From Candidatus Sphingomonas phytovorans (GTDB lineage: Bacteria; Pseudomonadota; Alphaproteobacteria; Sphingomonadales; Sphingomonadaceae): 64,000 nucleotides of DNA. The translations under genes were made by a program, and so were the position numbers. A model generated the notes under the pieces. It ran no database searches. It saw only the letters and a list, made by a program, of their open reading frames with translations, and was not told the DNA's origin. The stretch lies in the NCBI GenBank assembly GCA_029202385.1, contig CP119314.1, positions 1,118,501-1,182,500 on the forward strand, read 5' to 3'. Below, piece by piece: positions 1-64,000 of the stretch; within the stretch, counting starts at the first letter, position 1; each line of letters starts with the position of its first letter.

Positions 1-2
1 CC

Positions 3-1790
3 CCGCCCGTGCGCGATACGCGCTTCATCCTGGAGCATGTGGTCGGCCTCGATCGCTATGCGAACCTGCCCGGTTTCGCCAACGCGACCCCCGATGTGGT
101 CGATGCGGTGCTTGACGAGGGCGGCAAGTTCGTCGCCGAGGTGCTGTTCCCGCTCAACCAGTCGGGCGATCTTGAGGGCTGCACCCGCCATGAGGACGGC
201 TCGGTCACCACGCCAAAGGGTTTCAAGGAAGCCTATGACAAGTTCGTCGAATCGGGCTGGGGCACGCTGTCCGCCCCGGCCGAGTTCGGCGGGCAGGAGA
301 TGCCGCACGTCGTCTCGACTGCGTTCCAGGAATATATGATCTCCTCCAACATGGCGTTCGCCATGTATCCGGGCCTGACCCATGGAGCGATCGCGGCGCT
401 GCTGGTCAAGGGTACCGACGAGCAGAAGGCGAAATACGTCCCCCATATGGTCTCGGGCAAGTGGGGCGGGACGATGAACCTGACTGAGCCGCAGTGCGGC
501 ACTGATCTGGGCCTGATCCGCACCCGCGCCGAGCCGCAGGCTGACGGTTCCTATGCGATCACCGGCACCAAGATCTTCATCTCGTCGGGCGAGCATGACC
601 TGACCGAGAACATCATCCATCTCGTCCTGGCCAAGACGCCGGGCGCGCCGGAAAGCTCGAAGGGCATCTCGCTGTTCGTCGTGCCGAAGTTCTTCGTCAA
701 CGACGACGGATCGCTCGGCGCGCGTAATGCGGTGTCGTGCGGCTCGATCGAGCACAAGATGGGCATCCACGCCAACTCGACCTGCGTGATGAACTATGAC
801 GGGGCGACGGGCTGGCTGGTCGGCGAGGAGATGAAGGGCCTCGCCGCGATGTTCATCATGATGAACGCAGCGCGCCTCGGGGTGGGGTTGCAGGGACTCG
901 GAGTCGCGGAGACAGCTTATCAGAACGCCGTCCAGTATGCGCATGACCGTCGCCAGGGCCGCGCGCTGACCGGCGCCAAGGATCCGCAGGAAAAGGCCGA
1001 CACCCTGTTCGTCCATCCCGACATCCGCCGGATGCTGATGGACTCGAAGGCGCTGACCGAGGGGCTGCGCGCGCTCTGCCTGTGGGGTGCCCTCCAGGCC
1101 GACCTGGAACATGCCGCCGCGAGCGAGGAGGAGCGTCAGCTCGCCGCCGACCTGGTCGGGCTGCTGACCCCTGTCATCAAGGGTTATGGCACCGACAAGG
1201 GCTATGAGATCGCGACCAATGCGCAGCAAGTCTATGGCGGCCATGGCTACATCGCCGAATGGGGCATGGAGCAATATGTCCGCGATGCCCGGATCTCAAT
1301 GATTTACGAAGGCACCAACGGAATCCAGGCAATGGACCTGGTCGGCCGAAAACTTGCCATGAACGGCGGCCGCGCGGTGCAGGTGTTTTTCAAGGTCGTC
1401 GGCGAGGATGTGGCGGCTGGCAAGGCGGACCCGGCGATCGCCGATTTCGCTGAGCGCCTCGAAAAGGCCAGCGGCGAATTGCAGCAGGCGACACTCTGGT
1501 TCCTCCAGAACGGCATGAAGAGCCCTGACAATGTCGGAGCGGGCGCTCAGCCCTATCTGCACCTGATGGGCATCGTCGCAGTCGGCCTGATGTGGCTGCG
1601 CATGGCCTCGGCCGCTGCGAAGCTGAAGGCAGCGGGCGAGGGGGATGCCGCCTTCCTCGATGCGAAGCTGGTGACTGCGCGTTATTTCGCTGAGCGGATC
1701 ATGCCTGATGCCGGGGCGTTGCGCCGGAAGATCGAGGGCGGTGCCGAATCGCTCATGGCCCTTCCGCCGGAGATGTTCGTCGCGGCCTGA
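3..1790 (+). CDS. acyl-CoA dehydrogenase, 5' end cut by window
   Basis: FAD-dependent acyl-CoA dehydrogenase, which oxidises an acyl-CoA to the 2-enoyl-CoA in beta-oxidation-like pathways. The reading frame is open to the window edge (P-P-V-R-D-T-R), and family members normally have a few more residues before the R-D-T-R motif. The true start therefore probably lies upstream, although an internal GTG exists at 9. The middle domain carries the [11 protein letters not shown] flavin/substrate motif near residue 160. The catalytic glutamate lies in I-Y-E-G-T-N-G-I-Q, near residue 434. The roughly 590-residue length and long C-terminal extension fit the subgroup with an extra C-terminal domain (DmdC-like) rather than the classical 380-residue enzymes. 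The substrate cannot be read from sequence. It converges on the SleB-like gene, with no shared operon. Confidence 0.93.
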
Positions 1791-1861
1791 GAGGTCGGAG
1801 AACGGTCCAGCGCCGTGCTTCGTTTACTTCCGGCATGACGCTTGAGGTAGATGAGGGGATT

Positions 1862-3220
1862 CTACCGGGCAGCCGGTGACTGGTTGGCGGGCGCCGGCAG
1901 CGCAGTCGCAGGCTTTGCCGGGGGAGGCGCCGCTTCCACCTTCCGCCGTACGCCCGACAACTCCGGTACTGGTCTGATCGTCGTCGCCACTGGGGGCGGC
2001 GATACCGATGTAGTGCCCGCCAGGCTCTCCAGCTTGAAAGTGTCGGCCTGTCGCGCGACCGGCACCAGCACTTGCAGTTTCATGCACTGGCTGAAATCCG
2101 TCCGCTTGAACTCCGTGCAGTTCCACAGCGCCTTGTCGTAATTGCGGGCGCGGTCGCGCAGATAGCTGAATGACATCGCCGCGATCTGGGTCGGCTGAAG
2201 TGGCAGGGCGCCCGGTGTCTTCGCCTTGTTCGTCCAGCCCATCACCTTGCAATAAGGACGCTCCCCGCAGGTGCGTGTTGCGAGCAGGGCAAAGGCGTCC
2301 GGCGGCATGCGCGGATCGAGCGTCAGCAGGAAGCTGTTGGTGTCTGTCGTCAGCGACGGTGGTAGTGCGGCGCCCGCGGCAGCCGCTTCGACGACGGCGG
2401 AGGACGCTTCGACCAGCGCCGCGCCCGTCTTGTGCGCGTCGGAATAGAGCGCGAGTTGCGAAACGACGGGTTCGTCGGACGATACATGCCGGTTGAACGC
2501 GGGTGGCGTGCCCCACCAGCCGGTCCAGCGGAAGAACAAATGGGTCCGGACCGCGGCGATCTTGTCTAGGCTCGACTGCCAATAGGGTACGACCCAGTCG
2601 GTATGGTAATGGGTGGCATAGCCGACCGGCTTGTAGACGTTGCCGCTCAGTGCCAGCGTGGCGGTCTCGCGGGCTCGCATCCAGGCCGCGTCGGACCAGC
2701 GATGCCTGACCAGCGCGCCATCGCAGGTGAAGGTGAACTGGCATCCGGTCACCCGGTCGGAACCCTGGAACACCACGCCGCAGATCGTCTTCGGAAAGGC
2801 CGGATGACGTGCCCGGTTGATCACGACTTGCGCCACCGAACGCTGGCCAAGCGTGTCGTCACCGGCTTCGTAGAGTACGCCGGCGGCGAGGCAATCGATC
2901 GCGCGCGCGCGTTGTTCGTCGGTGCCGACGAACTTGAAGGGGCGTGCCGCCGGATTCGGGCCGGTGGAGAACGGGACCGATGCGTTGAACGCCCGGGCAT
3001 CGTCGGGTGCCAGATCTTGGAATGCCACCGGCTCTACCGGAGGCAGCTCGGCCTTGGGAACGACCCGCTGCGGCAGCCGCTTGACCGGATGATGTAGCAA
3101 GACCGGCGGCGCCTTGAGCACGACAAACATCGGCAGCGCGATCGCCGCAATTGCGACCAGCGACAGAAGGTGGTTCAGGCCGAGACGTGGCGTGCCCGGC
3201 TGGGCGGAAGGCTGTGACAT
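1862..3220 (-). CDS. SleB-type cell wall hydrolase, membrane anchored
   Basis: Predicted peptidoglycan hydrolase of the SleB/CwlJ family, 452 residues. An N-terminal hydrophobic segment at about residues 17-36 suggests a single membrane anchor, with the rest periplasmic. A Pro-rich linker follows. The hydrolase domain lies at about residues 105-215 and has the family's conserved Glu (E118 in L-Y-E-A-G) plus the Q-V-V-I-N-R-A and C-Q-F-T-F-T-C-D-G blocks. The roughly 200-residue C-terminal part matches no domain I recognise and is Ala/Pro-rich at the end. Alphaproteobacteria do not sporulate, so the role is more likely wall remodelling than spore germination. The gene stands alone between a convergent dehydrogenase and a small secreted protein. 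Confidence 0.88.
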   Translation of the reverse strand: MSQPSAQPGTPRLGLNHLLSLVAIAAIALPMFVVLKAPPVLLHHPVKRLPQRVVPKAELPPVEPVAFQDLAPDDARAFNASVPFSTGPNPAARPFKFVGTDEQRARAIDCLAAGVLYEAGDDTLGQRSVAQVVINRARHPAFPKTICGVVFQGSDRVTGCQFTFTCDGALVRHRWSDAAWMRARETATLALSGNVYKPVGYATHYHTDWVVPYWQSSLDKIAAVRTHLFFRWTGWWGTPPAFNRHVSSDEPVVSQLALYSDAHKTGAALVEASSAVVEAAAAGAALPPSLTTDTNSFLLTLDPRMPPDAFALLATRTCGERPYCKVMGWTNKAKTPGALPLQPTQIAAMSFSYLRDRARNYDKALWNCTEFKRTDFSQCMKLQVLVPVARQADTFKLESLAGTTSVSPPPVATTIRPVPELSGVRRKVEAAPPPAKPATALPAPANQSPAAR

Positions 3221-3685
3221 GGGCGCAGGCGTTCAGTGATGAAGGAAGCGGCGCGGAAGGGAGATCAAGGGCGGCTCCTGGCGGTCGGACTGGTGGGCCT
3301 TACTCCAGAACGCTTCGGACACGAAATGGTTCGAGCGAGTCTCTCGTAGGGACAATGCCTGGTTGACCGGAACCGCTGGGGTGGATCCCTTTCCTGATAC
3401 CCCGCATGCGAGTCGCGACGCGGGGAAGAGGTCGACCTGTCTTGTTCCCCTTTGGGTATGATGTGAAGCGAAGGCCGTGCTGGAGATAGTTCTGGCGTCA
3501 GTCCGGCTGGAGGTGTCGCCTGGCCATCGTGGATGCCAGGCGAGCGTACCACGGCGTTCGGCCTCTGCCGGCCAAGCGTGATCAAATCGAACTGGTCGAT
3601 GGCAGACCCGACAATTGCCAACAGCGGCCGTCACTCCGGGATCATCGCCCGCCCTTGGCAAGCCCGCCCTTGGCAAGGTTGCTGC
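3221..3685. other. gene-free interval with a 15-bp tandem duplication
   Basis: No convincing gene in about 465 bases. Open frames on both strands lack family features and a good ribosome-binding site. A perfect 15-base unit (GCCCGCCCTTGGCAA) is repeated twice in tandem at 3647-3661 and 3662-3676, just beyond the end of the small exported protein. The interval should hold the promoter of the SleB-like gene at its left end, since that gene starts at 3220 and reads leftward. Confidence 0.5.
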
Positions 3686-4006
3686 TTATTCCGGCCAGAA
3701 TCCAGTGGCTTCACAAAGATCCCATTGATCTGCCGTCTTGATGCCGCAGGCCCGGTCGCCTTTGGGGCAGTGCTGGACTGCCGCCTGATATCGGCTGGAG
3801 CAGCTCTTGGGAGGGACAATGCCGGGCCGGCTCACCTTGGCCGGGATCGGGATTACCTTTACCATCGCGACGGCTGGAACGATCTTCGGCGCTACCGGAG
3901 TCGTGGTCGCGGCGGATGCAGTGCTGTCGCCGCGCTGCCCGAAAATCATGGGCCACACCAGAAACAACGCCAGCATCACGCTGACGCAAATCATCGCCCT
4001 GTGCAT
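3686..4006 (-). CDS. small exported Cys-containing protein, unknown function
   Basis: 106 residues. The N-terminus (M-H-R-A-M-I-C-V-S-V-M-L-A-L-F-L-V-W) is a signal or anchor segment, followed by an Ala/Thr/Pro-rich stretch. The compact C-terminal half has three or four cysteines in the pattern C-S-S-R-Y-Q-A-A-V-Q-H-C ... C-G-I ... L-C-E, which looks like a small disulfide-bonded periplasmic domain. The ATG at 4006 is preceded by GGGGGA at suitable spacing. I do not recognise a named family. Coding signature is reasonable and the gene is downstream of cysK on the same strand (68-base gap), so cotranscription is possible. Confidence 0.6.
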   Translation of the reverse strand: MHRAMICVSVMLALFLVWPMIFGQRGDSTASAATTTPVAPKIVPAVAMVKVIPIPAKVSRPGIVPPKSCSSRYQAAVQHCPKGDRACGIKTADQWDLCEATGFWPE

Positions 4007-4074
4007 CTCATGTCCCCCGCAACGCCCCCGCGCCGACCACCGAAATATAGCCGACGCGGATGCTTTGCGCGAGA

Positions 4075-4995
4075 TTAACTTTCCGGAAGGAAGTCCGGCA
4101 CCGACAGATAACGCTCGCCGGTGTCATAATTGAATCCAAGCACCCGGACGCCGCCGGGAAGCTCAGGCAGTTTCTGGAGGATCGCGGCCAGTGTCGCACC
4201 GGAACTGATGCCGACCAGCATGCCTTCCTCGCGCGCCGCCCGGCGTGCCATGTCCTTGGCAACCGCCGCGTCGACCTTGATCGCGCCGTCGATCGCCTGG
4301 GTATGGAGGTTGGCCGGAACGAAGCCCGCGCCAATGCCCTGGATCGGGTGCGGACCGGGCTGGCCACCCGAGATGACCGGCGATGCCTCGGGCTCGACCG
4401 CATAGACCTTCAGATGTGGCCATTCCTTCTTCAGCGTTTCGGCAACGCCGGTGATGTGGCCGCCGGTGCCGACCCCGGTGATGATCACATCGATCGGCGA
4501 ATCGCGGAAATCGTTCAGGATCTCTTGCGCCGTGGTGCGAACATGCACGTCGATATTGGCCGGATTCTCGAACTGCTGGGGCATCCAGGAATTGGGCGTC
4601 TGCGATACGAGTTCGATCGCGCGCTCGATCGCGCCCTTCATGCCCTTTTCGCGCGGCGTGAGGTCGAAGGAGGCACCATAGGCAAGCATCAGGCGGCGCC
4701 GTTCGAGCGACATGCTCTCCGGCATGACGAGGACGAGCTTGTAACCCTTCACCGCCGCGACCATCGCCAGGCCGACGCCGGTATTGCCGCTGGTCGGTTC
4801 GATGATCGTGCCGCCGGGTTTGAGGTCGCCCGACTTTTCGGCCGCCTCGATCATGCTCAGCGCGATGCGGTCCTTGATCGAGCCCCCGGGATTGGAGCGT
4901 TCGGACTTGATCCATACCTCGGCGCCCGGGAACAGCTTCTGCACTCGGATGTGCGGCGTATTGCCGATTGTTTCGAGGATCGTGTTGGCTTTCAT
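4075..4995 (-). CDS. cysK: cysteine synthase A
   Basis: PLP-dependent O-acetylserine sulfhydrylase, the last step of cysteine synthesis: O-acetylserine plus sulfide gives cysteine. At 306 residues it is the usual length. The PLP lysine is K41 in G-G-S-I-K-D-R, the substrate loop T-S-G-N-T is at 68-72, and the phosphate-binding glycine loop [10 protein letters not shown] sits near residue 176. The start codon overlaps the stop of the upstream MFS gene by four bases (ATGA), so the two are probably translationally coupled. This pairing suggests the exporter may handle a cysteine- or sulfur-related metabolite, but that is inference. The C-terminus ([11 protein letters not shown]) is intact. CysM is unlikely because the motif spacing follows CysK. 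Confidence 0.95.
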
Positions 4996-6275
4996 CGTGC
5001 GGCCTCCATCTCAATATCTGCGGCGTCCTGCGGCGTCGCGGGGGGGGCGAATGTACGGGCGTTGCGGATGCTCGGGAAGAGCCAGGTCCACAGGATGGTG
5101 ACGACGATCGCGCCGCCGCCGCCGACCAGCACCGCGCCGATCGGGCCGAGGGCCGAGGCGAGGAAGCCCGATTCGGCCTCACCCAGCTCGTTGGACGCCG
5201 ATATGGTCAGCTGAGAGACGGCGCCCACCCGGCCGCGCTTGTCGTCCGGCGTGTGGAGCTGGATCAGCGACTGGCGGATATAGACCGAGAACATGTCCGC
5301 CGCCCCGGCGACGCCGAGCGCAATCAGGCTGAGCGGCATCGAGGTCGACAGGCCGAACAATACCGTGGCGGAGCCATAGACCAGCACCGAGCCGAGCATC
5401 TTCGGGCCCACATTGGTCTTCAGCGGGCGGAAGGAGAAGAACAGGGCGGTCACCGATGCACCCACCGCCGGGGCAGCCGCGAGGGCGCTCAGGCCCTGCG
5501 GGCCGACCTTCAATATGTCATGGGCGTAGATCGGCAGCAGCGCGCTGGTGCCGGCGAGGAATACCGCGAAAAGGTCGAGCGTGATCGTCCCCAGGATCAT
5601 CTTGTTCTGCCAGACATAAGCTAGCCCGTCGGCGATCTGCCTGATCGGGTGGGCGGTGCTGACGGCGATGGTGCGGGCGACCGGGCCGATCATCATCAGG
5701 CAGATCAGCGCCCCGCTGAACAGGGCGGTCGCGAGGAAATAAGCGGCCGACGGCGCGATGGCATAGGCGAAGCCGCCGATCGCGGGGCCGATGATCGTGC
5801 CGACTTGCCAGGAGATCGAGCTGAGCGCGATCGCGGTCGGCAGCACCTCCCGCGGCACGAGATTTGGGGCCAGTGCCGAAAAGGCCGGACCGGCGAACGC
5901 GCGGCCGAACCCGAGCAGTACGGCGACCGAGAACAGCACCGGCAGCGACATCCAGCCCTCATAGGTGGCCAGGGCCAGAATGAAGGCGCAGAGGATCTGC
6001 AGCGAGACGGTGACGCGCGTGATCCAGCGGCGGTCGAATCGGTCGGCGACCCAGCCCGTGATCGGCGTCGAGAGGAACAGCGGCACGAACTGAAGCAGGC
6101 CGATCAGCCCGAGCTGGGCCGCGGCCCCGGCTGGCGACATGGTCTGGCGGGCGATGGTATAAGTCTGCCAGCCGATCACGATGATCATGCCGTTCTGCGC
6201 CAGTGTCATGCAGAAGCGGGCGGCCCAATAGGCCCGGAAGTTGGCGATGCGGAACGGGTGGGGAGGCGATTCCAT
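4992..6275 (-). CDS. MFS transporter, EntS-like exporter family
   Basis: Integral inner-membrane transporter of the major facilitator superfamily, 427 residues and about 12 hydrophobic segments. The N-terminus ([14 protein letters not shown]) and the A-D-R-F-D-R-R loop between helices 2 and 3 are typical of the EntS/MFS_3 group, whose members export siderophores or other small metabolites. The start is set at the ATG at 6275. The open frame continues 66 codons upstream, but that stretch is Arg-rich, non-membrane and runs into pdhA. The gene is divergent from pdhA, and the 150-base gap contains a perfect palindrome at 6309-6325. Its end overlaps cysK by four bases. Substrate unknown. Confidence 0.9.
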
Positions 6276-6308
6276 CTGAGCGGGCTTTAGGCGTCCGATC
6301 CTCGGGGG

Positions 6309-6325
6309 AGCAATCGTCGATTGCT
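6309..6325. promoter_or_regulatory. palindrome in the MFS/pdhA divergent promoter region
   Basis: Perfect inverted repeat AGCAATCG-T-CGATTGCT, 17 bases, in the gap between the divergent MFS-cysK and pdhA-pdhB transcription units. Size and symmetry fit a dimeric repressor operator. No regulator gene is adjacent, so the binding protein is unknown. Confidence 0.45.
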
Positions 6326-6426
6326 TGGGGTCGCGAAACTTCTCATGCACCCGGACGATTGATGTCCGAGACGAAACGGGCCTATAGGCTCGCGTCCTCC
6401 CCCTACGGAAACGAGGTTTCCCACAC

Positions 6427-7470
6427 GTGGCCAAAGCCCCTGCTGCTCGGAAAAACGAGCCCCTGACGCCCAACCGCGAGCGTCCCGACGAACCCCAGCC
6501 CTACAAGGCGTCCAAGGAAGAGCTGCTCGAATTCTACAAGCAGATGCTGCTCATCCGCCGCTTCGAGGAGAAGGCGGGCCAGCTCTATGGCCTCGGCCTG
6601 ATCGGCGGTTTCTGCCATCTCTACATTGGCCAGGAAGCCGTCGCGGTCGGCCTGCAATCGGCGCTGACCGAAAAAGACAGCGTGATCACCGGTTATCGCG
6701 ACCATGGTCACATGCTGTTGTGCGGGATCCCGCCGCAGGATGTGATGGCCGAGCTCACGGGGCGCCAGGCAGGCATCTCGAAGGGCAAGGGCGGCTCGAT
6801 GCACATGTTCAGCGTCGAGCATAAATTCTATGGCGGCCACGGTATCGTCGGCGCGCAGGTCTCGCTCGGCACCGGGCTTGGCTTCAGCCATAAATACAAG
6901 GGCGATGGCGGCGTGTGCCTCGCCTATTTCGGCGACGGCGCCTCCAACCAGGGCCAGGTCTATGAAAGCTTCAACATGGCCGAGCTGTGGAAGCTGCCGG
7001 TCATCTACGTCATCGAAAACAACCAGTACGCCATGGGCACCAGCGTCAATCGCTCATCGTCCGAGGATCAGCTCTATCGCCGCGGCGAGAGCTTCCGCAT
7101 CCCGGGCATCCAGGTCGACGGCATGGACGTGCTTGCCTGCCGCGGCGCAGCTGAAGAGGCTCTGGCCTGGGTGCGCGCCGGCAAGGGGCCGATCATCCTC
7201 GAGATGAAGACCTATCGCTATCGTGGCCATTCCATGTCCGACCCGGCCAAATATCGCAGCCGCGAGGAAGTCCAGGCCGTCCGCGACAAGTCCGACCCGA
7301 TCGAGCATGTGAAGAAGCTGCTTGAGGAACTCGGTGCGAAGGAGGACGAGTTCAAGAAGGTCGATCAGGAGATCAGGAAAATCGTGAACGAAGCCGCCGA
7401 TTTCGCCGAACAGACGCCTGAGCCGGATCCAGCCGAACTCTACACCGACGTACTGGTGGAGTCCTACTGA
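6427..7470 (+). CDS. pdhA: pyruvate dehydrogenase E1 component, alpha subunit
   Basis: Thiamine-diphosphate-dependent decarboxylase subunit of the pyruvate dehydrogenase complex (pyruvate to acetyl-CoA, cytosolic), 347 residues. The TPP/Mg motif begins at F-G-D-G-A-S-N-Q-G (about 168-175) and closes with E-N-N at about 197-199. The phosphorylation-loop equivalent [11 protein letters not shown] is present. Start is the GTG at 6427, with a GGAAACGAGG sequence just upstream. The charged N-terminal extension is common in alphaproteobacterial E1-alpha. Its stop overlaps pdhB by one base (TGATG), so the two chains are made together for the alpha2beta2 heterotetramer. Confidence 0.96.
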
Positions 7471-8831
7471 TGGCGATCGAGATCAAGATGCCGGCACTCT
7501 CCCCGACGATGGAGGAGGGCACGCTCGCGAAATGGCTCGTCAAGGAAGGCGACACGGTCAAGTCCGGCGATATCATGGCCGAGATCGAGACCGACAAGGC
7601 GACGATGGAGTTCGAGGCGGTCGACGAAGGCACGATCGGCAAGATCCTGGTCGCCGAGGGCACCGATAATGTGAAGGTCGGTACCGTCATCGCTGTGCTG
7701 AGCGCCGAGGGCGAAGAGGCTGCACCGGCTGCTCGGGCACCGGCCAAGCTTGCCGAGAGCGAAGCGCGGGCTGCCGAGCCGGTGAAGGCGCCGGAACGTG
7801 CCGAGATCAAGACACAGGCGCCTGAGCCCGAGGTTCCCGCTGGGACCGAGCTGGTCAAGCTGACTCTGCGCGAGGCATTGCGCGACGCGATGGCGGAGGA
7901 GATGCGCAAGGACGACCGCGTCTTCGTGATGGGCGAGGAAGTCGCGCAATATCAGGGTGCCTACAAGGTGACCCAAGGGCTGCTCGACGAATTCGGCGAC
8001 AGGCGCGTGATTGACACGCCGATCACCGAATATGGCTTTGCCGGCGTCGGCACCGGCGCGGCGATGGGCGGTCTTCGCCCGATCGTAGAGTTCATGACGT
8101 TCAACTTCGCGATGCAGGCGATCGACCACATCATCAACTCCGCCGCGAAGACCAACTACATGTCGGGTGGCCAGATGCGCTGCCCGATCGTGTTCCGTGG
8201 TCCCAACGGTGCGGCCAGCCGGGTAGGTGCCCAGCATTCGCAGAACTACGGCCCCTGGTACGCCAGCGTGCCAGGCCTGATCGTGATCGCGCCCTATGAC
8301 GCGGCCGACGCCAAGGGGCTGCTGAAGGCGGCAATCCGCAGTGAGGATCCGGTCGTGTTTCTCGAGAACGAACTGCTCTACGGTCGCACATTCGAGGTAC
8401 CCGCGCTCGATGATTATGTCCTGCCGATCGGCAAGGCGCGGATCATGCGCGAGGGCAAGGACGTCACGATCGTCAGCTATTCGATCGGCGTAGGCCTGTC
8501 GCTCGAAGCTGCCGAGGCGCTGGCAGCCGAGGGGATCGACGCCGAGGTGATCGATCTGCGCACGCTGCGTCCGCTCGACAAGCAGGCGGTGCTCAAGAGC
8601 CTGAAGAAGACCAATCGCATGGTCGTCGTCGAAGAGGGCTGGGCGACATGTTCGATCAGCTCCGAAATCCTCGCCATCGCGATGGAGGAGGGCTTCGACG
8701 ACCTCGATGCTCCCGTCCTGCGTGTGGCGAACGAAGATGTGCCGCTGCCCTATGCGGCCAATCTCGAGAAGCTCGCGCTGATCAACGCCGACAAGATCGT
8801 CGCGGCGGTGAAAAAGGTAACCTACCGCTAA
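7470..8831 (+). CDS. pdhB: pyruvate dehydrogenase E1 beta subunit with N-terminal lipoyl domain
   Basis: 453 residues. A lipoyl domain occupies residues 1-78, with the lipoylated lysine K43 in [10 protein letters not shown] mobile Ala/Pro/Glu linker follows (about 80-125), then the transketolase-like E1-beta domain from about 130 to the end. The E1-beta core has the [19 protein letters not shown] block. Fusion of a lipoyl domain to E1-beta is a known alphaproteobacterial arrangement. It lies directly after pdhA with a one-base overlap. No E2 (pdhC) or E3 gene follows. Instead there is a 250-base gap, so the rest of the complex must be encoded elsewhere. Confidence 0.96.
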
Positions 8832-8850
8832 CGGCAGCGTGGTGTCTTCG

Positions 8851-8875
8851 GGCGCCCGTCCCATGGATGGGCGCC
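8851..8875 (+). terminator. GC-rich hairpin after pdhB
   Basis: GGCGCCC (8851-8857) pairs perfectly with GGGCGCC (8869-8875) across an 11-base loop, 20 bases after the pdhB stop. There is no clear T-run, so this may be a weak or Rho-assisted terminator or a 3'-end stabiliser. Confidence 0.4.
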
Positions 8876-9082
8876 TGATGGCCGCATGCGTACGAACAGG
8901 TTTGACAAGGCGGTGACGGGGGAGCAATCGCGCCCCTGTCGGCGACTCGTCGGCGATCAGGAAGCAATCAGACCAATGCCAAGCGACAGTAGTCGATTAT
9001 CCGCGCCACTGGAGGCGCCGGGCCGGGTCTGATCCATCAGTCTCGCCCCGGGGTGCCGCCAGCGGTGCCCGTCGAGGTGAGA

Positions 9083-10846
9083 ATGAGCATATTGCCCCAA
9101 ACCGGCCCCCAAACCGGCCAGAGCCTTGCGCCGTTGTCGCGTATCGTACGCGTGAGAATGGCGTCGAGCTGGGCCGACATGATCGCCTTCCTGCTGCTGG
9201 CGGGCGCGGCTGTGCTGGTTATTCGCGGCGCGGAAGGGATGGCGGAGCCGCTGTCGCATCTCCGCATGGACCCTGTCACGCTCGATCCGGCGAACCTGCC
9301 GGCCTATGCGTTGCGGACCACGCTGCGCATGTTCGCCGCGCTGGGCGCCTCGCTGGTCTTCACGCTCGTCGTCGCGACGCTCGCCGCCAAGAGCAGGCGC
9401 GCGGAAATGGTGATCGTGCCCGCGCTCGACATCCTGCAATCGGTACCGATCCTCGGCTTCCTCACCTTCACCGTCACCTTCTTCATGGGGTTGTTTCCCG
9501 GCAGGCAACTGGGCGTCGAACTCGCGGCGATCTTTGCGATCTTCACCAGCCAGGCCTGGAACATGGCGTTCAGTTTCTACCAGTCGCTCCGATCGGTACC
9601 GTCTGATCTGGAAGAGGTGTCGCGCGGTTTCTCCCTGTCCCCCTGGCGCAGGTTCATCCGGCTCGAACTGCCCTTTGCCACTCCCGCTTTGGTGTGGAAC
9701 GCGATGATGTCAATGTCGGGCGGCTGGTTCTTCGTCGTCGCTTCGGAAGCGATCAGCGTCGGTAATACGCGGATCATGCTGCCGGGAATCGGATCATGGC
9801 TGGCGCTGGCGATCGACCAGGAGAATTTCCGTGCCATCGCGTGGGCGGTGGGTGCGATGGCGGTGGTGATCCTGCTGTATGACCAGCTTGTCTTCCGTCC
9901 GGTGGTGGCCTGGGCCGATCGTTTTCGGTTCGAGCAGACCGCGTCGCAGGATCGGCCGCAATCCTGGGCCTATGACCTGTTTCTGCGCGCGCGACTGCTG
10001 CCGGTGGTCTTCGCCCCCTTGATCGGGCTTGGACGGCTGCTGATGGCGATCGACCGTCGTCCGGCCCGGCGGCCCAGGGCACCGCGCGATATCGCGCCCG
10101 GGCGGGTCGGCCAAATCCTGTGGCTCGGGACGCTGGCGGTGGCGCTCGCGGGGGCCGGGTGGCTGGTGATCGGCTATGTCGCCTATCACCTTGCCTGGCG
10201 CGATGCGGCGACGGCGTTCGGCTTCGGACTCCTGACCATGCTGCGCGTGCTTGTCCTGATCGCGCTGGCCAGCCTGGTCTGGGTACCGATCGGGGTGTGG
10301 ATCGGGCTCCGTCCGCGATGGGCCGAACGCCTGCAGCCCGTCGCGCAGTTCCTCGCCGCGTTTCCGGCCAATGTGCTGTTCCCGTTCGCCGTCATCCTGA
10401 TCGTCAGCTGGCATCTGAACGTCGATATCTGGCTTTCGCCGCTGATGATCCTCGGCACTCAATGGTATATCCTGTTCAACGTGATCGCGGGCGCCAGCGC
10501 GATCCCGAACGATCTGCGCGAGGCCGCCAGCATGTTCGGCATAAGGCGCTGGCAATGGTGGCGGCAGCTCGTGATCCCGGGCATCTTTCCCTATTATGTA
10601 ACAGGGGCGCTGACAGCGTCCGGCGGCTCCTGGAATGCGAGCATCGTCGCCGAGGCGGTGTCGTGGGGAAGCCAGCATCTGGAGGCGAAGGGCCTCGGCG
10701 CCTATATCGCGAAAGCCACCGCCGCGGGTGATTATCCGCGCGTGACGCTGGGTATCGCGGTGATGTCGGTCTTCGTCATCGGTTTCAACCGGCTGCTGTG
10801 GCGGCCGCTCTACCGCTTCGCCGACCGCCGTCTCCGCCTCGGCTGA
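9083..10846 (+). CDS. ABC transporter permease, two fused permease domains (NitT/TauT type)
   Basis: 587 residues containing two copies of the binding-protein-dependent permease domain: about residues 25-280 and 345-580, each with multiple hydrophobic helices and an EAA-like coupling loop. The loops are L-E-E-V-S-R-G-F in the first half and L-R-E-A-A-S-M-F-G in the second. Such fused permeases form the whole membrane channel for nitrate/sulfonate/taurine-like or anion uptake. The start is placed at ATG 9083 because GAGGTGA lies five bases upstream. An earlier in-frame GTG at 9053 lacks this. The cognate ATPase gene follows after 24 bases. No periplasmic binding-protein gene is present on either side, so the substrate is unresolved. 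Confidence 0.9.
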   Translation: MSILPQTGPQTGQSLAPLSRIVRVRMASSWADMIAFLLLAGAAVLVIRGAEGMAEPLSHLRMDPVTLDPANLPAYALRTTLRMFAALGASLVFTLVVATLAAKSRRAEMVIVPALDILQSVPILGFLTFTVTFFMGLFPGRQLGVELAAIFAIFTSQAWNMAFSFYQSLRSVPSDLEEVSRGFSLSPWRRFIRLELPFATPALVWNAMMSMSGGWFFVVASEAISVGNTRIMLPGIGSWLALAIDQENFRAIAWAVGAMAVVILLYDQLVFRPVVAWADRFRFEQTASQDRPQSWAYDLFLRARLLPVVFAPLIGLGRLLMAIDRRPARRPRAPRDIAPGRVGQILWLGTLAVALAGAGWLVIGYVAYHLAWRDAATAFGFGLLTMLRVLVLIALASLVWVPIGVWIGLRPRWAERLQPVAQFLAAFPANVLFPFAVILIVSWHLNVDIWLSPLMILGTQWYILFNVIAGASAIPNDLREAASMFGIRRWQWWRQLVIPGIFPYYVTGALTASGGSWNASIVAEAVSWGSQHLEAKGLGAYIAKATAAGDYPRVTLGIAVMSVFVIGFNRLLWRPLYRFADRRLRLG

Positions 10847-10870
10847 CCCATCAGGAACAAGGAGCCCGAC

Positions 10871-12190
10871 ATGGCCACCATCCTCGCCCGCCCGCCAGCG
10901 ACCCGCCCGCTCGTCACGGTCGAACATGTCCGCCACCGCTACGGGAGGTCGGGCGGCAGCGGGCTGCTCGTGCTCGATGATGTCGACCTGACGCTGAACG
11001 AGAATGAGGTCGTCGGGCTGCTCGGTCGCTCGGGATCGGGCAAGTCGACGCTGTTGCGCTCGATTGCCGGGCTGATCACCCCCGACGAGGGCGACATCCG
11101 CTTCGTCGCCGATGACGCAGGGGCCGCGCCGACGGTGAGCATGGTGTTCCAGACCTTCGCGCTGTTCCCCTGGCTGACCGTGCTCCAGAATGTCGAGCTT
11201 GGGCTCGAGGCGCAGCGTATCCCTGCCGAGGAACGACGTACCCGCGCGCTCGCCGCAATCGATCTGATTGGCCTCGACGGGTTCGAGAATGCCTATCCCA
11301 AGGAACTGTCGGGCGGGATGCGGCAGCGCGTCGGACTCGCGCGAGCGATCGTCGTCAACCCGTCGCTGCTGCTCATGGACGAGCCTTTTTCGGCGCTCGA
11401 CGTGCTGACGGCGGAAACGCTGCGCACCGATCTGCTCGATCTCTGGTCTGAAGGCCGGATGCCGATCAAGTCGATCCTGATCGTCACTCATAATATCGAG
11501 GAGGCGGTGCTGATGTGCGATCGCATCCTCGTCTTCTCGTCCAACCCCGGCCGCGTCGCGGCGGAGATTCGGGTCGACCTCCCGCAACCACGCGACCGGC
11601 TCGATCCGTCTTTCCGCGCGCTGGTCGATGATATCTATGCGCAGATGACGGCGCGGGCCGATCCTGTTCCCGCGCGCGACGGGGCCTTCCCCGGCAGCGG
11701 TATCGCGATGGCGCTGCCGGTGGTGTCGACCAATGCGCTGGCCGGCCTGATCGAGGAGGTCGATGCGATGCCGTTCGACGGGCGCGCCAGCATGGCCGAT
11801 CTCGCCGACCAGCTTCAGCTGGAGATCGACGAGCTGTTCCCGATGGCCGAGACCTTGCAACTCATGCGCTTCGCCGATCTTTCGGGTGGCGACCTGGCCC
11901 TGACGCCGGCCGCGCGACGCTATGCCGAATCAGACGTCGATCAGCGCAAGGCGATGTTCGCCCAGGCGTTGCTCGCCCATGTACCACTGGCGCACCATAT
12001 CCGCCGGGTCCTCGACGAACGATCAAGCCATACGGCTCCGGCGCGGCGTTTCCGCGACGAGCTTGAGGATCATATGTCGCCCGACTATGCCGCCGAGACG
12101 TTGCGCGCGGTGACGCATTGGAGCCGCTATGCCGAAATCTTCGCCTATGACGAGGATGACGACCAGTTCAGCCTGGACGATCCCACTTGA
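10871..12190 (+). CDS. ABC transporter ATPase with AAA-associated C-terminal domain
   Basis: 439 residues. The ABC ATPase domain occupies about residues 14-265: Walker A G-R-S-G-S-G-K-S at 52-59, Q-loop Q94, signature L-S-G-G-M-R-Q-R at 146-153, Walker B L-L-L-M-D-E-P at 167-172 and the switch histidine H207. It closely resembles nitrate/taurine ATPases (NrtD/SsuB type). The extra C-terminal segment (about 285-435) is acidic and helical and matches the family described as an AAA-associated C-terminal domain, which may regulate the ATPase. It forms a two-gene operon with the permease upstream. It lacks a neighbouring substrate-binding protein. Confidence 0.93.
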   Translation: MATILARPPATRPLVTVEHVRHRYGRSGGSGLLVLDDVDLTLNENEVVGLLGRSGSGKSTLLRSIAGLITPDEGDIRFVADDAGAAPTVSMVFQTFALFPWLTVLQNVELGLEAQRIPAEERRTRALAAIDLIGLDGFENAYPKELSGGMRQRVGLARAIVVNPSLLLMDEPFSALDVLTAETLRTDLLDLWSEGRMPIKSILIVTHNIEEAVLMCDRILVFSSNPGRVAAEIRVDLPQPRDRLDPSFRALVDDIYAQMTARADPVPARDGAFPGSGIAMALPVVSTNALAGLIEEVDAMPFDGRASMADLADQLQLEIDELFPMAETLQLMRFADLSGGDLALTPAARRYAESDVDQRKAMFAQALLAHVPLAHHIRRVLDERSSHTAPARRFRDELEDHMSPDYAAETLRAVTHWSRYAEIFAYDEDDDQFSLDDPT

Positions 12191-12206
12191 AGTGAATGGG
12201 CGCGGG

Positions 12207-12953
12207 TCAGCTCGCGTAGAGGTTGCAGGTGGCGCGCGTCGCCGCTGGGGTCGGGTTGAAGATCTGGCTGAAGTCGCGATTGTCGCGGACGATGAAGGAC
12301 GCGACATAGTGGATGCGCGCAGGGCTCATCAGCCAGGTGCCGCTGAGGGGCGTGTAGTAATAGTTGATCTCGACGAACATCACGCCCGAGCCCGCAGGCG
12401 CGTTCACCTTGGCGTTGGTGTCGCCCATGCCTGTCGCGGCGGTGGTTCCGGCATTCGTCGATGTCGCGGTGGTCCCCGCCGCGGTCGCAGTAGTGCCATA
12501 GCTGGAATCATAGTTGGTGCCGCTTTTCATGCCGAAACAGCGTTGCCAGTGAATTCGCTGAACTGGCGCGGTGTCGTAGCTTTGCTGGACATTCTCCAGG
12601 CTTGAAAGCGTGATGCGGGCCTTGGTGCCGAGGCCGATTCCGGAACCCTGATAGCGGACGGCCTGAAGGATATCGTTGATATCCACTTCGCGCAGTTGCT
12701 GGGTGTTGAGCGCGCTGGTCGTGCCGACGCGGCCCGCATTGTCAGCGAGGTTGAGGGCGATCTGGCTGACGCGCAGATTGATCAGCGCGAGATTTGCCGT
12801 CTCCACGCCATAGAGTCCCAGGGCGAGGACGACGGGCATGGCCAAGCCGAACTCGAGCATCGCCAGACCACCCCGGTCGCGGCGAAGGCGCGCGATCAGC
12901 CCATGCAGACGCGAGATCCGGCGGATCCCGGCGATCCTTGAGATCAGGTGCAT
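12207..12953 (-). CDS. TadE-family pilus/secretion protein, cassette A third gene
   Basis: 248 residues. After a basic N-terminus (R-L-R-R-D-R-G-G) comes the TadE hallmark L-A-M-L-E-F-G-L-A-M-P and one transmembrane helix near residues 30-50. The remaining 200 residues are exported and rich in Thr/Ala/Gly in the middle (about 150-175), with two Cys. TadE-like proteins are pseudopilins of the tight-adherence (Flp pilus) system. The start at 12953 overlaps the end of the preceding gene by ten bases. Last gene of the second TadG-TadE-TadE set. Its counterpart is the gene at 15559-16230, sharing the W-(Q/R)-R-C-(F/Y)-G and V-R-D-(N/R)-R-D-(F/L)-(S/T)-Q blocks. Confidence 0.82.
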   Translation of the reverse strand: MHLISRIAGIRRISRLHGLIARLRRDRGGLAMLEFGLAMPVVLALGLYGVETANLALINLRVSQIALNLADNAGRVGTTSALNTQQLREVDINDILQAVRYQGSGIGLGTKARITLSSLENVQQSYDTAPVQRIHWQRCFGMKSGTNYDSSYGTTATAAGTTATSTNAGTTAATGMGDTNAKVNAPAGSGVMFVEINYYYTPLSGTWLMSPARIHYVASFIVRDNRDFSQIFNPTPAATRATCNLYAS

Positions 12954-13534
12954 ATCGTCGTGTTCGCGCTTGTGGTTTGGGCGGCATAGGGCTGGTTCTT
13001 CAGCAGGGTGCTCGCCTTGATCGTCTGCGTGGAGGGCCAGCCGAGGAGACCGGCGACGGGGAACAGCCGGGGATAGGTGACGGTCACGGTGTAGAGCGTG
13101 ACGTCGCTGGCGCCGCCCTGGCCCGTGACACCAGGGTCGGCATCCCACTGGTTGTTGCCGTTCTCGTCCGTGTAGCATTCGCCCGGATCGCGGATGCCGT
13201 TGCCGTTGGTGTCGACAAAGGGTTCCGGGGCGACCTCCGTGAAATTATCGTAGCTCATGCGCGTCGAACTGAGGGTGGCGTTCTTCGCGAGGGTCTGAAT
13301 CATCGTCTGTACGCGCGCGTCGATCGTCGCGGTGCTGGCTGCCTCGATCGTAGAATCCCGCGCCGCCTTCTGGACCGCGCCGTTGAGGACGCTCTGGGCA
13401 TATTGCTGATAGAGCATGTCACCCAGGCCCATCAGGAGCAGCAACATCACCGGGGAGACGATCGCGAATTCAATGATCGTCGCGCCGCGCCAGTCTGCTC
13501 TCAGACGAGTGGCGAGGGCGGCCAGTGGTTTCAT
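12944..13534 (-). CDS. TadE-family protein with calcium-loop-like insert, cassette A second gene
   Basis: 196 residues. The TadE signature R-G-A-T-I-I-E-F-A-I-V-S-P-V-M leads into a single transmembrane helix (about 19-39). At residues 108-131 there is an Asp/Asn/Gly-rich stretch, D-T-N-G-N-G-I-R-D-P-G-E-C followed by T-D-E-N-G-N-N, that resembles tandem EF-hand-like or thrombospondin type-3-like calcium loops. This is not part of a minimal TadE domain. The start at 13534 is fixed by an ATGA overlap with the stop of the TadG-like gene, implying coupled translation. The counterpart gene at 16227-16835 has the same insert. Confidence 0.83.
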   Translation of the reverse strand: MKPLAALATRLRADWRGATIIEFAIVSPVMLLLLMGLGDMLYQQYAQSVLNGAVQKAARDSTIEAASTATIDARVQTMIQTLAKNATLSSTRMSYDNFTEVAPEPFVDTNGNGIRDPGECYTDENGNNQWDADPGVTGQGGASDVTLYTVTVTYPRLFPVAGLLGWPSTQTIKASTLLKNQPYAAQTTSANTTICT

Positions 13535-15429
13535 TGGGAGATCCGCAGCATGGCCACCTGGCCAGCGATGCTGGTGAAGGCGGCGGTAAGCGAAGCGTTG
13601 TCGCTGGCATAATAAGCGCTGCCCGGCGAGGCGCAGGCGGTGAGCTGGCTGGTCAGCGTCTGGCCGAAGCCGACAACGAATATCTTGATGTTGCGCGCCT
13701 TGGCTGCCGAGCATTCCGCGAGGAAACGGGCGTTGTGATAATCGGTGTCTGACGAATAGGTGCCACCCGTCACGCGCTTGTCGTAATATTCCATGCCGTA
13801 CATGCCGTAGATGCTGGTGTTCGGCGCCATGTCGCCGTCGGTCATGAAGACGATGTAGCGACTAGGTGGGGCGTGGCCTGGCCAGGTGCTGGTGTCGGAG
13901 GCAAAGAGTCCGGTCGGCGAAATCAGGCGTGTGCCCCAGATCATGCCCGTATCGTGGTAGGTGCCGCCCTGCGCCTTGAAGTCGACCGCGTTGACATAGT
14001 TGGAGACGTCGGTGCGCGCCATCGTGGCCAGGCGCTGGGCCGGTTTGCCGCACGAAACATAGCCGCTGGAGATATTCTGGCTCCATGCGGGGTTGGGGTT
14101 GGCAATCATGTTCGTATATTGGGTCGTCGCCCCGTCGGAGGACGTTGGAGCATAGTCCCCGTACGGAGTCGTGCTGTTCCCGGAATAATCGACCGAGGTC
14201 ATGTTGCTGCCGCGATAATAGATCACGTCAGGCCACATCGGTCGCCATTTGGTCGCGTTACTTGTCGGAACGAGATCGGGATCGAGATCGTACGGCAGGC
14301 TGGCAATGTTGAAGCTCGACGAGACGGTCGTATCGCGTTCCTCGAGGCAACCTTGCCATTTCGACGTCACGCCGGTGATCTTGGAGGGGTCCGGAACGGC
14401 CACGCCGGTGATGTATTGGCTCACGTCGAACGGCCATTGCGCATAGCGCCAATTCGGTTTCAACGGCTGGGTGGTGGTCACGCAGATCCCACCGAGGAGC
14501 GTCCAGCTAGTGGTGACGTTCGTCGCTGTACCGTTGGTCGTATAGCCGGTTGCAGGATTGCGGCCGGTCGCCAGGCTGTTGCAGGTTGCTTGCGATGTAA
14601 GCAGGGTGGTGGTCGTCGTTGCCGAGCCGTTGTTGACGTCGCCGATCACCTTGCGCGACTGGTAGTTCCAGTTGGTCACCAGGTAATTGGTCGGTAGCAG
14701 ATATCCGGCATTCACCGTGGATGTATAGGTGACGAAGCCATAGCGAATATGGGTCATCGCGCTCGAATTCGCGGCGAGCGTGTCGTAGAAACTCAGGACG
14801 GCAGTGCGGAGCCCGGAGAGCTTCGAACCGGTCTTCTCCGTCACGTAGTAGCCCGTGGTGCCATCGGGCCGGGTGTACGTCGCAACTGGCTGGCTGCAGC
14901 CGGCGGTGCCGTCAGCCGTCGTGCATGCCATCGATCCTGTCGTATCCAGCACGAACATGATGTCGCTGTCGCCGATATCGTACCGTGCCTGGCAGGCGAC
15001 GCTGAGCGTTATCGAAGGCGTTCCGAACATCTGCATGATGGTCATCGGCACGACGGCCGATGCCGTGCCGGCGACCTGGCTGTCCGATGTCTTGGTAGGG
15101 GTGAAGGATACCGTGTTGGTGGTCATCCAGCCGGTGGTGAAATTGTTGGTGAAGAAGGCATTGGCTTGTGCCGCCGCGGTCGTATCAAGTGTCGTGCTGG
15201 TGCTGCTGGCCATGAACTTCCGGCCGGCGAGGACGCCGGCGTCGCACGCTTGCTGCAGGCGCACCTTCACCACATAGAGCCGCGCCATGTCGACGGCGGA
15301 ACCGGCGAGGCCGGCCAGCGGGATCATCGCCACCGCCATCAACGCAAGGGTATTGCCGCGGACGTCGCGGGCGAGCGCGGCCATGAAGCCGCGGGATCTT
15401 GTGATGAGGTTTCGATCTTGCCTGGACAC
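13531..15429 (-). CDS. TadG-like von Willebrand A protein, cassette A first gene
   Basis: 632 residues. The N-terminus has the TadG-like pattern R-G-N-T-L-A-L-M-A-V-A-M-I-P-L-A-G (about 24-40), one transmembrane helix followed by D-M-A-R-L and the A-C-D-A-G-V-L-A-G-R block. The vWA domain starts near residue 157 with the metal-site motif F-V-L-D-T-T-G-S-M (D162-S166) and resumes near the end with V-F-M-T-D-G-D. Between these lies an insertion of about 330 residues, Tyr/Thr/Trp-rich and unlike anything I can name. Such proteins sit at the cell surface or periplasm with Tad pilus pseudopilins. No tadA/B/C, cpaB/C or flp gene is in the window. Confidence 0.85.
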   Translation of the reverse strand: MSRQDRNLITRSRGFMAALARDVRGNTLALMAVAMIPLAGLAGSAVDMARLYVVKVRLQQACDAGVLAGRKFMASSTSTTLDTTAAAQANAFFTNNFTTGWMTTNTVSFTPTKTSDSQVAGTASAVVPMTIMQMFGTPSITLSVACQARYDIGDSDIMFVLDTTGSMACTTADGTAGCSQPVATYTRPDGTTGYYVTEKTGSKLSGLRTAVLSFYDTLAANSSAMTHIRYGFVTYTSTVNAGYLLPTNYLVTNWNYQSRKVIGDVNNGSATTTTTLLTSQATCNSLATGRNPATGYTTNGTATNVTTSWTLLGGICVTTTQPLKPNWRYAQWPFDVSQYITGVAVPDPSKITGVTSKWQGCLEERDTTVSSSFNIASLPYDLDPDLVPTSNATKWRPMWPDVIYYRGSNMTSVDYSGNSTTPYGDYAPTSSDGATTQYTNMIANPNPAWSQNISSGYVSCGKPAQRLATMARTDVSNYVNAVDFKAQGGTYHDTGMIWGTRLISPTGLFASDTSTWPGHAPPSRYIVFMTDGDMAPNTSIYGMYGMEYYDKRVTGGTYSSDTDYHNARFLAECSAAKARNIKIFVVGFGQTLTSQLTACASPGSAYYASDNASLTAAFTSIAGQVAMLRISQ

Positions 15430-15558
15430 AGATAGTCGCCATTCTTGACGATATGGGCCCCGGGACTTCCAGTTATGGCGGAGGAATATTAATTTCGAGT
15501 CAATCGAGAGGCCGAGTCGCTTGCGTCGGCAAAGGCGGGAATCTGCTTGTTCGAGACA

Positions 15559-16230
15559 TCAATTGGGGCAGGTCGAAGCCGTCACGCCCGTGGAGGGATA
15601 GACCTGGGTCAGGTCGCGCCGGTCGCGGACCGCCATTGACGCGAACTCAGTGAAGGTCGTGGTCGGCGCCAGTGTACCGCGTCCCACCAGCGGAACATAA
15701 GTGTAGAACACCTCGACGAACATCGTGGCATTGTCGTCTTGCGCCGTCACCTGCCGGCCGGCGGGCCCGATTCCCGTCAGGCTGGTCGTTCCGTTCCCCG
15801 GCGGATATTGCCGGGTGTAGGATGTCTTTGCGCCGTAGCAGCGACGCCAGCCGATCTTGTAGGTGCCCGCCGTGTTCGGATTCGAGGTCGGTTCGAGATC
15901 GGTCAGGATCACGCGGCCGTTGGTTTGCAGATCAAGCTCGCCTGACTGCATCTGAGCGCCGGTGAACAGGTCGTTGATATCGGCCTCGTTGATTGTTTTC
16001 GACGCCAACTGGCTGCCACTGCCCATACGAGCCGCGTCGTCGGCGATATGCAGCGCCAACTGGCTGATCCGCATCTTGGTGGTGATATAATTCGTCATCT
16101 CAGCGCCGGTGAGCGCCATCGTCAGGAAAACAGGCAGGATGAGTGCGAACTCGAGCAGCGCTAGGCCGCTCCTGTCCTCACTAAACAGGGCGAGAGCACG
16201 GCCCGGAAAGTGGGGCAGGCGGGTGATCAT
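15559..16230 (-). CDS. TadE-family protein, cassette B third gene
   Basis: 223 residues. The start at ATG 16230 overlaps the preceding stop (ATGA). A TTG two codons upstream is a less likely start. The TadE motif G-L-A-L-L-E-F-A-L-I-L-P-V-F and one membrane helix are at about residues 22-48. The exported part has two Cys in W-R-R-C-Y-G and T-C-P-N. It parallels the gene at 12207-12953 in length, hinge sequences and C-terminus but is clearly diverged. Role, by family: minor pseudopilin or adhesin-like subunit of a Tad-type system. Confidence 0.82.
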   Translation of the reverse strand: MITRLPHFPGRALALFSEDRSGLALLEFALILPVFLTMALTGAEMTNYITTKMRISQLALHIADDAARMGSGSQLASKTINEADINDLFTGAQMQSGELDLQTNGRVILTDLEPTSNPNTAGTYKIGWRRCYGAKTSYTRQYPPGNGTTSLTGIGPAGRQVTAQDDNATMFVEVFYTYVPLVGRGTLAPTTTFTEFASMAVRDRRDLTQVYPSTGVTASTCPN

Positions 16231-16835
16231 GGGCAATTCCTCACGGTCGGCGGCCCATAGCTTCCCTGGTCACCATAGGGCTGGTTGGCGAGGACGGTCG
16301 AGGCGGTGATGTTTGTGGTATTGGAGCCGCCTATGATCCGATACAGCGGAAAGTAGCGCGGGTAGGTCATAGCGACGGTATAGACGGTCTTGTCCTTGGC
16401 ACCGCCCTGGCCACCGTCACCACCGTCGCCATCCCAATAGGTATTGTTGTTGGCGTCCTGATAGGGCTCGCCCGCGTCGCAAGTTCCATTGCCGTTGGTA
16501 TCGGTCCATGTCTCGGCCTGAGCAGCAGCGGCGGCGGAGAAGGTGCGGTAATAGCGCCGCGTGATGGTAATGTCGGCGTTATTCGCGATCGCCTTCACCG
16601 ACGCGCGCACCTTGTTGTCCAGAACGGTCTGCTGGGCAGTGACGGTTCCCGCCTCAAGGGCCGAATCTCTGGCCACCTTCTGAACGACGCCTTGCAGGAC
16701 CGAGCGCATATAGAGCGAGTGGGCGGTATCGAATGCGCCGAGAAGCAATAGGCTTATCACCGGCGCGACGATGGCAAATTCGACGACCGTCGCGCCGCGC
16801 CTGTCGGCATATATTCCCCGGATTCGTCGCGTCAT
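16227..16835 (-). CDS. TadE-family protein with calcium-loop-like insert, cassette B second gene
   Basis: 202 residues. TadE motif R-G-A-T-V-V-E-F-A-I-V-A-P-V-I with a transmembrane helix at about 17-37. The Asp/Asn-rich insert at about 112-136 (D-T-N-G-N-G-T-C-D-A-G-E-P then D-A-N-N-N-T-Y-W-D) matches position for position the insert of the paralogue at 12944-13534. A Gly/Asp run follows it (G-D-G-G-D-G-G-Q-G-G). The open frame extends far upstream, but the ATG at 16835 overlaps the TadG-like stop by four bases and is the obvious start. Confidence 0.83.
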   Translation of the reverse strand: MTRRIRGIYADRRGATVVEFAIVAPVISLLLLGAFDTAHSLYMRSVLQGVVQKVARDSALEAGTVTAQQTVLDNKVRASVKAIANNADITITRRYYRTFSAAAAAQAETWTDTNGNGTCDAGEPYQDANNNTYWDGDGGDGGQGGAKDKTVYTVAMTYPRYFPLYRIIGGSNTTNITASTVLANQPYGDQGSYGPPTVRNCP

Positions 16836-18868
16836 TTCGTCAGCCTCAGCTGCGAGATCTGGTTGGCGATCGACCGGAAGGTCTGCTGGAGCTGTACCGA
16901 GTTGCGGGCGGAGAAGAACCGGCCGGTTGTGGCGCAGCTGGTGAGCTGCGCCTCGATCGTCGGATTGCTTACCCCGAACCAGATAACCCAGAGGGTGATG
17001 TTCTTGTTCTTCACCGCCGCGCACAATGCTGCCGTCCGGGCGTTCACCTGCTGGGTGAGAGTGCCGGTGGTTGTGCAGCCTTCGGTAGGCGCGGTGCCCG
17101 TGTCGGTCTGGCGACGATCGAACCATGCCATGCCATAAGCCTGATAGTTCGTGATCGAGGTGCAGGCGTCGCCGTCGGTCATGAAGATCAGGTGGCGCTC
17201 GATCTCGCCGCCGCGGGAGGCGAATTCGTTCTCCGAGCGGAATAGGCCCGTCGGCGAGAGAAGGCGGGCGCCCCACAGCAAGCCGATGTCGTGATAGGTG
17301 TTGCCGCCATTCTCGTAGAGCCCGTCGACATACTCGTCGAAATCCCCGGGATCGGGCCATTGCTGCAGCTTCTTGGCTTCCTTGAGGCAGCTATATCCCT
17401 TGCCCGTATAGTTGGTGAAGGTCGTCACCTGATTGAGATTATAGGCGGAGCTATTGCTGTAGTTGGTGCGACGGACCCACTCCACGTCAGTGAGCGCGGG
17501 TTTCCACTGGGTGGTGACATCCCAGGTGCTCGGGGTGGAATCGATATCCAGATCCTTCGCGCCTGCCGGAATCGGGCTGTAGGTCGCCTGGCGCACTGTT
17601 TCGCGCTCTTCGACGCATCCGTCCCAGGTGACCGTCTTGTTGGTGAAATTGTCCCCGATCGGCAGGGTGAGGCTGGTGGTGGTGGCCCAGCCATTGCCGC
17701 TCTTGAACGCCGAAAAATCGATGCTTTTGGGCTTGTACAGCCAAGCCGGCACCGCCACCGCACCGTTGGTGCTGGCGAGCGATTTGTTGTACGTTGCACG
17801 TCGTTCCAGCGACCGCGTGCGCACTTGGATGACGCAGCGCTTCGTGGTCGAATTATAGGACCGCTGGTAGTTGCTCTGGACAGAAGCAGTATACGCCCTG
17901 AACTGAGTATCGCTTTCGTTACTGCCGGTGTTCGCCGTACCGTTACTGGTATATTGATCGCCGGGGATACTCAGGGCGCTGTTGCACGCACTGCTGCTGT
18001 TCGCGTTTACAGCAGTGCCATAGTCAGCCCAGGCGCTATAGCCGCCGACATTTCGGGTGACCGGGTTGCCGTTGTTGTCGTCGAGCCAATTGTTCCAAGT
18101 GCCGTAAATCGCCGACTGTTCGCGCGATTGATAGGTCCAGCTACTGGCGAACCAGCCGCTCGGCAGCAGTTTCCCGACGTTCACGTTCATGTCGTACGGC
18201 ACGAACCCGAAACGGACTTGTACCTGGCTCCCGACTCCGCCGCTCGGCTCGCCTCCATCGCAGTCAGCATTGGTGTTTTCACGAGCGACGATCTCGTAGA
18301 AGCACTTCACGGCGACCTTGAGGCCAGTCAGCTTGGAGGCGTTGTCTCCGCTGAGCGTGTCGCCCATCGAGCCGGTGTTGTCGAGCACGAACATCACGTC
18401 CGTGTTGGGCAGCCGCATCTCGGCATCGCAATTGACCGATAAAGTGGCATAGGCCCAGTCCTTGGTCACCACCTTGACCAGGGTCATCTGCAATTCGACG
18501 GATGCCGTGCCGGATACCTTGCCGGCACTTTCCGTGAAGGTCTTTGTCAGGTTGCGGGTGCCGTAACCGTTGATTGGAAAATTGGCATCGAAGAACCGGA
18601 CCGCGGTGGCATTGGGCATGCCGTTGCTCTGAGTCCAGATACCGCCGCCCATCGCCTTGCGCCCGGCGAGCGCCCCGGCGTCGCAGGCATGTTGCAGCCG
18701 CGTCTTGGTAATATACATGCGGCTCATGTCGATGCCGCCACCCATCAACCCCGCAAGCGGGATCAAAGCAATAGCCATGATCGCGATCGTATTGCCGCGA
18801 ATGTCGCTTGCGAGGCGACTCAGGAAGCCACGCGTCTCCGCGCGCTTCTTCGAATTTTTCGGCAGCAT
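16832..18868 (-). CDS. TadG-like von Willebrand A protein, cassette B first gene
   Basis: 678 residues. N-terminal TadG-like region R-G-N-T-I-A-I-M-A-I-A-L-I-P-L-A-G (about 24-40) with a single membrane helix, then A-C-D-A-G-A-L-A-G-R-K. The vWA metal-site motif V-L-D-N-T-G-S-M is at D163-S167 and the later strand I-F-M-T-D-G-D is near residue 565, so the vWA fold is interrupted by a roughly 370-residue insertion. Paralogue of the gene at 13531-15429: both ends align well while the insertion is diverged. The first gene of the leftward unit, divergent from the phytoene-synthase-like gene with a 74-base gap that must hold both promoters. Confidence 0.85.
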   Translation of the reverse strand: MLPKNSKKRAETRGFLSRLASDIRGNTIAIMAIALIPLAGLMGGGIDMSRMYITKTRLQHACDAGALAGRKAMGGGIWTQSNGMPNATAVRFFDANFPINGYGTRNLTKTFTESAGKVSGTASVELQMTLVKVVTKDWAYATLSVNCDAEMRLPNTDVMFVLDNTGSMGDTLSGDNASKLTGLKVAVKCFYEIVARENTNADCDGGEPSGGVGSQVQVRFGFVPYDMNVNVGKLLPSGWFASSWTYQSREQSAIYGTWNNWLDDNNGNPVTRNVGGYSAWADYGTAVNANSSSACNSALSIPGDQYTSNGTANTGSNESDTQFRAYTASVQSNYQRSYNSTTKRCVIQVRTRSLERRATYNKSLASTNGAVAVPAWLYKPKSIDFSAFKSGNGWATTTSLTLPIGDNFTNKTVTWDGCVEERETVRQATYSPIPAGAKDLDIDSTPSTWDVTTQWKPALTDVEWVRRTNYSNSSAYNLNQVTTFTNYTGKGYSCLKEAKKLQQWPDPGDFDEYVDGLYENGGNTYHDIGLLWGARLLSPTGLFRSENEFASRGGEIERHLIFMTDGDACTSITNYQAYGMAWFDRRQTDTGTAPTEGCTTTGTLTQQVNARTAALCAAVKNKNITLWVIWFGVSNPTIEAQLTSCATTGRFFSARNSVQLQQTFRSIANQISQLRLTK

Positions 18869-18942
18869 TTGTTAACCCCCGGTGGAAACAATTCCCGCTC
18901 GATCGGCTATGGCGGGCAAGGAATAATCTCTCTTCAAGCGAT

Positions 18943-19656
18943 ATGGTTAACAGAGTGATGGCAAATGCCGTTTCAGGCGGAGATCCGACGACCACCCGTG
19001 ATCCCGAGTGGGAACTCGTCCTGCACTATGCGCCGCGCGCCGCAGTGCCTGGCATGGTGGCGCTTTTCGGGCTCGATACCCTTCTCGCGCAGATCCTCCG
19101 CACGACGCGTGAGCCGATGGTCGGGCAGATGCGGCTGACCTGGTGGCATGAAGCGCTGACCCGGCTCGACAGCGCGCCACCGCCGGCCGAGCCGGTCCTC
19201 CAGGCGCTCGCGCGAGATGTCATCCCCCATGGGATCACCGGTGAGCGGCTCGCCTTGATGATCGAGGGCTGGGAGGAACTGCTCGAGGCGCCGCCGCTCG
19301 GCGACGAGGCGATCGCGCGCCATGCGGCGCTTCGCGGGGGCACGCTGTTCGCGATGGCCGGGGGCCTGCTGGGCGCAAAGGCCTCCGATCCGCTGGCGGA
19401 GGCCGGGGAGGGGTGGGCGCTTGCCGATCTTGCCCGTCACCTGAGCGACCGGCCGACTGCACAACGCGCGCTGGCGAGCGCTGGCGCGCCGCTCGCCCGG
19501 GCGGCGCAGGCGCATTGGAGCCGCCAGGCGAGGCCGCTCGGCGCGCTGGCGCATCTCGCGCGCCTGAACCTGGCCGTGCCGCTCGACCAGCCAGTGCCGG
19601 CCGGCGCGCCGCGCCGGGTCGCTCGTATCCTGCTTCACCGGATGACTGGCCGCTAG
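18943..19656 (+). CDS. squalene/phytoene synthase-like protein, probably non-catalytic
   Basis: 237 residues with the squalene/phytoene synthase superfamily pattern Y-A-P-R-A-A-V-P-G-M-V-A-L-F-G-L-D near the N-terminus and R-L-T-W-W-H-E-A-L. It is shorter than true synthases (about 290) and I cannot see the Asp-rich D-x-x-x-D motifs that bind the prenyl diphosphate metal ions. It therefore looks more like the NDUFAF6-type branch linked in other organisms to respiratory complex I assembly. Two start codons are possible (18943 or 18958). Neither has a strong ribosome-binding site, and I took the first. An EF-hand gene follows after 60 bases on the same strand. Confidence 0.7.
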   Translation: MVNRVMANAVSGGDPTTTRDPEWELVLHYAPRAAVPGMVALFGLDTLLAQILRTTREPMVGQMRLTWWHEALTRLDSAPPPAEPVLQALARDVIPHGITGERLALMIEGWEELLEAPPLGDEAIARHAALRGGTLFAMAGGLLGAKASDPLAEAGEGWALADLARHLSDRPTAQRALASAGAPLARAAQAHWSRQARPLGALAHLARLNLAVPLDQPVPAGAPRRVARILLHRMTGR

Positions 19657-19716
19657 GCTTCCCCGCCGCCCGGAAAGGCGATAGCGTTTCGCTGGCCGGA
19701 CCGGGAGGAGACAGGG

Positions 19717-20184
19717 ATGATGTGGCGCTATATCGCGGGCGGTGCTTCGGCGCTGCTGCTGGTCACCGCGGGAGTCATGCTGTCGACCGGCCGGGCCCGT
19801 CCGCCCTCGCCGCTGGCGACGCAGCCGGTCGTGGCGGTCGCGCAGGAGGAGCCGCTTCCTGCCGGGGTCCCCGAGGCGAGCGAACGCACCCGGGAACAGA
19901 AGCGCTTCGACCGGTACGACAAGGATCGCAATGCCCAGGTGACGCGCGAGGAGTATCTCGTCCAGCGGCGCAAGGCCTTTGCGAAGCTCGACACCAACCA
20001 GGACGGCCAGCTCTCGTTCGACGAATGGGCGGTGAAGACCACGACGAAATTCGCGCTGGCCGACAAGGACAAGTCGGGTGCGATGAACGCGGCGGAGTTC
20101 GCGACGACCGCGCCCAAGCGCACCGTCAAGCGCAGGCCGAACTGTCCGCCAGCCCAGGCACCGCGCGAGGACGAGGAAGCCTGA
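19717..20184 (+). CDS. exported EF-hand protein
   Basis: 155 residues. An N-terminal hydrophobic segment (about 4-22) acts as anchor or signal, followed by a short Pro-rich linker. Three calcium-binding-loop-like segments follow: D-K-D-R-N-A-Q-V-T-R-E-E, D-T-N-Q-D-G-Q-L-S-F-D-E and D-K-D-K-S-G-A-M-N-A-A-E. The second is a canonical EF-hand loop and the other two deviate at the central Gly or liganding positions. It probably binds calcium in the periplasm. GGGAGGAG lies six bases before the ATG at 19717. The function of such sphingomonad EF-hand proteins is not known to me. Confidence 0.85.
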   Translation: MMWRYIAGGASALLLVTAGVMLSTGRARPPSPLATQPVVAVAQEEPLPAGVPEASERTREQKRFDRYDKDRNAQVTREEYLVQRRKAFAKLDTNQDGQLSFDEWAVKTTTKFALADKDKSGAMNAAEFATTAPKRTVKRRPNCPPAQAPREDEEA

Positions 20185-20222
20185 TTCTCCAACGGTGCCG
20201 CTGTTTTTGCGTTTCGTTTTTC

Positions 20223-20371
20223 TTTCCGCTGTTATGTTGGATTCTGGAGCGGAAATCCTGCCATGTTTACAATGGCTTGATGCGCGTTTTCCCTGTTACG
20301 GCATAACAGCGGAAAACCTGACCGCAACAGCGGAGGAATGGCCGGGATTTTCCGCTGCATCCGGCGGAAAA
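20223..20371. repeat. cluster of GCGGAA-core inverted and direct repeats
   Basis: The gap between the EF-hand gene and trmFO holds about six copies of a GCGGAA/TTCCGC core. A perfect 14-base inverted pair is TTTCCGCTGTTATG (20223-20236) and its complement (20302-20315). A second hairpin has an 8-base perfect stem, TTTTCCGC (20348-20355) with GCGGAAAA (20364-20371). Further single cores lie near 20247 and 20326. No gene is supported in this interval. Confidence 0.55.
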
Positions 20372-20475
20372 CGGCCTGACAAAATCGGTCATGTCAAAGA
20401 GCGTGTCGGGGCCAGGCTGGCACTCCGATCGCCCTGTGCTCTCACGATCCCGGCGACGGTTGAATCAACGGGAGA

Positions 20476-21792
20476 TCAGGCCGCGATCCAGGCTCCGAAC
20501 GCTTCGCGGGCGCGATCAGTGTACATCTTCTTGCGGTCGGCCTTTTTGGTGCGGCCCGGGATCGGGGGCATCAGCCCGAAATTGACGTTCATCGGCTGAT
20601 AGGTTTCCGCGACGGCCGCGCCGGTGATGTGGTGGAGCAGGGCGCCAAAGGCAGTTTCGACCGGCGGCGGGGCGAGCGTGCGCCCGCCAAGTTCGGCGGC
20701 GGCGAAGCGGCCCGCCAGCAGCCCGATCGCGGCGCTTTCGATATAGCCCTCGCAGCCGGTGATCTGCCCGGCGAAACGGATGTTCGGCTTGTTCTTCAGC
20801 CGGAGGCTAGGGTCGAGCAGTTCGGGCGAGCGGATGAAGGTGTTGCGGTGCAACCCGCCGAGCCGGGCGAACTCGGCCTTCTCCAGCCCCGGGATGGTGC
20901 GGAACAGGTTGACCTGTTCGGCATGCTTGAGCTTGGTCTGGAAGCCAACGATGTTCCAGAGCGTGCCCTGGGCATTATCCTGGCGGAGCTGGACCACGGC
21001 ATGGGGCCAGCGCCCGGTGCGCGGATCGTCAAGGCCGACCGGCTTCATCGGGCCGAAGCGGAGCGTGTCGAACCCGCGTTCGGCCATCACCTCGATCGGC
21101 ATGCAGCCCTCGAAATAGGGCGTGTCCTTTTCCCATTCCTTGAAGTCGGTCTTCTCGCCCGCGATCAGCCCGGCGTGGAAGGCAGCGTACTGATCCTTGT
21201 CCATCGCGCAGTTGATGTAATCCTTGCCTTCTCCCTTGTTCCAGCGCGACTGGAACCAGGCGGTCTCCATATCGATCGAATCGAAATGGACGATCGGCGC
21301 GATGGCATCGAAGAAAGCGAGCGCGTCGGCGCCAGTCGCAGCGCCGATGCTGGAAGCGAGGCCGGCGGCGGTGAGGGGGCCGGTGGCGATAATGGCGAGG
21401 CCGTCGTCGGGCAGGGCGTCGACCCGTTCCCGCACGACCGTGATGTTGGGGTGCGCGGAAATGGCGGCGGTGACGCCGGCCGAAAAGCCATCGCGGTCGA
21501 CCGCGAGCGCGGAACCGGCGGGCACCTTGTGGATATCGCCCTCCCGCATGATCAGCGAGCCGAGCGCGCGCATCTCGGCATGGAGCAGCCCGACCGCGTT
21601 GCTGGTCGCATCGTCCGAGCGGAAGCTGTTCGAACAGACCAGTTCGGCGAGGCCGTCAGTGTGATGTGCGGGCGTCATCTCGCCCGAGCCGCGCATTTCG
21701 GAAAGCTTCACCTTGAAGCCGGCTTCGGCAAGCTGCCACGCGGCCTCGGAGCCGGCGAGGCCGCCGCCGATGATCTGGATGTCGTGAGTCAT
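20476..21792 (-). CDS. trmFO: tRNA (uracil-5-)-methyltransferase, folate- and FAD-dependent
   Basis: 438 residues. TrmFO makes 5-methyluridine at position 54 of the tRNA T-loop using 5,10-methylenetetrahydrofolate and FAD. The dinucleotide-binding motif [12 protein letters not shown] opens the protein (about 7-18), followed by the family block [11 protein letters not shown]. The C-terminal half carries N-I-V-G-F-Q-T-K-L and the [13 protein letters not shown] segment. Length matches the family (about 430-470). It is the last of three leftward genes, 43 bases downstream of a small membrane-protein gene. Confidence 0.96.
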
Positions 21793-21835
21793 GGCGCGGG
21801 CAGATAGCAGCGTGTCCGGCGATCGGCCAGCGGGG

Positions 21836-22282
21836 CTAATCCTGGTCGGGCCACGCCGTCAGGTGCCGACAGATCAGGGCGCACACGATCCCGGGGATGG
21901 TGAAGGCGAGGATCAGGAGGAGGAGCGGGCCCTCGCCGGTGCCGTCGCGTGTCAGGGACGCGACGAAGGGAATCGAAAACAATGTCGCCAACGCGGCGCC
22001 GGCTGCAGCCCATACCGAGTATGATCGCGACTCCGGCGCGTGTCGCCCCAGCCAGGACATGACCGAGGCACCGAAGAGGATGGGCAAGCCCCCAATGAAG
22101 AACCCCACCGGCATCGATGCGGCCAGCAGGAGTATGAAGAAGCCGACCTGCTCCGCGCCGAGCCTTTGAAGTTGCTCTGGATACTGGATCACCAGGCCGA
22201 TCAGCAGGGAATGCAAGAGCAGCGGGCCGGCGAGTAACGAGGCTGCGATGGTTCCGGCAAGGATCGAGGAGGTGCTGCGCAT
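21836..22282 (-). CDS. four-helix membrane protein, paralogue of the gene at 23418-23867
   Basis: 148 residues with four hydrophobic segments (about 7-30, 47-75, 88-110, 118-138). I do not recognise a named family. Its second half resembles the protein encoded at 23418-23867: both have L-x-G-A-S-x-M-(S/T)-W-L-G followed by V-(W/I)-A-(A/W) and an end F-T-(I/F)-x-G-x-x-C-A-L-I-C-R. It lies between trmFO and a repeat element, downstream of the XRE regulator. The ATG at 22282 has no strong ribosome-binding site, so the start is moderately certain. Confidence 0.7.
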
Positions 22283-22404
22283 CCAGTTTCGCTAACATGC
22301 GCTTCTTGAAGGGCCGATAGCGGCGCGCGATCTGCACCGTAAATCCACGCAAGGCCCATCGGAAATCCGACGGAGTTCAACCGTGTCCTCTTTCTCGCCG
22401 TGCC

Positions 22405-22493
22405 GGGGAGGGGGACCAGCGAAGCTCGCAGACGATGCGTTTGCGGAGAACCCCCTCCACCACGCGCTGAAGAAACGCGCGGTTCCCCTCCCC
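22405..22493. repeat. REP-like inverted repeat element
   Basis: GGGGAGGGGGACC (22405-22417) and GGTTCCCCTCCCC (22481-22493) are inverted copies with one mismatch, and CCGTGCCGGGGAGG occurs at both ends of the element. This type of GC-rich palindromic spacer is common between sphingomonad genes. It sits between the XRE gene end and the small membrane-protein gene. Confidence 0.6.
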
Positions 22494-22508
22494 GTGCCGG
22501 GGAGGAGT

Positions 22509-23339
22509 TCAGGTCGTCGTCTCTTCCTCCTCCGCGAGCTCCGCACAGACCCGAGCAGTGTGCTCGTCGGCGGGAAAGGTGCAGTCGATCCGTATCTCGT
22601 CGAGCGTCACGTCGTGCGGTGCCGCGAAGGTCGTGAAGGTTTCGAAGAAACGAAGCTCGCCACGTGGACTGGCGAAGGTGAAGGTGATGATCGGGGCGGG
22701 TTCCTCGCCGAGATCGCGCAGCCGCCAGCGTTGAGGCACGCCGGGATAGCTGAACGCCTCGTCGAGCAACCGCCGCGTCCGGCGGTCTGTCGGATTAGCG
22801 GTGAGATCATCGTGCAGGTGGCGAATGAAGCGCCCCGCCACCTCGGGCCAGTTGACGATGACCGAACGGAAATCGGCCGGATCGAAGAGTTGGTGGATCA
22901 GATTGGCGTGCGGGCTCTGGCGGCCGCCAGTCAGCAGGTTGTTGAGGCGCACTGCCGCGGCATTGGTCATCAGCACATCCCAGTGCCGGCTGATCACGAA
23001 GGCGGGATAGGGCTCCTGGTGTGCAATGATCAACTCGACTGCCTGGCGCACCCGGTCGAGCGCCGGCGCGGCGAGATCGCGCTCCGGATGCATCGCCGCG
23101 TAGCCGGCCGCCCGGAGCAGGATATTGCGCTCGCGCAGCGGCATGGCCAGCGTATCGGCGAGCCGGGATATTGTCTCGCGACTGGCCTGCGCCTTGCCGG
23201 TTTCGATGCAGCTCAGATGGCGGGTCGAGATGCCCGCCTCAAGCGAGAGATCGAGCTGGCTCATCCGACGCGCCGCCCGCCATTCGCGCAGCAGCATGCC
23301 GACGGGAGGATAGGCATCTTCGGTTGCGTGTGTAGCCAA
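22509..23339 (-). CDS. XRE-family regulator with MmyB-like ligand-binding domain
   Basis: 276 residues. The helix-turn-helix region (about 14-70) has the R-R-M-S-Q-L-D-L-S-L-E-A-G-I-S-T-R-H-L-S motif. The rest (about 95-265) matches the MmyB-like transcription-regulator ligand-binding domain, with the W-D-V-L-M-T-N-A-A-A blocks. The start is TTG at 23339, supported by GGAGGAG five bases upstream. Such regulators often control a neighbouring oxidoreductase, but none is adjacent here. A GTGACAT (23386-23392)/ATGTCAC (23415-23421) inverted pair upstream could be an operator. Target unknown. Confidence 0.87.
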   Translation of the reverse strand: MATHATEDAYPPVGMLLREWRAARRMSQLDLSLEAGISTRHLSCIETGKAQASRETISRLADTLAMPLRERNILLRAAGYAAMHPERDLAAPALDRVRQAVELIIAHQEPYPAFVISRHWDVLMTNAAAVRLNNLLTGGRQSPHANLIHQLFDPADFRSVIVNWPEVAGRFIRHLHDDLTANPTDRRTRRLLDEAFSYPGVPQRWRLRDLGEEPAPIITFTFASPRGELRFFETFTTFAAPHDVTLDEIRIDCTFPADEHTARVCAELAEEEETTT

Positions 23340-23417
23340 GGCGACTCCTCCCGCTTTCGGCGCCGGCTAGCCGGGGTCGGGTGGCGTGACATAGCCCGGC
23401 CCGATCGCGGATGCATG

Positions 23418-23867
23418 TCACCATTGCATCCGACGGCGGCAGATCAGGGCGCAACATGCTCCGGTGAAGGTAAAGGCAACAAGGGTGGTTGCGTGTCCGC
23501 TGGCCGGTCCGGCACCGGTTGCTGCTACAGAGAGGGCGCAGGTGAGAGCGCCCGCCAGTGCCCATATCACCGGCAGTCGCGTGGCTTCGTTGCGATTTCC
23601 CAGCCAGGTCATGAGCGAGGCGCCGAGAAGATTGACAGGCAAAGCGAGGATCGTGCCGAAGAACGCCGCGACCAGCGCCAGCATCGGGATTCCCGTGATG
23701 GCAGCGCCGTCCAGATCGATCCCGACCTGCTTGCCCGGATCGTCGGCCCAGATACCGAGACAGAAGCCGAGCAGGAAGAGCGGTCCGGCAGCCATCGAGG
23801 CGAAGGTGATGCTCGACCAGTTGATCGATGCGCGTGCCACCGTCCGCTCTTCCCGCCGGGAATTCAT
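23418..23867 (-). CDS. four-helix membrane protein in the GbsR-controlled unit
   Basis: 149 residues with about four hydrophobic segments and an N-terminal hydrophilic stretch (M-N-S-R-R-E-E-R-T). Start at ATG 23867 overlaps the stop of the upstream 126-residue membrane gene (ATGA), so the two are coupled. It is a paralogue of the protein at 21836-22282, sharing L-L-G-A-S-L-M-T-W-L-G and the Cys-containing C-terminus A-C-C-A-L-I-C-R. No named family recognised. The two paralogues flank the XRE regulator gene. Confidence 0.72.
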   Translation of the reverse strand: MNSRREERTVARASINWSSITFASMAAGPLFLLGFCLGIWADDPGKQVGIDLDGAAITGIPMLALVAAFFGTILALPVNLLGASLMTWLGNRNEATRLPVIWALAGALTCALSVAATGAGPASGHATTLVAFTFTGACCALICRRRMQW

Positions 23868-24244
23868 GCGAGGGCCGCCCGGCGACCGTCGCGGTCGTCG
23901 AGCCAGCCATTCACCTTGCGGCCGAACTGCGCGATCGCGCCCATGTTGAAGAAATGCATCGCGCCAAGCACGATCACCGCTAGACCGACCTTGCCGCTGA
24001 GGAAGCGCATCGCGCCGGTGATCGTGGTCGGTTCCTGGCCGAGGCTGAGGGTCAGCGTGATGAAGCCGATATTGACGAGGTAGAAGCCCACCACGAGCAG
24101 GTGATTGGTCGAGCGCGCGAGTGTTTCGTTCTGGCCGAAGCACTGGATGAGGAAGACGACGCCGTTCTTCGACAGGGTGTGCCCCACCCAGATGGTGATC
24201 GCCAGCGTGATCGCGAGATAGAGGAGGTAGACTGTCTCGACCAT
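23864..24244 (-). CDS. small conserved membrane protein under a GbsR/MarR-type operator
   Basis: 126 residues with three hydrophobic segments: about 4-20, 48-68 and 84-104. Between the first two is a polar loop with T-L-S-K-N-G-V-V-F-L. I recognise the general type (a small inner-membrane protein recurrent in proteobacteria) but not a function. A 19-base sequence 15-33 bases upstream of the ATG (24259-24277) closely matches the palindrome upstream of the GbsR/MarR gene, which suggests control by that regulator. Its stop overlaps the next gene by four bases. Confidence 0.72.
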   Translation of the reverse strand: MVETVYLLYLAITLAITIWVGHTLSKNGVVFLIQCFGQNETLARSTNHLLVVGFYLVNIGFITLTLSLGQEPTTITGAMRFLSGKVGLAVIVLGAMHFFNMGAIAQFGRKVNGWLDDRDGRRAALA

Positions 24245-24258
24245 GGTGATTTCCTTTC

Positions 24259-24277
24259 TTCCTGTAATGAGAGAAAT
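24259..24277 (-). promoter_or_regulatory. second copy of the GbsR/MarR-type operator
   Basis: The plus-strand sequence TTCCTGTAATGAGAGAAAT matches the palindrome at 25126-25144 at 16 of 19 positions. Both lie just upstream of a leftward start codon. Inferred binding site for the regulator encoded at 24567-25115. Confidence 0.5.
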
Positions 24278-24382
24278 GTACGGGCGTGAAACGGTTTCTC
24301 CTTCGACGATTTTTATGCTCAGCGTCAGGTGTTGGAAGCGGTCGAAAGCAAGATTTCAAGAAGGCGTTAGTGGCCGATTTTA

Positions 24383-24521
24383 TTCACGCGAAGACGCGAA
24401 GGCGCGAAGAGAGATTGTGCAGGACGAGAAAAATCCCGCGTCGATCCGTGCGGTGCACTCCACATTTTTCGATCGCGGCTTCGTCGACTATTTCCTTCGC
24501 GTCTTCGCGCCTTCGCGTGAA
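24383..24521. repeat. MITE/REP-like element with heptamer-repeat inverted ends
   Basis: The roughly 140-base element fills most of the gene-free gap between the small membrane gene and the regulator gene. Its left arm (24383-24409) is built of GCGAAG-type units, and the right arm (24495-24521) is the inverted set CTTCGCG/TCTTCGCG/CCTTCGCG. The interior has no gene. Architecture is shared with the element at 27181-27315, though the unit sequence differs. Confidence 0.6.
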
Positions 24522-24566
24522 CCAATTCCCTGTTGGGATGAGCGACGTGCCGACTGCTCATTTTGC

Positions 24567-25115
24567 CTAGTCCGCCTTTGCCTTGGCGCTGGGGATGAAG
24601 CGGGCGACCTTGCTGCCGAGCTTCATCAAGGTGACCAGGGTGGGCTTGGGCAGGGTGCGGACCTGATCGTACCAGCCGCCCAAGGTCGAGATGAACTCAT
24701 GCATGCGCGTCACTCGATCGCGGACATGGGCGGGCGTGGCCTTGTCGTTCTTCATGCGCTCGGACAGTTCGGCGAGCAGGGCGAGGGTGGGGTCGATCTC
24801 GCGTCGTTTACGCTCGGCGGTAATGCGCATCAGCATTTCCCACAGGTCGGTTTCCGCGACGAAATGGTCGCGGCGGTCTCCCTCGACATGGACGCGGCGG
24901 ACGATGCCGTAGCCCTGCAATTCCTTGAGTCCGGTCGACACGTTCGATCGGGCAAGGCCGAGGGCCTCCACGATCGCTTCGGCATCGATCGGCCTGTCGG
25001 ACAGATAGAGCAGCGCGTGGATTTGCGCGACCGACCGGTTGACGCCCCATTGAGTGCCCATCTCCCCCCAATGGAGGATGAAGGCTTTGACGTCGGGATG
25101 ATCGGTGATCGTCAT
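24567..25115 (-). CDS. GbsR/MarR-family transcriptional regulator
   Basis: 182 residues. A winged helix-turn-helix of the GbsR/MarR type is visible at about residues 22-85 (V-A-Q-I-H-A-L-L-Y-L-S, then A-L-G-L-A-R-S-N-V-S-T-G-L-K-E-L), followed by the wing V-H-V-E-G-D-R-R-D-H-F. The C-terminal half is helical and probably mediates dimerisation. The ATG at 25115 is preceded by an AGAG element, and the upstream frame is not credible coding. A perfect palindrome 11 bases before the ATG suggests autoregulation. A matching site precedes the downstream membrane-gene pair, so it probably represses that unit. Confidence 0.9.
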   Translation of the reverse strand: MTITDHPDVKAFILHWGEMGTQWGVNRSVAQIHALLYLSDRPIDAEAIVEALGLARSNVSTGLKELQGYGIVRRVHVEGDRRDHFVAETDLWEMLMRITAERKRREIDPTLALLAELSERMKNDKATPAHVRDRVTRMHEFISTLGGWYDQVRTLPKPTLVTLMKLGSKVARFIPSAKAKAD

Positions 25116-25125
25116 ATGTTTCTCT

Positions 25126-25144
25126 TTTCTGTAAAGACAGAAAT
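25126..25144 (-). promoter_or_regulatory. palindromic operator upstream of the GbsR/MarR gene
   Basis: TTTCTGT-AAAG-ACAGAAA is a perfect 7-base inverted repeat with a 4-base spacer (25126-25143), ending 11 bases before the ATG at 25115. Its position fits autorepression. The related copy at 24259-24277 supports it as a real recognition site. Confidence 0.55.
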
Positions 25145-25227
25145 ATAAGATATTGAGTGCTATGTCAACGGGACGTTCGCGCGATGCCGGCGCGAAGCAG
25201 CAGGTGCATCGGCCAACCATATTCCAC

Positions 25228-25328
25228 TTCCCCGGCGAAGGCCGGGACCCAGTCGGGAAGGTTGAAGTAGCTGCGAGCAACGCCAGCCAAGGATCGTCCA
25301 CCGGCTGGACCCCGGCCTTGGCCGGGGA
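25228..25328. repeat. REP-like inverted repeat element
   Basis: TTCCCCGGCGAAGGCCGGGA (from 25228) pairs with the inverted CCCGGCCTTGGCCGGGGA (to 25328), with the flanking C(C/T)CAG and CTGG also matching. It occupies the 361-base gap between the regulator gene and the lysoplasmalogenase gene. I see nothing else in that gap. Confidence 0.65.
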
Positions 25329-25476
25329 TGGCAAGAGGGGCGGGGGCGGGTAACTGGTGGGCGCGGCGTGCGGTAGTCCGCCCCTGATGGATCAATGTCG
25401 CGATCGCCCGCCATATGCCCGGCCGATCCTCGATCGCCGGATTGCGCGATCGGCCGCGCAGCGCGATACCGGCGTC

Positions 25477-26142
25477 ATGACCGAGACCAAAACATCGCCA
25501 TTTTCCAACTTCTGGCTCATTCCCACCGCGATTCTTGCCGGTGCCACCTTCTGGGCGGCGAGCCATATGGGGCTGTCCGGCGCCTTGTTCGTTGCCTGGA
25601 AGGGGTTGGCCGTCGGGTTGCTGACGCTCTGCGCTGCTCTTGCCGCGCATGACCGCAACGGCTGGTTGCTCGCCGCGCTGCTGGCGCTGGGCACGCTGGG
25701 CGATGTGCTGCTGGAAACCTCCGGCATTGTGATCGGCGGGATGGCTTTCTTCGCCGGACATCTGGTCTCGATCCTGCTCTATCTTTCCAACCGCCGGAAA
25801 GAGGGGCGCGCGGTGGCGGTTGCGATTGTCCTGGCGGTTCCCGCCGCAGCCTTCGCCATCACCCATGACGCCGGCGCGACGGTCTATGCCGCCGGGCTGG
25901 GCGGGATGGCGGGCGCTGCGTGGTACAGTCGTTTCCCGCGGAGTCTCGTCGCGACCGGCGCCCTGATGTTCGCAGCCTCGGACCTGCTGATCTTCGCCGA
26001 ACTCGGGCCGCTTAAGGACTCGATCCTGCCGCGCCTGACGATCTGGCCACTCTATCTCGGCGGCCAGACGTTGATCGCCTATGGCGTGCTGAAAACCCTC
26101 GAAGCGAGGAAGCGGAATGAAGATCTTCACCATCGGCTATGA
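25477..26142 (+). CDS. YhhN-family lysoplasmalogenase-like membrane protein
   Basis: 221 residues, about seven or eight hydrophobic segments. The G-x-L-G-D-V-L-L-E motif near residue 75 and the M-F-A-A-S-D-L-L-I block near residue 170 match the YhhN (TMEM86) family. Characterised members hydrolyse the vinyl-ether bond of lysoplasmalogens in the membrane. Bacterial substrates are less certain. The start at ATG 25477 gives the expected family length, while the longer open frame upstream is Arg-rich non-coding. Its 3' end overlaps the DUF488 gene by 26 bases. Confidence 0.85.
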   Translation: MTETKTSPFSNFWLIPTAILAGATFWAASHMGLSGALFVAWKGLAVGLLTLCAALAAHDRNGWLLAALLALGTLGDVLLETSGIVIGGMAFFAGHLVSILLYLSNRRKEGRAVAVAIVLAVPAAAFAITHDAGATVYAAGLGGMAGAAWYSRFPRSLVATGALMFAASDLLIFAELGPLKDSILPRLTIWPLYLGGQTLIAYGVLKTLEARKRNEDLHHRL

Positions 26143-26548
26143 AGCCACGACGATGGCCGACTTCCTCGCCGCGTTGAAGAATGCCGGCGTGGAGCGGGTG
26201 ATCGATGTGCGCGCGTTGCCGCTGTCGCGCCGCCCCGGCTTCTCCAAATCGACGCTGGCCGCCTCTCTGTTCGAGGCGGGGATCGGCTATGTCCATCTGA
26301 AGGCGCTGGGTACGCCCAAGCGCGGCCGGGACGCAGCGAAGAAGGGCGATCGCAAGACGCTGGAAGAGGTTTATGCGGGGCAGCTCGAACTGCCCGAGGC
26401 CCAGGCCCAGGCAGCACAAATGCTCGATCTGGCGCGGGAGAAGCCAAGTGCCCTGCTGTGCTTCGAGCGTGACCCTTGCGTATGCCACAGGACCCTGTTG
26501 CTTGATGCCGTTGGCGAGGGTGCTGAGATCGTCGATCTGTTCGCCTGA
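26117..26548 (+). CDS. DUF488 protein
   Basis: 143 residues. The full DUF488 pattern is visible: opening K-I-F-T-I-G-Y-E, the D-V-R-A-L-P-L-S-R-R-P-G-F-S-K block near residue 30, and the cysteine cluster C-F-E-R-D-P-C-V-C-H-R near residue 115, which may bind metal. The biochemical role of the family is not established. Expressed with the lysoplasmalogenase-like gene because of the 26-base overlap. Confidence 0.9.
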   Translation: MKIFTIGYEATTMADFLAALKNAGVERVIDVRALPLSRRPGFSKSTLAASLFEAGIGYVHLKALGTPKRGRDAAKKGDRKTLEEVYAGQLELPEAQAQAAQMLDLAREKPSALLCFERDPCVCHRTLLLDAVGEGAEIVDLFA

Positions 26549-26697
26549 GCAGGCGCTCTTCTCAGATCGACATCATTACATCGTACCCGATGATCTCTAC
26601 CCTGGACCGGCGACATGACTTCGCCAATCGCTTGCCTGTGAAGTCGCGCCCGCTACGCTGATCCGGTTCGCCTGAACACCAATCGAAAGACCAAATC

Positions 26698-27084
26698 ATG
26701 ATCGACCATATGGGCATTGCCGCATCCGACTTCGACGCCTCCCGCCGCTTCTACGAGACGGCGCTTGCCCCGCTCGGAATCGGGCTGGTGATGGAAGTCA
26801 CGCCGGAGCAGAGCGGCGGGTATCATGGGCTCGGGCTCGGCAAGCAGGGCAAGCCGTTCTTCTGGGTGGGCAATGGCGGGCCGAAGGGAGCGGGCATTCA
26901 CATCGCCTTCACCGCCGACGCGCGCGCGCAGGTCGATGCGTTTTACGAAGCCGCGATGGCGGCCGGCGGGCGGGACAATGGGGCGCCCGGCATTCGCGCC
27001 TATTACCATCCGAACTATTATGGCGCGTTCGTGCTCGACCCCGACGGCATCAATGTCGAGGCGGTTTGCCACCTGCCTGAATGA
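26698..27084 (+). CDS. VOC (glyoxalase/bleomycin-resistance-like) protein
   Basis: 128 residues, a two-module vicinal-oxygen-chelate fold. Candidate metal ligands are His4 in D-H-M-G-I-A, the His in G-I-H-I-A-F (about residue 72) and the Glu in N-V-E-A-V near the C-terminus. Such enzymes act on diverse small molecules and this sequence does not reveal the substrate. The ATG at 26698 is preceded by AAAGA. Stand-alone gene followed by a repeat element. Confidence 0.88.
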   Translation: MIDHMGIAASDFDASRRFYETALAPLGIGLVMEVTPEQSGGYHGLGLGKQGKPFFWVGNGGPKGAGIHIAFTADARAQVDAFYEAAMAAGGRDNGAPGIRAYYHPNYYGAFVLDPDGINVEAVCHLPE

Positions 27085-27180
27085 GGCCGGCTGCCTGCCT
27101 CGTGGCCGGCAGCGCATTTTTCTGACTGAACGACCGGGCGGATTGGCATCCAGAATCGGCCAGTCGAGAGTGCAAGGTGG

Positions 27181-27315
27181 TTCGCGCAGAGGCGCCGAGA
27201 GGTCAGGGGCTCGGGCGGTTTGCAATGACGAACATGTCCACAAGCAGGCAGCTTCTCGGCGGACGATGATCACGTCCGGAAATCAACTCCGCATTCTCTG
27301 CGCCCTCTGCGCGGA
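27181..27315. repeat. MITE/REP-like element with inverted ends
   Basis: TTCGCGCAGAGGCGCCGAGA (from 27181) and CTCTGCGCCCTCTGCGCGGA (27296-27315) are imperfect inverted copies enclosing about 95 bases without a gene. Overall length and layout resemble the element at 24383-24521. It fills most of the gap between the VOC gene and the symporter gene. Confidence 0.6.
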
Positions 27316-27369
27316 CCCTCCGCTATGCTGGGGTGGTGCCCAAAGAGGTGAATGTCGATCTGACCCGGG

Positions 27370-28713
27370 ATGGACGGTTTGCCGGCACCCCGGACGCGTG
27401 ACATACCAGTGGCGGGACGATGGTGGGGGCTGCCGGTGGTGATCGCTCGATTGCGCGCGTTGCGGACAGCCGTTCCGGGGCCGGGCTGGATGTTGCTGGC
27501 GCTGGTGTTCGGTTTTGCCGCCGGGACGCTGATCGGTACTGGCCGGGCAGGCGTGATCGACACGATGCGGCTGATCGGCGGCCTCTGGCTCGATTCGCTG
27601 CGCATGACGATCGTCCCGCTTGTCTTCGCGCTGGTGGTGACGGGCGTCGCCGACCTGGCGACCGCCGACGATGGCCCCGCGCGGCGGATCGGCGCGCGGT
27701 TGCCGTTCGTGCTGGCTGGATTCCTGCTGCTTGCGGCCGTGGTCGCCGCCTTGATCGTGCCGCCGCTGCTGGCGCTGTTCCCCTTGCCGGCCGAAACCGT
27801 GGCGGGCCTGCGCGCCAATTTCCCGGCGAGCGCACCGCCCGCAATCCCGTCGACCGTCGAGGCGATCAGGGCGATGGTGCCGGTCAACGTCATCGCCTCG
27901 GGCGCAGAAGGGGCGATCGTGCCGCTGGTCGTCTTCGCGGTGGTGCTCGGGCTGGCGCTGAGCCGGATCGGGCGATCGCGCGCCGCGGCGACGCTTGAAC
28001 CGTTTCGCGGGCTGGCCGACGCGATGATCGTGGTGGTCGGATGGGTGTTGCGAGTGGCGCCTGTCGGAATCTTCGCCCTGGCCCTCGCGATCGGCGCGAC
28101 CGCCGGGATCGGTGCAGCGCTGGCGCTGGGGCACTACATCCTGATCCAGATCGTGCTGGCGCTGGTGCTGACGATGATCTGCTATGGGCTGGCGCGCTGG
28201 CCGGGCGGGGTGCCGCTGTGGCGTTTCGCCCGGGCGCTGGCGCCGGCCCAGGCAGTCGCGGCGGGAACGCAATCCTCGATCGCGACCTTGCCGGCAATGC
28301 TGGCCAGTGCGGAACGGGTCGGTATTTCCGATCGCGATGCCGCCGTCATCCTGCCGCTGGCGGTGGCGGTATTCAAGGTTACCGCCCCGTCGGCATCGTT
28401 GCTGTTCGGGCTGGCAATGGCGTGGATGGCGGGGATCGAGGTCTCGCTCGCGCAGATCCTGATCGCGATCCCGCTGGCGGTGCTTTCAACCCTGGTGGTG
28501 ATCGGCATGCCGGGCGCGGTCAGCTTCTTCGCCGCCGCGACCCCGACGGCGATTGCCCTGGGGGCACCGCTCGAGCTGTTGCCGATCCTGCTGGCGGTCG
28601 ATACGATCCCGGACATGTTCCGCACGGTGGCGAACGTGACGGCCGATGTGGCGGTGGCGGCGATCGTTGCGCCGCCGGCAGCGGAAGAGCGCGCCGGCCC
28701 GATCAGCCAGTAA
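27370..28713 (+). CDS. dicarboxylate/amino acid:cation symporter (DAACS family)
   Basis: 447 residues with about eight transmembrane helices and two re-entrant loops. Family motifs: S-L-R-M-T-I-V-P-L-V-F (about 80-90), the serine-rich re-entrant hairpin A-A-G-T-Q-S-S-I-A-T-L-P-A near residue 305, and the helix-8 D-T-I-P-D-M-F-R-T near the end. Takes up C4-dicarboxylates, glutamate or a related acid with Na+ or H+. The N-terminal 40 residues are not conserved and the exact start is uncertain, because no good ribosome-binding site precedes 27370. The last 11 bases overlap the convergent DUF952 gene. Confidence 0.9.
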   Translation: MDGLPAPRTRDIPVAGRWWGLPVVIARLRALRTAVPGPGWMLLALVFGFAAGTLIGTGRAGVIDTMRLIGGLWLDSLRMTIVPLVFALVVTGVADLATADDGPARRIGARLPFVLAGFLLLAAVVAALIVPPLLALFPLPAETVAGLRANFPASAPPAIPSTVEAIRAMVPVNVIASGAEGAIVPLVVFAVVLGLALSRIGRSRAAATLEPFRGLADAMIVVVGWVLRVAPVGIFALALAIGATAGIGAALALGHYILIQIVLALVLTMICYGLARWPGGVPLWRFARALAPAQAVAAGTQSSIATLPAMLASAERVGISDRDAAVILPLAVAVFKVTAPSASLLFGLAMAWMAGIEVSLAQILIAIPLAVLSTLVVIGMPGAVSFFAAATPTAIALGAPLELLPILLAVDTIPDMFRTVANVTADVAVAAIVAPPAAEERAGPISQ

Positions 28714-29047
28714 CGGGCAGGCGTATCTTGCCCTGCTCGTCGCGGTCGAGCGGGCCATAAGCGATCACGGTTTCAAGCAGCAACGGGCCATAGATGTGCG
28801 GGAAGAGCTGGCTGCTGCGTGACGGCTCCCATTTCAGCATGTCGCCCTGGGCCGCGAGATCGACGGCGGCGACATGCAGGCCTGATTGTCCGGCGAAATG
28901 CTTGTCGACGGTCTCGTCAAGCTGGGCGGCGGTCGACAGGTGGATATAGCCGTCAGCGAGGTCGATCGGCGCGCCGGCGAAGCTGCCGGTTTCAAGCGCC
29001 GCCATCTGTTCGCCCGTCAGCACCTTGTAGGCTGTCGTGTCTCTCAT
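28703..29047 (-). CDS. DUF952 protein
   Basis: 114 residues. Family motifs include A-Y-K-V-L-T, D-G-Y-I-H-L-S-T-A-A-Q (about 33-43) and F-P-H-I-Y-G-P-L near the C-terminus. The H-L-S and H-I-Y-G residues suggest an active or binding site, but the function is unknown. It is downstream of gyrA on the same strand, separated by a REP-like palindrome, and overlaps the convergent symporter end by 11 bases. Confidence 0.9.
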   Translation of the reverse strand: MRDTTAYKVLTGEQMAALETGSFAGAPIDLADGYIHLSTAAQLDETVDKHFAGQSGLHVAAVDLAAQGDMLKWEPSRSSQLFPHIYGPLLLETVIAYGPLDRDEQGKIRLPVTG

Positions 29048-29076
29048 GCGAATTCCTCGTCCCTGATACGTCCCCC

Positions 29077-29159
29077 GTGCCGTTCGTTTCGAGGGACGTC
29101 GAGAAACAGATACCGGGCGCGGGAGGCGGCTTCTCGACGTCGCTCGAAGCGAACGGCAT
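29077..29159. repeat. REP-like palindromic pair between gyrA and the DUF952 gene
   Basis: Two 30-base arms, 29077-29106 and 29130-29159, are inverted copies with about four mismatches around a 23-base centre. Shared core CCGTTCG-x-TTCGAG-x-GACGTCGAGAA. This is the known bacterial REP-pair layout and may cap the gyrA transcript. Confidence 0.7.
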
Positions 29160-29179
29160 GGTGAAGGCCGCCCCTTTTC

Positions 29180-31954
<2,775 letters not shown>

Positions 31955-32020
31955 AGTTTCGAGTCTTTCGGAAAGTTATATGTCTGCTGGATGACGGTCT
32001 AGCGAAGCCGGCTCCCGATG

Positions 32021-32044
32021 TCACGCGTGCGCGCGTACGCGTGA
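32021..32044. terminator. palindromic hairpin between the SDR gene and gyrA
   Basis: TCACGCGT (32021-32028) and ACGCGTGA (32037-32044) form a perfect 8-base stem around an 8-base GC loop, just past the SDR stop at 32052 and upstream of gyrA. There is no T-run. It could end the yaaA-SDR transcript or be a gyrA operator. Confidence 0.35.
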
Positions 32045-32051
32045 GGGCCGG

Positions 32052-32741
32052 TCAGGGGGCGATCTCTACACCATCCCAGGAGAAATGCTTGCCGCTGTCG
32101 GGAATCTTGAGGCCATCGATGCCGTCGAGGAGCTGGACCGCCGCGCGATCCGGGTCGAACAACGTGCCGGGGGTGACGCTCGCCTGAAACGGGCGCGACA
32201 GGGGGGTGTCGACAGTGCCCGGGTGGAGCGCGACGACGATCGACCGGTCGTTACGGCGCCTTTCCTCGATCGCGAGGGTGCGGACCATCATGTTGAGCGC
32301 TGCCTTCGACGCACGATAGCCATGCCAGCCGCCCAGCTTGTTGTCGGCGATGCTGCCGATCCGTGCCGACAGGACAGCGAAGACGGTGCGGCCGGTGCGC
32401 GGCATAAGCGGCAGGAAGTGCTTGGCGACGAGCGCGGGGCCGATCGTGTTCACCGCGAACATGCGGGCGAGCCATGCCGGGTCGAGTTCCTGCATGGCCT
32501 TTTCCGGGGCGCGATCGCTCTCATGGAGAATACCGGTCGCGACGATGATCAGGGATGGCGCGGGACCTCTGGCGACGAGCGCAGCGGCCGCGGCGATGCT
32601 CGCTTCGTCGGTCAGGTCGGTGCCGGTCCCGCTGCGCGAAAAGCCATGGACCGTGTCGAAGGTGCCTTCGTCAAGCAACGCGGCATGGAGCGCGCCGCCG
32701 ATGCCGCCCGACGCGCCGATGATGACCGCGCTGCCGCTCAC
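32052..32741 (-). CDS. short-chain dehydrogenase/reductase (SDR), C-factor-like
   Basis: 229 residues. Rossmann motif G-A-S-G-G-I-G-G near the N-terminus, N-T-I-G-P in the mid region and the catalytic Y-x-x-x-K as Y-R-A-S-K-A-A-L-N-M. NAD(P)-dependent oxidoreductase with no obvious substrate. The sequence resembles the CsgA/C-factor-like group of small SDRs. The start is set at GTG 32741, whose GTGA overlaps the yaaA stop. The longer GTG at 32759 is possible but sits inside yaaA. Confidence 0.88.
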   Translation of the reverse strand: MSGSAVIIGASGGIGGALHAALLDEGTFDTVHGFSRSGTGTDLTDEASIAAAAALVARGPAPSLIIVATGILHESDRAPEKAMQELDPAWLARMFAVNTIGPALVAKHFLPLMPRTGRTVFAVLSARIGSIADNKLGGWHGYRASKAALNMMVRTLAIEERRRNDRSIVVALHPGTVDTPLSRPFQASVTPGTLFDPDRAAVQLLDGIDGLKIPDSGKHFSWDGVEIAP

Positions 32742-33490
32742 GCGCGGACGAAGCGCCACGTGTCGGGTTCGCTGGCCTCAGCATCGAAGCGATAGCCGGC
32801 GCTGTCGAACCCTTTCATCGAATCGGCATCGGCGATTCGGTGCTCGCACAGCCAGCGCGCCATCATCCCGCGTGCCTTCTTGGCGTGGAAGCTGACGAAG
32901 CGGGGGCCATCGGGGCCGGGTTCGCGGAAATCGACGTTGATGACTCGCAGCCCCGCGAGCCTGTCGGCGACGGCGGCGAAATATTCCTGGCTCGCGAGGT
33001 TGAGCACCACGCCCGAGCCTTCCTCCTCGACATCGGCGCGTACCGCCTCAGCGATCCGGTCGCCCCACCATGCGTAGAGGCTCTTGCGGCGCGGCGCCCA
33101 GCGAGTGCCCATTTCGAGTCGATAGGGCCGCATCGCATCGAGCGGGCGGAGCAGGCCGTAGAGGCCGGAGAGCATCCGCACATGATCCTGGGCGAAGGCG
33201 ACCCCCGATTCGTCAAGCGTCCGCGCCTCCAGGCCGAGATAGACGTCGCCGGCAAAGGCGTAGAGCGCGGGACGTTCCGGCTGGGCGTCGAACCCGGCGA
33301 AGCGATCGGCGTTGAGCTTGGCCAGCTTCTTCGAGATGTCCATCAGTTCGGACAGACGCTTCTGGCTCAGATTGGCGGCCGACGCGGCGAGGCTGCTCGC
33401 CTCCGCCGCGAAGCGCGGCGTCGTCGTCCCGACCGGCGGCACCGGCCGTTCATAGTCGAGGGTCTTTGCGGGGGAGAGAAGGGCGATCAC
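32738..33490 (-). CDS. yaaA: peroxide stress protein YaaA
   Basis: 250 residues of the YaaA/DUF328 family. Opening motif S-P-A-K-T-L-D-Y-E, internal F-A-G-D-V-Y-L-G-L and L-S-G-L-Y-G-L-L-R-P-L-D, and near the end V-N-V-D-F-R-E-P-(G). In E. coli YaaA lowers free iron and protects DNA under peroxide stress. The fold binds DNA in vitro. GTG start at 33490. Overlaps the SDR by four bases, so the two are probably an operon. Divergent from the TPR gene across a 190-base gap. Confidence 0.93.
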   Translation of the reverse strand: MIALLSPAKTLDYERPVPPVGTTTPRFAAEASSLAASAANLSQKRLSELMDISKKLAKLNADRFAGFDAQPERPALYAFAGDVYLGLEARTLDESGVAFAQDHVRMLSGLYGLLRPLDAMRPYRLEMGTRWAPRRKSLYAWWGDRIAEAVRADVEEEGSGVVLNLASQEYFAAVADRLAGLRVINVDFREPGPDGPRFVSFHAKKARGMMARWLCEHRIADADSMKGFDSAGYRFDAEASEPDTWRFVRA

Positions 33491-33683
33491 CCGCCGCGCC
33501 TAGGCGGGGGAAACGGCCTGAGTCAAAGGGACTGTAGAAAGTCGGGAGCCGAACATATTCAATGCGCGTTCAGAGCCTCGATGCCATCCGGTCTCAATCC
33601 CGCCGCTTGAACGGCGATGCCCCGCCAATTAGAGGCGTTTGCGAATTGAACGCTCGCCCTATTCCGCCTGAGGAGTTTTCCCG

Positions 33684-34931
33684 ATGAAACTGGTCCACCC
33701 CGTTGCGTATGCGCTGATGCTTTCCTTGGGTGCCACGGCGATGGTCGCCGTGCCTGCCGCCGCCGCCGAGAAAAAGAAGAACGAGAAGGACGCAGCGCCC
33801 AAGATCGTCCCGTCGCCCGGGTTCGCCAAGCCCGCGGTCGCCGTCGACACCGCGATCAAGGCCAAGGACTATGCGACGGCCGAGACTCAGCTCGCCGCGG
33901 CCGAACCGCAGGCGAAGACCGATGACGACCGGTATTTCGTAGGCATGTTCCACCTGCAGATCGCCAGCGCGAAGAACGACAATGCTGGCGTGGCAAAGGC
34001 GCTCGACCTGTTGCTGGTCAATCCCAAGACGCCGGCCGATTCGCTCCCGGCTTATTACAATGTGCGCGGATCGATCGCGCTCGACCAGAAGCAGGAAGCC
34101 GACGCGGTCAAGTATCTGCTCAAGGCGCGCGAACTGGGCTATCCGGGCACCGACACCACCGTGTCGCTGGCGCGGGCCTATGGCGCGACCGGCAAGATCG
34201 ATGAAGCGATCGCCGAGCTGGACAAGGCCATCACCGCCGAGACGGCGGCCGGCCGCACCGCGCCCGAGACCTGGTATTCCTTCGTCGTCAGCAATCTCTA
34301 TGCGAAGCACGATGTTCCGCGGGCCGAAACCTGGCTGGTCCGCCAGCTCAAGGTCTATCCGAAGATCGCCACGTGGCGCACCGGCGTGAACAACTTCCGC
34401 AAGGTGAACGACCCGACCGGGACCAAGTTCACCAAGGGCCAGAAGCTCGACATGTTCCGCCTGATGCGCACCAGCAAGGCGCTGAACGACAGCAACGACT
34501 ATTACATCTATTCCCAGTCGGCGCTCGATTCGGGCCTGCCCTGGGAAGCAGCGGCGGTGATCGACGAGGGGCGTGCCTCGGGCAAGATCCCCGCAAGCGA
34601 TGGCGGCATCGTCCGTGTCTACACCGCAGCGCAGGCGGCGATGAAGTCGGAAGTCTCTGCGTCGACGGCTGCTGGCAAGTCCAAGCCCGCGGTTGCCGGC
34701 GACATCTATCTGGCGGCAGGCGACTATGCCAAGGCGGCTGAGTCCTACACGGCAGCGGCCGGGCAGGCCGGTGTCGACGCGAATGCGGTGAACCTGCATC
34801 TCGGCGTGGCGCTGGCGAACCAGGGCCGCAAGGATGAAGCCAAGGCTGCCTTCGCCAAGGTAACCGGCGCGCCGCAGGCCGATCTCGCCCGTCTGTGGAC
34901 GATCTGGCTGGACTCGCCGCCGCTGGCGTGA
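33684..34931 (+). CDS. exported tetratricopeptide-repeat protein, paralogue 1
   Basis: 415 residues. A Sec signal peptide is clear (M-K-L-V-H-P-V-A-Y-A-L-M-L-S-L-G ... A-A-A-A at about 1-28). The mature part is built of helical TPR-like repeats (A-x-x-Y-x-x-A-E-x-x-L-x-x-A, residues about 55-200 and 330-400), suggesting a periplasmic scaffold. The C-terminus L-W-T-I-W-L-D-S-P-P-L-A is almost the same as that of the next gene, 40 bases downstream. No enzymatic motif. Specific function unknown. Confidence 0.8.
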   Translation: MKLVHPVAYALMLSLGATAMVAVPAAAAEKKKNEKDAAPKIVPSPGFAKPAVAVDTAIKAKDYATAETQLAAAEPQAKTDDDRYFVGMFHLQIASAKNDNAGVAKALDLLLVNPKTPADSLPAYYNVRGSIALDQKQEADAVKYLLKARELGYPGTDTTVSLARAYGATGKIDEAIAELDKAITAETAAGRTAPETWYSFVVSNLYAKHDVPRAETWLVRQLKVYPKIATWRTGVNNFRKVNDPTGTKFTKGQKLDMFRLMRTSKALNDSNDYYIYSQSALDSGLPWEAAAVIDEGRASGKIPASDGGIVRVYTAAQAAMKSEVSASTAAGKSKPAVAGDIYLAAGDYAKAAESYTAAAGQAGVDANAVNLHLGVALANQGRKDEAKAAFAKVTGAPQADLARLWTIWLDSPPLA

Positions 34932-34971
34932 TTCACACGAACCGACAGCGCCGCATTTGGAGAGTTTGAGT

Positions 34972-36261
34972 ATGAAGACCATTTCGATGACGGCGCTGGC
35001 GGCGGCGCTGCTGGTGCCTGTGGCGGTATCCCCCCCGATGGCCGTGGCCGCGGGCAAGAAGGAAGTAACGCAGCCGGAAAGCCCGACGAATTTCGTCCTG
35101 TCCAAGCAGGTGCGGGATTCGGCGGCTGCGGCGGCGGTGGCGCTGAAGGCCAATGATCTCGCCGGCGCCGAAACCGCGATCTCGACGATCGAGCGGACGG
35201 CGAGCAACGACAGCGAGCGCTATGTCGCACGGACGCTGCGGGTCCGGCTGCTGAGCGCCTCGCCGCCGACGGTGCAAAGCCAGACAGCGCTGGTGAAACC
35301 GCTGACGGAGCTGATCGCCGATCCGCGCACGTCGAAGGACGATGTGGCGCGGTATAACTACACGCTCGGCGATTTCGCCTATGCGCGGAAGGATTACGCC
35401 AAGGCGGTGCAATTCTACCGCCAGGCGCGCGAGAACGGCCTGCGCGACGACGAGCTGAACCTGCAGATCGTGCGCGCGAACGTGGACGGAGGCCAGGTCT
35501 CAGCCGGTGCCGCCGAGCTCGATTCGATGATCGCTGCACAGATCGCGGCGGGCAAGAAACCGCCCGAAAGCTGGTATCGGTTCGCGGCGCAGCGCCTGAG
35601 GCTGAAAAAGGCGCCCGAGGCGGCTGCGTGGACCGGCAAGTGGCTTGCTGCCTATGGGAGCAGGGGGAACTGGCACGACGCGATCGCGGTCAACGGCTTC
35701 AAGGACGAGGATGAAAGCAAGTTGCCCGCGGCGGAGCGCCGGGATCGCGACACGAGGTTCGTCGACCTCTACCGGCTGATGCGGGTGACCAAGAGCCTCG
35801 GCGGAGAGAAGGAATATCTGGAATATGCCCGGCGGGCCAACAATCTCGGCCTGAAGGACGAGGTGAAGTCAGTGATCGAGGAAGGGCGCGTCTCGGGCGC
35901 GATCCCGCCCAAGGAGCCGGAAAGCGTCCGACTGCTCGCCGCCCCTGCCAAGGGCAAGGCGGCACCGGCAACGCCGACCGAGGCGGCCGCGCGAAAGGCG
36001 GCCAATGGCGCACTGGCCGCGCAGCTTGGCGATGTCAGCATCGGCAAGGGTGCCTATGCCAAGGCGATCGAGATGTATGGCGTGGCACTAGAGAAGACCG
36101 TCAAGGATACGGACGACGTCCGCCTGCATCGCGGCATCGCTCTCGCCCTGTCGGGCGACAAAGAGCGGGCTCGTGCCGATTTCAACGCGGTGGCAGCGGC
36201 GCCCGACAGCGACACGGCGACGCTCTGGAAGATCTGGCTGGATAGTCCGCCAGCCGTGTGA
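34972..36261 (+). CDS. exported tetratricopeptide-repeat protein, paralogue 2
   Basis: 429 residues. Start at ATG 34972, with GGAGAG seven bases upstream. A longer frame from TTG 34957 is less likely. Signal peptide at about 1-28. TPR-like helical repeats, then a middle region with M-R-V-T-K-S-L matching M-R-T-S-K-A-L in the first paralogue, and the same ending (L-W-K-I-W-L-D-S-P-P-A-V). The two genes are a tandem duplication that has diverged strongly between the conserved segments. A strong terminator follows at 36301. Confidence 0.8.
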   Translation: MKTISMTALAAALLVPVAVSPPMAVAAGKKEVTQPESPTNFVLSKQVRDSAAAAAVALKANDLAGAETAISTIERTASNDSERYVARTLRVRLLSASPPTVQSQTALVKPLTELIADPRTSKDDVARYNYTLGDFAYARKDYAKAVQFYRQARENGLRDDELNLQIVRANVDGGQVSAGAAELDSMIAAQIAAGKKPPESWYRFAAQRLRLKKAPEAAAWTGKWLAAYGSRGNWHDAIAVNGFKDEDESKLPAAERRDRDTRFVDLYRLMRVTKSLGGEKEYLEYARRANNLGLKDEVKSVIEEGRVSGAIPPKEPESVRLLAAPAKGKAAPATPTEAAARKAANGALAAQLGDVSIGKGAYAKAIEMYGVALEKTVKDTDDVRLHRGIALALSGDKERARADFNAVAAAPDSDTATLWKIWLDSPPAV

Positions 36262-36300
36262 TGGCCGGCAGGACCAGTTCGGTCGAGACGGTATCGATTG

Positions 36301-36331
36301 AAAAGGGGTGGCATGATGCCGCCCCTTTTTT
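36301..36331. terminator. bidirectional Rho-independent terminator
   Basis: AAAAGGGG-T-GGCAT-G-ATGCC-G-CCCCTTTTTT: a near-perfect stem flanked by A-run and T-run. It separates the convergent TPR gene (stop 36261) and the Lrp-type gene (stop 36333) and can act in both directions. Confidence 0.9.
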
Positions 36332-36332
36332 G

Positions 36333-36800
36333 TCAGTCCTGCCGCACCGGGATGCCCGGCAGTGCCTTGGCAGTCCGGATCGTCAGCGAAGTCTTCACGC
36401 TCGCCACATTGGGGGCGGGCGTCAGATGGGTCGTGAGGATTTCCTGGAAGCTCTTGAGATCGGTCGCGACGATCTTCAGGATGAAGTCGATCTCCCCGTT
36501 GAGCATGTGGCATTCGCGGATCTCGGGGATTTGCGCGACATGGTCCTCGAAGGCGGCAAGATCATGCTCGGCCTGGCTGCGCAGGCTGACCATCGCGAAC
36601 ACCGTGATCGGATAGCCGAGCGTCGCCGCGTCGAGTTCGGCATGATAGCCGCGGATCGCACCGACTTCTTCCAGCGTACGGACGCGGCGCAGGCAGGGCG
36701 GGGCGGTCAGGCCTACACGTTCCGCCAGATCGACATTCGTCATCCGGCCATCATCCTGCAGCAATCCCAGAATCCGCCGGTCGATCGAATCAAACGCCAT
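36333..36800 (-). CDS. Lrp/AsnC-family transcriptional regulator
   Basis: 155 residues. N-terminal helix-turn-helix (I-D-R-R-I-L-G-L-L-Q-D-D-G-R-M-T-N-V-D-L-A, then V-G-L-T-A-P-P-C-L-R-R-V) and C-terminal ligand-binding RAM/ACT-like domain (M-V-S-L-R-S-Q ... H-M-L-N-G-E-I-D-F-I-L-K-I). Proteins of this family sense amino acids and bind as dimers or octamers to A/T-rich palindromes. A palindrome of that type lies 61-80 bases upstream (36861-36880). Divergent from the kinase-like gene. Confidence 0.93.
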   Translation of the reverse strand: MAFDSIDRRILGLLQDDGRMTNVDLAERVGLTAPPCLRRVRTLEEVGAIRGYHAELDAATLGYPITVFAMVSLRSQAEHDLAAFEDHVAQIPEIRECHMLNGEIDFILKIVATDLKSFQEILTTHLTPAPNVASVKTSLTIRTAKALPGIPVRQD

Positions 36801-36860
36801 TACACAAAGCTCCCCGCCGGCTCTGACTTTCTGGCGAGCGGCCAGCGTTCAGCATAAGAT

Positions 36861-36880
36861 AATTGCGAGCGAACGCAATT
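36861..36880. promoter_or_regulatory. Lrp-type palindrome in divergent promoter region
   Basis: AATTGCG-AGCGAA-CGCAATT, a perfect 7-base inverted repeat with 6-base spacer, is between the leftward Lrp-type gene and the rightward kinase-like gene. Size and A/T-rich ends fit an Lrp/AsnC binding site, so autoregulation is likely. Confidence 0.55.
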
Positions 36881-36984
36881 GTCCCACATTGCTACGTGTC
36901 AAAATCAGCTGTTTCACTCCCGAGTCCGGCCGGTTAAGAAATCCTTAGGGCACGACCGTCGTGACCGGTTGGGGAAAGTGACCT

Positions 36985-39348
36985 TTGCGCTTCGACGACA
37001 GTCTGGAAACGGTGCTCTCGGCAGACATGTCGACCCCGTTCGGCGCGCAATCGGCATGGCGGCAACTGGTCGACCTGATCGGCCGGCGACGCGTGCCCCC
37101 CGGTATCAGCGCGATTGCGAAACTCAAGGCGATTCGCCGGCATGTGCCGCCCCCGATCCGTGCGGCCAGCGCGCGGGGCCTGGCCTTTGCCGATCCGCCC
37201 GCGGCGCTCGTCCAGCTCTTCGCCGAAGACGATCCGGTGATCGCGGCGCCGGTGCTGCGCACCGCCCGCCTGCGCGCCGACGAATGGATCGCCATGCTAT
37301 CCGGCATGTCGCCTGCGGCTCGATCGATCCTGCGCCATCGTCGCGACTTGCCGCCGGCGGTGAGTCGCGCGCTAGAGGGCTTCGGCAGCGTCGATTTCGT
37401 GCTGTCGGCTGGTACAGCAGCCGCGCCGGACGAGAGGCGCGCCGGGACGCCCGCGGCGCCGGTCGAGGTGAAAATCCCACCGGCGGTCGAGATACCCGGG
37501 ATCGAGGCCGGAGAAGCCGAGTCAGCGGACGTCGAATCCGATGCGGCCGAGGCTGGCGGAGTCGAGGTCCCGGAAGTCGAGACTGAAGAGGTCGAGACTG
37601 GCGAGGTCGAGACTGGCGCAATCGGAGACGAGGGATATCCGCCGGCCGAGGCGAAAGAGGCGACGATCGACTGGACCGATGTGCTCGGCCCGCTCCCCGC
37701 CAACGAACCGGAGTCGGCGATCCTTCACGTCACGGCACCCAAGCCGGAACAGGCAATGCCTGAGCCGGAAGTCACGGAGTCGCGAACTGAGGAGCCGCGG
37801 CTTGTGGCCCAGCCACGGGACGTGGTTGTGAAGCCTGTCGTCGAAGCACGGTTGATCGCGCCGCCCGAATCCACCTTCGTCTCGTTTGCCAGCGTCGCAC
37901 TCGGATTGCCGGTGGTGGCCGAGGCGTTTCGTCAGACCGGTGATGCGGGCGAATCGATTGAGCCACCCCAGCCTGCCGAGGCAGCAGAATCCTTCGAGCC
38001 TGCCGAAATTCAAGAGTCCGCTGAAATTCCCGAACGCGTCGAGACCTCCGGGCCAGTCGAGGCGCTCGCGTCGGAGACATGCGAGACAGTCGTCCCCCAG
38101 AGAGTCGCCTCCGAGCAAGCCGGCCCGGCGCCAGTCGCCGAAGTGATCGAGATCGCCAAGCTGCAGCCGCCGCCGGCCGAGGCAGCGTCGGGCATGTTCC
38201 AGATCGCCGAACTGGTCGCCCGGATCGACGCATGGCAGCGCCAGCGTGACGAATCGCCCGCGGCACCGATCCAGTCGGAAATCCAGCCCGAACTGTTCGA
38301 GTTCGAATCAGTCCAGGCGCAGAGTTTCCGCTTCGAAACCGATGCGTCGGGCGTCGTCCGCTGGATCGAGGGGGCTGCCCGCGCGCCGTTGATCGGGCTT
38401 TCGCTCGATCTCGCGGCGCTGCCGGGCGGGTCGCGCGTCGATGGCGCCGCAGCGGGTGCGTTCCGTCGTCGGGCAGGCTTCGCCAATGCTCGCCTCGTCG
38501 TCGATGGCGAGTCGGATGCGGCCGGCCATTGGCGAATCACCGGCATTCCGGTGTTCGATCGCGAGAGCGGCCGCTTCACGGGCTATCGCGGTACAGCCCG
38601 CCGCCCACGCCCAGACGAGACCGCCGAACCGCGCCCGAACCGCAACCCTGCATCCGACGCGCTACGCCAGCTCGTCCATGAGCTGCGTACCCCGACTAAT
38701 GCGATCGCGGGCTTTGCCGAAATGATCGAAACGCAGATGCTCGGTCCTGTCCCGCAGGTATATCGCACTTATGCGACCGACATCCGCAATCAGGCGGGCA
38801 GCCTGCTGACGGCGATCGACGATATCGACATGGCGGCGCGGATCGATTCCAAGGCGCTCGACCTGCGCCCGGGGGAGGTGTCGCTGGTGCCGTTGCTGAA
38901 GCGGATTGCGGACGACCTCGCACCGCTGGCGACGCTGCGCGGCACCGTGATCGACGTTTATGCCGGCGACCGCGAGCTTGCCATCGCGGGTGACGACCGG
39001 GCGGTCGAGCGGCTGATCGGGCGGCTGATGGCGACTCTGGTCGCATCCGGTGGGCGGGACGAACGCATCGGGATCGCCGCTACCCTGGAGGCGGACAGCG
39101 TCGTCGCGATCGTGTTCGATCGCCCGGCCGCGCTCGCTGCTTATGGTGGCGACAGCCTGCTGACGATCGATGCTGAGACCGAAGCAGAGCGGGACGGTGC
39201 GCCCCTGCTCGGCACCGGCTTCGCCCTGCGGCTTGCCCGGAACCTTGCCGCCGAGCTGTGCGGTACTCTCGTCATTGCCGACAAAGCCTTGACTTTGCGC
39301 CTCCCGGCCGCCGTTATCGACAGCGTGGAGCAGGTTTCTTCAAACTGA
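36985..39348 (+). CDS. histidine-kinase-like protein with DUF2336-like N-terminus and degenerate ATPase domain
   Basis: 787 residues, no signal or membrane segment, so cytosolic. The N-terminal part (about 1-135) has the DUF2336/HEAT-like pattern D-D-P-V-I-A-A-P-V-L-R-T-A-x-L. Residues about 150-440 are low-complexity Glu/Ala/Pro/Val, including a tandem E-V-E-T-G repeat near 195-212. A PAS-like segment follows (about 445-540). The phospho-acceptor helix carries L-V-H-E-L-R-T-P-T-N-A with an intact His. The C-terminal ATPase part keeps a G2-like G-T-G-F-A-L-R-L-A, but the N-box lacks its Asn (R-L-I-G-R-L-M-A-T-L-V) and no D-x-G-x-G is seen. TTG start at 36985 after GGGGAAAG. Confidence 0.75.
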   Translation: MRFDDSLETVLSADMSTPFGAQSAWRQLVDLIGRRRVPPGISAIAKLKAIRRHVPPPIRAASARGLAFADPPAALVQLFAEDDPVIAAPVLRTARLRADEWIAMLSGMSPAARSILRHRRDLPPAVSRALEGFGSVDFVLSAGTAAAPDERRAGTPAAPVEVKIPPAVEIPGIEAGEAESADVESDAAEAGGVEVPEVETEEVETGEVETGAIGDEGYPPAEAKEATIDWTDVLGPLPANEPESAILHVTAPKPEQAMPEPEVTESRTEEPRLVAQPRDVVVKPVVEARLIAPPESTFVSFASVALGLPVVAEAFRQTGDAGESIEPPQPAEAAESFEPAEIQESAEIPERVETSGPVEALASETCETVVPQRVASEQAGPAPVAEVIEIAKLQPPPAEAASGMFQIAELVARIDAWQRQRDESPAAPIQSEIQPELFEFESVQAQSFRFETDASGVVRWIEGAARAPLIGLSLDLAALPGGSRVDGAAAGAFRRRAGFANARLVVDGESDAAGHWRITGIPVFDRESGRFTGYRGTARRPRPDETAEPRPNRNPASDALRQLVHELRTPTNAIAGFAEMIETQMLGPVPQVYRTYATDIRNQAGSLLTAIDDIDMAARIDSKALDLRPGEVSLVPLLKRIADDLAPLATLRGTVIDVYAGDRELAIAGDDRAVERLIGRLMATLVASGGRDERIGIAATLEADSVVAIVFDRPAALAAYGGDSLLTIDAETEAERDGAPLLGTGFALRLARNLAAELCGTLVIADKALTLRLPAAVIDSVEQVSSN

Positions 39349-39350
39349 TC

Positions 39351-40400
39351 GTGGAGCAGTCCACATCACCTCGAGGCGCGGTGCCGGGATACCGCGTCCC
39401 GCCACCACCCGCCGCCGACCTGATCGCCTGGCCTGAGGGTTTCGGTACGCGTTTCACGATCTTCGTCGATACCGAGGAGGAGTTCGACTGGAACGCGCCG
39501 CTCGGGCGGGATACCCATGGCCTGTCGCACGTGGCAGCGATCCCCGAGGCGCATCGGCGCTTCGCCGATCGGGGTGTCCCGCTGACCTATATGGTCGATT
39601 ACCCGATCGCGACCGACCCGCAGGCGATCGACATGCTCAGTGCGGTGCTGGCCGACGGTGTCTCGGCAATCGGCACCCAGCTGCACTCCTGGGTCAATCC
39701 ACCGTTCGACGAGGCGCTGACCCCAGCCAACAGCTTTGCCGGCAATCTCCCGGAGGCACTCGAAGCCGCCAAGATCGACGCACTGACCGGCGCGATCACG
39801 GCGGCGTTCGGCGCAGTCCCCCGCGCCTATCGCGCCGGGCGCTACGGCATCGGCCCCGCGACGTTCGGCCTTCTGGCGGCAAGGGGCTATGTGCTCGATA
39901 GTTCGATCCGGTCGGCCTATCGCTATTCGGACGAAGGCGGGCCCGATTTCGGCGCGATCGGCAATCATGCCTTCAGGGCAGGACCGGGCGGTGCGATCAT
40001 CGAACTGCCGCTGACCACGGTCTTCACCGGCTTCGCCCGGCGCGGCGGGATCGGCCTGTACAATGCGCTTGGCCGGCTACCCAAGGGACGCGGCATCTTC
40101 GCCCGGACACATTTATTGTCGCGCGTCGCGCTGACGCCCGAGGAAATGCCGCTCGCCGATGCGCTGGAGGCGGTCGCGGTCGCGGTGGGAGAGGGGGTAC
40201 GGGTGCTGAACTTTTCCTTCCATTCGCCATCCGTCGCGCCGGGGCATACGCCCTATGTCCGCGACGCAGCCGGGCTCAGGGCGTTTCATCATTGGTGGGA
40301 CCGGATCTTCGCCGATCTGGACCGGCGCGGGGTTGCGCCTGCCTCACTTCGCGAAATCATCGACACGGCGGCCTTGCCACCGGCAAGTGCGCTCCGCTAA
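39351..40400 (+). CDS. polysaccharide deacetylase-family protein (WalW-like)
   Basis: 349 residues. Carbohydrate-esterase-4-like fold: F-V-D-T-E-E-E-F-D-W near residue 38 supplies the first Asp, H-S-W-V-N-P-P the metal His near residue 110, and Y-R-A-G-R-Y-G-I the substrate-groove block near residue 160. In sphingomonads WalW-like deacetylases are linked to exopolysaccharide or envelope sugars, but the substrate here is unknown. The GTG at 39351 starts two bases after the stop of the kinase-like gene, so the two are cotranscribed. A longer frame overlapping the kinase gene is unlikely. Confidence 0.82.
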   Translation: MEQSTSPRGAVPGYRVPPPPAADLIAWPEGFGTRFTIFVDTEEEFDWNAPLGRDTHGLSHVAAIPEAHRRFADRGVPLTYMVDYPIATDPQAIDMLSAVLADGVSAIGTQLHSWVNPPFDEALTPANSFAGNLPEALEAAKIDALTGAITAAFGAVPRAYRAGRYGIGPATFGLLAARGYVLDSSIRSAYRYSDEGGPDFGAIGNHAFRAGPGGAIIELPLTTVFTGFARRGGIGLYNALGRLPKGRGIFARTHLLSRVALTPEEMPLADALEAVAVAVGEGVRVLNFSFHSPSVAPGHTPYVRDAAGLRAFHHWWDRIFADLDRRGVAPASLREIIDTAALPPASALR

Positions 40401-40414
40401 CGAGCGGCTCGGTG

Positions 40415-40491
40415 GGGCCTGTAGCTCAATTGGTTAGAGCTGCCCGCTCATAACGGGTAGGTTGCGGGTTCAAGTCCTGCCGGGCCCACCA
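40415..40491 (+). tRNA. tRNA with CAT anticodon, probably tRNA-Ile2 (lysidine type)
   Basis: 77-base cloverleaf with 7-base acceptor stem GGGCCTG/CGGGCCC, D-loop AGCTCAATTGGTTAGAGC, anticodon stem GCCCG/CGGGT with loop CTCATAA (anticodon CAT at 40449-40451), T-arm GCGGG-TTCAAGT-CCTGC, and encoded CCA. The acceptor stem resembles alphaproteobacterial tRNA-Ile rather than elongator tRNA-Met and lacks initiator features, so I favour the CAT tRNA-Ile modified by TilS. Elongator Met is the alternative. Confidence 0.93.
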
Positions 40492-40808
40492 ACGCATCCT
40501 TCATATCTTCGATATGGCATATATAAATCCTTGCTTATCAAGGGCTTTCTGAAGAATCTTCACTCAAGCTCTTCCGGGGGAGATTGCGGTTCCTCGCCGC
40601 ATCTGCGCGTTCACCGGATATCGACGAAGAGAATTTCAGGCTGGCCGAGTCGGGAAGACCCTGCCTTCCGAGACCGGGCCGGTCGCGGCGCGATGGCGAC
40701 TAGAGCAAGCAGCCCGAAATCGGAATCGGCCTTCTTGTTCTAAGTCTTTGTTGTCGCATCGTGAAAAGCTGAAAACCGGTAGCCACTTTTCAGCACGATG
40801 CTCTATCT
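40492..40808. other. gene-free interval after the tRNA
   Basis: About 315 bases between the CAT tRNA and the end of the TonB-receptor gene. Apart from the hairpin at 40758-40800 I see no supported gene or repeat. The short open frames have no ribosome-binding site. Confidence 0.5.
40758..40800 (-). repeat. alphaproteobacterial palindromic repeat / putative terminator of the TonB-receptor gene
   Basis: Inner stem GCTGAAAA (40768-40775) with TTTTCAGC (40787-40794), outer stem CATCGT (40758-40763) with ACGATG (40795-40800). The loop context AAAGTGGCTACCGG is the familiar alphaproteobacterial intergenic palindrome. It lies 9 bases past the receptor stop and could terminate that transcript. Confidence 0.55.
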
Positions 40809-43211
40809 TCAGAAACCGGCGGCGATGCCGACGCGGATGCTTCGCGGTTCGAGCGGCGTGCGCTGATCGAGATTGCCGGTCTGAAGCAGATTCCCGACCG
40901 AAAATCTGTTTCCGCGACTGTCGAGCAGGTTCCGCATGTCGACGAACATTTTATATCGCCCGATACGATACTCGGCGAGGGCGCTGGTCTGCAGGAAATT
41001 GCCCTGCGGCACCCTGAGGAGCGGCCCCACGCCGACCCATGACCGGCTCACATAGCGCAACCCGACGCCGACAGTGAGCGTCCGCCCGGAAGGAAAGATC
41101 TTGCGATAGTCTGCCGCAAGCCGGGCCGTGACGGCGGGCACATTGGGCAATTTCTGGCGACGCGTGATCTCGATGTCCCGCGCGGGCTTGTCGAGGTTGC
41201 TTTCCGCGAGGAATATCCCGCCGGAAAGATTGATTCCCTTGCGTGCCTGCCAGTTCGCGTTGAATTCCAGCCCGTTGACGTGACCGTCGCCGACATTGGC
41301 GGTGAACGGCCCGTCCGGCCCGGTGAGGTCGGCTTGGATGTTCCGCCACCGCGCGGCGGAAACGCTGACATTGCCGCTCAGCCCATGGCCGTGCGCGCCG
41401 AACCGAATGCCCCCTTCGATGACGTCCAGCGTATCGGGACGGAAGCCGGACACGCCTACCTGGCCTGCGTCCCCAGCCTCGCCGAACGGCACGACGGCGA
41501 AGCCGCCGACGCGATAACCGCGCTGATAGCGGAGATAGCCGGTCATCGCCGCATTCGCTCGCCAGGTCATCGCCACGCCCGGCGCGAACACGACAGTGTC
41601 GCGATCGTTGGTCACGTAGTCCAATTTCAGTTCATCGCGCGTCGGCAATATCTCAAATCCGCGGAGCCGGATCGCTGACAGTCGACCGCCGACGGTGACC
41701 TGCAGCCGCGGCGCAACATCGACGGTTGCCTGCCCGAACACCGCGGTATCGAGCACATAGCTGCGGATACCCCGAAGGAAGTTCAGCGTTTCGTCCTTGC
41801 CGATCAGATAGAGCAATTGATCGTCGCTCGAGGTGATATGCGCGCCGATCACCCACCCGGTCCCGTCCGCCCGGAGCCGGGAAAGGCGGGCCTCCGTGGT
41901 CAACAGATACGCCATGTTGAGCGAATCCGCTTCGGTGGCCTCGACGCCGGTAAGCTTGCTCGCGTCATAGACCGTAACCTGCTGATTGCGTACCAGCCCG
42001 ATCGAGCCGACCAGTTCCTTGCCATCGTCCCACAGCTTGCGGACGGTGATCTGGCCCAGATAGAAGCGGCTTTCCGAAGGTTCGGCGATCGAGGTCGCGC
42101 GCGACAATGGCCGCCCGGTCCCTTCGGTATATTGCGCATCGCCGTTGCGGGTCGACTGAAAGGCGCCGCCGAGTTCAACCGACCAGTGATCGCCGGGTTC
42201 GAAGAAAAAGGAGCCGCGCGCGCCGAGCTTTCGCGTGTCGTTCACGTCCTTCAGGCCGCGCTGCAGATCGTCGATATAGCCGGGCGACCAGCTGCCATAG
42301 CCGAGCACGCGAACCGCGGCACCTTGCCAGAGCGGGACGTTGACCACGCCCGCGGCATCGCCTCCCGTGCCGCCATGCCATGTCGCGCCCACTGCCGCTT
42401 GGACGCTGCCTTCCCAGATACCCGGCTTCGCCTGATGCGGGACGAGCCGGACCACGCCACCCAGCGAGCCCGCGCCGTAGAGCGTTCCCTGCGGCCCCTG
42501 GAGTATCTCGACGCGTTCCATATCGTAGAGGCTGAGATCCGGATCGGGCGCGTTGTAGTTCAGCTGCACCTCGCCCAGATATTGTCCCACCGTCGCCTGA
42601 CTGGCGCCCGAGAAACTGCTGTCGGCGATGCCGCGGAGGAAAAGCTTCTCGCGACCGGGGCCGAGGCTGGTCGAGGTAAGCACTGGCAGTTCGTCGACCA
42701 GCGCTCCCGTGCCACGTGCGCCCGCATAGCGCAGGCGTGGCGTATCGAACCACACCACCTCCGCCGCGCCGGGATAGAGATCCAGCGGGTTGCGCTGCTT
42801 TCCGGCGGTGACGACGATATCAGTCGGCTCCTCCGCGGGCGGTGGCGAGACGGGCGGCTGAATAACGGGTTTCGGGCGGGCGGGGAGCCGGGGTCGCGAT
42901 GGCGATGGGCGCTCTATCCTGAACGCACCGGGCCCGATCCGCGTTGCGACGAGCCCCGTCCCGGCCAGAAGCCGCGTGAACGCTGCCTCGATCGTCAGCT
43001 TGCCCCTGACGCCTTTGCTTCGCATGCCATTGATGCCGGAAACCGTCGTCGCGACATTCACGCCCGCTTGCCGGCCCATCGCGACAATCGCATCCACCAG
43101 CCGACCGGCGGGAATATTGAGGGTGATCCTGTCACGGTCAGCGGCCTCGGCCGGAGTCGCCGCAGCCGAAATGATGGCAAAGAGGAAACCGCCCGCGACA
43201 AACCGTGACAC
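40809..43211 (-). CDS. TonB-dependent receptor with secretin/TonB N-terminal signalling domain
   Basis: 800 residues, outer-membrane receptor. Signal peptide about 1-23. The STN signalling domain (about 30-100, L-N-I-P-A-G-R-L-V-D-A-I ... G-I-N-G-M-R-S-K-G-V-R-G) is used by FecA-type receptors to talk to FecR. A Pro-rich linker follows, then a plug with E-I-L-Q-G-P-Q-G-T-L-Y-G-A-G-S-L-G-G, and a 22-strand barrel ending R-S-I-R-V-G-I-A-A-G-F. The start is GTG at 43211. Third gene of a sigma-FecR-receptor set, 155 bases downstream of FecR. Ligand is probably a ferric siderophore, although no siderophore gene is nearby. Confidence 0.92.
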   Translation of the reverse strand: MSRFVAGGFLFAIISAAATPAEAADRDRITLNIPAGRLVDAIVAMGRQAGVNVATTVSGINGMRSKGVRGKLTIEAAFTRLLAGTGLVATRIGPGAFRIERPSPSRPRLPARPKPVIQPPVSPPPAEEPTDIVVTAGKQRNPLDLYPGAAEVVWFDTPRLRYAGARGTGALVDELPVLTSTSLGPGREKLFLRGIADSSFSGASQATVGQYLGEVQLNYNAPDPDLSLYDMERVEILQGPQGTLYGAGSLGGVVRLVPHQAKPGIWEGSVQAAVGATWHGGTGGDAAGVVNVPLWQGAAVRVLGYGSWSPGYIDDLQRGLKDVNDTRKLGARGSFFFEPGDHWSVELGGAFQSTRNGDAQYTEGTGRPLSRATSIAEPSESRFYLGQITVRKLWDDGKELVGSIGLVRNQQVTVYDASKLTGVEATEADSLNMAYLLTTEARLSRLRADGTGWVIGAHITSSDDQLLYLIGKDETLNFLRGIRSYVLDTAVFGQATVDVAPRLQVTVGGRLSAIRLRGFEILPTRDELKLDYVTNDRDTVVFAPGVAMTWRANAAMTGYLRYQRGYRVGGFAVVPFGEAGDAGQVGVSGFRPDTLDVIEGGIRFGAHGHGLSGNVSVSAARWRNIQADLTGPDGPFTANVGDGHVNGLEFNANWQARKGINLSGGIFLAESNLDKPARDIEITRRQKLPNVPAVTARLAADYRKIFPSGRTLTVGVGLRYVSRSWVGVGPLLRVPQGNFLQTSALAEYRIGRYKMFVDMRNLLDSRGNRFSVGNLLQTGNLDQRTPLEPRSIRVGIAAGF

Positions 43212-43366
43212 GTGAATCTGTTCATTCCCAAAATCGAAGCTGGATGGCGGCGCGGTGGCTCGAATCCGGTCAAGGCCGAGCCGAAAATCGCACTCCCATA
43301 GGCTGGTTTTCGATCTTCCCCAAGCTATCGCGCAGTGCGCCGCCCGCTAGAAATCGTGACCTGCAC

Positions 43367-44347
43367 CTAACGCCGGGCCGGCACGATTGCGCGCTGGCCA
43401 TCGCGTTCCTCGATTCTGATGGGGAGGAGCTGCTCCAGCTGGTGGTCGAGCGTCGCCGGATCGCCGATCCTGATGACCCCGGTCACGCGAATATCCCGCA
43501 GCGCCGGGTCGACGCTGACCACCCCGCCGTCATAGCGTGCCAGATCGCGCGCGACGGCGTCGAGCGGTCGGTCAGTATAAACCAGCCGCCCCTGCATCCA
43601 GGCAAAAGCATCGTCGACATCGCCGCGCGAAACCGTGTCGGCCTTCGCTCCGGCGGGGCGCAGCAGCGCCGCACCGGCAGGAAGCCGGGTCGTCTCCGCA
43701 CCCTTCGCGCCGGATACCGCCACCAGACCGCGCCGCACGGCCACGCCGAACATGCCCGCCTGGTTCAGCACGTCGAATTCGGTTCCCAATACCCGGATTT
43801 CGCGGCCGCCGGCCGCAACGACGAAGGGGCGCTTTGCCTCGTGCCTGATATCGAATGCGACCTCGCCTGAGACCAGTTCCGCGGATCGCTTGTCCTGGCC
43901 GATATGGACGGTGACTTCAGTGTTGCGGTTGAGCACGATCCGCGAACCGTCAGCCAGCGTCACGGTGCGGGTGCCGACGGTATCGGTGCGATAGGTTTCG
44001 CCCGACGGGCCGAACCGAAGCAGGCCGGACTGAAGCGTCACCGCGCCGACCATCGCCGCGGCAACGGCGGCAGGAAGCCAATAGCGATATTTGGCCGATC
44101 GCTCGGCGCGTCGGGCGCCCAGGTCGATCACCTCGGCTGAGGCGGGCTCTTCAGCATCGAGCAGGGGAAGATCCTCGCTTTCGATCCAGATGCGTTCGAC
44201 CGCCGAATACGCCGCTGCATGTGCCGAATCCGCCTCCAGCCAGCCCTGATGTTCGAGCCAGACCGACTCGTCATCGCACTCCCGGAGCCTGACGAACCAG
44301 GAAACGGCCTCGTCTCGCATCGCTTCGCTAAAATCCGTTAGGGTCAT
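43367..44347 (-). CDS. FecR-family anti-sigma regulator
   Basis: 326 residues. N-terminal DUF4880-like cytosolic segment (E-A-V-S-W-F-V-R-L-R-E, W-L-E-A-D-S-A-H-A-A-A-Y) captures the sigma factor. A single membrane helix lies at about 97-115. The periplasmic FecR domain (about 130-225) has T-V-T-L-A-D-G-S-R-I-V-L-N-R-N-T and F-V-V-A-A-G-G-R-E-I-R-V-L-G-T-E-F-D-V. The C-terminus resembles an STN-interacting DUF4974 domain. Receives the signal from the TonB receptor downstream. Start at ATG 44347; the longer frame overlaps the sigma gene. Confidence 0.93.
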   Translation of the reverse strand: MTLTDFSEAMRDEAVSWFVRLRECDDESVWLEHQGWLEADSAHAAAYSAVERIWIESEDLPLLDAEEPASAEVIDLGARRAERSAKYRYWLPAAVAAAMVGAVTLQSGLLRFGPSGETYRTDTVGTRTVTLADGSRIVLNRNTEVTVHIGQDKRSAELVSGEVAFDIRHEAKRPFVVAAGGREIRVLGTEFDVLNQAGMFGVAVRRGLVAVSGAKGAETTRLPAGAALLRPAGAKADTVSRGDVDDAFAWMQGRLVYTDRPLDAVARDLARYDGGVVSVDPALRDIRVTGVIRIGDPATLDHQLEQLLPIRIEERDGQRAIVPARR

Positions 44348-44438
44348 AGTTCCTGCTTTCCGAAGGGCGACCCAGCCAGCTTCAATGACGAAGCCCGGCG
44401 GCCCCCACCGCAATGAAAATCGATGTGCCGAAAGTTCA

Positions 44439-44954
44439 TCACCCAACCCTCGCGACGAGATGCTTGAGCGCGCGCATCATGTGTTTCTCGACGAGGCTGC
44501 GCGACACGCCGAGCTGCGCGGCCACCTCGCTGTGCGACAATCCTTCGAGCTTGTGCATTCGAAAGGTTCGCTGGACCGCCTCGGGCAGGTCGGCAAGCGC
44601 GTCGCGAAGCCGGCGCAGCCGATCGCGCGCGATCAGCACCTCGTCGGCCGGGACACCCTCGCATACTTCCTCGCCGCTCGTGACGACGGTGCGATTCACC
44701 CGGCGCCATTCAGCATCGCGGGCAGCGCGGGTGCGTTCCTGGCGCAACCGGTCGAGCATCACATTGCCGCAAAGCCGGTAAAGATAGGCGGCGGGATTGC
44801 GGACGTCGTCATTGGCGGGCTGGGATGCCACGCGAAGCCAGGTTTCCTGCACCAGATCTTCGGCCTCGGCCTCGCCCACCCGCGCCGTGAAATAGCGCAG
44901 CAAGCTCGCCCTGCGCTCCATGAAAATGGACAATAGCGGATTGAGTTCGCTCAT
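44439..44954 (-). CDS. ECF sigma factor, FecI-like
   Basis: 171 residues. Region 2 is visible as F-M-E-R-R-A-S-L-L-R-Y-F-T-A-R-V-G ... D-L-V-Q-E-T-W-L-R-V-A, and region 4 as L-P-E-A-V-Q-R-T-F-R-M-H-K-L-E-G-L-S-H-S-E-V-A with the helix-turn-helix L-G-V-S-R-S-L-V-E-K-H. Length and motifs fit the iron-responsive FecI group. ATG at 44954. It leads the leftward sigma-FecR-receptor unit and probably transcribes the receptor gene when its ligand is bound. Confidence 0.93.
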   Translation of the reverse strand: MSELNPLLSIFMERRASLLRYFTARVGEAEAEDLVQETWLRVASQPANDDVRNPAAYLYRLCGNVMLDRLRQERTRAARDAEWRRVNRTVVTSGEEVCEGVPADEVLIARDRLRRLRDALADLPEAVQRTFRMHKLEGLSHSEVAAQLGVSRSLVEKHMMRALKHLVARVG

Positions 44955-45219
44955 CGGATCAAGCTGATGTCCCTCGCAACGACAGTCGTAAGGCGCTGCC
45001 AAACCGCTGTCGATTCCGATCAGCTTCGGAAACAGACGGAGCAGAACGGCCAGCGCCTCACAGTTTTTTTCTCGTGCTTCCCGGCGAAGCGTCCGCCAGC
45101 CGCCCGCGTCATTTCCGCGATGCAAATTTCTTTGAGGTGGTCCTGCCACGACACCGTCTCAAGCCTCGCAGCCCGGGATCGAATGGGCTGTGACCCAATT
45201 GCATTGCAAGGACACGACA

Positions 45220-45945
45220 ATGTTTTCTCGTTCGATTACCGGCACCACCGGCGCCGCCGCCCTGGCCTTCGCGCTTGCCGCGACGCTCCCCACTTCCGCG
45301 GCGTTCGCGCAGACCGAGGCCGAGCCAGGCACCTATGTGGTGGTCCGTGCCGGACCGCAGCTCGATGCCGACCTGCACATGAAGGGGGGGGATATCACAT
45401 CGCCTTCGACCTTTCAGAAGAACACCGATTTCAAGACCGGCCTCGTCGGCGAAATCGGCCTGGGCTACGATCTTGGCGGTTTCCGCTTCGAGGGCACGGT
45501 GGGGTATGACACCGCCGGCGCCAATCTCGAAAAGCTCGCCAGCAAGCAGATGGCTGCGAGCGGTCGCCTCAAGACGCTGAACCTCGGCATCTCGGGCTAT
45601 TACGATCTCAACCTCGGCGGCGGGCTGCGTCCCTATGTCGGCGGCGGCATCGGCGTGGCGCGTACCACGGTGAACCTCTCGCGCATCAGCGCCGTGGCGC
45701 CGACGGCAGGCACTGGCAGCACCCTGAGGGGCAGTGACTGGGGCTTCCGCTGGCATCTCGACGCCGGCGCCGGCTTCTCGCTGTCGCCCGCCACCGTCCT
45801 GGAAGTCGGCGCGCGCTATTCGAACGTCAACCGCCTGAGCATTGACGGTACCATACCCAATGCCACCGGCGCGCCTGTGACCCGGCAGTACAAGCCGCGC
45901 GCAACCTCCACGGCGTTGCTGGTCGGTCTGCGGCAGAAGTTCTGA
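45220..45945 (+). CDS. outer-membrane beta-barrel protein (OmpA/OmpW-like small porin family)
   Basis: 241 residues. Signal peptide about 1-30 ending A-F-A-Q. The mature part has the alternating glycine/aromatic pattern of an eight-stranded barrel (G-L-G-Y-D-L-G-G-F-R-F-E, Y-Y-D-L-N-L-G-G-G-L-R-P-Y-V-G-G-G-I-G-V) and the terminal Phe (R-Q-K-F) needed for BAM insertion. ATG at 45220 is preceded by AAGGA. Divergent from the sigma-factor gene. Function is structural or immunogenic; no substrate implied. Confidence 0.88.
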   Translation: MFSRSITGTTGAAALAFALAATLPTSAAFAQTEAEPGTYVVVRAGPQLDADLHMKGGDITSPSTFQKNTDFKTGLVGEIGLGYDLGGFRFEGTVGYDTAGANLEKLASKQMAASGRLKTLNLGISGYYDLNLGGGLRPYVGGGIGVARTTVNLSRISAVAPTAGTGSTLRGSDWGFRWHLDAGAGFSLSPATVLEVGARYSNVNRLSIDGTIPNATGAPVTRQYKPRATSTALLVGLRQKF

Positions 45946-45953
45946 GATGCTGG

Positions 45954-45997
45954 ATGCGTCCCGCTGCTCCACGGACAGCACATGCGGCGGGACGCAT
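45954..45997 (+). terminator. long-stem hairpin after the outer-membrane protein gene
   Basis: ATGCGTCCCGC (45954-45964) and GCGGGACGCAT (45987-45997) are perfect 11-base inverted copies, beginning 9 bases after the stop. No T-run follows, but the position and stem strength suggest a 3'-end stabiliser or terminator. Confidence 0.55.
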
Positions 45998-46110
45998 GAA
46001 TCGGATCGAGCTTTGAGGTGATCCATCGCCGGCTTCGTCATCACAGGGAAGACCTGGCGTCGAACGCCGGCAAACGAACGCGGTTACGCAGCAATTTCAC
46101 GGTGAGATCG

Positions 46111-46566
46111 ATGAAGATGGCTATTCCCGGATTCCGTAAATTGTCTCTTTCAGTGGCGATGGCAGCCTATTTGTCGGGTGCTGTTTCCGTCGATGGCGTC
46201 GCGTATGCGCAAGACAGGCAGGATTCGCCGCGGCGTGAACGGGGCGGTGACAACTGGTCGTCGCGCGACTGCGACCGCTTCGAAAATCGCGATTCCCGCT
46301 GGTGTCGGCGCGACCGGGACGACGAGCGGCGGCGGCACGAAAAAGAGCGCGAGCGCCACAAGGACGATGTCGCCAAGGGCGCGGTCGCAGGCGCGGTAGG
46401 GGTTCTCCTTGTCGGAGGGATCGTCGCCGCGCTCGCGAGCAGCGGAAAGGACAAGGAGAAGCGTGCACGGGAGCGGCGGCGCTACTGCGTCGATCGCTAC
46501 GGCAGCTATGACGAGCGGACCGATACCTATCGCGCGAGCGATGGCCGCTGGTATCCGTGCGAATGA
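46111..46566 (+). CDS. exported basic protein with BA14K-like C-terminus
   Basis: 151 residues. Signal peptide about 1-34 ending A-Y-A-Q-D, an Arg/Asp-rich charged region, one hydrophobic helix (about 92-113, G-A-V-A-G-A-V-G-V-L-L-V-G-G) and a C-terminal motif Y-C-V-D-R-Y-G-S-Y-D-x-x-T-D-T-Y with G-R-W-Y-P-C-E. That motif closely resembles the repeating end of BA14K-family (Brucella immunoreactive 14 kDa) proteins, including the two Cys. Role unknown; probably envelope. Stop overlaps the next gene by ATGA. Confidence 0.75.
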   Translation: MKMAIPGFRKLSLSVAMAAYLSGAVSVDGVAYAQDRQDSPRRERGGDNWSSRDCDRFENRDSRWCRRDRDDERRRHEKERERHKDDVAKGAVAGAVGVLLVGGIVAALASSGKDKEKRARERRRYCVDRYGSYDERTDTYRASDGRWYPCE

Positions 46567-46871
46567 CGGAGGAAACGGAAGAGCGATGGGTGGCGATCGC
46601 CGCCCATGCGACGCGACCGCTCCTGCTCTATGCGAGCTTCAGCGGCCGCGCATCGCGGGAAGAATTCGGCTGGTTCCTGCTTGCCGCGCTGCTGATGCTG
46701 GCGACGAGCTATCTGCTCGACTGGCTGATACTCTCCTCATCCGCATGGGCGCATCCCGATTTCTTCCGCCTGTCGAGCATGGCACTGCTTCTGTCGCCCA
46801 CGCTGGCCGTCACCGTTCGGCGCTTGCGCGACATCGCTTCGGAACCGCGCTCTGTTCAGTGCAAGGAATAG
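46563..46871 (+). CDS. short DUF805-like membrane protein
   Basis: 102 residues with two hydrophobic segments (about 36-55 and 68-85). It carries the DUF805 landmarks F-S-G-R-A-S-R-E-E-F-G-W-F and T-V-R-R-L-R-D, but is shorter than typical DUF805 proteins and lacks the later helices. ATG 46563 overlaps the BA14K-like stop, so the two are coupled. Confidence 0.7.
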   Translation: MTEETEERWVAIAAHATRPLLLYASFSGRASREEFGWFLLAALLMLATSYLLDWLILSSSAWAHPDFFRLSSMALLLSPTLAVTVRRLRDIASEPRSVQCKE

Positions 46872-46934
46872 AACGCCTATGACCTGACCGTAGTTCATCG
46901 GGCAGGGCATGTCCGGTGCGGTCGGAGAATGACA

Positions 46935-47693
46935 ATGCAGGATCCGGTCGGGCAGAATCGGGTGGCGATCGTGACCGGTGCGGGAAGCGGGATCGGCCGC
47001 GCCGTGGCGCTTGCCCTCGCTGAGGCCGGCTGGCGCGTGGTGCTGGCTGGCCGTCGTCGCGACGCCCTTGCCGGGACCGCGGCACTGAGCGCGACGCCAA
47101 TGCTGGCCGTGGCGTGCGATGTGACCGACGCGGCGTCGGTCGATGCTCTGTTCGACGAGGCAATCGCGGCGTTCGGCCGGGTCGACCTGCTCTTCAACAA
47201 TGCCGGCGTATCCGCCCCGTCATTGCCGCTGGACTCGCTTGAGGTCGAGACGATCCGGTCACTGCTCGACGTCAATATCCTGGGAAGCTTCCTGTGCGCC
47301 CGCGCGGCAATGCGGGTGATGAAGCGCCAGGAACCGCGGGGCGGGCGGATCATCAACAACGGATCGATCTCGGCTGACCGGCCGCGACCGAATTCAGCGC
47401 CCTATACGGCGAGCAAGCACGCCATCACCGGCCTGACCAAATCGATCGCGCTCGACGGCCGCCCGCATCGTATCGCAGCAGGGCAGATCGATGTCGGCAA
47501 TGCGGTGACCGGGATGAGCGAGGCGATGGGGCAGGGCGTTCCCCAGGCCGATGGCGGCATCCGGCCTGAGCCGCGAATGGATGTCGCGCATGTCGCGCGC
47601 GCGGTCGTCCAGATGGCAGCGCTACCGCTCGACGCCAATATTCCCTTCATGACGATCATGGCGACCAACATGCCGTTGTTCGGGCGAGGGTGA
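46935..47693 (+). CDS. short-chain dehydrogenase/reductase
   Basis: 252 residues. Cofactor motif [15 protein letters not shown], catalytic Ser in N-G-S-I-S and Y-T-A-S-K-H-A. Classical SDR fold, NAD(P)-dependent, substrate unknown. The region A-G-Q-I-D-V-G-N-A and the end M-P-L-F-G-R-G are typical of an SDR group annotated as serine/alcohol dehydrogenases. The second ATG (46935) has GGAG at better spacing than the first (46929). Gene lies just before tRNA-Pro. Confidence 0.9.
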
Positions 47694-47799
47694 TCCTTGC
47701 CGAAACCGCGACTTCCCAGCCGTTCGGAAGCAGTTCTCGCGATGCCTGATTCAGGGCCCTTGCTTAGCTGGGCTCCCCCGCCTAAAGCCGCCCTCCAGT

Positions 47800-47877
<78 letters not shown>

Positions 47878-47990
47878 CACCATTTTTAGAAGACCCTTAG
47901 GTCCATCCGGGAATAGAGCCAGCGTTTGGGCTGTTAAAGCTCAACATCAAAGTAGGCTGCATTCTAGCACCTGCTCCAAAACGCTTTAAA

Positions 47991-48368
47991 TCAGTGCTGC
48001 GGCACTGAAGCGCCTGCGTAGGGGTCATAGTTTTGGGGTGGCGGACTGGCTGGTATGTTTCGCGGCATATCCGGTTGGGGAATCGAGGCGCTGATCTCAG
48101 GCTCAGCCGGGCCCGCTCTCGACACGGTCGTCGTCACTCCGGCCATGATGCTTGAAGCCCCGAAGATAACGAAACAGCCGAGTATCACGGTCGCGCCGCG
48201 TCGATAGTGTATCCGCCCGGATAACATCATCAAACCGATCCACGCGATCGCCATCACCGCGACCGTTGTTGCAACGGTACCGAGCAAGGTGCCCTGCAAC
48301 CATTGCACAGCGGCGACAAGCGGACTCGTTCCGGTCGGATCGGCGAGAGAAATTGAGAAGTGTTCCAC
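47991..48368 (-). CDS. VirB2/TrbC-like pilin, solitary
   Basis: 125 residues with the VirB2/TrbC pattern: a short N-terminal hydrophilic part, then two hydrophobic helices (about 27-50 and 60-80) around the G-R-I-H-Y-R-R-G-A loop (residues 51-59), followed by a Pro/Gln-rich tail. VirB2-type proteins build the conjugative/type IV secretion pilus. No other virB gene is in the window, so it is an orphan or a non-pilus member of the family. It sits next to tRNA-Pro and reads towards it. The ATG at 48368 is the only start giving a full helix pair. Confidence 0.72.
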   Translation of the reverse strand: MEHFSISLADPTGTSPLVAAVQWLQGTLLGTVATTVAVMAIAWIGLMMLSGRIHYRRGATVILGCFVIFGASSIMAGVTTTVSRAGPAEPEISASIPQPDMPRNIPASPPPQNYDPYAGASVPQH

Positions 48369-48703
48369 GGTGCCACCTTGGTGAAGACGCGTCAGGATTC
48401 TCTCCCGGATGAACCCGCGATCGCGAGCGCGAACCTTCTTGAAATTGATAGGAAGCCAAGCGTCACGATGCCGTCAATCACAGCGGGCGACCCCTTGGTC
48501 CAGAGAGAAATATAACCACATTGAATGTAATTTCATCAAACTGTTAATATTGTATAGGTCGGGAAAGGCGATGTTCTCAGTATATTTTGAATAATAATAA
48601 CATGAATGAAGAAATCTATTTTCTATAGTGTGGAGTAGGTCGTTGAACACTCTTCCTCGCTGTGGTCTATGGATTTTCAGGAACTCATTCAGGGGTGGTC
48701 TTG
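48369..48703. other. A+T-rich gene-free interval before the Rhs region
   Basis: Roughly 335 bases. From about 48500 to 48620 the sequence is visibly richer in A and T than anything to its left. No supported gene on either strand. Presumably holds promoters for the leftward pilin gene and the rightward secreted genes. Base composition suggests acquired DNA. Confidence 0.5.
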
Positions 48704-48922
48704 GTGCAGTTGAAGACGGCATGGGTTGTTGTGGTCGCCGTATCCGCGCTAGCTGGCGCGACCGCGGCGCGCGCGACGGAAACGATCACCTACACCTATG
48801 ATGCCAAGGGACGCCTGACCAAGGTCGTCCATAGCGGCACGGTCAATAACGGGGTGACCGTCGACTATGCGCACGACAAGGCGGATAACCGCACCAACGT
48901 CAAGGTATCTGGCGCGCCGTAA
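48704..48922 (+). CDS. small secreted protein with a single YD repeat
   Basis: 72 residues from the GTG at 48704 (AGGGG upstream). Signal peptide about 1-24 ending A-R-A, then one copy of the YD/RHS repeat (I-T-Y-T-Y-D-A-K-G-R-L-T-K-V) and a second partial unit ending in A-H-D-K-A-D-N-R-T-N-V-K-V. It sits 60 bases upstream of the large Rhs gene. It may be a cut-down Rhs copy, or a separate small partner secreted with it. Confidence 0.65.
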   Translation: MQLKTAWVVVVAVSALAGATAARATETITYTYDAKGRLTKVVHSGTVNNGVTVDYAHDKADNRTNVKVSGAP

Positions 48923-48982
48923 AAGGGCGCTCTCGGGCGCGACATCGCCCCATAGTCGGTGTTTCAATCAACAGAGGTGGAT

Positions 48983-51900
48983 ATGAAGGATTCGGTTGTC
49001 GCCGGAGGTGCGCCTGTGCGCGCCCATTTGATGCGATTTGCCCTTTCGACGGCGCTCTGCACCAGTGTTGCCGCCCCGGCGTTCGCCCAGACCAGCCAGG
49101 CAGCGCCCCCTCCACGCTATAACAATGTCGACGACCTCGGCATCGACCTGACGACGGGGCAGCCGAACATCAGCTTCACGGAAGGATCGATCGGCCCGGC
49201 CAATGGCGGCATCGCCTTCACCAGGACCTGGACCTCCGGGGCGGGATGGACGGATAACTGGACCGGCGGAGCATTCAGCAAGACGGTCGGCGGTATCACC
49301 ACCTGGTATGTCGAACGTGGCGATCTTTCGGAGGCGTTCGTCCAGTCAGGCAGCACCTTCACGAACCAGCAGGGCACCGGTTCGACGCTTGGGGGTGGCC
49401 CCGCAAACCTGACCTATACCGCTGCCGATGGCACGGTCACGACGTACACCAGTTATAATATCGACGAGACCGGCTATGTCGTGAATCTCGCCTCTTGTGC
49501 CGGCGATCAGGGCACGTGCCTGCTGCCCAGCAAGATCGTCAAACCAAATGGCCTGACCTACACCTACGTCTGGAACAGGGTGTCGCGTTGCCCGAACGGA
49601 ACCGCCGGCTTCAATTGTGGCGGCAAGACCTATTACAGGTTGACGAGCATCAGCAGCAGTGCGGGGTATCAGCTCACTTTTGCCTATTCGAGCAGCGCGA
49701 TCACGGGCGCTGCGCCGTCGACCGGATGGTTCATCAAAGCGAGCGCGCAATACAGCAACACCAAGACCAGCTGCGGAAGCAGTTGTCCCTCGGTTACCTA
49801 TCCGGCCTCCACCGACTATGTCGTCGTGGACCCCGCTGGAAGGCAATGGCAGTTTTCCGGCAATGGCGGGGCGTTGTCGAAAATACGCAAGCCCGGCAGC
49901 ACCAGCGACGATGTCACGATTGCCTATGACGCAAATTCGCGCGTTTCCTCGGCCAGTTTCGTCGACCTTGGGACATGGACATATTCCTTCTCGGATGTCG
50001 GGACTGTGCGCACCGCGGTGGTCACCGATCCTTTGGGGCACGCCAGGACAATCATATCCAATATGACCATCGGTCGGCCCACCTCGGCGACGAATGGCGA
50101 GGGCAAGACGACGACATACAGCTACGGCACGAACGGCCTTCTGCAGAAGGTGACGGCGCCGGAAGGAAATTACACGCAATATAGCTATGACGCCCGCGGT
50201 AATGTCACCGAGCTGCGGCAGGTGGCCAAGGCTGGATCGGGGTTGAGCGATCTGGTGAGCACGGCGGGTTATGACGGAACCTGCTCAAGCGTCGCCAAGT
50301 GCAACAGTCCGAACTGGACGAAGGATGCCAACGGCAATCAGACGGATTACAGCTACGATCCCGCCACCGGGAATGTCCTAACCGTTCAGGCGCCAGCGGC
50401 AAGCACCGGCGGCACACGGCCAACCACGACCTACAGCTATACGACGGTCAATGGTGCGCAGGTCCTTGGCGGAACCTCGACCTGCCTTGCCGGCGCCAGC
50501 TGCGCCGGCACGGCCAACGAGCTGAAGACCAGCATCAGCTACAATGCCAACAGCTTGCCGGCGACCGTGACGAAACAGGCGGGCGACGGCTCGATCGTTG
50601 CCACCACGACACTTGGCTATGACAGTATCGGCAATGTCACCAGCGCTGATGGTCCCCTCGCGGGAAGCGATGACACCATCTATTATCGTTACGACGCCGA
50701 TCGCGAACTGGTGGGTATCGTCGCGCCGGATCCCGACGGTGCCGGGCCGCTCGTTCGCAAGGCACAGCGCAATACCTACGATGTCAGGGGGCGGGTGACC
50801 CTGGCCGAGATCGGCACCGTCATCGATGCAAGTGACGCGGCGTGGAGCGCCTTTTCGACGGTGCGGCAGGTCGCCACGATCTATGATGGCGCCGACCGTC
50901 CGCTCAGCCAGACGATGAGCGCGGGTGGCACGACCTATGCGGTGACACAGAACAGCTATGACCACCAGCGGCTCGATTGCACTGTAGCCCGACTGAACAA
51001 CGCGGCATGGGGCTCGCTACCGGCATCCGCCTGCACGTTGCAGGCCACCGGTAGCGCGGGCCCCGATCGCGTCGCCAAATATGCGTATGACAATGCCGAC
51101 CGGCAGACGAAAGTCACAACGGCTTACGGCACTGCGGATGCGTCGGACGACGCGACGATCGCCTATAGCAACAACGGCAGGCAGGCGACGGTGACCGACG
51201 CCAACAGCAATGTGACAAGCTATGCCTATGACGGGTTCGATCGGCTGTCGCGGTCCTGCTATCAGGTTACCAGCAGCGTCACCTGCGCCGGCACGCCGGT
51301 GGACTATGAGCAATTCGGCTATGATCCCAACGGCAATGTGCTGACCCGGCGCCTGCGGGACGGCAAGTCGATCGGCTTTGGTTATGATGCCCTCAATCGA
51401 CAGATCTCGACGACCTTCAACAATCCGGTCGACGTTACGGATTCGAATGTCACCTACAGTTACGATTTGCTGGGCCATCTGTTGCTGGCGCAGGATGGCA
51501 ACGGGCACAAGACGGGCTACGGCTACGACGCGCTGGGGCGCGCGACGAGCGAGGTCGGCGCCTGGGCGACCCTGGCGAGCCAGTATGACGTTGCCGGCCA
51601 GCGAACCCGGCTGACCTGGGGTGACGGGTTCTTCGTGACTTATGAATATGATACAATTGGCAACATGACCGCGATCCGTGAAAATGGCGGGTTCCTGCTC
51701 GCAAGCTATGGCTACGACAATCTCGGGCAACGCGTTTCGCGCTCGCTCGGCAACGGCACGTCGACGAGCTATGGCTATGACAACGTCTCGCGCCTGACCG
51801 CATTGAACCTCAATGGCGGCACGCAACCGAATACAATGACCTTCGGTTTCAATGCGGCAAGCCAGATCACATCGCGAACCGCGACAAACGATGGTTTCGC

Positions 51901-53191
51901 CTGGACCGGGGCGACGAATATCGATCGCCCGTATAGCGCCAATGGCCTGAACCAATATACCGCCTCGGGAAGTGTGGCGCCGACCTATGATGGTCGCGGC
52001 AATCTCATAACAGGCGGGGCATCTACCTATCTCTACAACAGCAAGAACCAGCTCTCCGGCGCAAACGGCAATTATATCTATTATGATCCGGCGGGCCGGA
52101 TCGACCAGGTGACGCAGTCGGGACTGACCTGGGATTGGGACGGCAACGCGCTTGTGGCCGAGCATCAGGGCGGCGTGATCGCGAAGCGCTATGTGCACGG
52201 CGCTGGCGTGGATGAGCCGCTCGTGGCCTATAGCGGCGCCGGTACCGGAAGCCGCACCTGGCTCGACGCTGACGAGCGCGGTTCGATCGTCAGGGTCACC
52301 GACGATGCCGGTAACGCTGTCGCCGTGAACGCATATGACGAATATGGCATCCCGGGCGGCGGCAACGCCGGGCGGTTTCAGTATACCGGGCAAATCTGGC
52401 TATCGGAGCTGGGGTTCCAATATTCCAAGGCGCGAATGTACTCGCCCACGCTAGGCCGGTTCATGCAGACCGATCCGATCGGATATGCCGACGGCGTCAA
52501 TTGGTACAATTATGTTCGCAGCGACCCGATGAACAGCGTCGATCCGCTCGGATTGCAGACCTGCCCCCACAAAGGCAATAGGGCTGCAATTGGATGCGAG
52601 GTGGTTGTGCAGCCGGCGGTAACGCCGGATGGTAACGGCGGAAATTTCAGTGATGGCAGCGGACGTTCCGTCATTCTGAATGGAACCCTAGGGCACGGCG
52701 GAGTTGCAGGGGGCGCAGCTTTAGCAGGAGGCGGAGTGGGTGCGAGAGCGTCGCAAAAGCCGAAGCCGTTCTCATGCGCCGATGCGATGAAGCAGGCTGG
52801 AAAGATCAAGGCGAGCAGCGTTGGCCTGACGGCTGTCGGAGCAATCGGCCTACTGGGCGGCGTGGGCACCTGGAAGAATCTGAGCACTGGTGCGCACGGC
52901 TACTATAGGTTCTTGGGCTTCGGTGCAGGTTTGGCTGTTGGGGGCACATTCAGCCCGCAACTATATTCGAGCATATCGGCTTTCACTGGTATGTCTGACG
53001 GCATTTCGGCGGGCTTCTCAGCGCCCATACCGCTTTTGAATCTGAGTATTGGCTTAGGTTATGCGAGTTCATCGAATGATTCTGGGACAGGTTCCGGTCT
53101 GTCCATTGATCTAGGTTCTGCGTCGCTTCCTTCGGTTGGTGTGGTAGCGACGTATACAGATACCGAGATATTCGGATGCACGAACAAGTAG
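48983..53191 (+). CDS. Sec-exported Rhs/YD-repeat protein with variable C-terminal tip
   Basis: 1402 residues. Start is ATG 48983, with AGAGG five bases upstream. Signal peptide about 1-36 (ending A-F-A-Q). The body (about 290-1150) has many YD repeats (Y-D-x-x-G-(N/R)-(V/L)), forming the beta-cocoon that encloses a toxin in this family. The conserved core ends M-Y-S-P-T-L-G-R-F-M-Q-T-D-P-I-G-Y at about 1152-1168 and D-P-L-G-L near 1190. The tip after it (about 210 residues) is Gly/Ala/Ser-rich with membrane-like stretches and no enzyme motif I recognise. A sequence of 263 bases at the core/tip junction is repeated 1035 bp downstream. Confidence 0.9.
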   Translation: MKDSVVAGGAPVRAHLMRFALSTALCTSVAAPAFAQTSQAAPPPRYNNVDDLGIDLTTGQPNISFTEGSIGPANGGIAFTRTWTSGAGWTDNWTGGAFSKTVGGITTWYVERGDLSEAFVQSGSTFTNQQGTGSTLGGGPANLTYTAADGTVTTYTSYNIDETGYVVNLASCAGDQGTCLLPSKIVKPNGLTYTYVWNRVSRCPNGTAGFNCGGKTYYRLTSISSSAGYQLTFAYSSSAITGAAPSTGWFIKASAQYSNTKTSCGSSCPSVTYPASTDYVVVDPAGRQWQFSGNGGALSKIRKPGSTSDDVTIAYDANSRVSSASFVDLGTWTYSFSDVGTVRTAVVTDPLGHARTIISNMTIGRPTSATNGEGKTTTYSYGTNGLLQKVTAPEGNYTQYSYDARGNVTELRQVAKAGSGLSDLVSTAGYDGTCSSVAKCNSPNWTKDANGNQTDYSYDPATGNVLTVQAPAASTGGTRPTTTYSYTTVNGAQVLGGTSTCLAGASCAGTANELKTSISYNANSLPATVTKQAGDGSIVATTTLGYDSIGNVTSADGPLAGSDDTIYYRYDADRELVGIVAPDPDGAGPLVRKAQRNTYDVRGRVTLAEIGTVIDASDAAWSAFSTVRQVATIYDGADRPLSQTMSAGGTTYAVTQNSYDHQRLDCTVARLNNAAWGSLPASACTLQATGSAGPDRVAKYAYDNADRQTKVTTAYGTADASDDATIAYSNNGRQATVTDANSNVTSYAYDGFDRLSRSCYQVTSSVTCAGTPVDYEQFGYDPNGNVLTRRLRDGKSIGFGYDALNRQISTTFNNPVDVTDSNVTYSYDLLGHLLLAQDGNGHKTGYGYDALGRATSEVGAWATLASQYDVAGQRTRLTWGDGFFVTYEYDTIGNMTAIRENGGFLLASYGYDNLGQRVSRSLGNGTSTSYGYDNVSRLTALNLNGGTQPNTMTFGFNAASQITSRTATNDGFAWTGATNIDRPYSANGLNQYTASGSVAPTYDGRGNLITGGASTYLYNSKNQLSGANGNYIYYDPAGRIDQVTQSGLTWDWDGNALVAEHQGGVIAKRYVHGAGVDEPLVAYSGAGTGSRTWLDADERGSIVRVTDDAGNAVAVNAYDEYGIPGGGNAGRFQYTGQIWLSELGFQYSKARMYSPTLGRFMQTDPIGYADGVNWYNYVRSDPMNSVDPLGLQTCPHKGNRAAIGCEVVVQPAVTPDGNGGNFSDGSGRSVILNGTLGHGGVAGGAALAGGGVGARASQKPKPFSCADAMKQAGKIKASSVGLTAVGAIGLLGGVGTWKNLSTGAHGYYRFLGFGAGLAVGGTFSPQLYSSISAFTGMSDGISAGFSAPIPLLNLSIGLGYASSSNDSGTGSGLSIDLGSASLPSVGVVATYTDTEIFGCTNK
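52436..52698 (+). repeat. direct repeat, left copy (core/tip junction of Rhs)
   Basis: Left copy of a direct repeat whose right copy is at 53471-53733. The two copies align without gaps. The distal 137 bases (52562-52698 and 53597-53733) look identical by eye, while the proximal part has scattered differences. Offset is 1035 bp, a multiple of three, so recombination between copies keeps the Rhs frame. Confidence 0.85.
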
Positions 53192-53204
53192 GATTTTAGG
53201 CATC

Positions 53205-53426
53205 ATGAACTACCAGTTACTATTTGTAGGATTGTTCGGAGCTGTCGTTATTCTGCGAGCCGCTGTTATCGGCAGTCTGACACCTGACGGGAACGGGATT
53301 CGACGTGAGGACGGCCCGGCACTTTTCTGGGTGGTGCTTTCGTTTGCAATATTGCTCGATATTGTCTTTTTTATTTTCGCGTTCGATGTGTCATTGGCCG
53401 GAAAGATATTGAGCGCGATCCGATAA
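53205..53426 (+). CDS. candidate immunity protein for the first Rhs tip
   Basis: 73 residues, two transmembrane segments (about 3-22 and 40-65) joined by a polar loop with T-P-D-G-N-G-I-R-R-E-D. It begins 14 bases after the Rhs stop, in the position where Rhs immunity genes usually sit. No family recognised. Membrane location would fit a tip that acts at a membrane, which is inference. Confidence 0.6.
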   Translation: MNYQLLFVGLFGAVVILRAAVIGSLTPDGNGIRREDGPALFWVVLSFAILLDIVFFIFAFDVSLAGKILSAIR

Positions 53427-53470
53427 CCAAGGCGCAGTAGCCTAACGAAGTTGTGTCGTAGCCCCTGCTG

Positions 53471-53733
53471 ATGTACTCGCCCACGCTTGACCGGTTCATG
53501 CAGACCGATCCGATCGGATATGCCAACGGCGTCAATTGGTACAATTATGTTGGATCAGATCCGGTCAACGCGATCGATCCGTTCGGTTTGCAGACTTGCC
53601 CCCACAAAGGCAATAGGGCTGCAATTGGATGCGAGGTGGTTGTGCAGCCGGCGGTAACGCCGGATGGTAACGGCGGAAATTTCAGTGATGGCAGCGGACG
53701 TTCCGTCATTCTGAATGGAACCCTAGGGCACGG
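53471..53733 (+). repeat. direct repeat, right copy (5' end of orphan tip)
   Basis: Right copy of the repeat at 52436-52698, with the distal part (53597-53733) identical by eye. Confidence 0.85.
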
Positions 53734-54175
53734 TGGCGTGGGAGGGGTAGGAGCTTTAGGCGGTGGGGGTACGGGAGCGCTGCAAAAGGACACGTCCGCC
53801 AGCCATTGTGCAGCAGTTGCAGTTAAGAAGAACGCTCGCGCTATTGCACTTGATGTGGCGAGCGTCGGATTGTCTTTAGCGCCGGGAGGAAGGGCCGGTG
53901 TCGCGCTGGGAGGCCTCGCGCTCGGAGCCGTAGGCCTTACAAATTCAGCCTTCTCAGCTGATACGAGGCGGCCCGGGATTTCACTTTCCAGCATCTCTCT
54001 TGGAATAGCTGGCTTCCACGTAGCATCTGCCGGGCCACTCGCAAGCGCATTCGAAGCCTCATCCGCAGTTGCCAAATATCTTCCTGGCATAGGAACGGGC
54101 CTTGCAGTGATTCAATCCGGCGTAGATGCCTATAACGGGTATCTTGATTATCAGGAATGTAGAGAGGGCAAATGA
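53471..54175 (+). CDS. orphan Rhs tip cassette (displaced C-terminal domain)
   Basis: 234 residues beginning inside the Rhs core motif (Y-S-P-T-L-D-R-F-M-Q-T-D-P-I-G-Y), then the repeated hinge and a second tip (H-C-A-A-V-A-V-K-K-N-A-R-A-I ending Y-L-D-Y-Q-E-C-R-E-G-K). A stop codon lies 12 bases before the ATG and no ribosome-binding site is seen. It is therefore probably a silent cassette, expressed only after recombination with the main rhs gene. The tip is Gly/Ala-rich and hydrophobic. Downstream gene overlaps by ATGA. Confidence 0.75.
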   Translation: MYSPTLDRFMQTDPIGYANGVNWYNYVGSDPVNAIDPFGLQTCPHKGNRAAIGCEVVVQPAVTPDGNGGNFSDGSGRSVILNGTLGHGGVGGVGALGGGGTGALQKDTSASHCAAVAVKKNARAIALDVASVGLSLAPGGRAGVALGGLALGAVGLTNSAFSADTRRPGISLSSISLGIAGFHVASAGPLASAFEASSAVAKYLPGIGTGLAVIQSGVDAYNGYLDYQECREGK

Positions 54176-54534
54176 AGTCAGCCTTACCCGAAAAACAGAA
54201 TCAAGGCGTCTCTCCTCGCGTTTGGGGACTCATTCTTGGACTGAGCGCAGTAGTTATATTTTTTACGCTGGTCGCACTGGGTGAGGCGGAGCGAGGAAAG
54301 ATTGCTGCGTTTTCTTTCTTTGCGATTAGTATTTCACTGAGAATTCGTTGGGAACAGCGCCATGATAGCTTGTTTTGGCCCTCAGTCTTGGCCATAACAT
54401 TCGCTCATTTACTAGTAATCGTTTTGGTAGATTGGATCCCAGAGCGAAACCCGGCGATCATATTTGCGCCGTTCACAATTCTTGATATTTTTCTTATTGT
54501 ATGGGCCTTGAGGCCGCGATCTAAGATCGAGTGA
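54172..54534 (+). CDS. candidate immunity protein for the second Rhs tip
   Basis: 120 residues with about four transmembrane segments (about 19-40, 45-60, 68-87 and 95-112). Start overlaps the orphan-tip stop (ATGA). Position and coupling fit an immunity gene paired with the tip. No homology to the first candidate immunity protein is evident, as expected for tip-specific partners. Confidence 0.6.
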   Translation: MKSALPEKQNQGVSPRVWGLILGLSAVVIFFTLVALGEAERGKIAAFSFFAISISLRIRWEQRHDSLFWPSVLAITFAHLLVIVLVDWIPERNPAIIFAPFTILDIFLIVWALRPRSKIE

Positions 54535-54987
54535 TCGCCGCAAAGTAAACCAGGCTGCTACGACGGAAACTACAACATTTCTGGTGACTTTGATGTGTTT
54601 GGTGCTGGAACCGCTGCTGCGCAGTTTCACGGTTCAATCACGAATATTGAGACAGGCGCTTCATACAATTTCGGCATACAGCTCAGCCCGGCCACAGGCG
54701 TTGGCATTGGATCGTATGAAGTGTCGGGGGCCGTTCGATCGCTCATCGCTGAGCCAGGCATCAACGTTCAAGTTGCATTTTATACAGGGGGACTTGGGCC
54801 TATTTCAGTAGGCGGCGCCTCGATTTCAGCGAATCGCAATCTGGGTGATAACCGAGGAGATGCCTCCCAGAACCTAGGCAAAATTAGTGTAGATGCAGGC
54901 GCTTCCTATTATGGAGGAGCTTTTATTGCAGATGGTACATTAAAATGGCTAGATAAATCACCACCACCGCCTTGCGCGCGCAATTAA
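54535..54987 (+). pseudogene. fragment of a third Rhs tip without a core or start
   Basis: The frame is open from directly after the preceding stop (S-P-Q-S-K-P-G-C-Y-D-G-N-Y-N) to 54987, about 150 codons, with no start codon near its beginning. A GTG at 54595 is internal. The product is Gly/Ser/Ala-rich with amphipathic beta-like strands (S-Y-N-F-G-I-Q-L, A-S-Y-Y-G-G-A-F-I) and ends in a Pro run and Cys. No Rhs core or hinge precedes it, so it looks like the 3' part of a lost tip gene whose 5' end was replaced. Confidence 0.6.
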
Positions 54988-54998
54988 GGGGAGCTGAT

Positions 54999-55331
54999 AT
55001 GCCGCCAGCCTTCTGGCAAGTTACAGGATCGGGATTGGCTTTTCCAATTGTAATGATGAATATCATGAGTCGATATGGGATAATTGGCAGAACTGTGAGC
55101 GAGAATTTATCTAAAGCTACGTTCGTGTTTTGTGCAATTGGATTGTTTCTTATTTTATTCTTGCGTGACAGGCGATTATCTCTCTTATTAATCCCCGCAA
55201 CATACGTTGTTATAGTCGCGTATGATGCGGCAACTAAAGAATTAAATGTTAATTTTCTTTATCTTGGCGGCTGGGTGTTGTGCGGAGTATTTATGTTTGT
55301 TCAGGATAAGCGCGCTCCTTTGGCTAAGTGA
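54999..55331 (+). CDS. candidate immunity protein for the third Rhs tip
   Basis: 110 residues, about three to four hydrophobic segments (about 10-25, 43-58, 63-78 and 88-103). ATG 54999 follows the strong ribosome-binding sequence AAGGGGAG five bases upstream, so it is probably expressed even though its partner tip is broken. A+T-rich for this genome. No family recognised. Confidence 0.6.
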   Translation: MPPAFWQVTGSGLAFPIVMMNIMSRYGIIGRTVSENLSKATFVFCAIGLFLILFLRDRRLSLLLIPATYVVIVAYDAATKELNVNFLYLGGWVLCGVFMFVQDKRAPLAK

Positions 55332-55340
55332 TCATGTGCC

Positions 55341-55470
55341 GCAAAAGGGCGCGTCCGCCAGCCGTGTGTAGCGGTTGCAGCTACGAAGAACGCTCGTGCT
55401 ATCGCACTTGATGTGGCGAGCGTCGGATTGTCTCTCGCGCCGGGAGGAAAGGCCGGTGTTACGCTGGGGG
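55341..55470 (+). pseudogene. frameshifted remnant of the second-tip sequence
   Basis: Closely resembles 53782-53912 (start of the second tip, encoding Q-K-x-x-S-A-S to A-P-G-G-x-A-G-V) but has a one-base deletion near 55362 that creates a TAG stop. It continues for a short way in another frame and then loses similarity. It marks the right end of the Rhs region, directly before the convergent cyclase-like gene. Confidence 0.65.
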
Positions 55471-55568
55471 GCAGAGTTGGCGTCAGGGTTTCTACGCGAG
55501 TGAAGAATCGTGGATGCGCTGGGGAGCAGTATACAGCGCCAGTCGCTGTCGCAGGTTCATGGCAACCC

Positions 55569-57542
55569 CTAAACCCCGTTGGAGCCCTCGACGAACCGTA
55601 TGAAGCGGGCTGCCGTGATCGCGCGGGGCAGGGCATGTTGTATCAGGTTTATGCTGTCCCTGTTCCCGGCGGTGTCCGGCGTCCAGTTCTCCAGCGCCGT
55701 GCGCAGCTTCGGCAGATCGAGCCGGCGCGCCATCGCGGGGTTCTTCGCCAAGGCTGCCAGCTCATCGATCAGGGCGCCGCGATCGCGCGCGATCCTGGCT
55801 GCCCAGTCGGCCGCCTGGCGGCCACGTCGTGTCTCGTTGAGCACCATATCGGGGATTCGGCCTTGCAGCATGCGGCGTGCAAGCCAGCGCCGTTTGCCGC
55901 CGCGCAGATACTGGTCGTCGGGAATTCCCATGCAAAACTCGACCAAAGGACGGTACGCCGTCGGATCGCGGCTGGGGATGCCGTGGATCAGATCGAGGCC
56001 CTGCCTGATATCGCCCATTTCGCTCATCGCGTTGCCGAAGCCGGCCGCGCGATATGCCCGACTCGATCGCCGTGCGCGGAAAGAAATGTCGTGGCCCATG
56101 TCGCGGGCGCGATCGTGGACGGCCATCTCGCGGGCATAATCGGGATCGAGCGGGCACCAGCTATCGAGCGCCCCACTATCCGACGCAGCATCGTCGCTCG
56201 CCGAATGCCGGCGCGCCCAGCGGCGGTAAAGGGGATCGGGCAGGAACGGCAGCAGCGCCTGCGATGCGAAGGCCCGGGCAAACGAGCGGTCGCCCTGTGT
56301 GGCTTTCAGCTCGCGCGCCAGCCTCAGCCATCGACCACGCGCAAACCAGGATGGAAAGGCGCCCTTGCCGTCGAAACTGAACGACAGATTCCCCGCCGCG
56401 CCGAGCAACAGGACATCGCAACCGCGGCTCCTGGCCCGTGCGCGCAGTGCGTGGATCCAGTGGAGATTCATGGCGTTGCGCGGTGCCGCGCCGGCCATCA
56501 GGAACATGGCGGACAGCTTGTGATCGAACGACAGGCCAGCGGCGTCAAGCGTCTCGGTCTCGAGCATGGGATACATCGCAGCGAGCGCGGCCACGTGATG
56601 GCGCTCGTCGCCGAAGAAGGACGGGCCAAAGAAGGACGGGTCGGAAAAGGATGGGCCGGAAAAGGATGGGTCGGTGCCGTTGCAGCTTGCTTCGGGTATG
56701 CTGGTGAGCCCGAGCAGCGGCCGATCCCCGTCGGTCGCCTCCATCGCGAAAACAGCCACCGCCTGCGAATCCAGGCCACCGCTCAGGCTGATCGCCGGCC
56801 TGGCAAAACCATCGAGTGCCGCCCTTGTGCCTTCAAGCAACAGGGCATTCGCCGCTTCGACATAGTCAGCGTCTCGCCTGAGACGTATATTGGGCAGCGT
56901 CGCGCAGTCATAATAGCGGCGTGTCGTGATGCCAGCGGGCGAAATCGCGGCGCGAGTGCCGGTCGGAATGCGACTGACATTGCTGTACCAGCCGCGCTCC
57001 TCCTCGAAATAGTTCAGGTAGAGGCTGTCGGCGATCTTCTGCTCGTCGATCTGGGGTGCAACCTCGCCGCTGGCGAACACGATGCGTGCGGTCGAGGCGA
57101 TGATGAGGCGGTCGCCGTCGTGCCAAACGTGCAGCGGGGGCGCCTGCAAGGGAGATCGGGCAAGGCGGACGCGGCGGCCGTCGGAGCTGACAAGGACGGT
57201 CGCGAACTGGCCGACCGCATGCAGATCGATCGCGTCGCCCCACCGGGCAAAGCCGGCGGCGTAGAGCGCAGAGAAATCGCGGGTGACGATCCCGAGATCG
57301 CGACGCAGGGCGTCGGCATTGTCCAGATAGCCGTTGAACATGATGCGCGATCCGCAGGGTGCAACCGCCGGCTGCCACACGCGCGCGATGGCGGGCGTCG
57401 GGCAATGCGCCGCAAACAGCGCGCGACCAGTATGATGATGCCCGACTGCCACATTGATCCCCGCAGCCAGCGACCGGGTGAAGCGATCGACGACGCCCCG
57501 ATCGACCGGCACATCGTGCCAGTTGAGATAGAGCGCGATCAC
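55569..57542 (-). CDS. asparagine-synthetase-like cyclase (lasso C-protein type)
   Basis: 657 residues. The N-terminal half is a class-II amidotransferase fold (V-G-Q-F-A-T-V-L-V-S, I-M-F-N-G-Y-L-D-N), but position 2 is Ile instead of the catalytic Cys, so it cannot release ammonia from glutamine. This loss is usual in lasso-peptide cyclases (McjC). The C-terminal half is the ATP-pyrophosphatase synthetase domain with S-G-G-L-D-S at about 254-259. A Pro-Ser-Phe repeat (four units) interrupts it at about 292-311. Start is GTG 57542, overlapping the PqqD-like stop (GTGA). Expected reaction: adenylation of a side-chain carboxylate and ring closure with an N-terminal amine. Substrate gene not found. 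Confidence 0.83.
   Translation of the reverse strand: MIALYLNWHDVPVDRGVVDRFTRSLAAGINVAVGHHHTGRALFAAHCPTPAIARVWQPAVAPCGSRIMFNGYLDNADALRRDLGIVTRDFSALYAAGFARWGDAIDLHAVGQFATVLVSSDGRRVRLARSPLQAPPLHVWHDGDRLIIASTARIVFASGEVAPQIDEQKIADSLYLNYFEEERGWYSNVSRIPTGTRAAISPAGITTRRYYDCATLPNIRLRRDADYVEAANALLLEGTRAALDGFARPAISLSGGLDSQAVAVFAMEATDGDRPLLGLTSIPEASCNGTDPSFSGPSFSDPSFFGPSFFGDERHHVAALAAMYPMLETETLDAAGLSFDHKLSAMFLMAGAAPRNAMNLHWIHALRARARSRGCDVLLLGAAGNLSFSFDGKGAFPSWFARGRWLRLARELKATQGDRSFARAFASQALLPFLPDPLYRRWARRHSASDDAASDSGALDSWCPLDPDYAREMAVHDRARDMGHDISFRARRSSRAYRAAGFGNAMSEMGDIRQGLDLIHGIPSRDPTAYRPLVEFCMGIPDDQYLRGGKRRWLARRMLQGRIPDMVLNETRRGRQAADWAARIARDRGALIDELAALAKNPAMARRLDLPKLRTALENWTPDTAGNRDSINLIQHALPRAITAARFIRFVEGSNGV
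56611..56670 (-). repeat. four tandem 15-bp units inside the cyclase gene
   Basis: Four consecutive 15-base units (56611-56625, 56626-56640, 56641-56655, 56656-56670), two of type GAAGGACGGG and two of type AAAGGATGGG in their cores. They encode P-S-F-S-G, P-S-F-S-D, P-S-F-F-G, P-S-F-F-G. The period is a multiple of three, so copy-number change would keep the frame. Confidence 0.9.
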
Positions 57543-57802
57543 GCCGCGACCACGAAGCCCGCTTGTTCGAGCTCGCTGAGAAACGCATCGATATCGGCCG
57601 CGCACCTGTCAGGCGCGATATCGTAGCGTTCGGCCAGCAGTGCCGCGATGGCGGCAGAATCGCGGTGTCCGTCGATCGCCTGCCAGATCGCCATGCCGGT
57701 CTCCTTCAGAGCGTTGAACCGGCCGGTGTCGACCTTCATCAGCACCGCCTCGCCATCGATCTTGGTCTCGAGGAACTGCCCGATATTCTTGCGGAAGATC
57801 AT
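57539..57802 (-). CDS. PqqD-like peptide-binding protein (lasso B1 / RRE type)
   Basis: 87 residues. The winged-helix RiPP-recognition element pattern is clear: F-L-E-T-K-I-D-G-E-A-V-L-M, F-N-A-L-K-E-T-G-M-A-I-W-Q-A-I-D-G, then A-A-L-L-A-E-R-Y-D-I and D-I-D-A-F-L-S-E-L-E-Q-A-G-F-V. Proteins of this kind bind the leader of a precursor peptide and deliver it to the peptidase and cyclase. ATG 57802 has GGAGG eight bases upstream and overlaps the sulfotransferase stop (ATGA). No cognate leader peptidase (B2, transglutaminase fold) is found nearby. Confidence 0.87.
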   Translation of the reverse strand: MIFRKNIGQFLETKIDGEAVLMKVDTGRFNALKETGMAIWQAIDGHRDSAAIAALLAERYDIAPDRCAADIDAFLSELEQAGFVVAA

Positions 57803-58692
57803 TTGCCTGGCCTCCATTCAGCCCCCCCGGCGTATCCGAAGCGGCGCATCACCGGGAGGTGGGCCGATCGGATACGGCCTGCCTGCGCGGCGGAGAGGTG
57901 ACTGAGCCAGTCGCCTGCACGTCCGCTGCGGAAAAACGGAGTTGCGCGCCGCGGGGCTTCGCGAAAGCCGCGGTCGCGCTCGGCGGCCTGGAGCGCCTCG
58001 ATTCGGGTATGTCGCACCGCCCGGTCGACCCTGGCGGGATCAAGGACGGTTTCGGGCCGCGCGAAGGCAATCACGCTTGCAAGCGCGTCGGCGGCATTCG
58101 CCAGCATGTCCTCGTACCGGACGACAAGGACAGGGATGTCGGGTTGATCCACCCAGCTCGACACATGCTCGCTCCAGTCACCGAGCAGTTGCGGGATCTG
58201 CGATGATCCACGCGCGCCGATCGTCATCGCCGCATCGCACAATTTATCCACTGCGCGTTCCATGTCGGCATGGCCATCGTGAAACGCGTTCGACACGGCG
58301 ACGTCGAGCGGGTTGCGGATGATGTAGACGACCACGCCCGATGCAGCAGGCGGGAAAAGCCAGCGGCCGTCGGCAAGGCGCTGCTGGCGGTCATGGACCT
58401 TCAACCACACCGGCGCTGTGTTGCGACGGGCCATGATGTCGAAGACATGTGGCTGAAGAGCCAGCGTTTCGTGCGGCAACAGATCGCTGCTGGATAACCC
58501 AAGAAAATTGTCGAACAGCCAGCGCGATCTGGCGACGCCACGGGTCACGCCGGGCGCGTTGATATCGTGCGGATCGTCAGTTTCGGAGAAGTAGTTGGCG
58601 AGCAGCAGCCTGAGCCAGGTGTTGCCCGACTTGGGATAGGAAGCGAGCCAGTCGATGCGGCCGCCGGTCTCTGGCAGCTCAGCCGGTGCCAC
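57799..58692 (-). CDS. PAPS-dependent sulfotransferase
   Basis: 297 residues. The 5'-phosphosulfate loop Y-P-K-S-G-N-T-W (19-26) and the 3'-phosphate motif R-N-P-L-D-V-A-V-S (126-134) are both intact. It transfers sulfate from PAPS to a hydroxyl or amine. The acceptor cannot be read from sequence, but the operon context points to a peptide or modified peptide. Overlaps HprK-like by 14 bases at its 5' end and PqqD-like by four at its 3' end. Confidence 0.88.
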   Translation of the reverse strand: MAPAELPETGGRIDWLASYPKSGNTWLRLLLANYFSETDDPHDINAPGVTRGVARSRWLFDNFLGLSSSDLLPHETLALQPHVFDIMARRNTAPVWLKVHDRQQRLADGRWLFPPAASGVVVYIIRNPLDVAVSNAFHDGHADMERAVDKLCDAAMTIGARGSSQIPQLLGDWSEHVSSWVDQPDIPVLVVRYEDMLANAADALASVIAFARPETVLDPARVDRAVRHTRIEALQAAERDRGFREAPRRATPFFRSGRAGDWLSHLSAAQAGRIRSAHLPVMRRFGYAGGAEWRPGK

Positions 58693-59548
58693 GGATATCG
58701 GCCTCGATCATGGAAATGCTGGAAGCGAAGTCTGCCGGCGCGCGCGACCGGTTGAACCGCGATATGGCGACAGCCGCGCTCAGGCGCGAGGCCGCAGCGA
58801 AATAGCCGGCCTGTTCGGCGATCGCATTGCAGAACTGCGGACGATAATAGGCCGAACGCAACGCTGCGAAGCGGTCTGCTCCGATGACCGGGGCTATGCC
58901 CGGGTCGGCGTTGACGATGCTTTCCAGCACATAGAGCCGGTGGATCGGCAACGGCTCCCCATCGAACGCGATTTGGTCGGCGACATAGAATTTGTCGAGA
59001 CCGGGCCGAACCGCGTCATCCGACTGACGATCGGTCAGCAGCAGTGCATCCGCCCACAGCTTCAACCGCCTGTGGCCCGGCAGCGCCATCACCTGGCCCG
59101 GATCGCTCAGGTCAAGCACGAGCACATCGTCTGAGCAGACCGCCAGGCCGCGCTGGGCGAGGGCGGCGGCCAATGTCGACTTTCCCTCGCCCGACACGCC
59201 GGTAAAGGCATAGATGCCGCCCGCATGCGATACGGCCGACGCATGCAACGGCACCAGTCCGTTCAGCCAGGCGATCGCGCCATAGACCGAACCGTCGAAG
59301 AACAGCCTCACTTCCTTGTCCAAGATGTCCTTGGTGCGGGCGTAGACGGTGCCGGCACCCCGGCGATAATGGAAGGCAAGGCCCCTCGGAAGCCTGAGCA
59401 GGAAGGCGTCGTGTGAAATCTCGTAGGTCGGGGTAACGGTCAAGGCATTGGGCAGGGACGCCGGCACGCTTCCCTCGCTCAGCCCGACTTCCGCCTGCAA
59501 CCGCGCCATGCCGGCAGGTACAGCCATATTGATGGGAAACTCCTCCAT
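58679..59548 (-). CDS. HPr-kinase-like serine kinase
   Basis: 289 residues. The HprK-like P-loop G-V-S-G-E-G-K-S lies at 117-124, the conserved H-A-S-A-V at 102-106 and the acidic pair C-S-D-D at about 138-141. The HprK/P N-terminal domain and full HPr-binding signature are absent, so the usual PTS target is unlikely. Related kinases in lasso-peptide clusters (paeninodin type) phosphorylate the C-terminal Ser of the precursor, a precedent for the role here. ATG 59548 is used, with 59527 as an alternative. 12 bases after the histidine-kinase stop. Confidence 0.83.
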   Translation of the reverse strand: MEEFPINMAVPAGMARLQAEVGLSEGSVPASLPNALTVTPTYEISHDAFLLRLPRGLAFHYRRGAGTVYARTKDILDKEVRLFFDGSVYGAIAWLNGLVPLHASAVSHAGGIYAFTGVSGEGKSTLAAALAQRGLAVCSDDVLVLDLSDPGQVMALPGHRRLKLWADALLLTDRQSDDAVRPGLDKFYVADQIAFDGEPLPIHRLYVLESIVNADPGIAPVIGADRFAALRSAYYRPQFCNAIAEQAGYFAAASRLSAAVAISRFNRSRAPADFASSISMIEADIRGTG

Positions 59549-59560
59549 TGCGCCGCCGGC

Positions 59561-61549
59561 CTATTGGAGCAAATCGGGCGGGCGATCAATTTTTGAGGGT
59601 TGATCCGCGGCTGGAAAGCCGATGTACGCGGGAGCAGACGGTGAGGGCGGCTGGAGAACCGGCAGAAAAAGCGTGAACCGCGCGCCCGTGCCCCCGGATC
59701 GGACGTCGACGCGTCCGCCGATGGCGGTGGCACGATGGACCTGATTGTTCAGGCCGCGACCATGGCCCGCCATGACAGGATCGAAACCGCGGCCATTGTC
59801 CGTGACGCTGATCATGACCTCACCACCAGTGGTATGGGTTGCGACCTTTATCTCGCTCGCATTCGCATGCTTGATGACGTTGGTGAATGCCTCCTGCAGG
59901 ATGCGCAGGATATGAAGCGAATGGCGCTGGTCGAGCCAGGCAAGCGGCGGCGCTTCGGTGACTTCCCAGCGCAAGCTGATGTTCGTGGCCTCCAGCCGCG
60001 GCTGGAGGCGGAAGCGCAACGTGCCGAGCAGCAGCAGCAGATCGGTCTCGACCGGTTCCATCGAATCGATCGTGAGCTTGAGGTCATCGATACAACTCTT
60101 GAGCAGGTCTGCGATGGCGGTCTCGTCCAGTTCGCCATGTTCCACCACGCGCAACGCAGTGATCAACGAAGAGCCAAGCCCGTCGTGCATATCCTGCATA
60201 AGGCGTTGGCGCTCCTGATGGATGAGTTCGCGCCGCTCGACCTCGCGGCGTTTCTGGTGGCTTGCAAGCAGCTCAGCCTCGCGCGCTGCGAGCCGCTCGC
60301 CAAGGACGATATTAGCGCGTTCCACCTCGCCCACCGCAACCGTATAGCGGCTGAGGATGACGTGGCAGAACGCGATGGTCATCGCGGTCTGCGCATAGAC
60401 GGACAGGAATATGTTCTCGATATTGACGAAGTTGTTCTGGAGCATCCAGTCATAGGCGCCGAGCAGCGCACCGAGCACGCCCCAGGCGGCAAGCGCGCAT
60501 CCCTGCAGCGAGCGAGCGCGCCAACTCCAGTAGAGCCCGTTCAGGCAGACCAGATTGCCGATCACGAACATCGCCGGATACATCAACGGCGCGACGATGG
60601 TCGCGTCCTGCGAGCCTGCCACGAGTGGTAGCGTCGCAATCGCGAAGAACGCCGTTATGATGGCCACCGTCCAAGTCAGCAGCGTCTGACGATGCAGGTG
60701 GATTCTGATCAGGAACAGGTGGACGCTCGCGATGATCCACATGATCGAATTGACGGTAAGCCAGCCAAACCAGGCATCGGAAATCGGCAGACGATCCAGT
60801 CCCATGTAATTGTGCATGGTCCGCACGAACGTCGCGACGGTCACGGTGAAGAACAGCAGGTAGAGCGTTTCCCGCCGCCGGCCGAACCAGACGAACAGCG
60901 CGAAGATGCCACTCGCTAGAAAGGCCGCGCTGCCGATATACGGCAACTGGGCCTGAAAGAAGTTGCGCACCATGTAGGCGGGGCCAACCTCCGCATAGCT
61001 GCCGACCCAGAGGCTCGACAACGCACCGCCGATGCCGCGAACATGACGCAGCCGTACCACGATGTCGCGTGGCGGCGTACCCCCTGCGGTGTCATCGAAG
61101 GCTATCCAGAGCGGCTGGTTCGAGCCATTCCATTGCAGGTTCGCATGCGACTGGTAGTGGAGGGCACCGTCGACATAGATCGCGATCTCACCGTCCGTCT
61201 TCCAGCGTGGGATATAGAGATAGGCCTCGGAGGGAGGATGGGCCCCGGCGGGCAGGCGGAAATGATACCAGGTGGTCTGGGTCGGCGTGAGCGAGACGTC
61301 ATCGGCTTGCCCCGGCAGAATCTTGGGGTGTGGCGCATAGGGCAACTGGACGTGGTGCCAGGTGCCCATGATCGAGCGTGGATCTACCATGCGGGGCGGC
61401 CGAGCATAGCCATCGGTATATTGAATGAGGATGTTTGCCTCGGTGAGGTGGATGCCGTTCGGCTTGCTCGCTGAGTAAATGCCGATCAACACCGCAAACA
61501 CTGCCAGCACCACGATGGCGTAGTTGCGAAGACCTCTAAAGAATTCCAT
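59561..61549 (-). CDS. 7TM sensor histidine kinase (DISM type)
   Basis: 662 residues. An N-terminal anchor (about 10-26) precedes an exported sensor region with the jelly-roll pattern of 7TMR-DISM proteins (Y-L-Y-I-P-R-W-K-T-D-G-E-I-A-I-Y-V-D-G). Seven membrane helices follow (about 200-400), then a coiled coil. The HisKA_3 H-box is M-Q-D-M-H-D-G-L-G-S-S-L near residue 445, and the HATPase has F-T-N-V-I-K-H-A and D-N-G-R-G-F. NarX/DegS-like output to a NarL-type regulator. Overlaps the response-regulator gene by 14 bases and precedes the RiPP-like genes by 12, so it should control them. Confidence 0.9.
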   Translation of the reverse strand: MEFFRGLRNYAIVVLAVFAVLIGIYSASKPNGIHLTEANILIQYTDGYARPPRMVDPRSIMGTWHHVQLPYAPHPKILPGQADDVSLTPTQTTWYHFRLPAGAHPPSEAYLYIPRWKTDGEIAIYVDGALHYQSHANLQWNGSNQPLWIAFDDTAGGTPPRDIVVRLRHVRGIGGALSSLWVGSYAEVGPAYMVRNFFQAQLPYIGSAAFLASGIFALFVWFGRRRETLYLLFFTVTVATFVRTMHNYMGLDRLPISDAWFGWLTVNSIMWIIASVHLFLIRIHLHRQTLLTWTVAIITAFFAIATLPLVAGSQDATIVAPLMYPAMFVIGNLVCLNGLYWSWRARSLQGCALAAWGVLGALLGAYDWMLQNNFVNIENIFLSVYAQTAMTIAFCHVILSRYTVAVGEVERANIVLGERLAAREAELLASHQKRREVERRELIHQERQRLMQDMHDGLGSSLITALRVVEHGELDETAIADLLKSCIDDLKLTIDSMEPVETDLLLLLGTLRFRLQPRLEATNISLRWEVTEAPPLAWLDQRHSLHILRILQEAFTNVIKHANASEIKVATHTTGGEVMISVTDNGRGFDPVMAGHGRGLNNQVHRATAIGGRVDVRSGGTGARFTLFLPVLQPPSPSAPAYIGFPAADQPSKIDRPPDLLQ

Positions 61550-62204
61550 GGCTTCTGGCTTCGAAAATTGCTTCGGCCTTCGATTTTACCTCAAGCTTCT
61601 GGTAGATTCTTCGGACAAAGGTCATGACCGTGTTGCGGGAGATCGACATGAGTTCGGCGATCTCGTCATAGCTGAAGCCCTTGGTGATGAGCTGGAGCGC
61701 TTCGCGTTCGCGCGGCGACAAGGGAGCCGCCAATGGTGCCAGTGCTTCGGGCTGCGGTTCGTGCGGGCGAAAGCGCAGCAGTATCTGGCGCGCGATACGC
61801 GGGCTGATCGGGCTGCCGCCCGAATGGAGGCAGCGTATCTCTTCTGCCATCCTTTGGGCCGAACTGTCCTTGAGCAGATAGCCCGTGGCACCCGCCTCGA
61901 TCGACGGGATGACGTGCCTGTCGTCGGCGAAGGTGGTGCTGACCATGATCCCGCAGAACGGCCAGGCGATATGCGCCGCGCGGATGACATCAATCCCAGA
62001 TCCGTCTGGCAGTCCCAGGTCGACGACGAGGATATCGACCGGCTCGCCCTCCAGCAGTCTGGATGCCTGGGCAACATTATGGGCGGTCCCCGCGAGGATC
62101 ATGTCGCCGGCCGCGATAATGGCGGCGGCAAAGCTATCCTGAAACGAAAGATCGTCCTCGACCAGGGCAATACGCAGGATGGCCGAGCCGTTGGTCGCAG
62201 TCAT
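61536..62204 (-). CDS. NarL/FixJ-type response regulator
   Basis: 222 residues. Receiver domain with the phospho-acceptor Asp in V-D-L-G-L-P-D-G-S-G and the conserved Lys in G-Y-L-L-K-D-S. The C-terminal LuxR-type helix-turn-helix reads L-S-P-R-E-R-E-A-L-Q-L-I-T-K-G ... N-T-V-M-T-F-V-R-R-I-Y-Q-K-L. First gene of the leftward operon. Divergent from the TpsB gene; the gap has a 16-base perfect palindrome (62300-62315). Confidence 0.93.
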   Translation of the reverse strand: MTATNGSAILRIALVEDDLSFQDSFAAAIIAAGDMILAGTAHNVAQASRLLEGEPVDILVVDLGLPDGSGIDVIRAAHIAWPFCGIMVSTTFADDRHVIPSIEAGATGYLLKDSSAQRMAEEIRCLHSGGSPISPRIARQILLRFRPHEPQPEALAPLAAPLSPREREALQLITKGFSYDEIAELMSISRNTVMTFVRRIYQKLEVKSKAEAIFEARSHGIL

Positions 62205-62299
62205 CGGCCGATCCGTTCCCCCGCGGGCGCTCGCCCTCCCAGGCCGCTGTTCGACGGCTTGTTCGGGCCGGTTTTACCACAACGGGTCAGGGCGTCATG

Positions 62300-62315
62300 T
62301 CGCTATTTATAGCGA
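62300..62315. promoter_or_regulatory. palindrome upstream of response-regulator and TpsB genes
   Basis: TCGCTAT-TT-ATAGCGA: perfect 7-base inverted repeat with 2-base spacer, between the leftward two-component operon and the rightward TpsB gene. Candidate NarL/LuxR-type operator for the adjacent regulator. Confidence 0.5.
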
Positions 62316-62428
62316 TATGTGGATCTATTTCTTCACCCTAGAAATGATCGGGAGACGGGGTGCCGGACGCATGGCGTTCGAAATGACAATCAGCCTTGTC
62401 ACCGTTCGACCGCCGGGGGAGCGACGCG

Positions 62429-64000
62429 ATGCTAGCGGGGATATCATGCGACGGCAGCATCGCTGGCCGTATGGCAGCCCGGCATAGGATAGGTCGTCGG
62501 GCGGTCGCCGGTGTCGGGCTGCTGGCAGGCGCGTCGGCGGGGATTCCGGTTCTGGCTCAGACCGCGAGCCAGATCACGCCCCCGACCTATGCTCCCCCCG
62601 TCGAAGGACGATCCGCGTCGCCACTGATGCTGCCGGCGGACACACTCATGGCGCCGCCCGTCGGGGCCGAGAAGCTGTTCGTGACACCGGCGGGCGTCGA
62701 GACGGAGGGCGGGATGCTATCATCCGCCGCCCTTACTGCGCTGCGCGAAACACTAGTCGGCAAGCGGATCAGTGTCGCTGCCATCTTTGCGGCAGCGGGC
62801 GTGGCGGAGGCCGCGGAGGCACGGCGGGGGCGTGTCCTGCTGCGGATCGTGGTGCCGCGGCAGGATATCGCCGACGGCGCGACAATACGCTTCGCGGTGG
62901 TCGAAGGATTTATCGAAAGGGTCGACCTGTCGGGCGTGCCCGCGAGGGTACGGGGGCGGATCGGCGCGGTGCTGGCGGACCTGACCGGGCGGCCCGACGT
63001 GACGCTTGGGCAAATCGAGCGCCGGTTGACACTGGCTGCCGAGGTTCCTGGTGTCGTGGTGCGCTCAACGCTTGCGGCCGGCGTGCGGCCGGGCGGTACC
63101 GTGCTGAGAGTCGACGCCACCTGGCGGTCGGTTAGCGGTTTCTTCACCGTCGACAACTCGCTCGGCACGACGCTGGGGCGCGAGGCATTTGGGGTCGGCA
63201 TCGATCTCAATTCAGTGTTCGGGGCGGGCGAGGCTATCTATTTGCGGGCCTCCGGCCTTCCGACGCTGGGTCGCGAGACGAGCTTTCTCGATTCCACCCC
63301 TCGTAACCGTGCGCTCGCGGTGGGTGCGATCATACCGGTCGGCCGCGACGGCCTCGCGATCACGGTAGAAGGCACCGATGCGCGCACCGCACCACGGCAC
63401 GACGTGTCGCTTCCCGGGTTCGCCAGCCGTTTCCGCCGCCTGTCGCTGGCGGTGCGCTATCCTGTCGTGCATCGACGGGCGCTGACGGTCGGTGTCGAGG
63501 CTCGCCTCGATGCCGAAGACGAACGTGTCGGGATCGTTACGCCCGCGATCCTGCCGCTGTCGCTCGACCGGCTGCGCGTCGCCCGGGCCAATCTGGATGT
63601 GAGCGCGTATCTGCCCGGCGGCGGCAGTGCGAGTGGCCGGGTCGAGGCGTCCTTCGGAATCAACGGACTCGGTGCCCGGTCCGCGGCTGACGCAAGTGGC
63701 GTGCTGCCGCTGTCGCGTGCGGGCAGCGATGCCGATTTCACCAAGTTGCTGCTGTCGGCGAGCGTCGATCAGCCGGTCGCCACTCATCTGGTGCTGGCGT
63801 TGCGCGCGCGTGGGCAGACAAGTTTCGGCCGGCCGCTTGGCAATGCAGAACAGATCGGCGTGGCGTCGCTCGACGCCATCTCACCGCTATCGTCAGGCAC
63901 GCTTCAGGGCGATGCCGGCTATGTTGCTCGCGGCGAAGCGCGGAGCCCCTTTGTGTTCGGGCGAAAAGGCCTGCTCGCCAGCGTCGCGCCCTATGCGTTC
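62429..64000 (+). CDS. two-partner-secretion outer-membrane transporter (TpsB/FhaC-like), 3' end outside window
   Basis: The frame is open from 62429 to the window end, 524 codons without a stop. Start ATG 62429 has GGGGGAG seven bases upstream. A later ATG at 62471 is possible. Signal peptide ends V-L-A-Q near residue 44. A Pro-rich segment follows, then a POTRA domain (V-L-L-R-I-V-V-P-R-Q-D-I-A-D-G-A ... V-V-E-G-F-I-E-R-V-D-L-S-G-V) at about 135-185. The rest is barrel (from about 215) with F-T-V-D-N-S-L-G-T-T-L-G-R. ShlB/FhaC/HecB family: exports a large TpsA exoprotein. The partner is likely just beyond the window. Confidence 0.85.
   Translation, partial: MLAGISCDGSIAGRMAARHRIGRRAVAGVGLLAGASAGIPVLAQTASQITPPTYAPPVEGRSASPLMLPADTLMAPPVGAEKLFVTPAGVETEGGMLSSAALTALRETLVGKRISVAAIFAAAGVAEAAEARRGRVLLRIVVPRQDIADGATIRFAVVEGFIERVDLSGVPARVRGRIGAVLADLTGRPDVTLGQIERRLTLAAEVPGVVVRSTLAAGVRPGGTVLRVDATWRSVSGFFTVDNSLGTTLGREAFGVGIDLNSVFGAGEAIYLRASGLPTLGRETSFLDSTPRNRALAVGAIIPVGRDGLAITVEGTDARTAPRHDVSLPGFASRFRRLSLAVRYPVVHRRALTVGVEARLDAEDERVGIVTPAILPLSLDRLRVARANLDVSAYLPGGGSASGRVEASFGINGLGARSAADASGVLPLSRAGSDADFTKLLLSASVDQPVATHLVLALRARGQTSFGRPLGNAEQIGVASLDAISPLSSGTLQGDAGYVARGEARSPFVFGRKGLLASVAPYAF

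Follow-up and report, generated by a model that had tools for sequence, protein, structure and literature searches.

The six minus-strand genes examined in the window (the whole stretch of 64,000 nucleotides analyzed here) constitute a lasso-peptide set of the kinase and sulfotransferase type (paeninodin-like) that has no B2 leader peptidase nearby. We consider it likely, with a probability of about 0.7, that the operon provides the tailoring and cyclizing part of a kinase-type lasso pathway that is attached to a two-partner secretion (TPS) locus. The unexpected part of the system is the pairing of the lasso precursor gene with tpsA, the gene for the TPS exoprotein.

Table 1. Features of the operon, the divergent TPS locus, and the region between them, in window coordinates
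Feature	Position	Strand	Basis and remarks
Lasso-type macrolactam cyclase (C)	55569..57542	-	NF033535, SGGLDS motif; 4-nt overlap with B1
PqqD-like leader-binding protein B1 (RRE)	57539..57802	-	NF033536, PqqD; 4-nt overlap with ST
Sulfotransferase (ST)	57799..58692	-	Sulfotransfer_1; YPKSGNTW motif by eye; 14-nt overlap with K
HprK-like lasso-precursor kinase (K)	58679..59548	-	TIGR04352 (weak); PLHAS, GKS, and SDD motifs; 12-bp gap to HK
Membrane histidine kinase (HK)	59561..61549	-	HATPase_c; 14-nt overlap with RR
NarL/LuxR-type response regulator (RR)	61536..62204	-	Response_reg, GerE
27-bp block with palindrome TCGCTATTTATAGCGA	62298..62324	.	Within the divergent promoter region; QA11 and ERG5 have the identical sequence
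TpsB outer-membrane transporter	62471..64000 in window, stop 64207	+	Start by comparison with ERG5
TpsA exoprotein, very large secreted protein (adhesin)	64222-69000	+	TPS domain, GLUG repeats
Precursor peptide gene	69027-69191 (~5 kb past window end)	+	Homology to QA11 precursor

Identity and Conservation of the Six Genes

As originally predicted, the six genes overlap or nearly touch each other (Table 1). Cyclase homologues reach 90% identity, Sphingomonas sp. QA11 has kept all six genes in unchanged order, and dN/dS between the window and QA11 is 0.03-0.22 across the six, with 0.03 for RR, which is 97% identical to its QA11 counterpart. Thus, the operon is more than a chance arrangement, and its genes are real and under purifying selection. 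The cyclase start at 57542 is backed by relatives and the PqqD start at 57802 is the choice of the gene caller; longer open reading frames are possible from 57605 and 57817, respectively.

The cyclase matched the lasso cyclase model NF033535 with 6.9e-33 versus 7.3e-19 for asparagine synthase, both below the curated cut-off, and also matched Asn_synthase (6e-15). B1 scored 69.8 bits with PqqD (2.5e-19), over the Pfam cut-off of 23.4, and 48.8 bits with the lasso PqqD model NF033536 (5.7e-13), under the NCBIfam cut-off of 80. For K, the match to the HprK-related TIGR04352 (5.1e-8) was below the curated cut-off, and all Hpr kinase models stayed under cut-off in the domain search. ST matched Sulfotransfer_1 (3.4e-21) and, going by its family, presumably uses PAPS as co-substrate. 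Six hydrophobic stretches of HK exceeded a simple Kyte-Doolittle cut-off, and the proposed 7TM architecture is plausible. Domain searches revealed no ABC exporter among the six genes. Rfam gave a single chance-level match (17.7 bits, gathering 42).

Assignment to the Kinase-type Lasso Peptides

The last four genes had been taken for lasso-peptide parts, and this was borne out. The cyclase begins with MIALY versus MCSIF in E. coli AsnB and thus lacks, at position 2, the N-terminal catalytic amidotransferase cysteine of glutamine-dependent asparagine synthetases. Nor did it group with asparagine synthetases, a placement that the original prediction had named as a refutation. It fell into a group of 40 rows (99/98) with an annotated paeninodin-family cyclase of Priestia, the positions of the latter and of L035_own being unsure because both joined on long branches. 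Outside this group lay three rows of AsnB and four cyclases of the classical lasso type; the classical cyclases of QA11, ERG5, and R647 formed a group of their own (100/100). The tree had 47 rows; L103_c was dropped, as no single open frame spanned its match, and neither the L037 cyclase nor ten further loci (L084, L090, L093, L094, L097, L100-L102, L104, and L105) were among the rows.

The combination of kinase, sulfotransferase, and cyclase is less unusual than first proposed: both tailoring genes are recorded in lasso clusters (PMC8498205), and kinase plus sulfotransferase genes recur at loci L036, L038, and L043. A search of the open-licence PubMed Central literature for lasso peptide, sulfotransferase, and kinase in Sphingomonas returned no paper. 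Published accounts give the gene order as C A K B1 B2 D for the paeninodin cluster and A B1 B2 C K D for proteobacterial kinase-type lasso clusters (PMC5067487), state that kinases of the K type phosphorylate the C-terminal serine of the precursor (PMC8498205, PMC9266682), and record lasso clusters lacking the D transporter (PMC11006600). Like paeninodin and the kinase SyanK system (Sphingobium yanoikuyae), the system has a split B1, a Cys-less cyclase, an HprK-like kinase with a His-Lys-Asp-Asp motif (named in PMC9266682, and to which the K motifs PLHAS, GKS, and SDD were matched by eye), and a precursor with a W/YxxP leader motif and a C-terminal serine. Unlike these, it has no local B2 and no local ABC exporter, it includes a sulfotransferase in the operon, its precursor sits outside the operon behind tpsA, and its predicted core does not start with Gly. 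Classical sphingomonad lasso clusters (e.g. sphingocin, PMC11006600) share the same basic chemistry. Precursor and B gene identify one such cluster, L037, in the genome studied here; the classical clusters of QA11, ERG5, and R647 differ by a longer B protein (216-219 aa), ETxG-type leaders, and their separate cyclase group.

A Precursor Gene behind tpsA

According to the original prediction, no precursor was present in the gaps adjoining the operon, and neither a WxxP-type short ORF nor a B2 gene was found at 55332-55568 or 62205-62428 by motif search and short-ORF listing. A precursor gene does exist, however, 6.8 kb from the operon and just outside the window, starting 26 bp after the tpsA stop codon. 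The evidence favors the proposed alternative that the cluster acts on a peptide encoded elsewhere. With a QA11 precursor as query, homologues with E values of 6e-14 and 3e-12 were obtained from the genome studied here, which has a second TpsA-precursor-TpsB locus at 3.91 Mb.

Both the WxxPxL leader motif and a C-terminal Ser are present in the precursors, together with an Asp at the fixed, usual distance; across the wider set, the elements are a W/YxxPxL leader, Thr, Val, or Ile at -2 of the predicted leader/core boundary (by eye, in the precursors linked to TPS and in numerous others), an Asp/Glu ring acceptor, and the Ser. A fixed rule was applied to motif-bearing short ORFs around the cyclases at 31 loci; of those with Asp/Glu at +19 to +22, 22 of 25 ended in Ser (exceptions at L076, L086, and L097) versus 3 of the 11 without. 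Precursor-like ORFs of L076 end in Thr and Gly; these two are among those omitted from a set of 22 precursors chosen by eye. In a larger set, 38 of 40 rows (one peptide entered twice) had the C-terminal Ser. No NCBIfam model matched the six precursors submitted. Within the genus, this precursor type was present in 4 of 295 genomes (best 23 candidates per genome scored), the same four that carry the cyclase at >=62% identity (best 4 candidates per genome scored).

QA11 has one precursor inside the operon, between HK and K. A local deletion from the window operon, as this arrangement might suggest, was rejected, because ERG5 has the HK-kinase junction and the HK C terminus of the window. Since ERG5 branches outside window and QA11, parsimony indicates that QA11 gained its in-operon precursor and that the window lost none.

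TpsB, scanned from 62627, matched ShlB over the cut-off and POTRA_2 just under it, and it stands beside a TpsA with a TPS domain. The locus thus resembles TPS systems of the FhaC/FhaB and ShlB/ShlA type in the ShlB and POTRA-type domains of TpsB and in the TPS secretion domain and GLUG repeats of TpsA; it differs from them by a RiPP precursor gene after tpsA and a RiPP operon behind divergent two-component genes. Seven of nine precursors, or seven of the eight that could be decided, lay directly behind a tpsA (two each in the genome studied here, QA11, and R647, and one in ERG5), the pairing being confined to these four related genomes. Apart from the in-operon precursor of QA11, only one at a contig end, the undecidable case, remained. 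The spacing from tpsA to precursor was 19-27 bp, or the genes overlapped (R647, 14 and 17 nt). At sister locus L077, a TpsB and a precursor were found and no TpsA on its contig. The open-licence PubMed Central literature yielded no description of the pairing and no paper on a RiPP precursor with filamentous hemagglutinin; for lasso peptide plus TPS, it yielded only work on Burkholderia bacteriocins, judging by titles and abstracts.

A rival reading is that the product is not a free lasso peptide. It might instead be joined to, or carried by, TpsA or another envelope target, in which case the cyclase would work as a ligase between molecules. The close placement after tpsA at seven places in four genomes, the two tpsA-precursor places without enzymes nearby (3.91 Mb here and 4.78 Mb in QA11), and the lack of an ABC exporter among the six genes are in line with this idea. 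We nevertheless regard it as quite improbable. Leader, Asp, and Ser are arranged as in lasso precursors, an anatomy that is kept in relatives without a TPS match in the stretch, and lasso clusters without D are known (PMC11006600). Moreover, TpsB of the window type (E <= 1e-30) occurred in 23 of 295 genus genomes (best 5 candidates per genome scored), and 19 of these 23 had no such precursor among the best 23 candidates scored per genome; TPS therefore does not need the peptide. Genus-wide absences are not exhaustive, because scoring covered the best 4 (cyclase, HK), 5 (TpsB), or 23 (precursor) candidates per genome. A lasso-type ligase system dedicated to a secreted TPS exoprotein, in which the peptide would come from the tpsA transcript, several tpsA-linked precursors would be modified by enzymes acting in trans, and the product would be loaded onto or exported with the exoprotein, appears improbable to us.

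Absence and Probable Source of B2

The predicted local absence of B2 was confirmed by PF13471 profile search. The proposed whole-genome search detected B2 at two places only, kinase-type cluster L038 at 4.99 Mb (NF033537, 75.1 bits, cut-off 33) and classical cluster L037. The genome thus has a single kinase-type B2 for its six cyclase loci of the kinase type. Judging from gene counts and synteny, a further copy of the machinery elsewhere in the genome probably supplies the missing B2. The proteins examined as possible divergent B2 at L034, L036, and L033 belong to the DsbB/thioredoxin, ATP-grasp, and FUSC families, respectively. B2 was encoded in all 11 relatives' genomes checked, seven of which have a cyclase locus without B2 beside it. 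ERG5 shows K-ST-B1-B2 with no cyclase within the 18 kb fetched, and its cyclase of the window type is on a different contig from K-ST-B1. Three Croceicoccus genomes combine a full locus with a precursor-plus-cyclase satellite. Genes misplaced or missed by the gene caller at L078, L090, L093, L099, L174, L175, and L178 were not counted as absences.

The original prediction had pointed to a precursor and a B2 beside the same genes in close relatives as evidence for a simple local deletion. QA11 does have an in-operon precursor, but neither QA11 nor R647 has a B2 beside the operon, and at sister locus L077 B2 stands between B1 and C. The B2 loss is therefore older than the window strain, and parsimony places a single loss at the locus before the split of window, QA11, ERG5, and R647.

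Alternatively, K, ST, B1, and C could suffice, with the leader removed by a housekeeping protease or not at all. Besides the lack of B2 beside the operon in window, QA11, and R647, there is a precedent in pseudomycoidin, which Zyubko et al. 2019, going by their title, report to arise in vivo with neither a leader nor a leader peptidase. We consider B2-independent maturation unlikely, because B2 is kept in the genome studied here as well as in all 11 relatives, L077 has its B2 in place, and Thr, Val, or Ile stands at -2 in so many precursors. Still another explanation, a decaying cluster without precursor and B2 whose 3' side was overrun by an RHS island, is highly improbable. RHS remnants come as close as ~100 bp to the stop codon of the cyclase, and the island is missing in QA11; against decay, dN/dS versus QA11 is 0.10-0.22 for K, ST, B1, and C, the two precursors give 0.23 and 0.10 from few changes, both precursors are intact, and QA11, without the island, likewise has no B2 there.

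Proposed Regulation of the Divergent Operons

The operon RR-HK-K-ST-B1-C and the divergent operon TpsB-TpsA-precursor flank one conserved promoter region. The sensor had been thought dedicated to the RiPP operon, a view that did not hold. Among the 295 genus genomes, 15 had an HK homologue with >=59% identity, and 12 of these 15 lacked a window-type cyclase (best 4 candidates per genome scored). Eleven of these 12 were fetched, and in all 11 TpsB lay close to the HK homologue. RR and HK are therefore not dedicated to the lasso operon and are probably, from gene neighborhood, the regulator of the neighboring TPS locus.

The palindrome block is a candidate operator common to both operons. Its only other exact match in the genome, at 3493540, has no TPS or RiPP genes next to it and forms part of a longer hairpin that precedes a gene resembling mreB (by eye). 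As a genome-wide RR site, the palindrome was rejected: there was only this one other exact copy, and with <=2 mismatches a control pattern was equally frequent (20 vs 17), so that it stays a candidate.

Proposed Pathway and Implications

For the preferred reading, a kinase-type lasso pathway attached to the TPS locus, we propose the following sequence. The RR/HK pair would sense an envelope signal and drive both divergent operons. B1 would bind the precursor leader, K would phosphorylate the C-terminal Ser, and ST would sulfate either the phosphate or a side chain. The only kinase-type B2 of the genome, from the cluster at 4.99 Mb, would cut the leader in trans at Thr(-2). Peptide and TpsA exoprotein would be produced jointly, and the peptide may act outside the cell with TpsA or beside it.

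These results suggest that sphingomonad lasso clusters can be split over the chromosome into scattered precursors, cyclases, and tailoring sets, with one B2 for many; a search that insists on adjacent precursor, B, and C genes would overlook them. If B2 is indeed shared, one enzyme would serve six loci at once, which could be tested together. The role of these peptides is little known, and a precursor found repeatedly behind a TPS exoprotein gene offers a testable context, namely surface, adhesion, or cell-cell contact.

Operon genes and cyclase relationships

All six minus-strand genes of the original prediction were recovered by ORF checks and domain searches, which identified a response regulator (RR) with LuxR-type output, a histidine kinase (HK), a sulfotransferase (ST), a PqqD-like protein (B1) and an asparagine-synthetase-like protein, the cyclase (C); the HprK-like kinase (K) gave a weak domain match. 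In NCBIfam the cyclase matched best, though below threshold, the model for lasso peptide cyclases (6.9e-33), followed by asparagine synthase (7.3e-19). At least 222 relatives were found at E <= 1e-20 among the best 8000 candidates of a protein search, with identities of up to 90%; named sources among the best 120 were Sphingomonas, other sphingomonads, rhodobacters and Minwuia. Within 295 genomes of the genus, 40 held a cyclase match at E <= 1e-30 and four one of at least 62% identity: the window's own (5.45 Mb, one contig), QA11 (84%), ERG5 (71%) and R647 (62%), the next best reaching 36%. QA11, classed as the same species, carries all six genes in an unchanged order.

In a tree of 47 cyclases, its root drawn at midpoint, these four formed one group (100/99), all lacking a local gene for the leader peptidase B2 (PF13471). 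Their sister (95/91) was locus L077, which encodes B1, B2, C, K, a precursor and TpsB, the outer-membrane transporter of two-partner secretion (TPS); no gene for an exoprotein, TpsA, was seen there. All five fell inside a 40-row group (99/98) that includes an annotated Priestia lasso cyclase. Four classical lasso cyclases fell outside it, as did three proteins with an asparagine synthetase annotation, from E. coli, Streptomyces and Nitratidesulfovibrio. Thus, the cyclase was not placed with asparagine synthetases; such a placement had been named beforehand as speaking against a RiPP-like operon.

Two local peculiarities were observed. A tandem repeat inside the window's cyclase gene adds a PSFxxPSFx stretch that is absent or shorter in the other 29 aligned relatives. 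An RHS/YD-repeat gene is followed by partial copies of its own C-terminal region, with remnants to about 55500 that end near the cyclase stop; QA11 has neither the gene nor the copies at the same place.

Most precursor genes follow tpsA

Between HK and K of QA11, the opposite strand encodes a 51-aa peptide bearing the motif WTAPKL. With this precursor as query, two homologues were detected in the window's genome. The cluster had been described as having no visible precursor; one exists nearby, past the window end. It starts 26 bp past the stop of a tpsA gene whose 1592-aa product has a TPS domain and GLUG repeats, in the order TpsB, TpsA, precursor, divergent from the RR gene. The second lies directly after a second TpsA and ahead of a second TpsB; inspection by eye of the genes in the surrounding 19 kb recognised no lasso enzyme.

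Positions of the features discussed
Feature	Contig position	Window coordinate	Detail
Six-gene operon		55569..62204	minus strand
First precursor, homologous segment	1187545-1187676		
First precursor, full length with stop	1187527-1187691	69027-69191	MNIHDSHDIPDAAPAPRRPWTTPRLERLGSMDDTMQDATQPPNDGSASPSLHAS
Second precursor, homologous segment	3907361-3907486		
Region compared with QA11		62290-62500	
Tandem repeat in cyclase gene		56610-56674	15-bp unit
RHS/YD-repeat gene and partial copies		48959-55503	
Partial copies of RHS C-terminal region		53471-54175	

QA11 has three precursors (one inside the operon, two after tpsA genes), ERG5 two (one after tpsA, one at a contig end) and R647 two, both overlapping a tpsA end. 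A precursor directly follows tpsA in 7/9 cases across the four genomes; one lies elsewhere and one is undecidable. A precursor profile matched 4 of the 295 genomes, the same four that hold the cyclase; two random sets of four would coincide with a chance of 1 in 3.1e8. Because the profile was built from those four, with the best 23 candidates per genome scored, the weight of this co-occurrence rests on the 291 genomes without a match. The protein database held 15 precursor-type proteins at E <= 0.001, every named one a 'hypothetical protein'.

Precursor anatomy

Among 22 precursors near cyclases, chosen by their W/YxxP motif, all ended in Ser and all had Asp/Glu 19-22 residues past the motif Pro (exactly +21 in 17). 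Because this set had been chosen by eye, a recount was made by fixed rule, covering short ORFs outside called genes, within 6 kb of a cyclase match at 31 loci, with the motif and a fitting length. Of 36 such ORFs, 25 had Asp/Glu at +19 to +22; C-terminal Ser was present in 22 of these versus 3 of the 11 others. The Thr-ending exception at L076 is likely a genuine precursor, and those at L086 and L097 are probably noise. Among candidates at five further own-genome loci, two lacked C-terminal Ser (L034, Cys; L035, Glu). Kinases phosphorylating the C-terminal Ser of lasso precursors are described in PMC8498205 and PMC9266682; the terminal Ser and the spaced Asp/Glu fit such kinases and a macrolactam to Asp. 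Taking Thr at -2, a position for which PMC10368454 describes Ile or Val, the predicted core of the window's precursor is QDATQPPNDGSASPSLHAS, with a Q1-D9 ring.

A probable shared leader peptidase encoded elsewhere

A genome-wide search bore out the absence of B2 from the operon: PF13471 occurred only at L038 (4.99 Mb), where the kinase-type cluster is complete (K, ST, B1, B2, C, precursor), and at L037, by layout a classical lasso cluster. The original prediction had named B2 and a precursor beside the same genes in a close relative as contrary evidence; QA11 has a precursor inside its operon, but no B2 in the gene neighbourhood examined.

The window's genome has six kinase-type cyclase loci (window, L033, L034, L035, L036, L038). 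L186 is the QA11 orthologue of L038. In ERG5, a K-ST-B1-B2 set (L187) precedes a gene resembling, by eye, a TonB-dependent receptor, and the 18 kb retrieved around it gave no cyclase match. At L182 of R647, a kinase-type B2 is accompanied by a cyclase that matches weakly. B2 was encoded in 7/7 genus genomes tested and in 11/11 genomes behind the loci, QA11 and R647 belonging to both sets. The B2 genes of G079 and G272 are next to the cyclase. A cyclase locus without adjoining B2 occurred in seven of the eleven: QA11, R647, three Croceicoccus and two Roseibaca. In the Croceicoccus genomes, a second locus has K, B1, precursor and cyclase adjoining B2; in the two Roseibaca, B2 is accompanied by K, ST, B1 and a candidate precursor, with the cyclase some 23 kb off on the same contig. 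These genomic arrangements support, short of proof, use of B2 in trans by several cyclase loci. Local absence of B2 requires 7 changes on the cyclase tree, against a mean of 10.8 after shuffling (3/500 shuffles gave a value this low), pointing to repeated loss from, or gain at, the cyclase locus.

The Croceicoccus satellite loci consist of precursor and cyclase alone, besides the full lasso locus (L081, L082, L088; L205-L207); at L207 the gene caller drew a different frame, and B2 was placed by the B2 search of the genome. Phage tail-collar-like proteins, called by eye (L243 by annotation; one checked), repeatedly adjoin kinase-type lasso-like loci (L036, L038, L040, L111, L182, L186, L243), several of which also have a ~100-aa protein lacking a PHROGs match.

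The sensor belongs with two-partner secretion

HK homologues of at least 59% identity occurred in 15/295 genomes, of which 12 lack this type of cyclase. In all 11 of these 12 that were inspected (all except G230), a divergent TpsB gene (E 5e-19 or better) lay about 2.4-2.6 kb from HK. These TpsB proteins have only distant likeness to the window's, and the sole TpsA scanned (L171) had a TPS domain and no GLUG match. The order in ERG5 is B1-ST-K-HK-RR, then divergently TpsB-TpsA, with the cyclase on a separate contig adjoining a TpsA and a precursor; R647 has TpsB-TpsA-precursor-K-B1-C, and no HK or RR was present in that stretch. From these neighbourhoods and orders we deduced that the sensor belongs with TPS loci, one of which the RiPP genes joined; the earlier proposal of a sensor dedicated to the RiPP operon does not hold. 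Window-type TpsB occurred in 23/295 genomes, 19 of which lack the precursor.

A 27-bp block between RR and TpsB, which includes TCGCTATTTATAGCGA, is identical in the window, QA11 and ERG5, and the surrounding region differs from QA11 at 1/211 positions, far below the difference in adjoining genes. This element is a candidate operator common to both divergent operons.

Against QA11, dN/dS was 0.16 for C, 0.13 for B1, 0.10 for ST, 0.22 for K, 0.18 for HK, 0.03 for RR, 0.17 for TpsB, 0.14 for TpsA and 0.08 for the L038 B2; two precursors gave 0.23 and 0.10, each from 11 changes. By these ratios, the lasso/TPS system is kept up by selection. No published account of a lasso system coupled to TPS was found in the literature searched. 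The odd features of the operon are plainly explained by a precursor in the neighbourhood, a probably shared peptidase and a sensor bound to TPS; what is new is a kinase/sulfotransferase-type lasso system coupled to two-partner secretion exoproteins.
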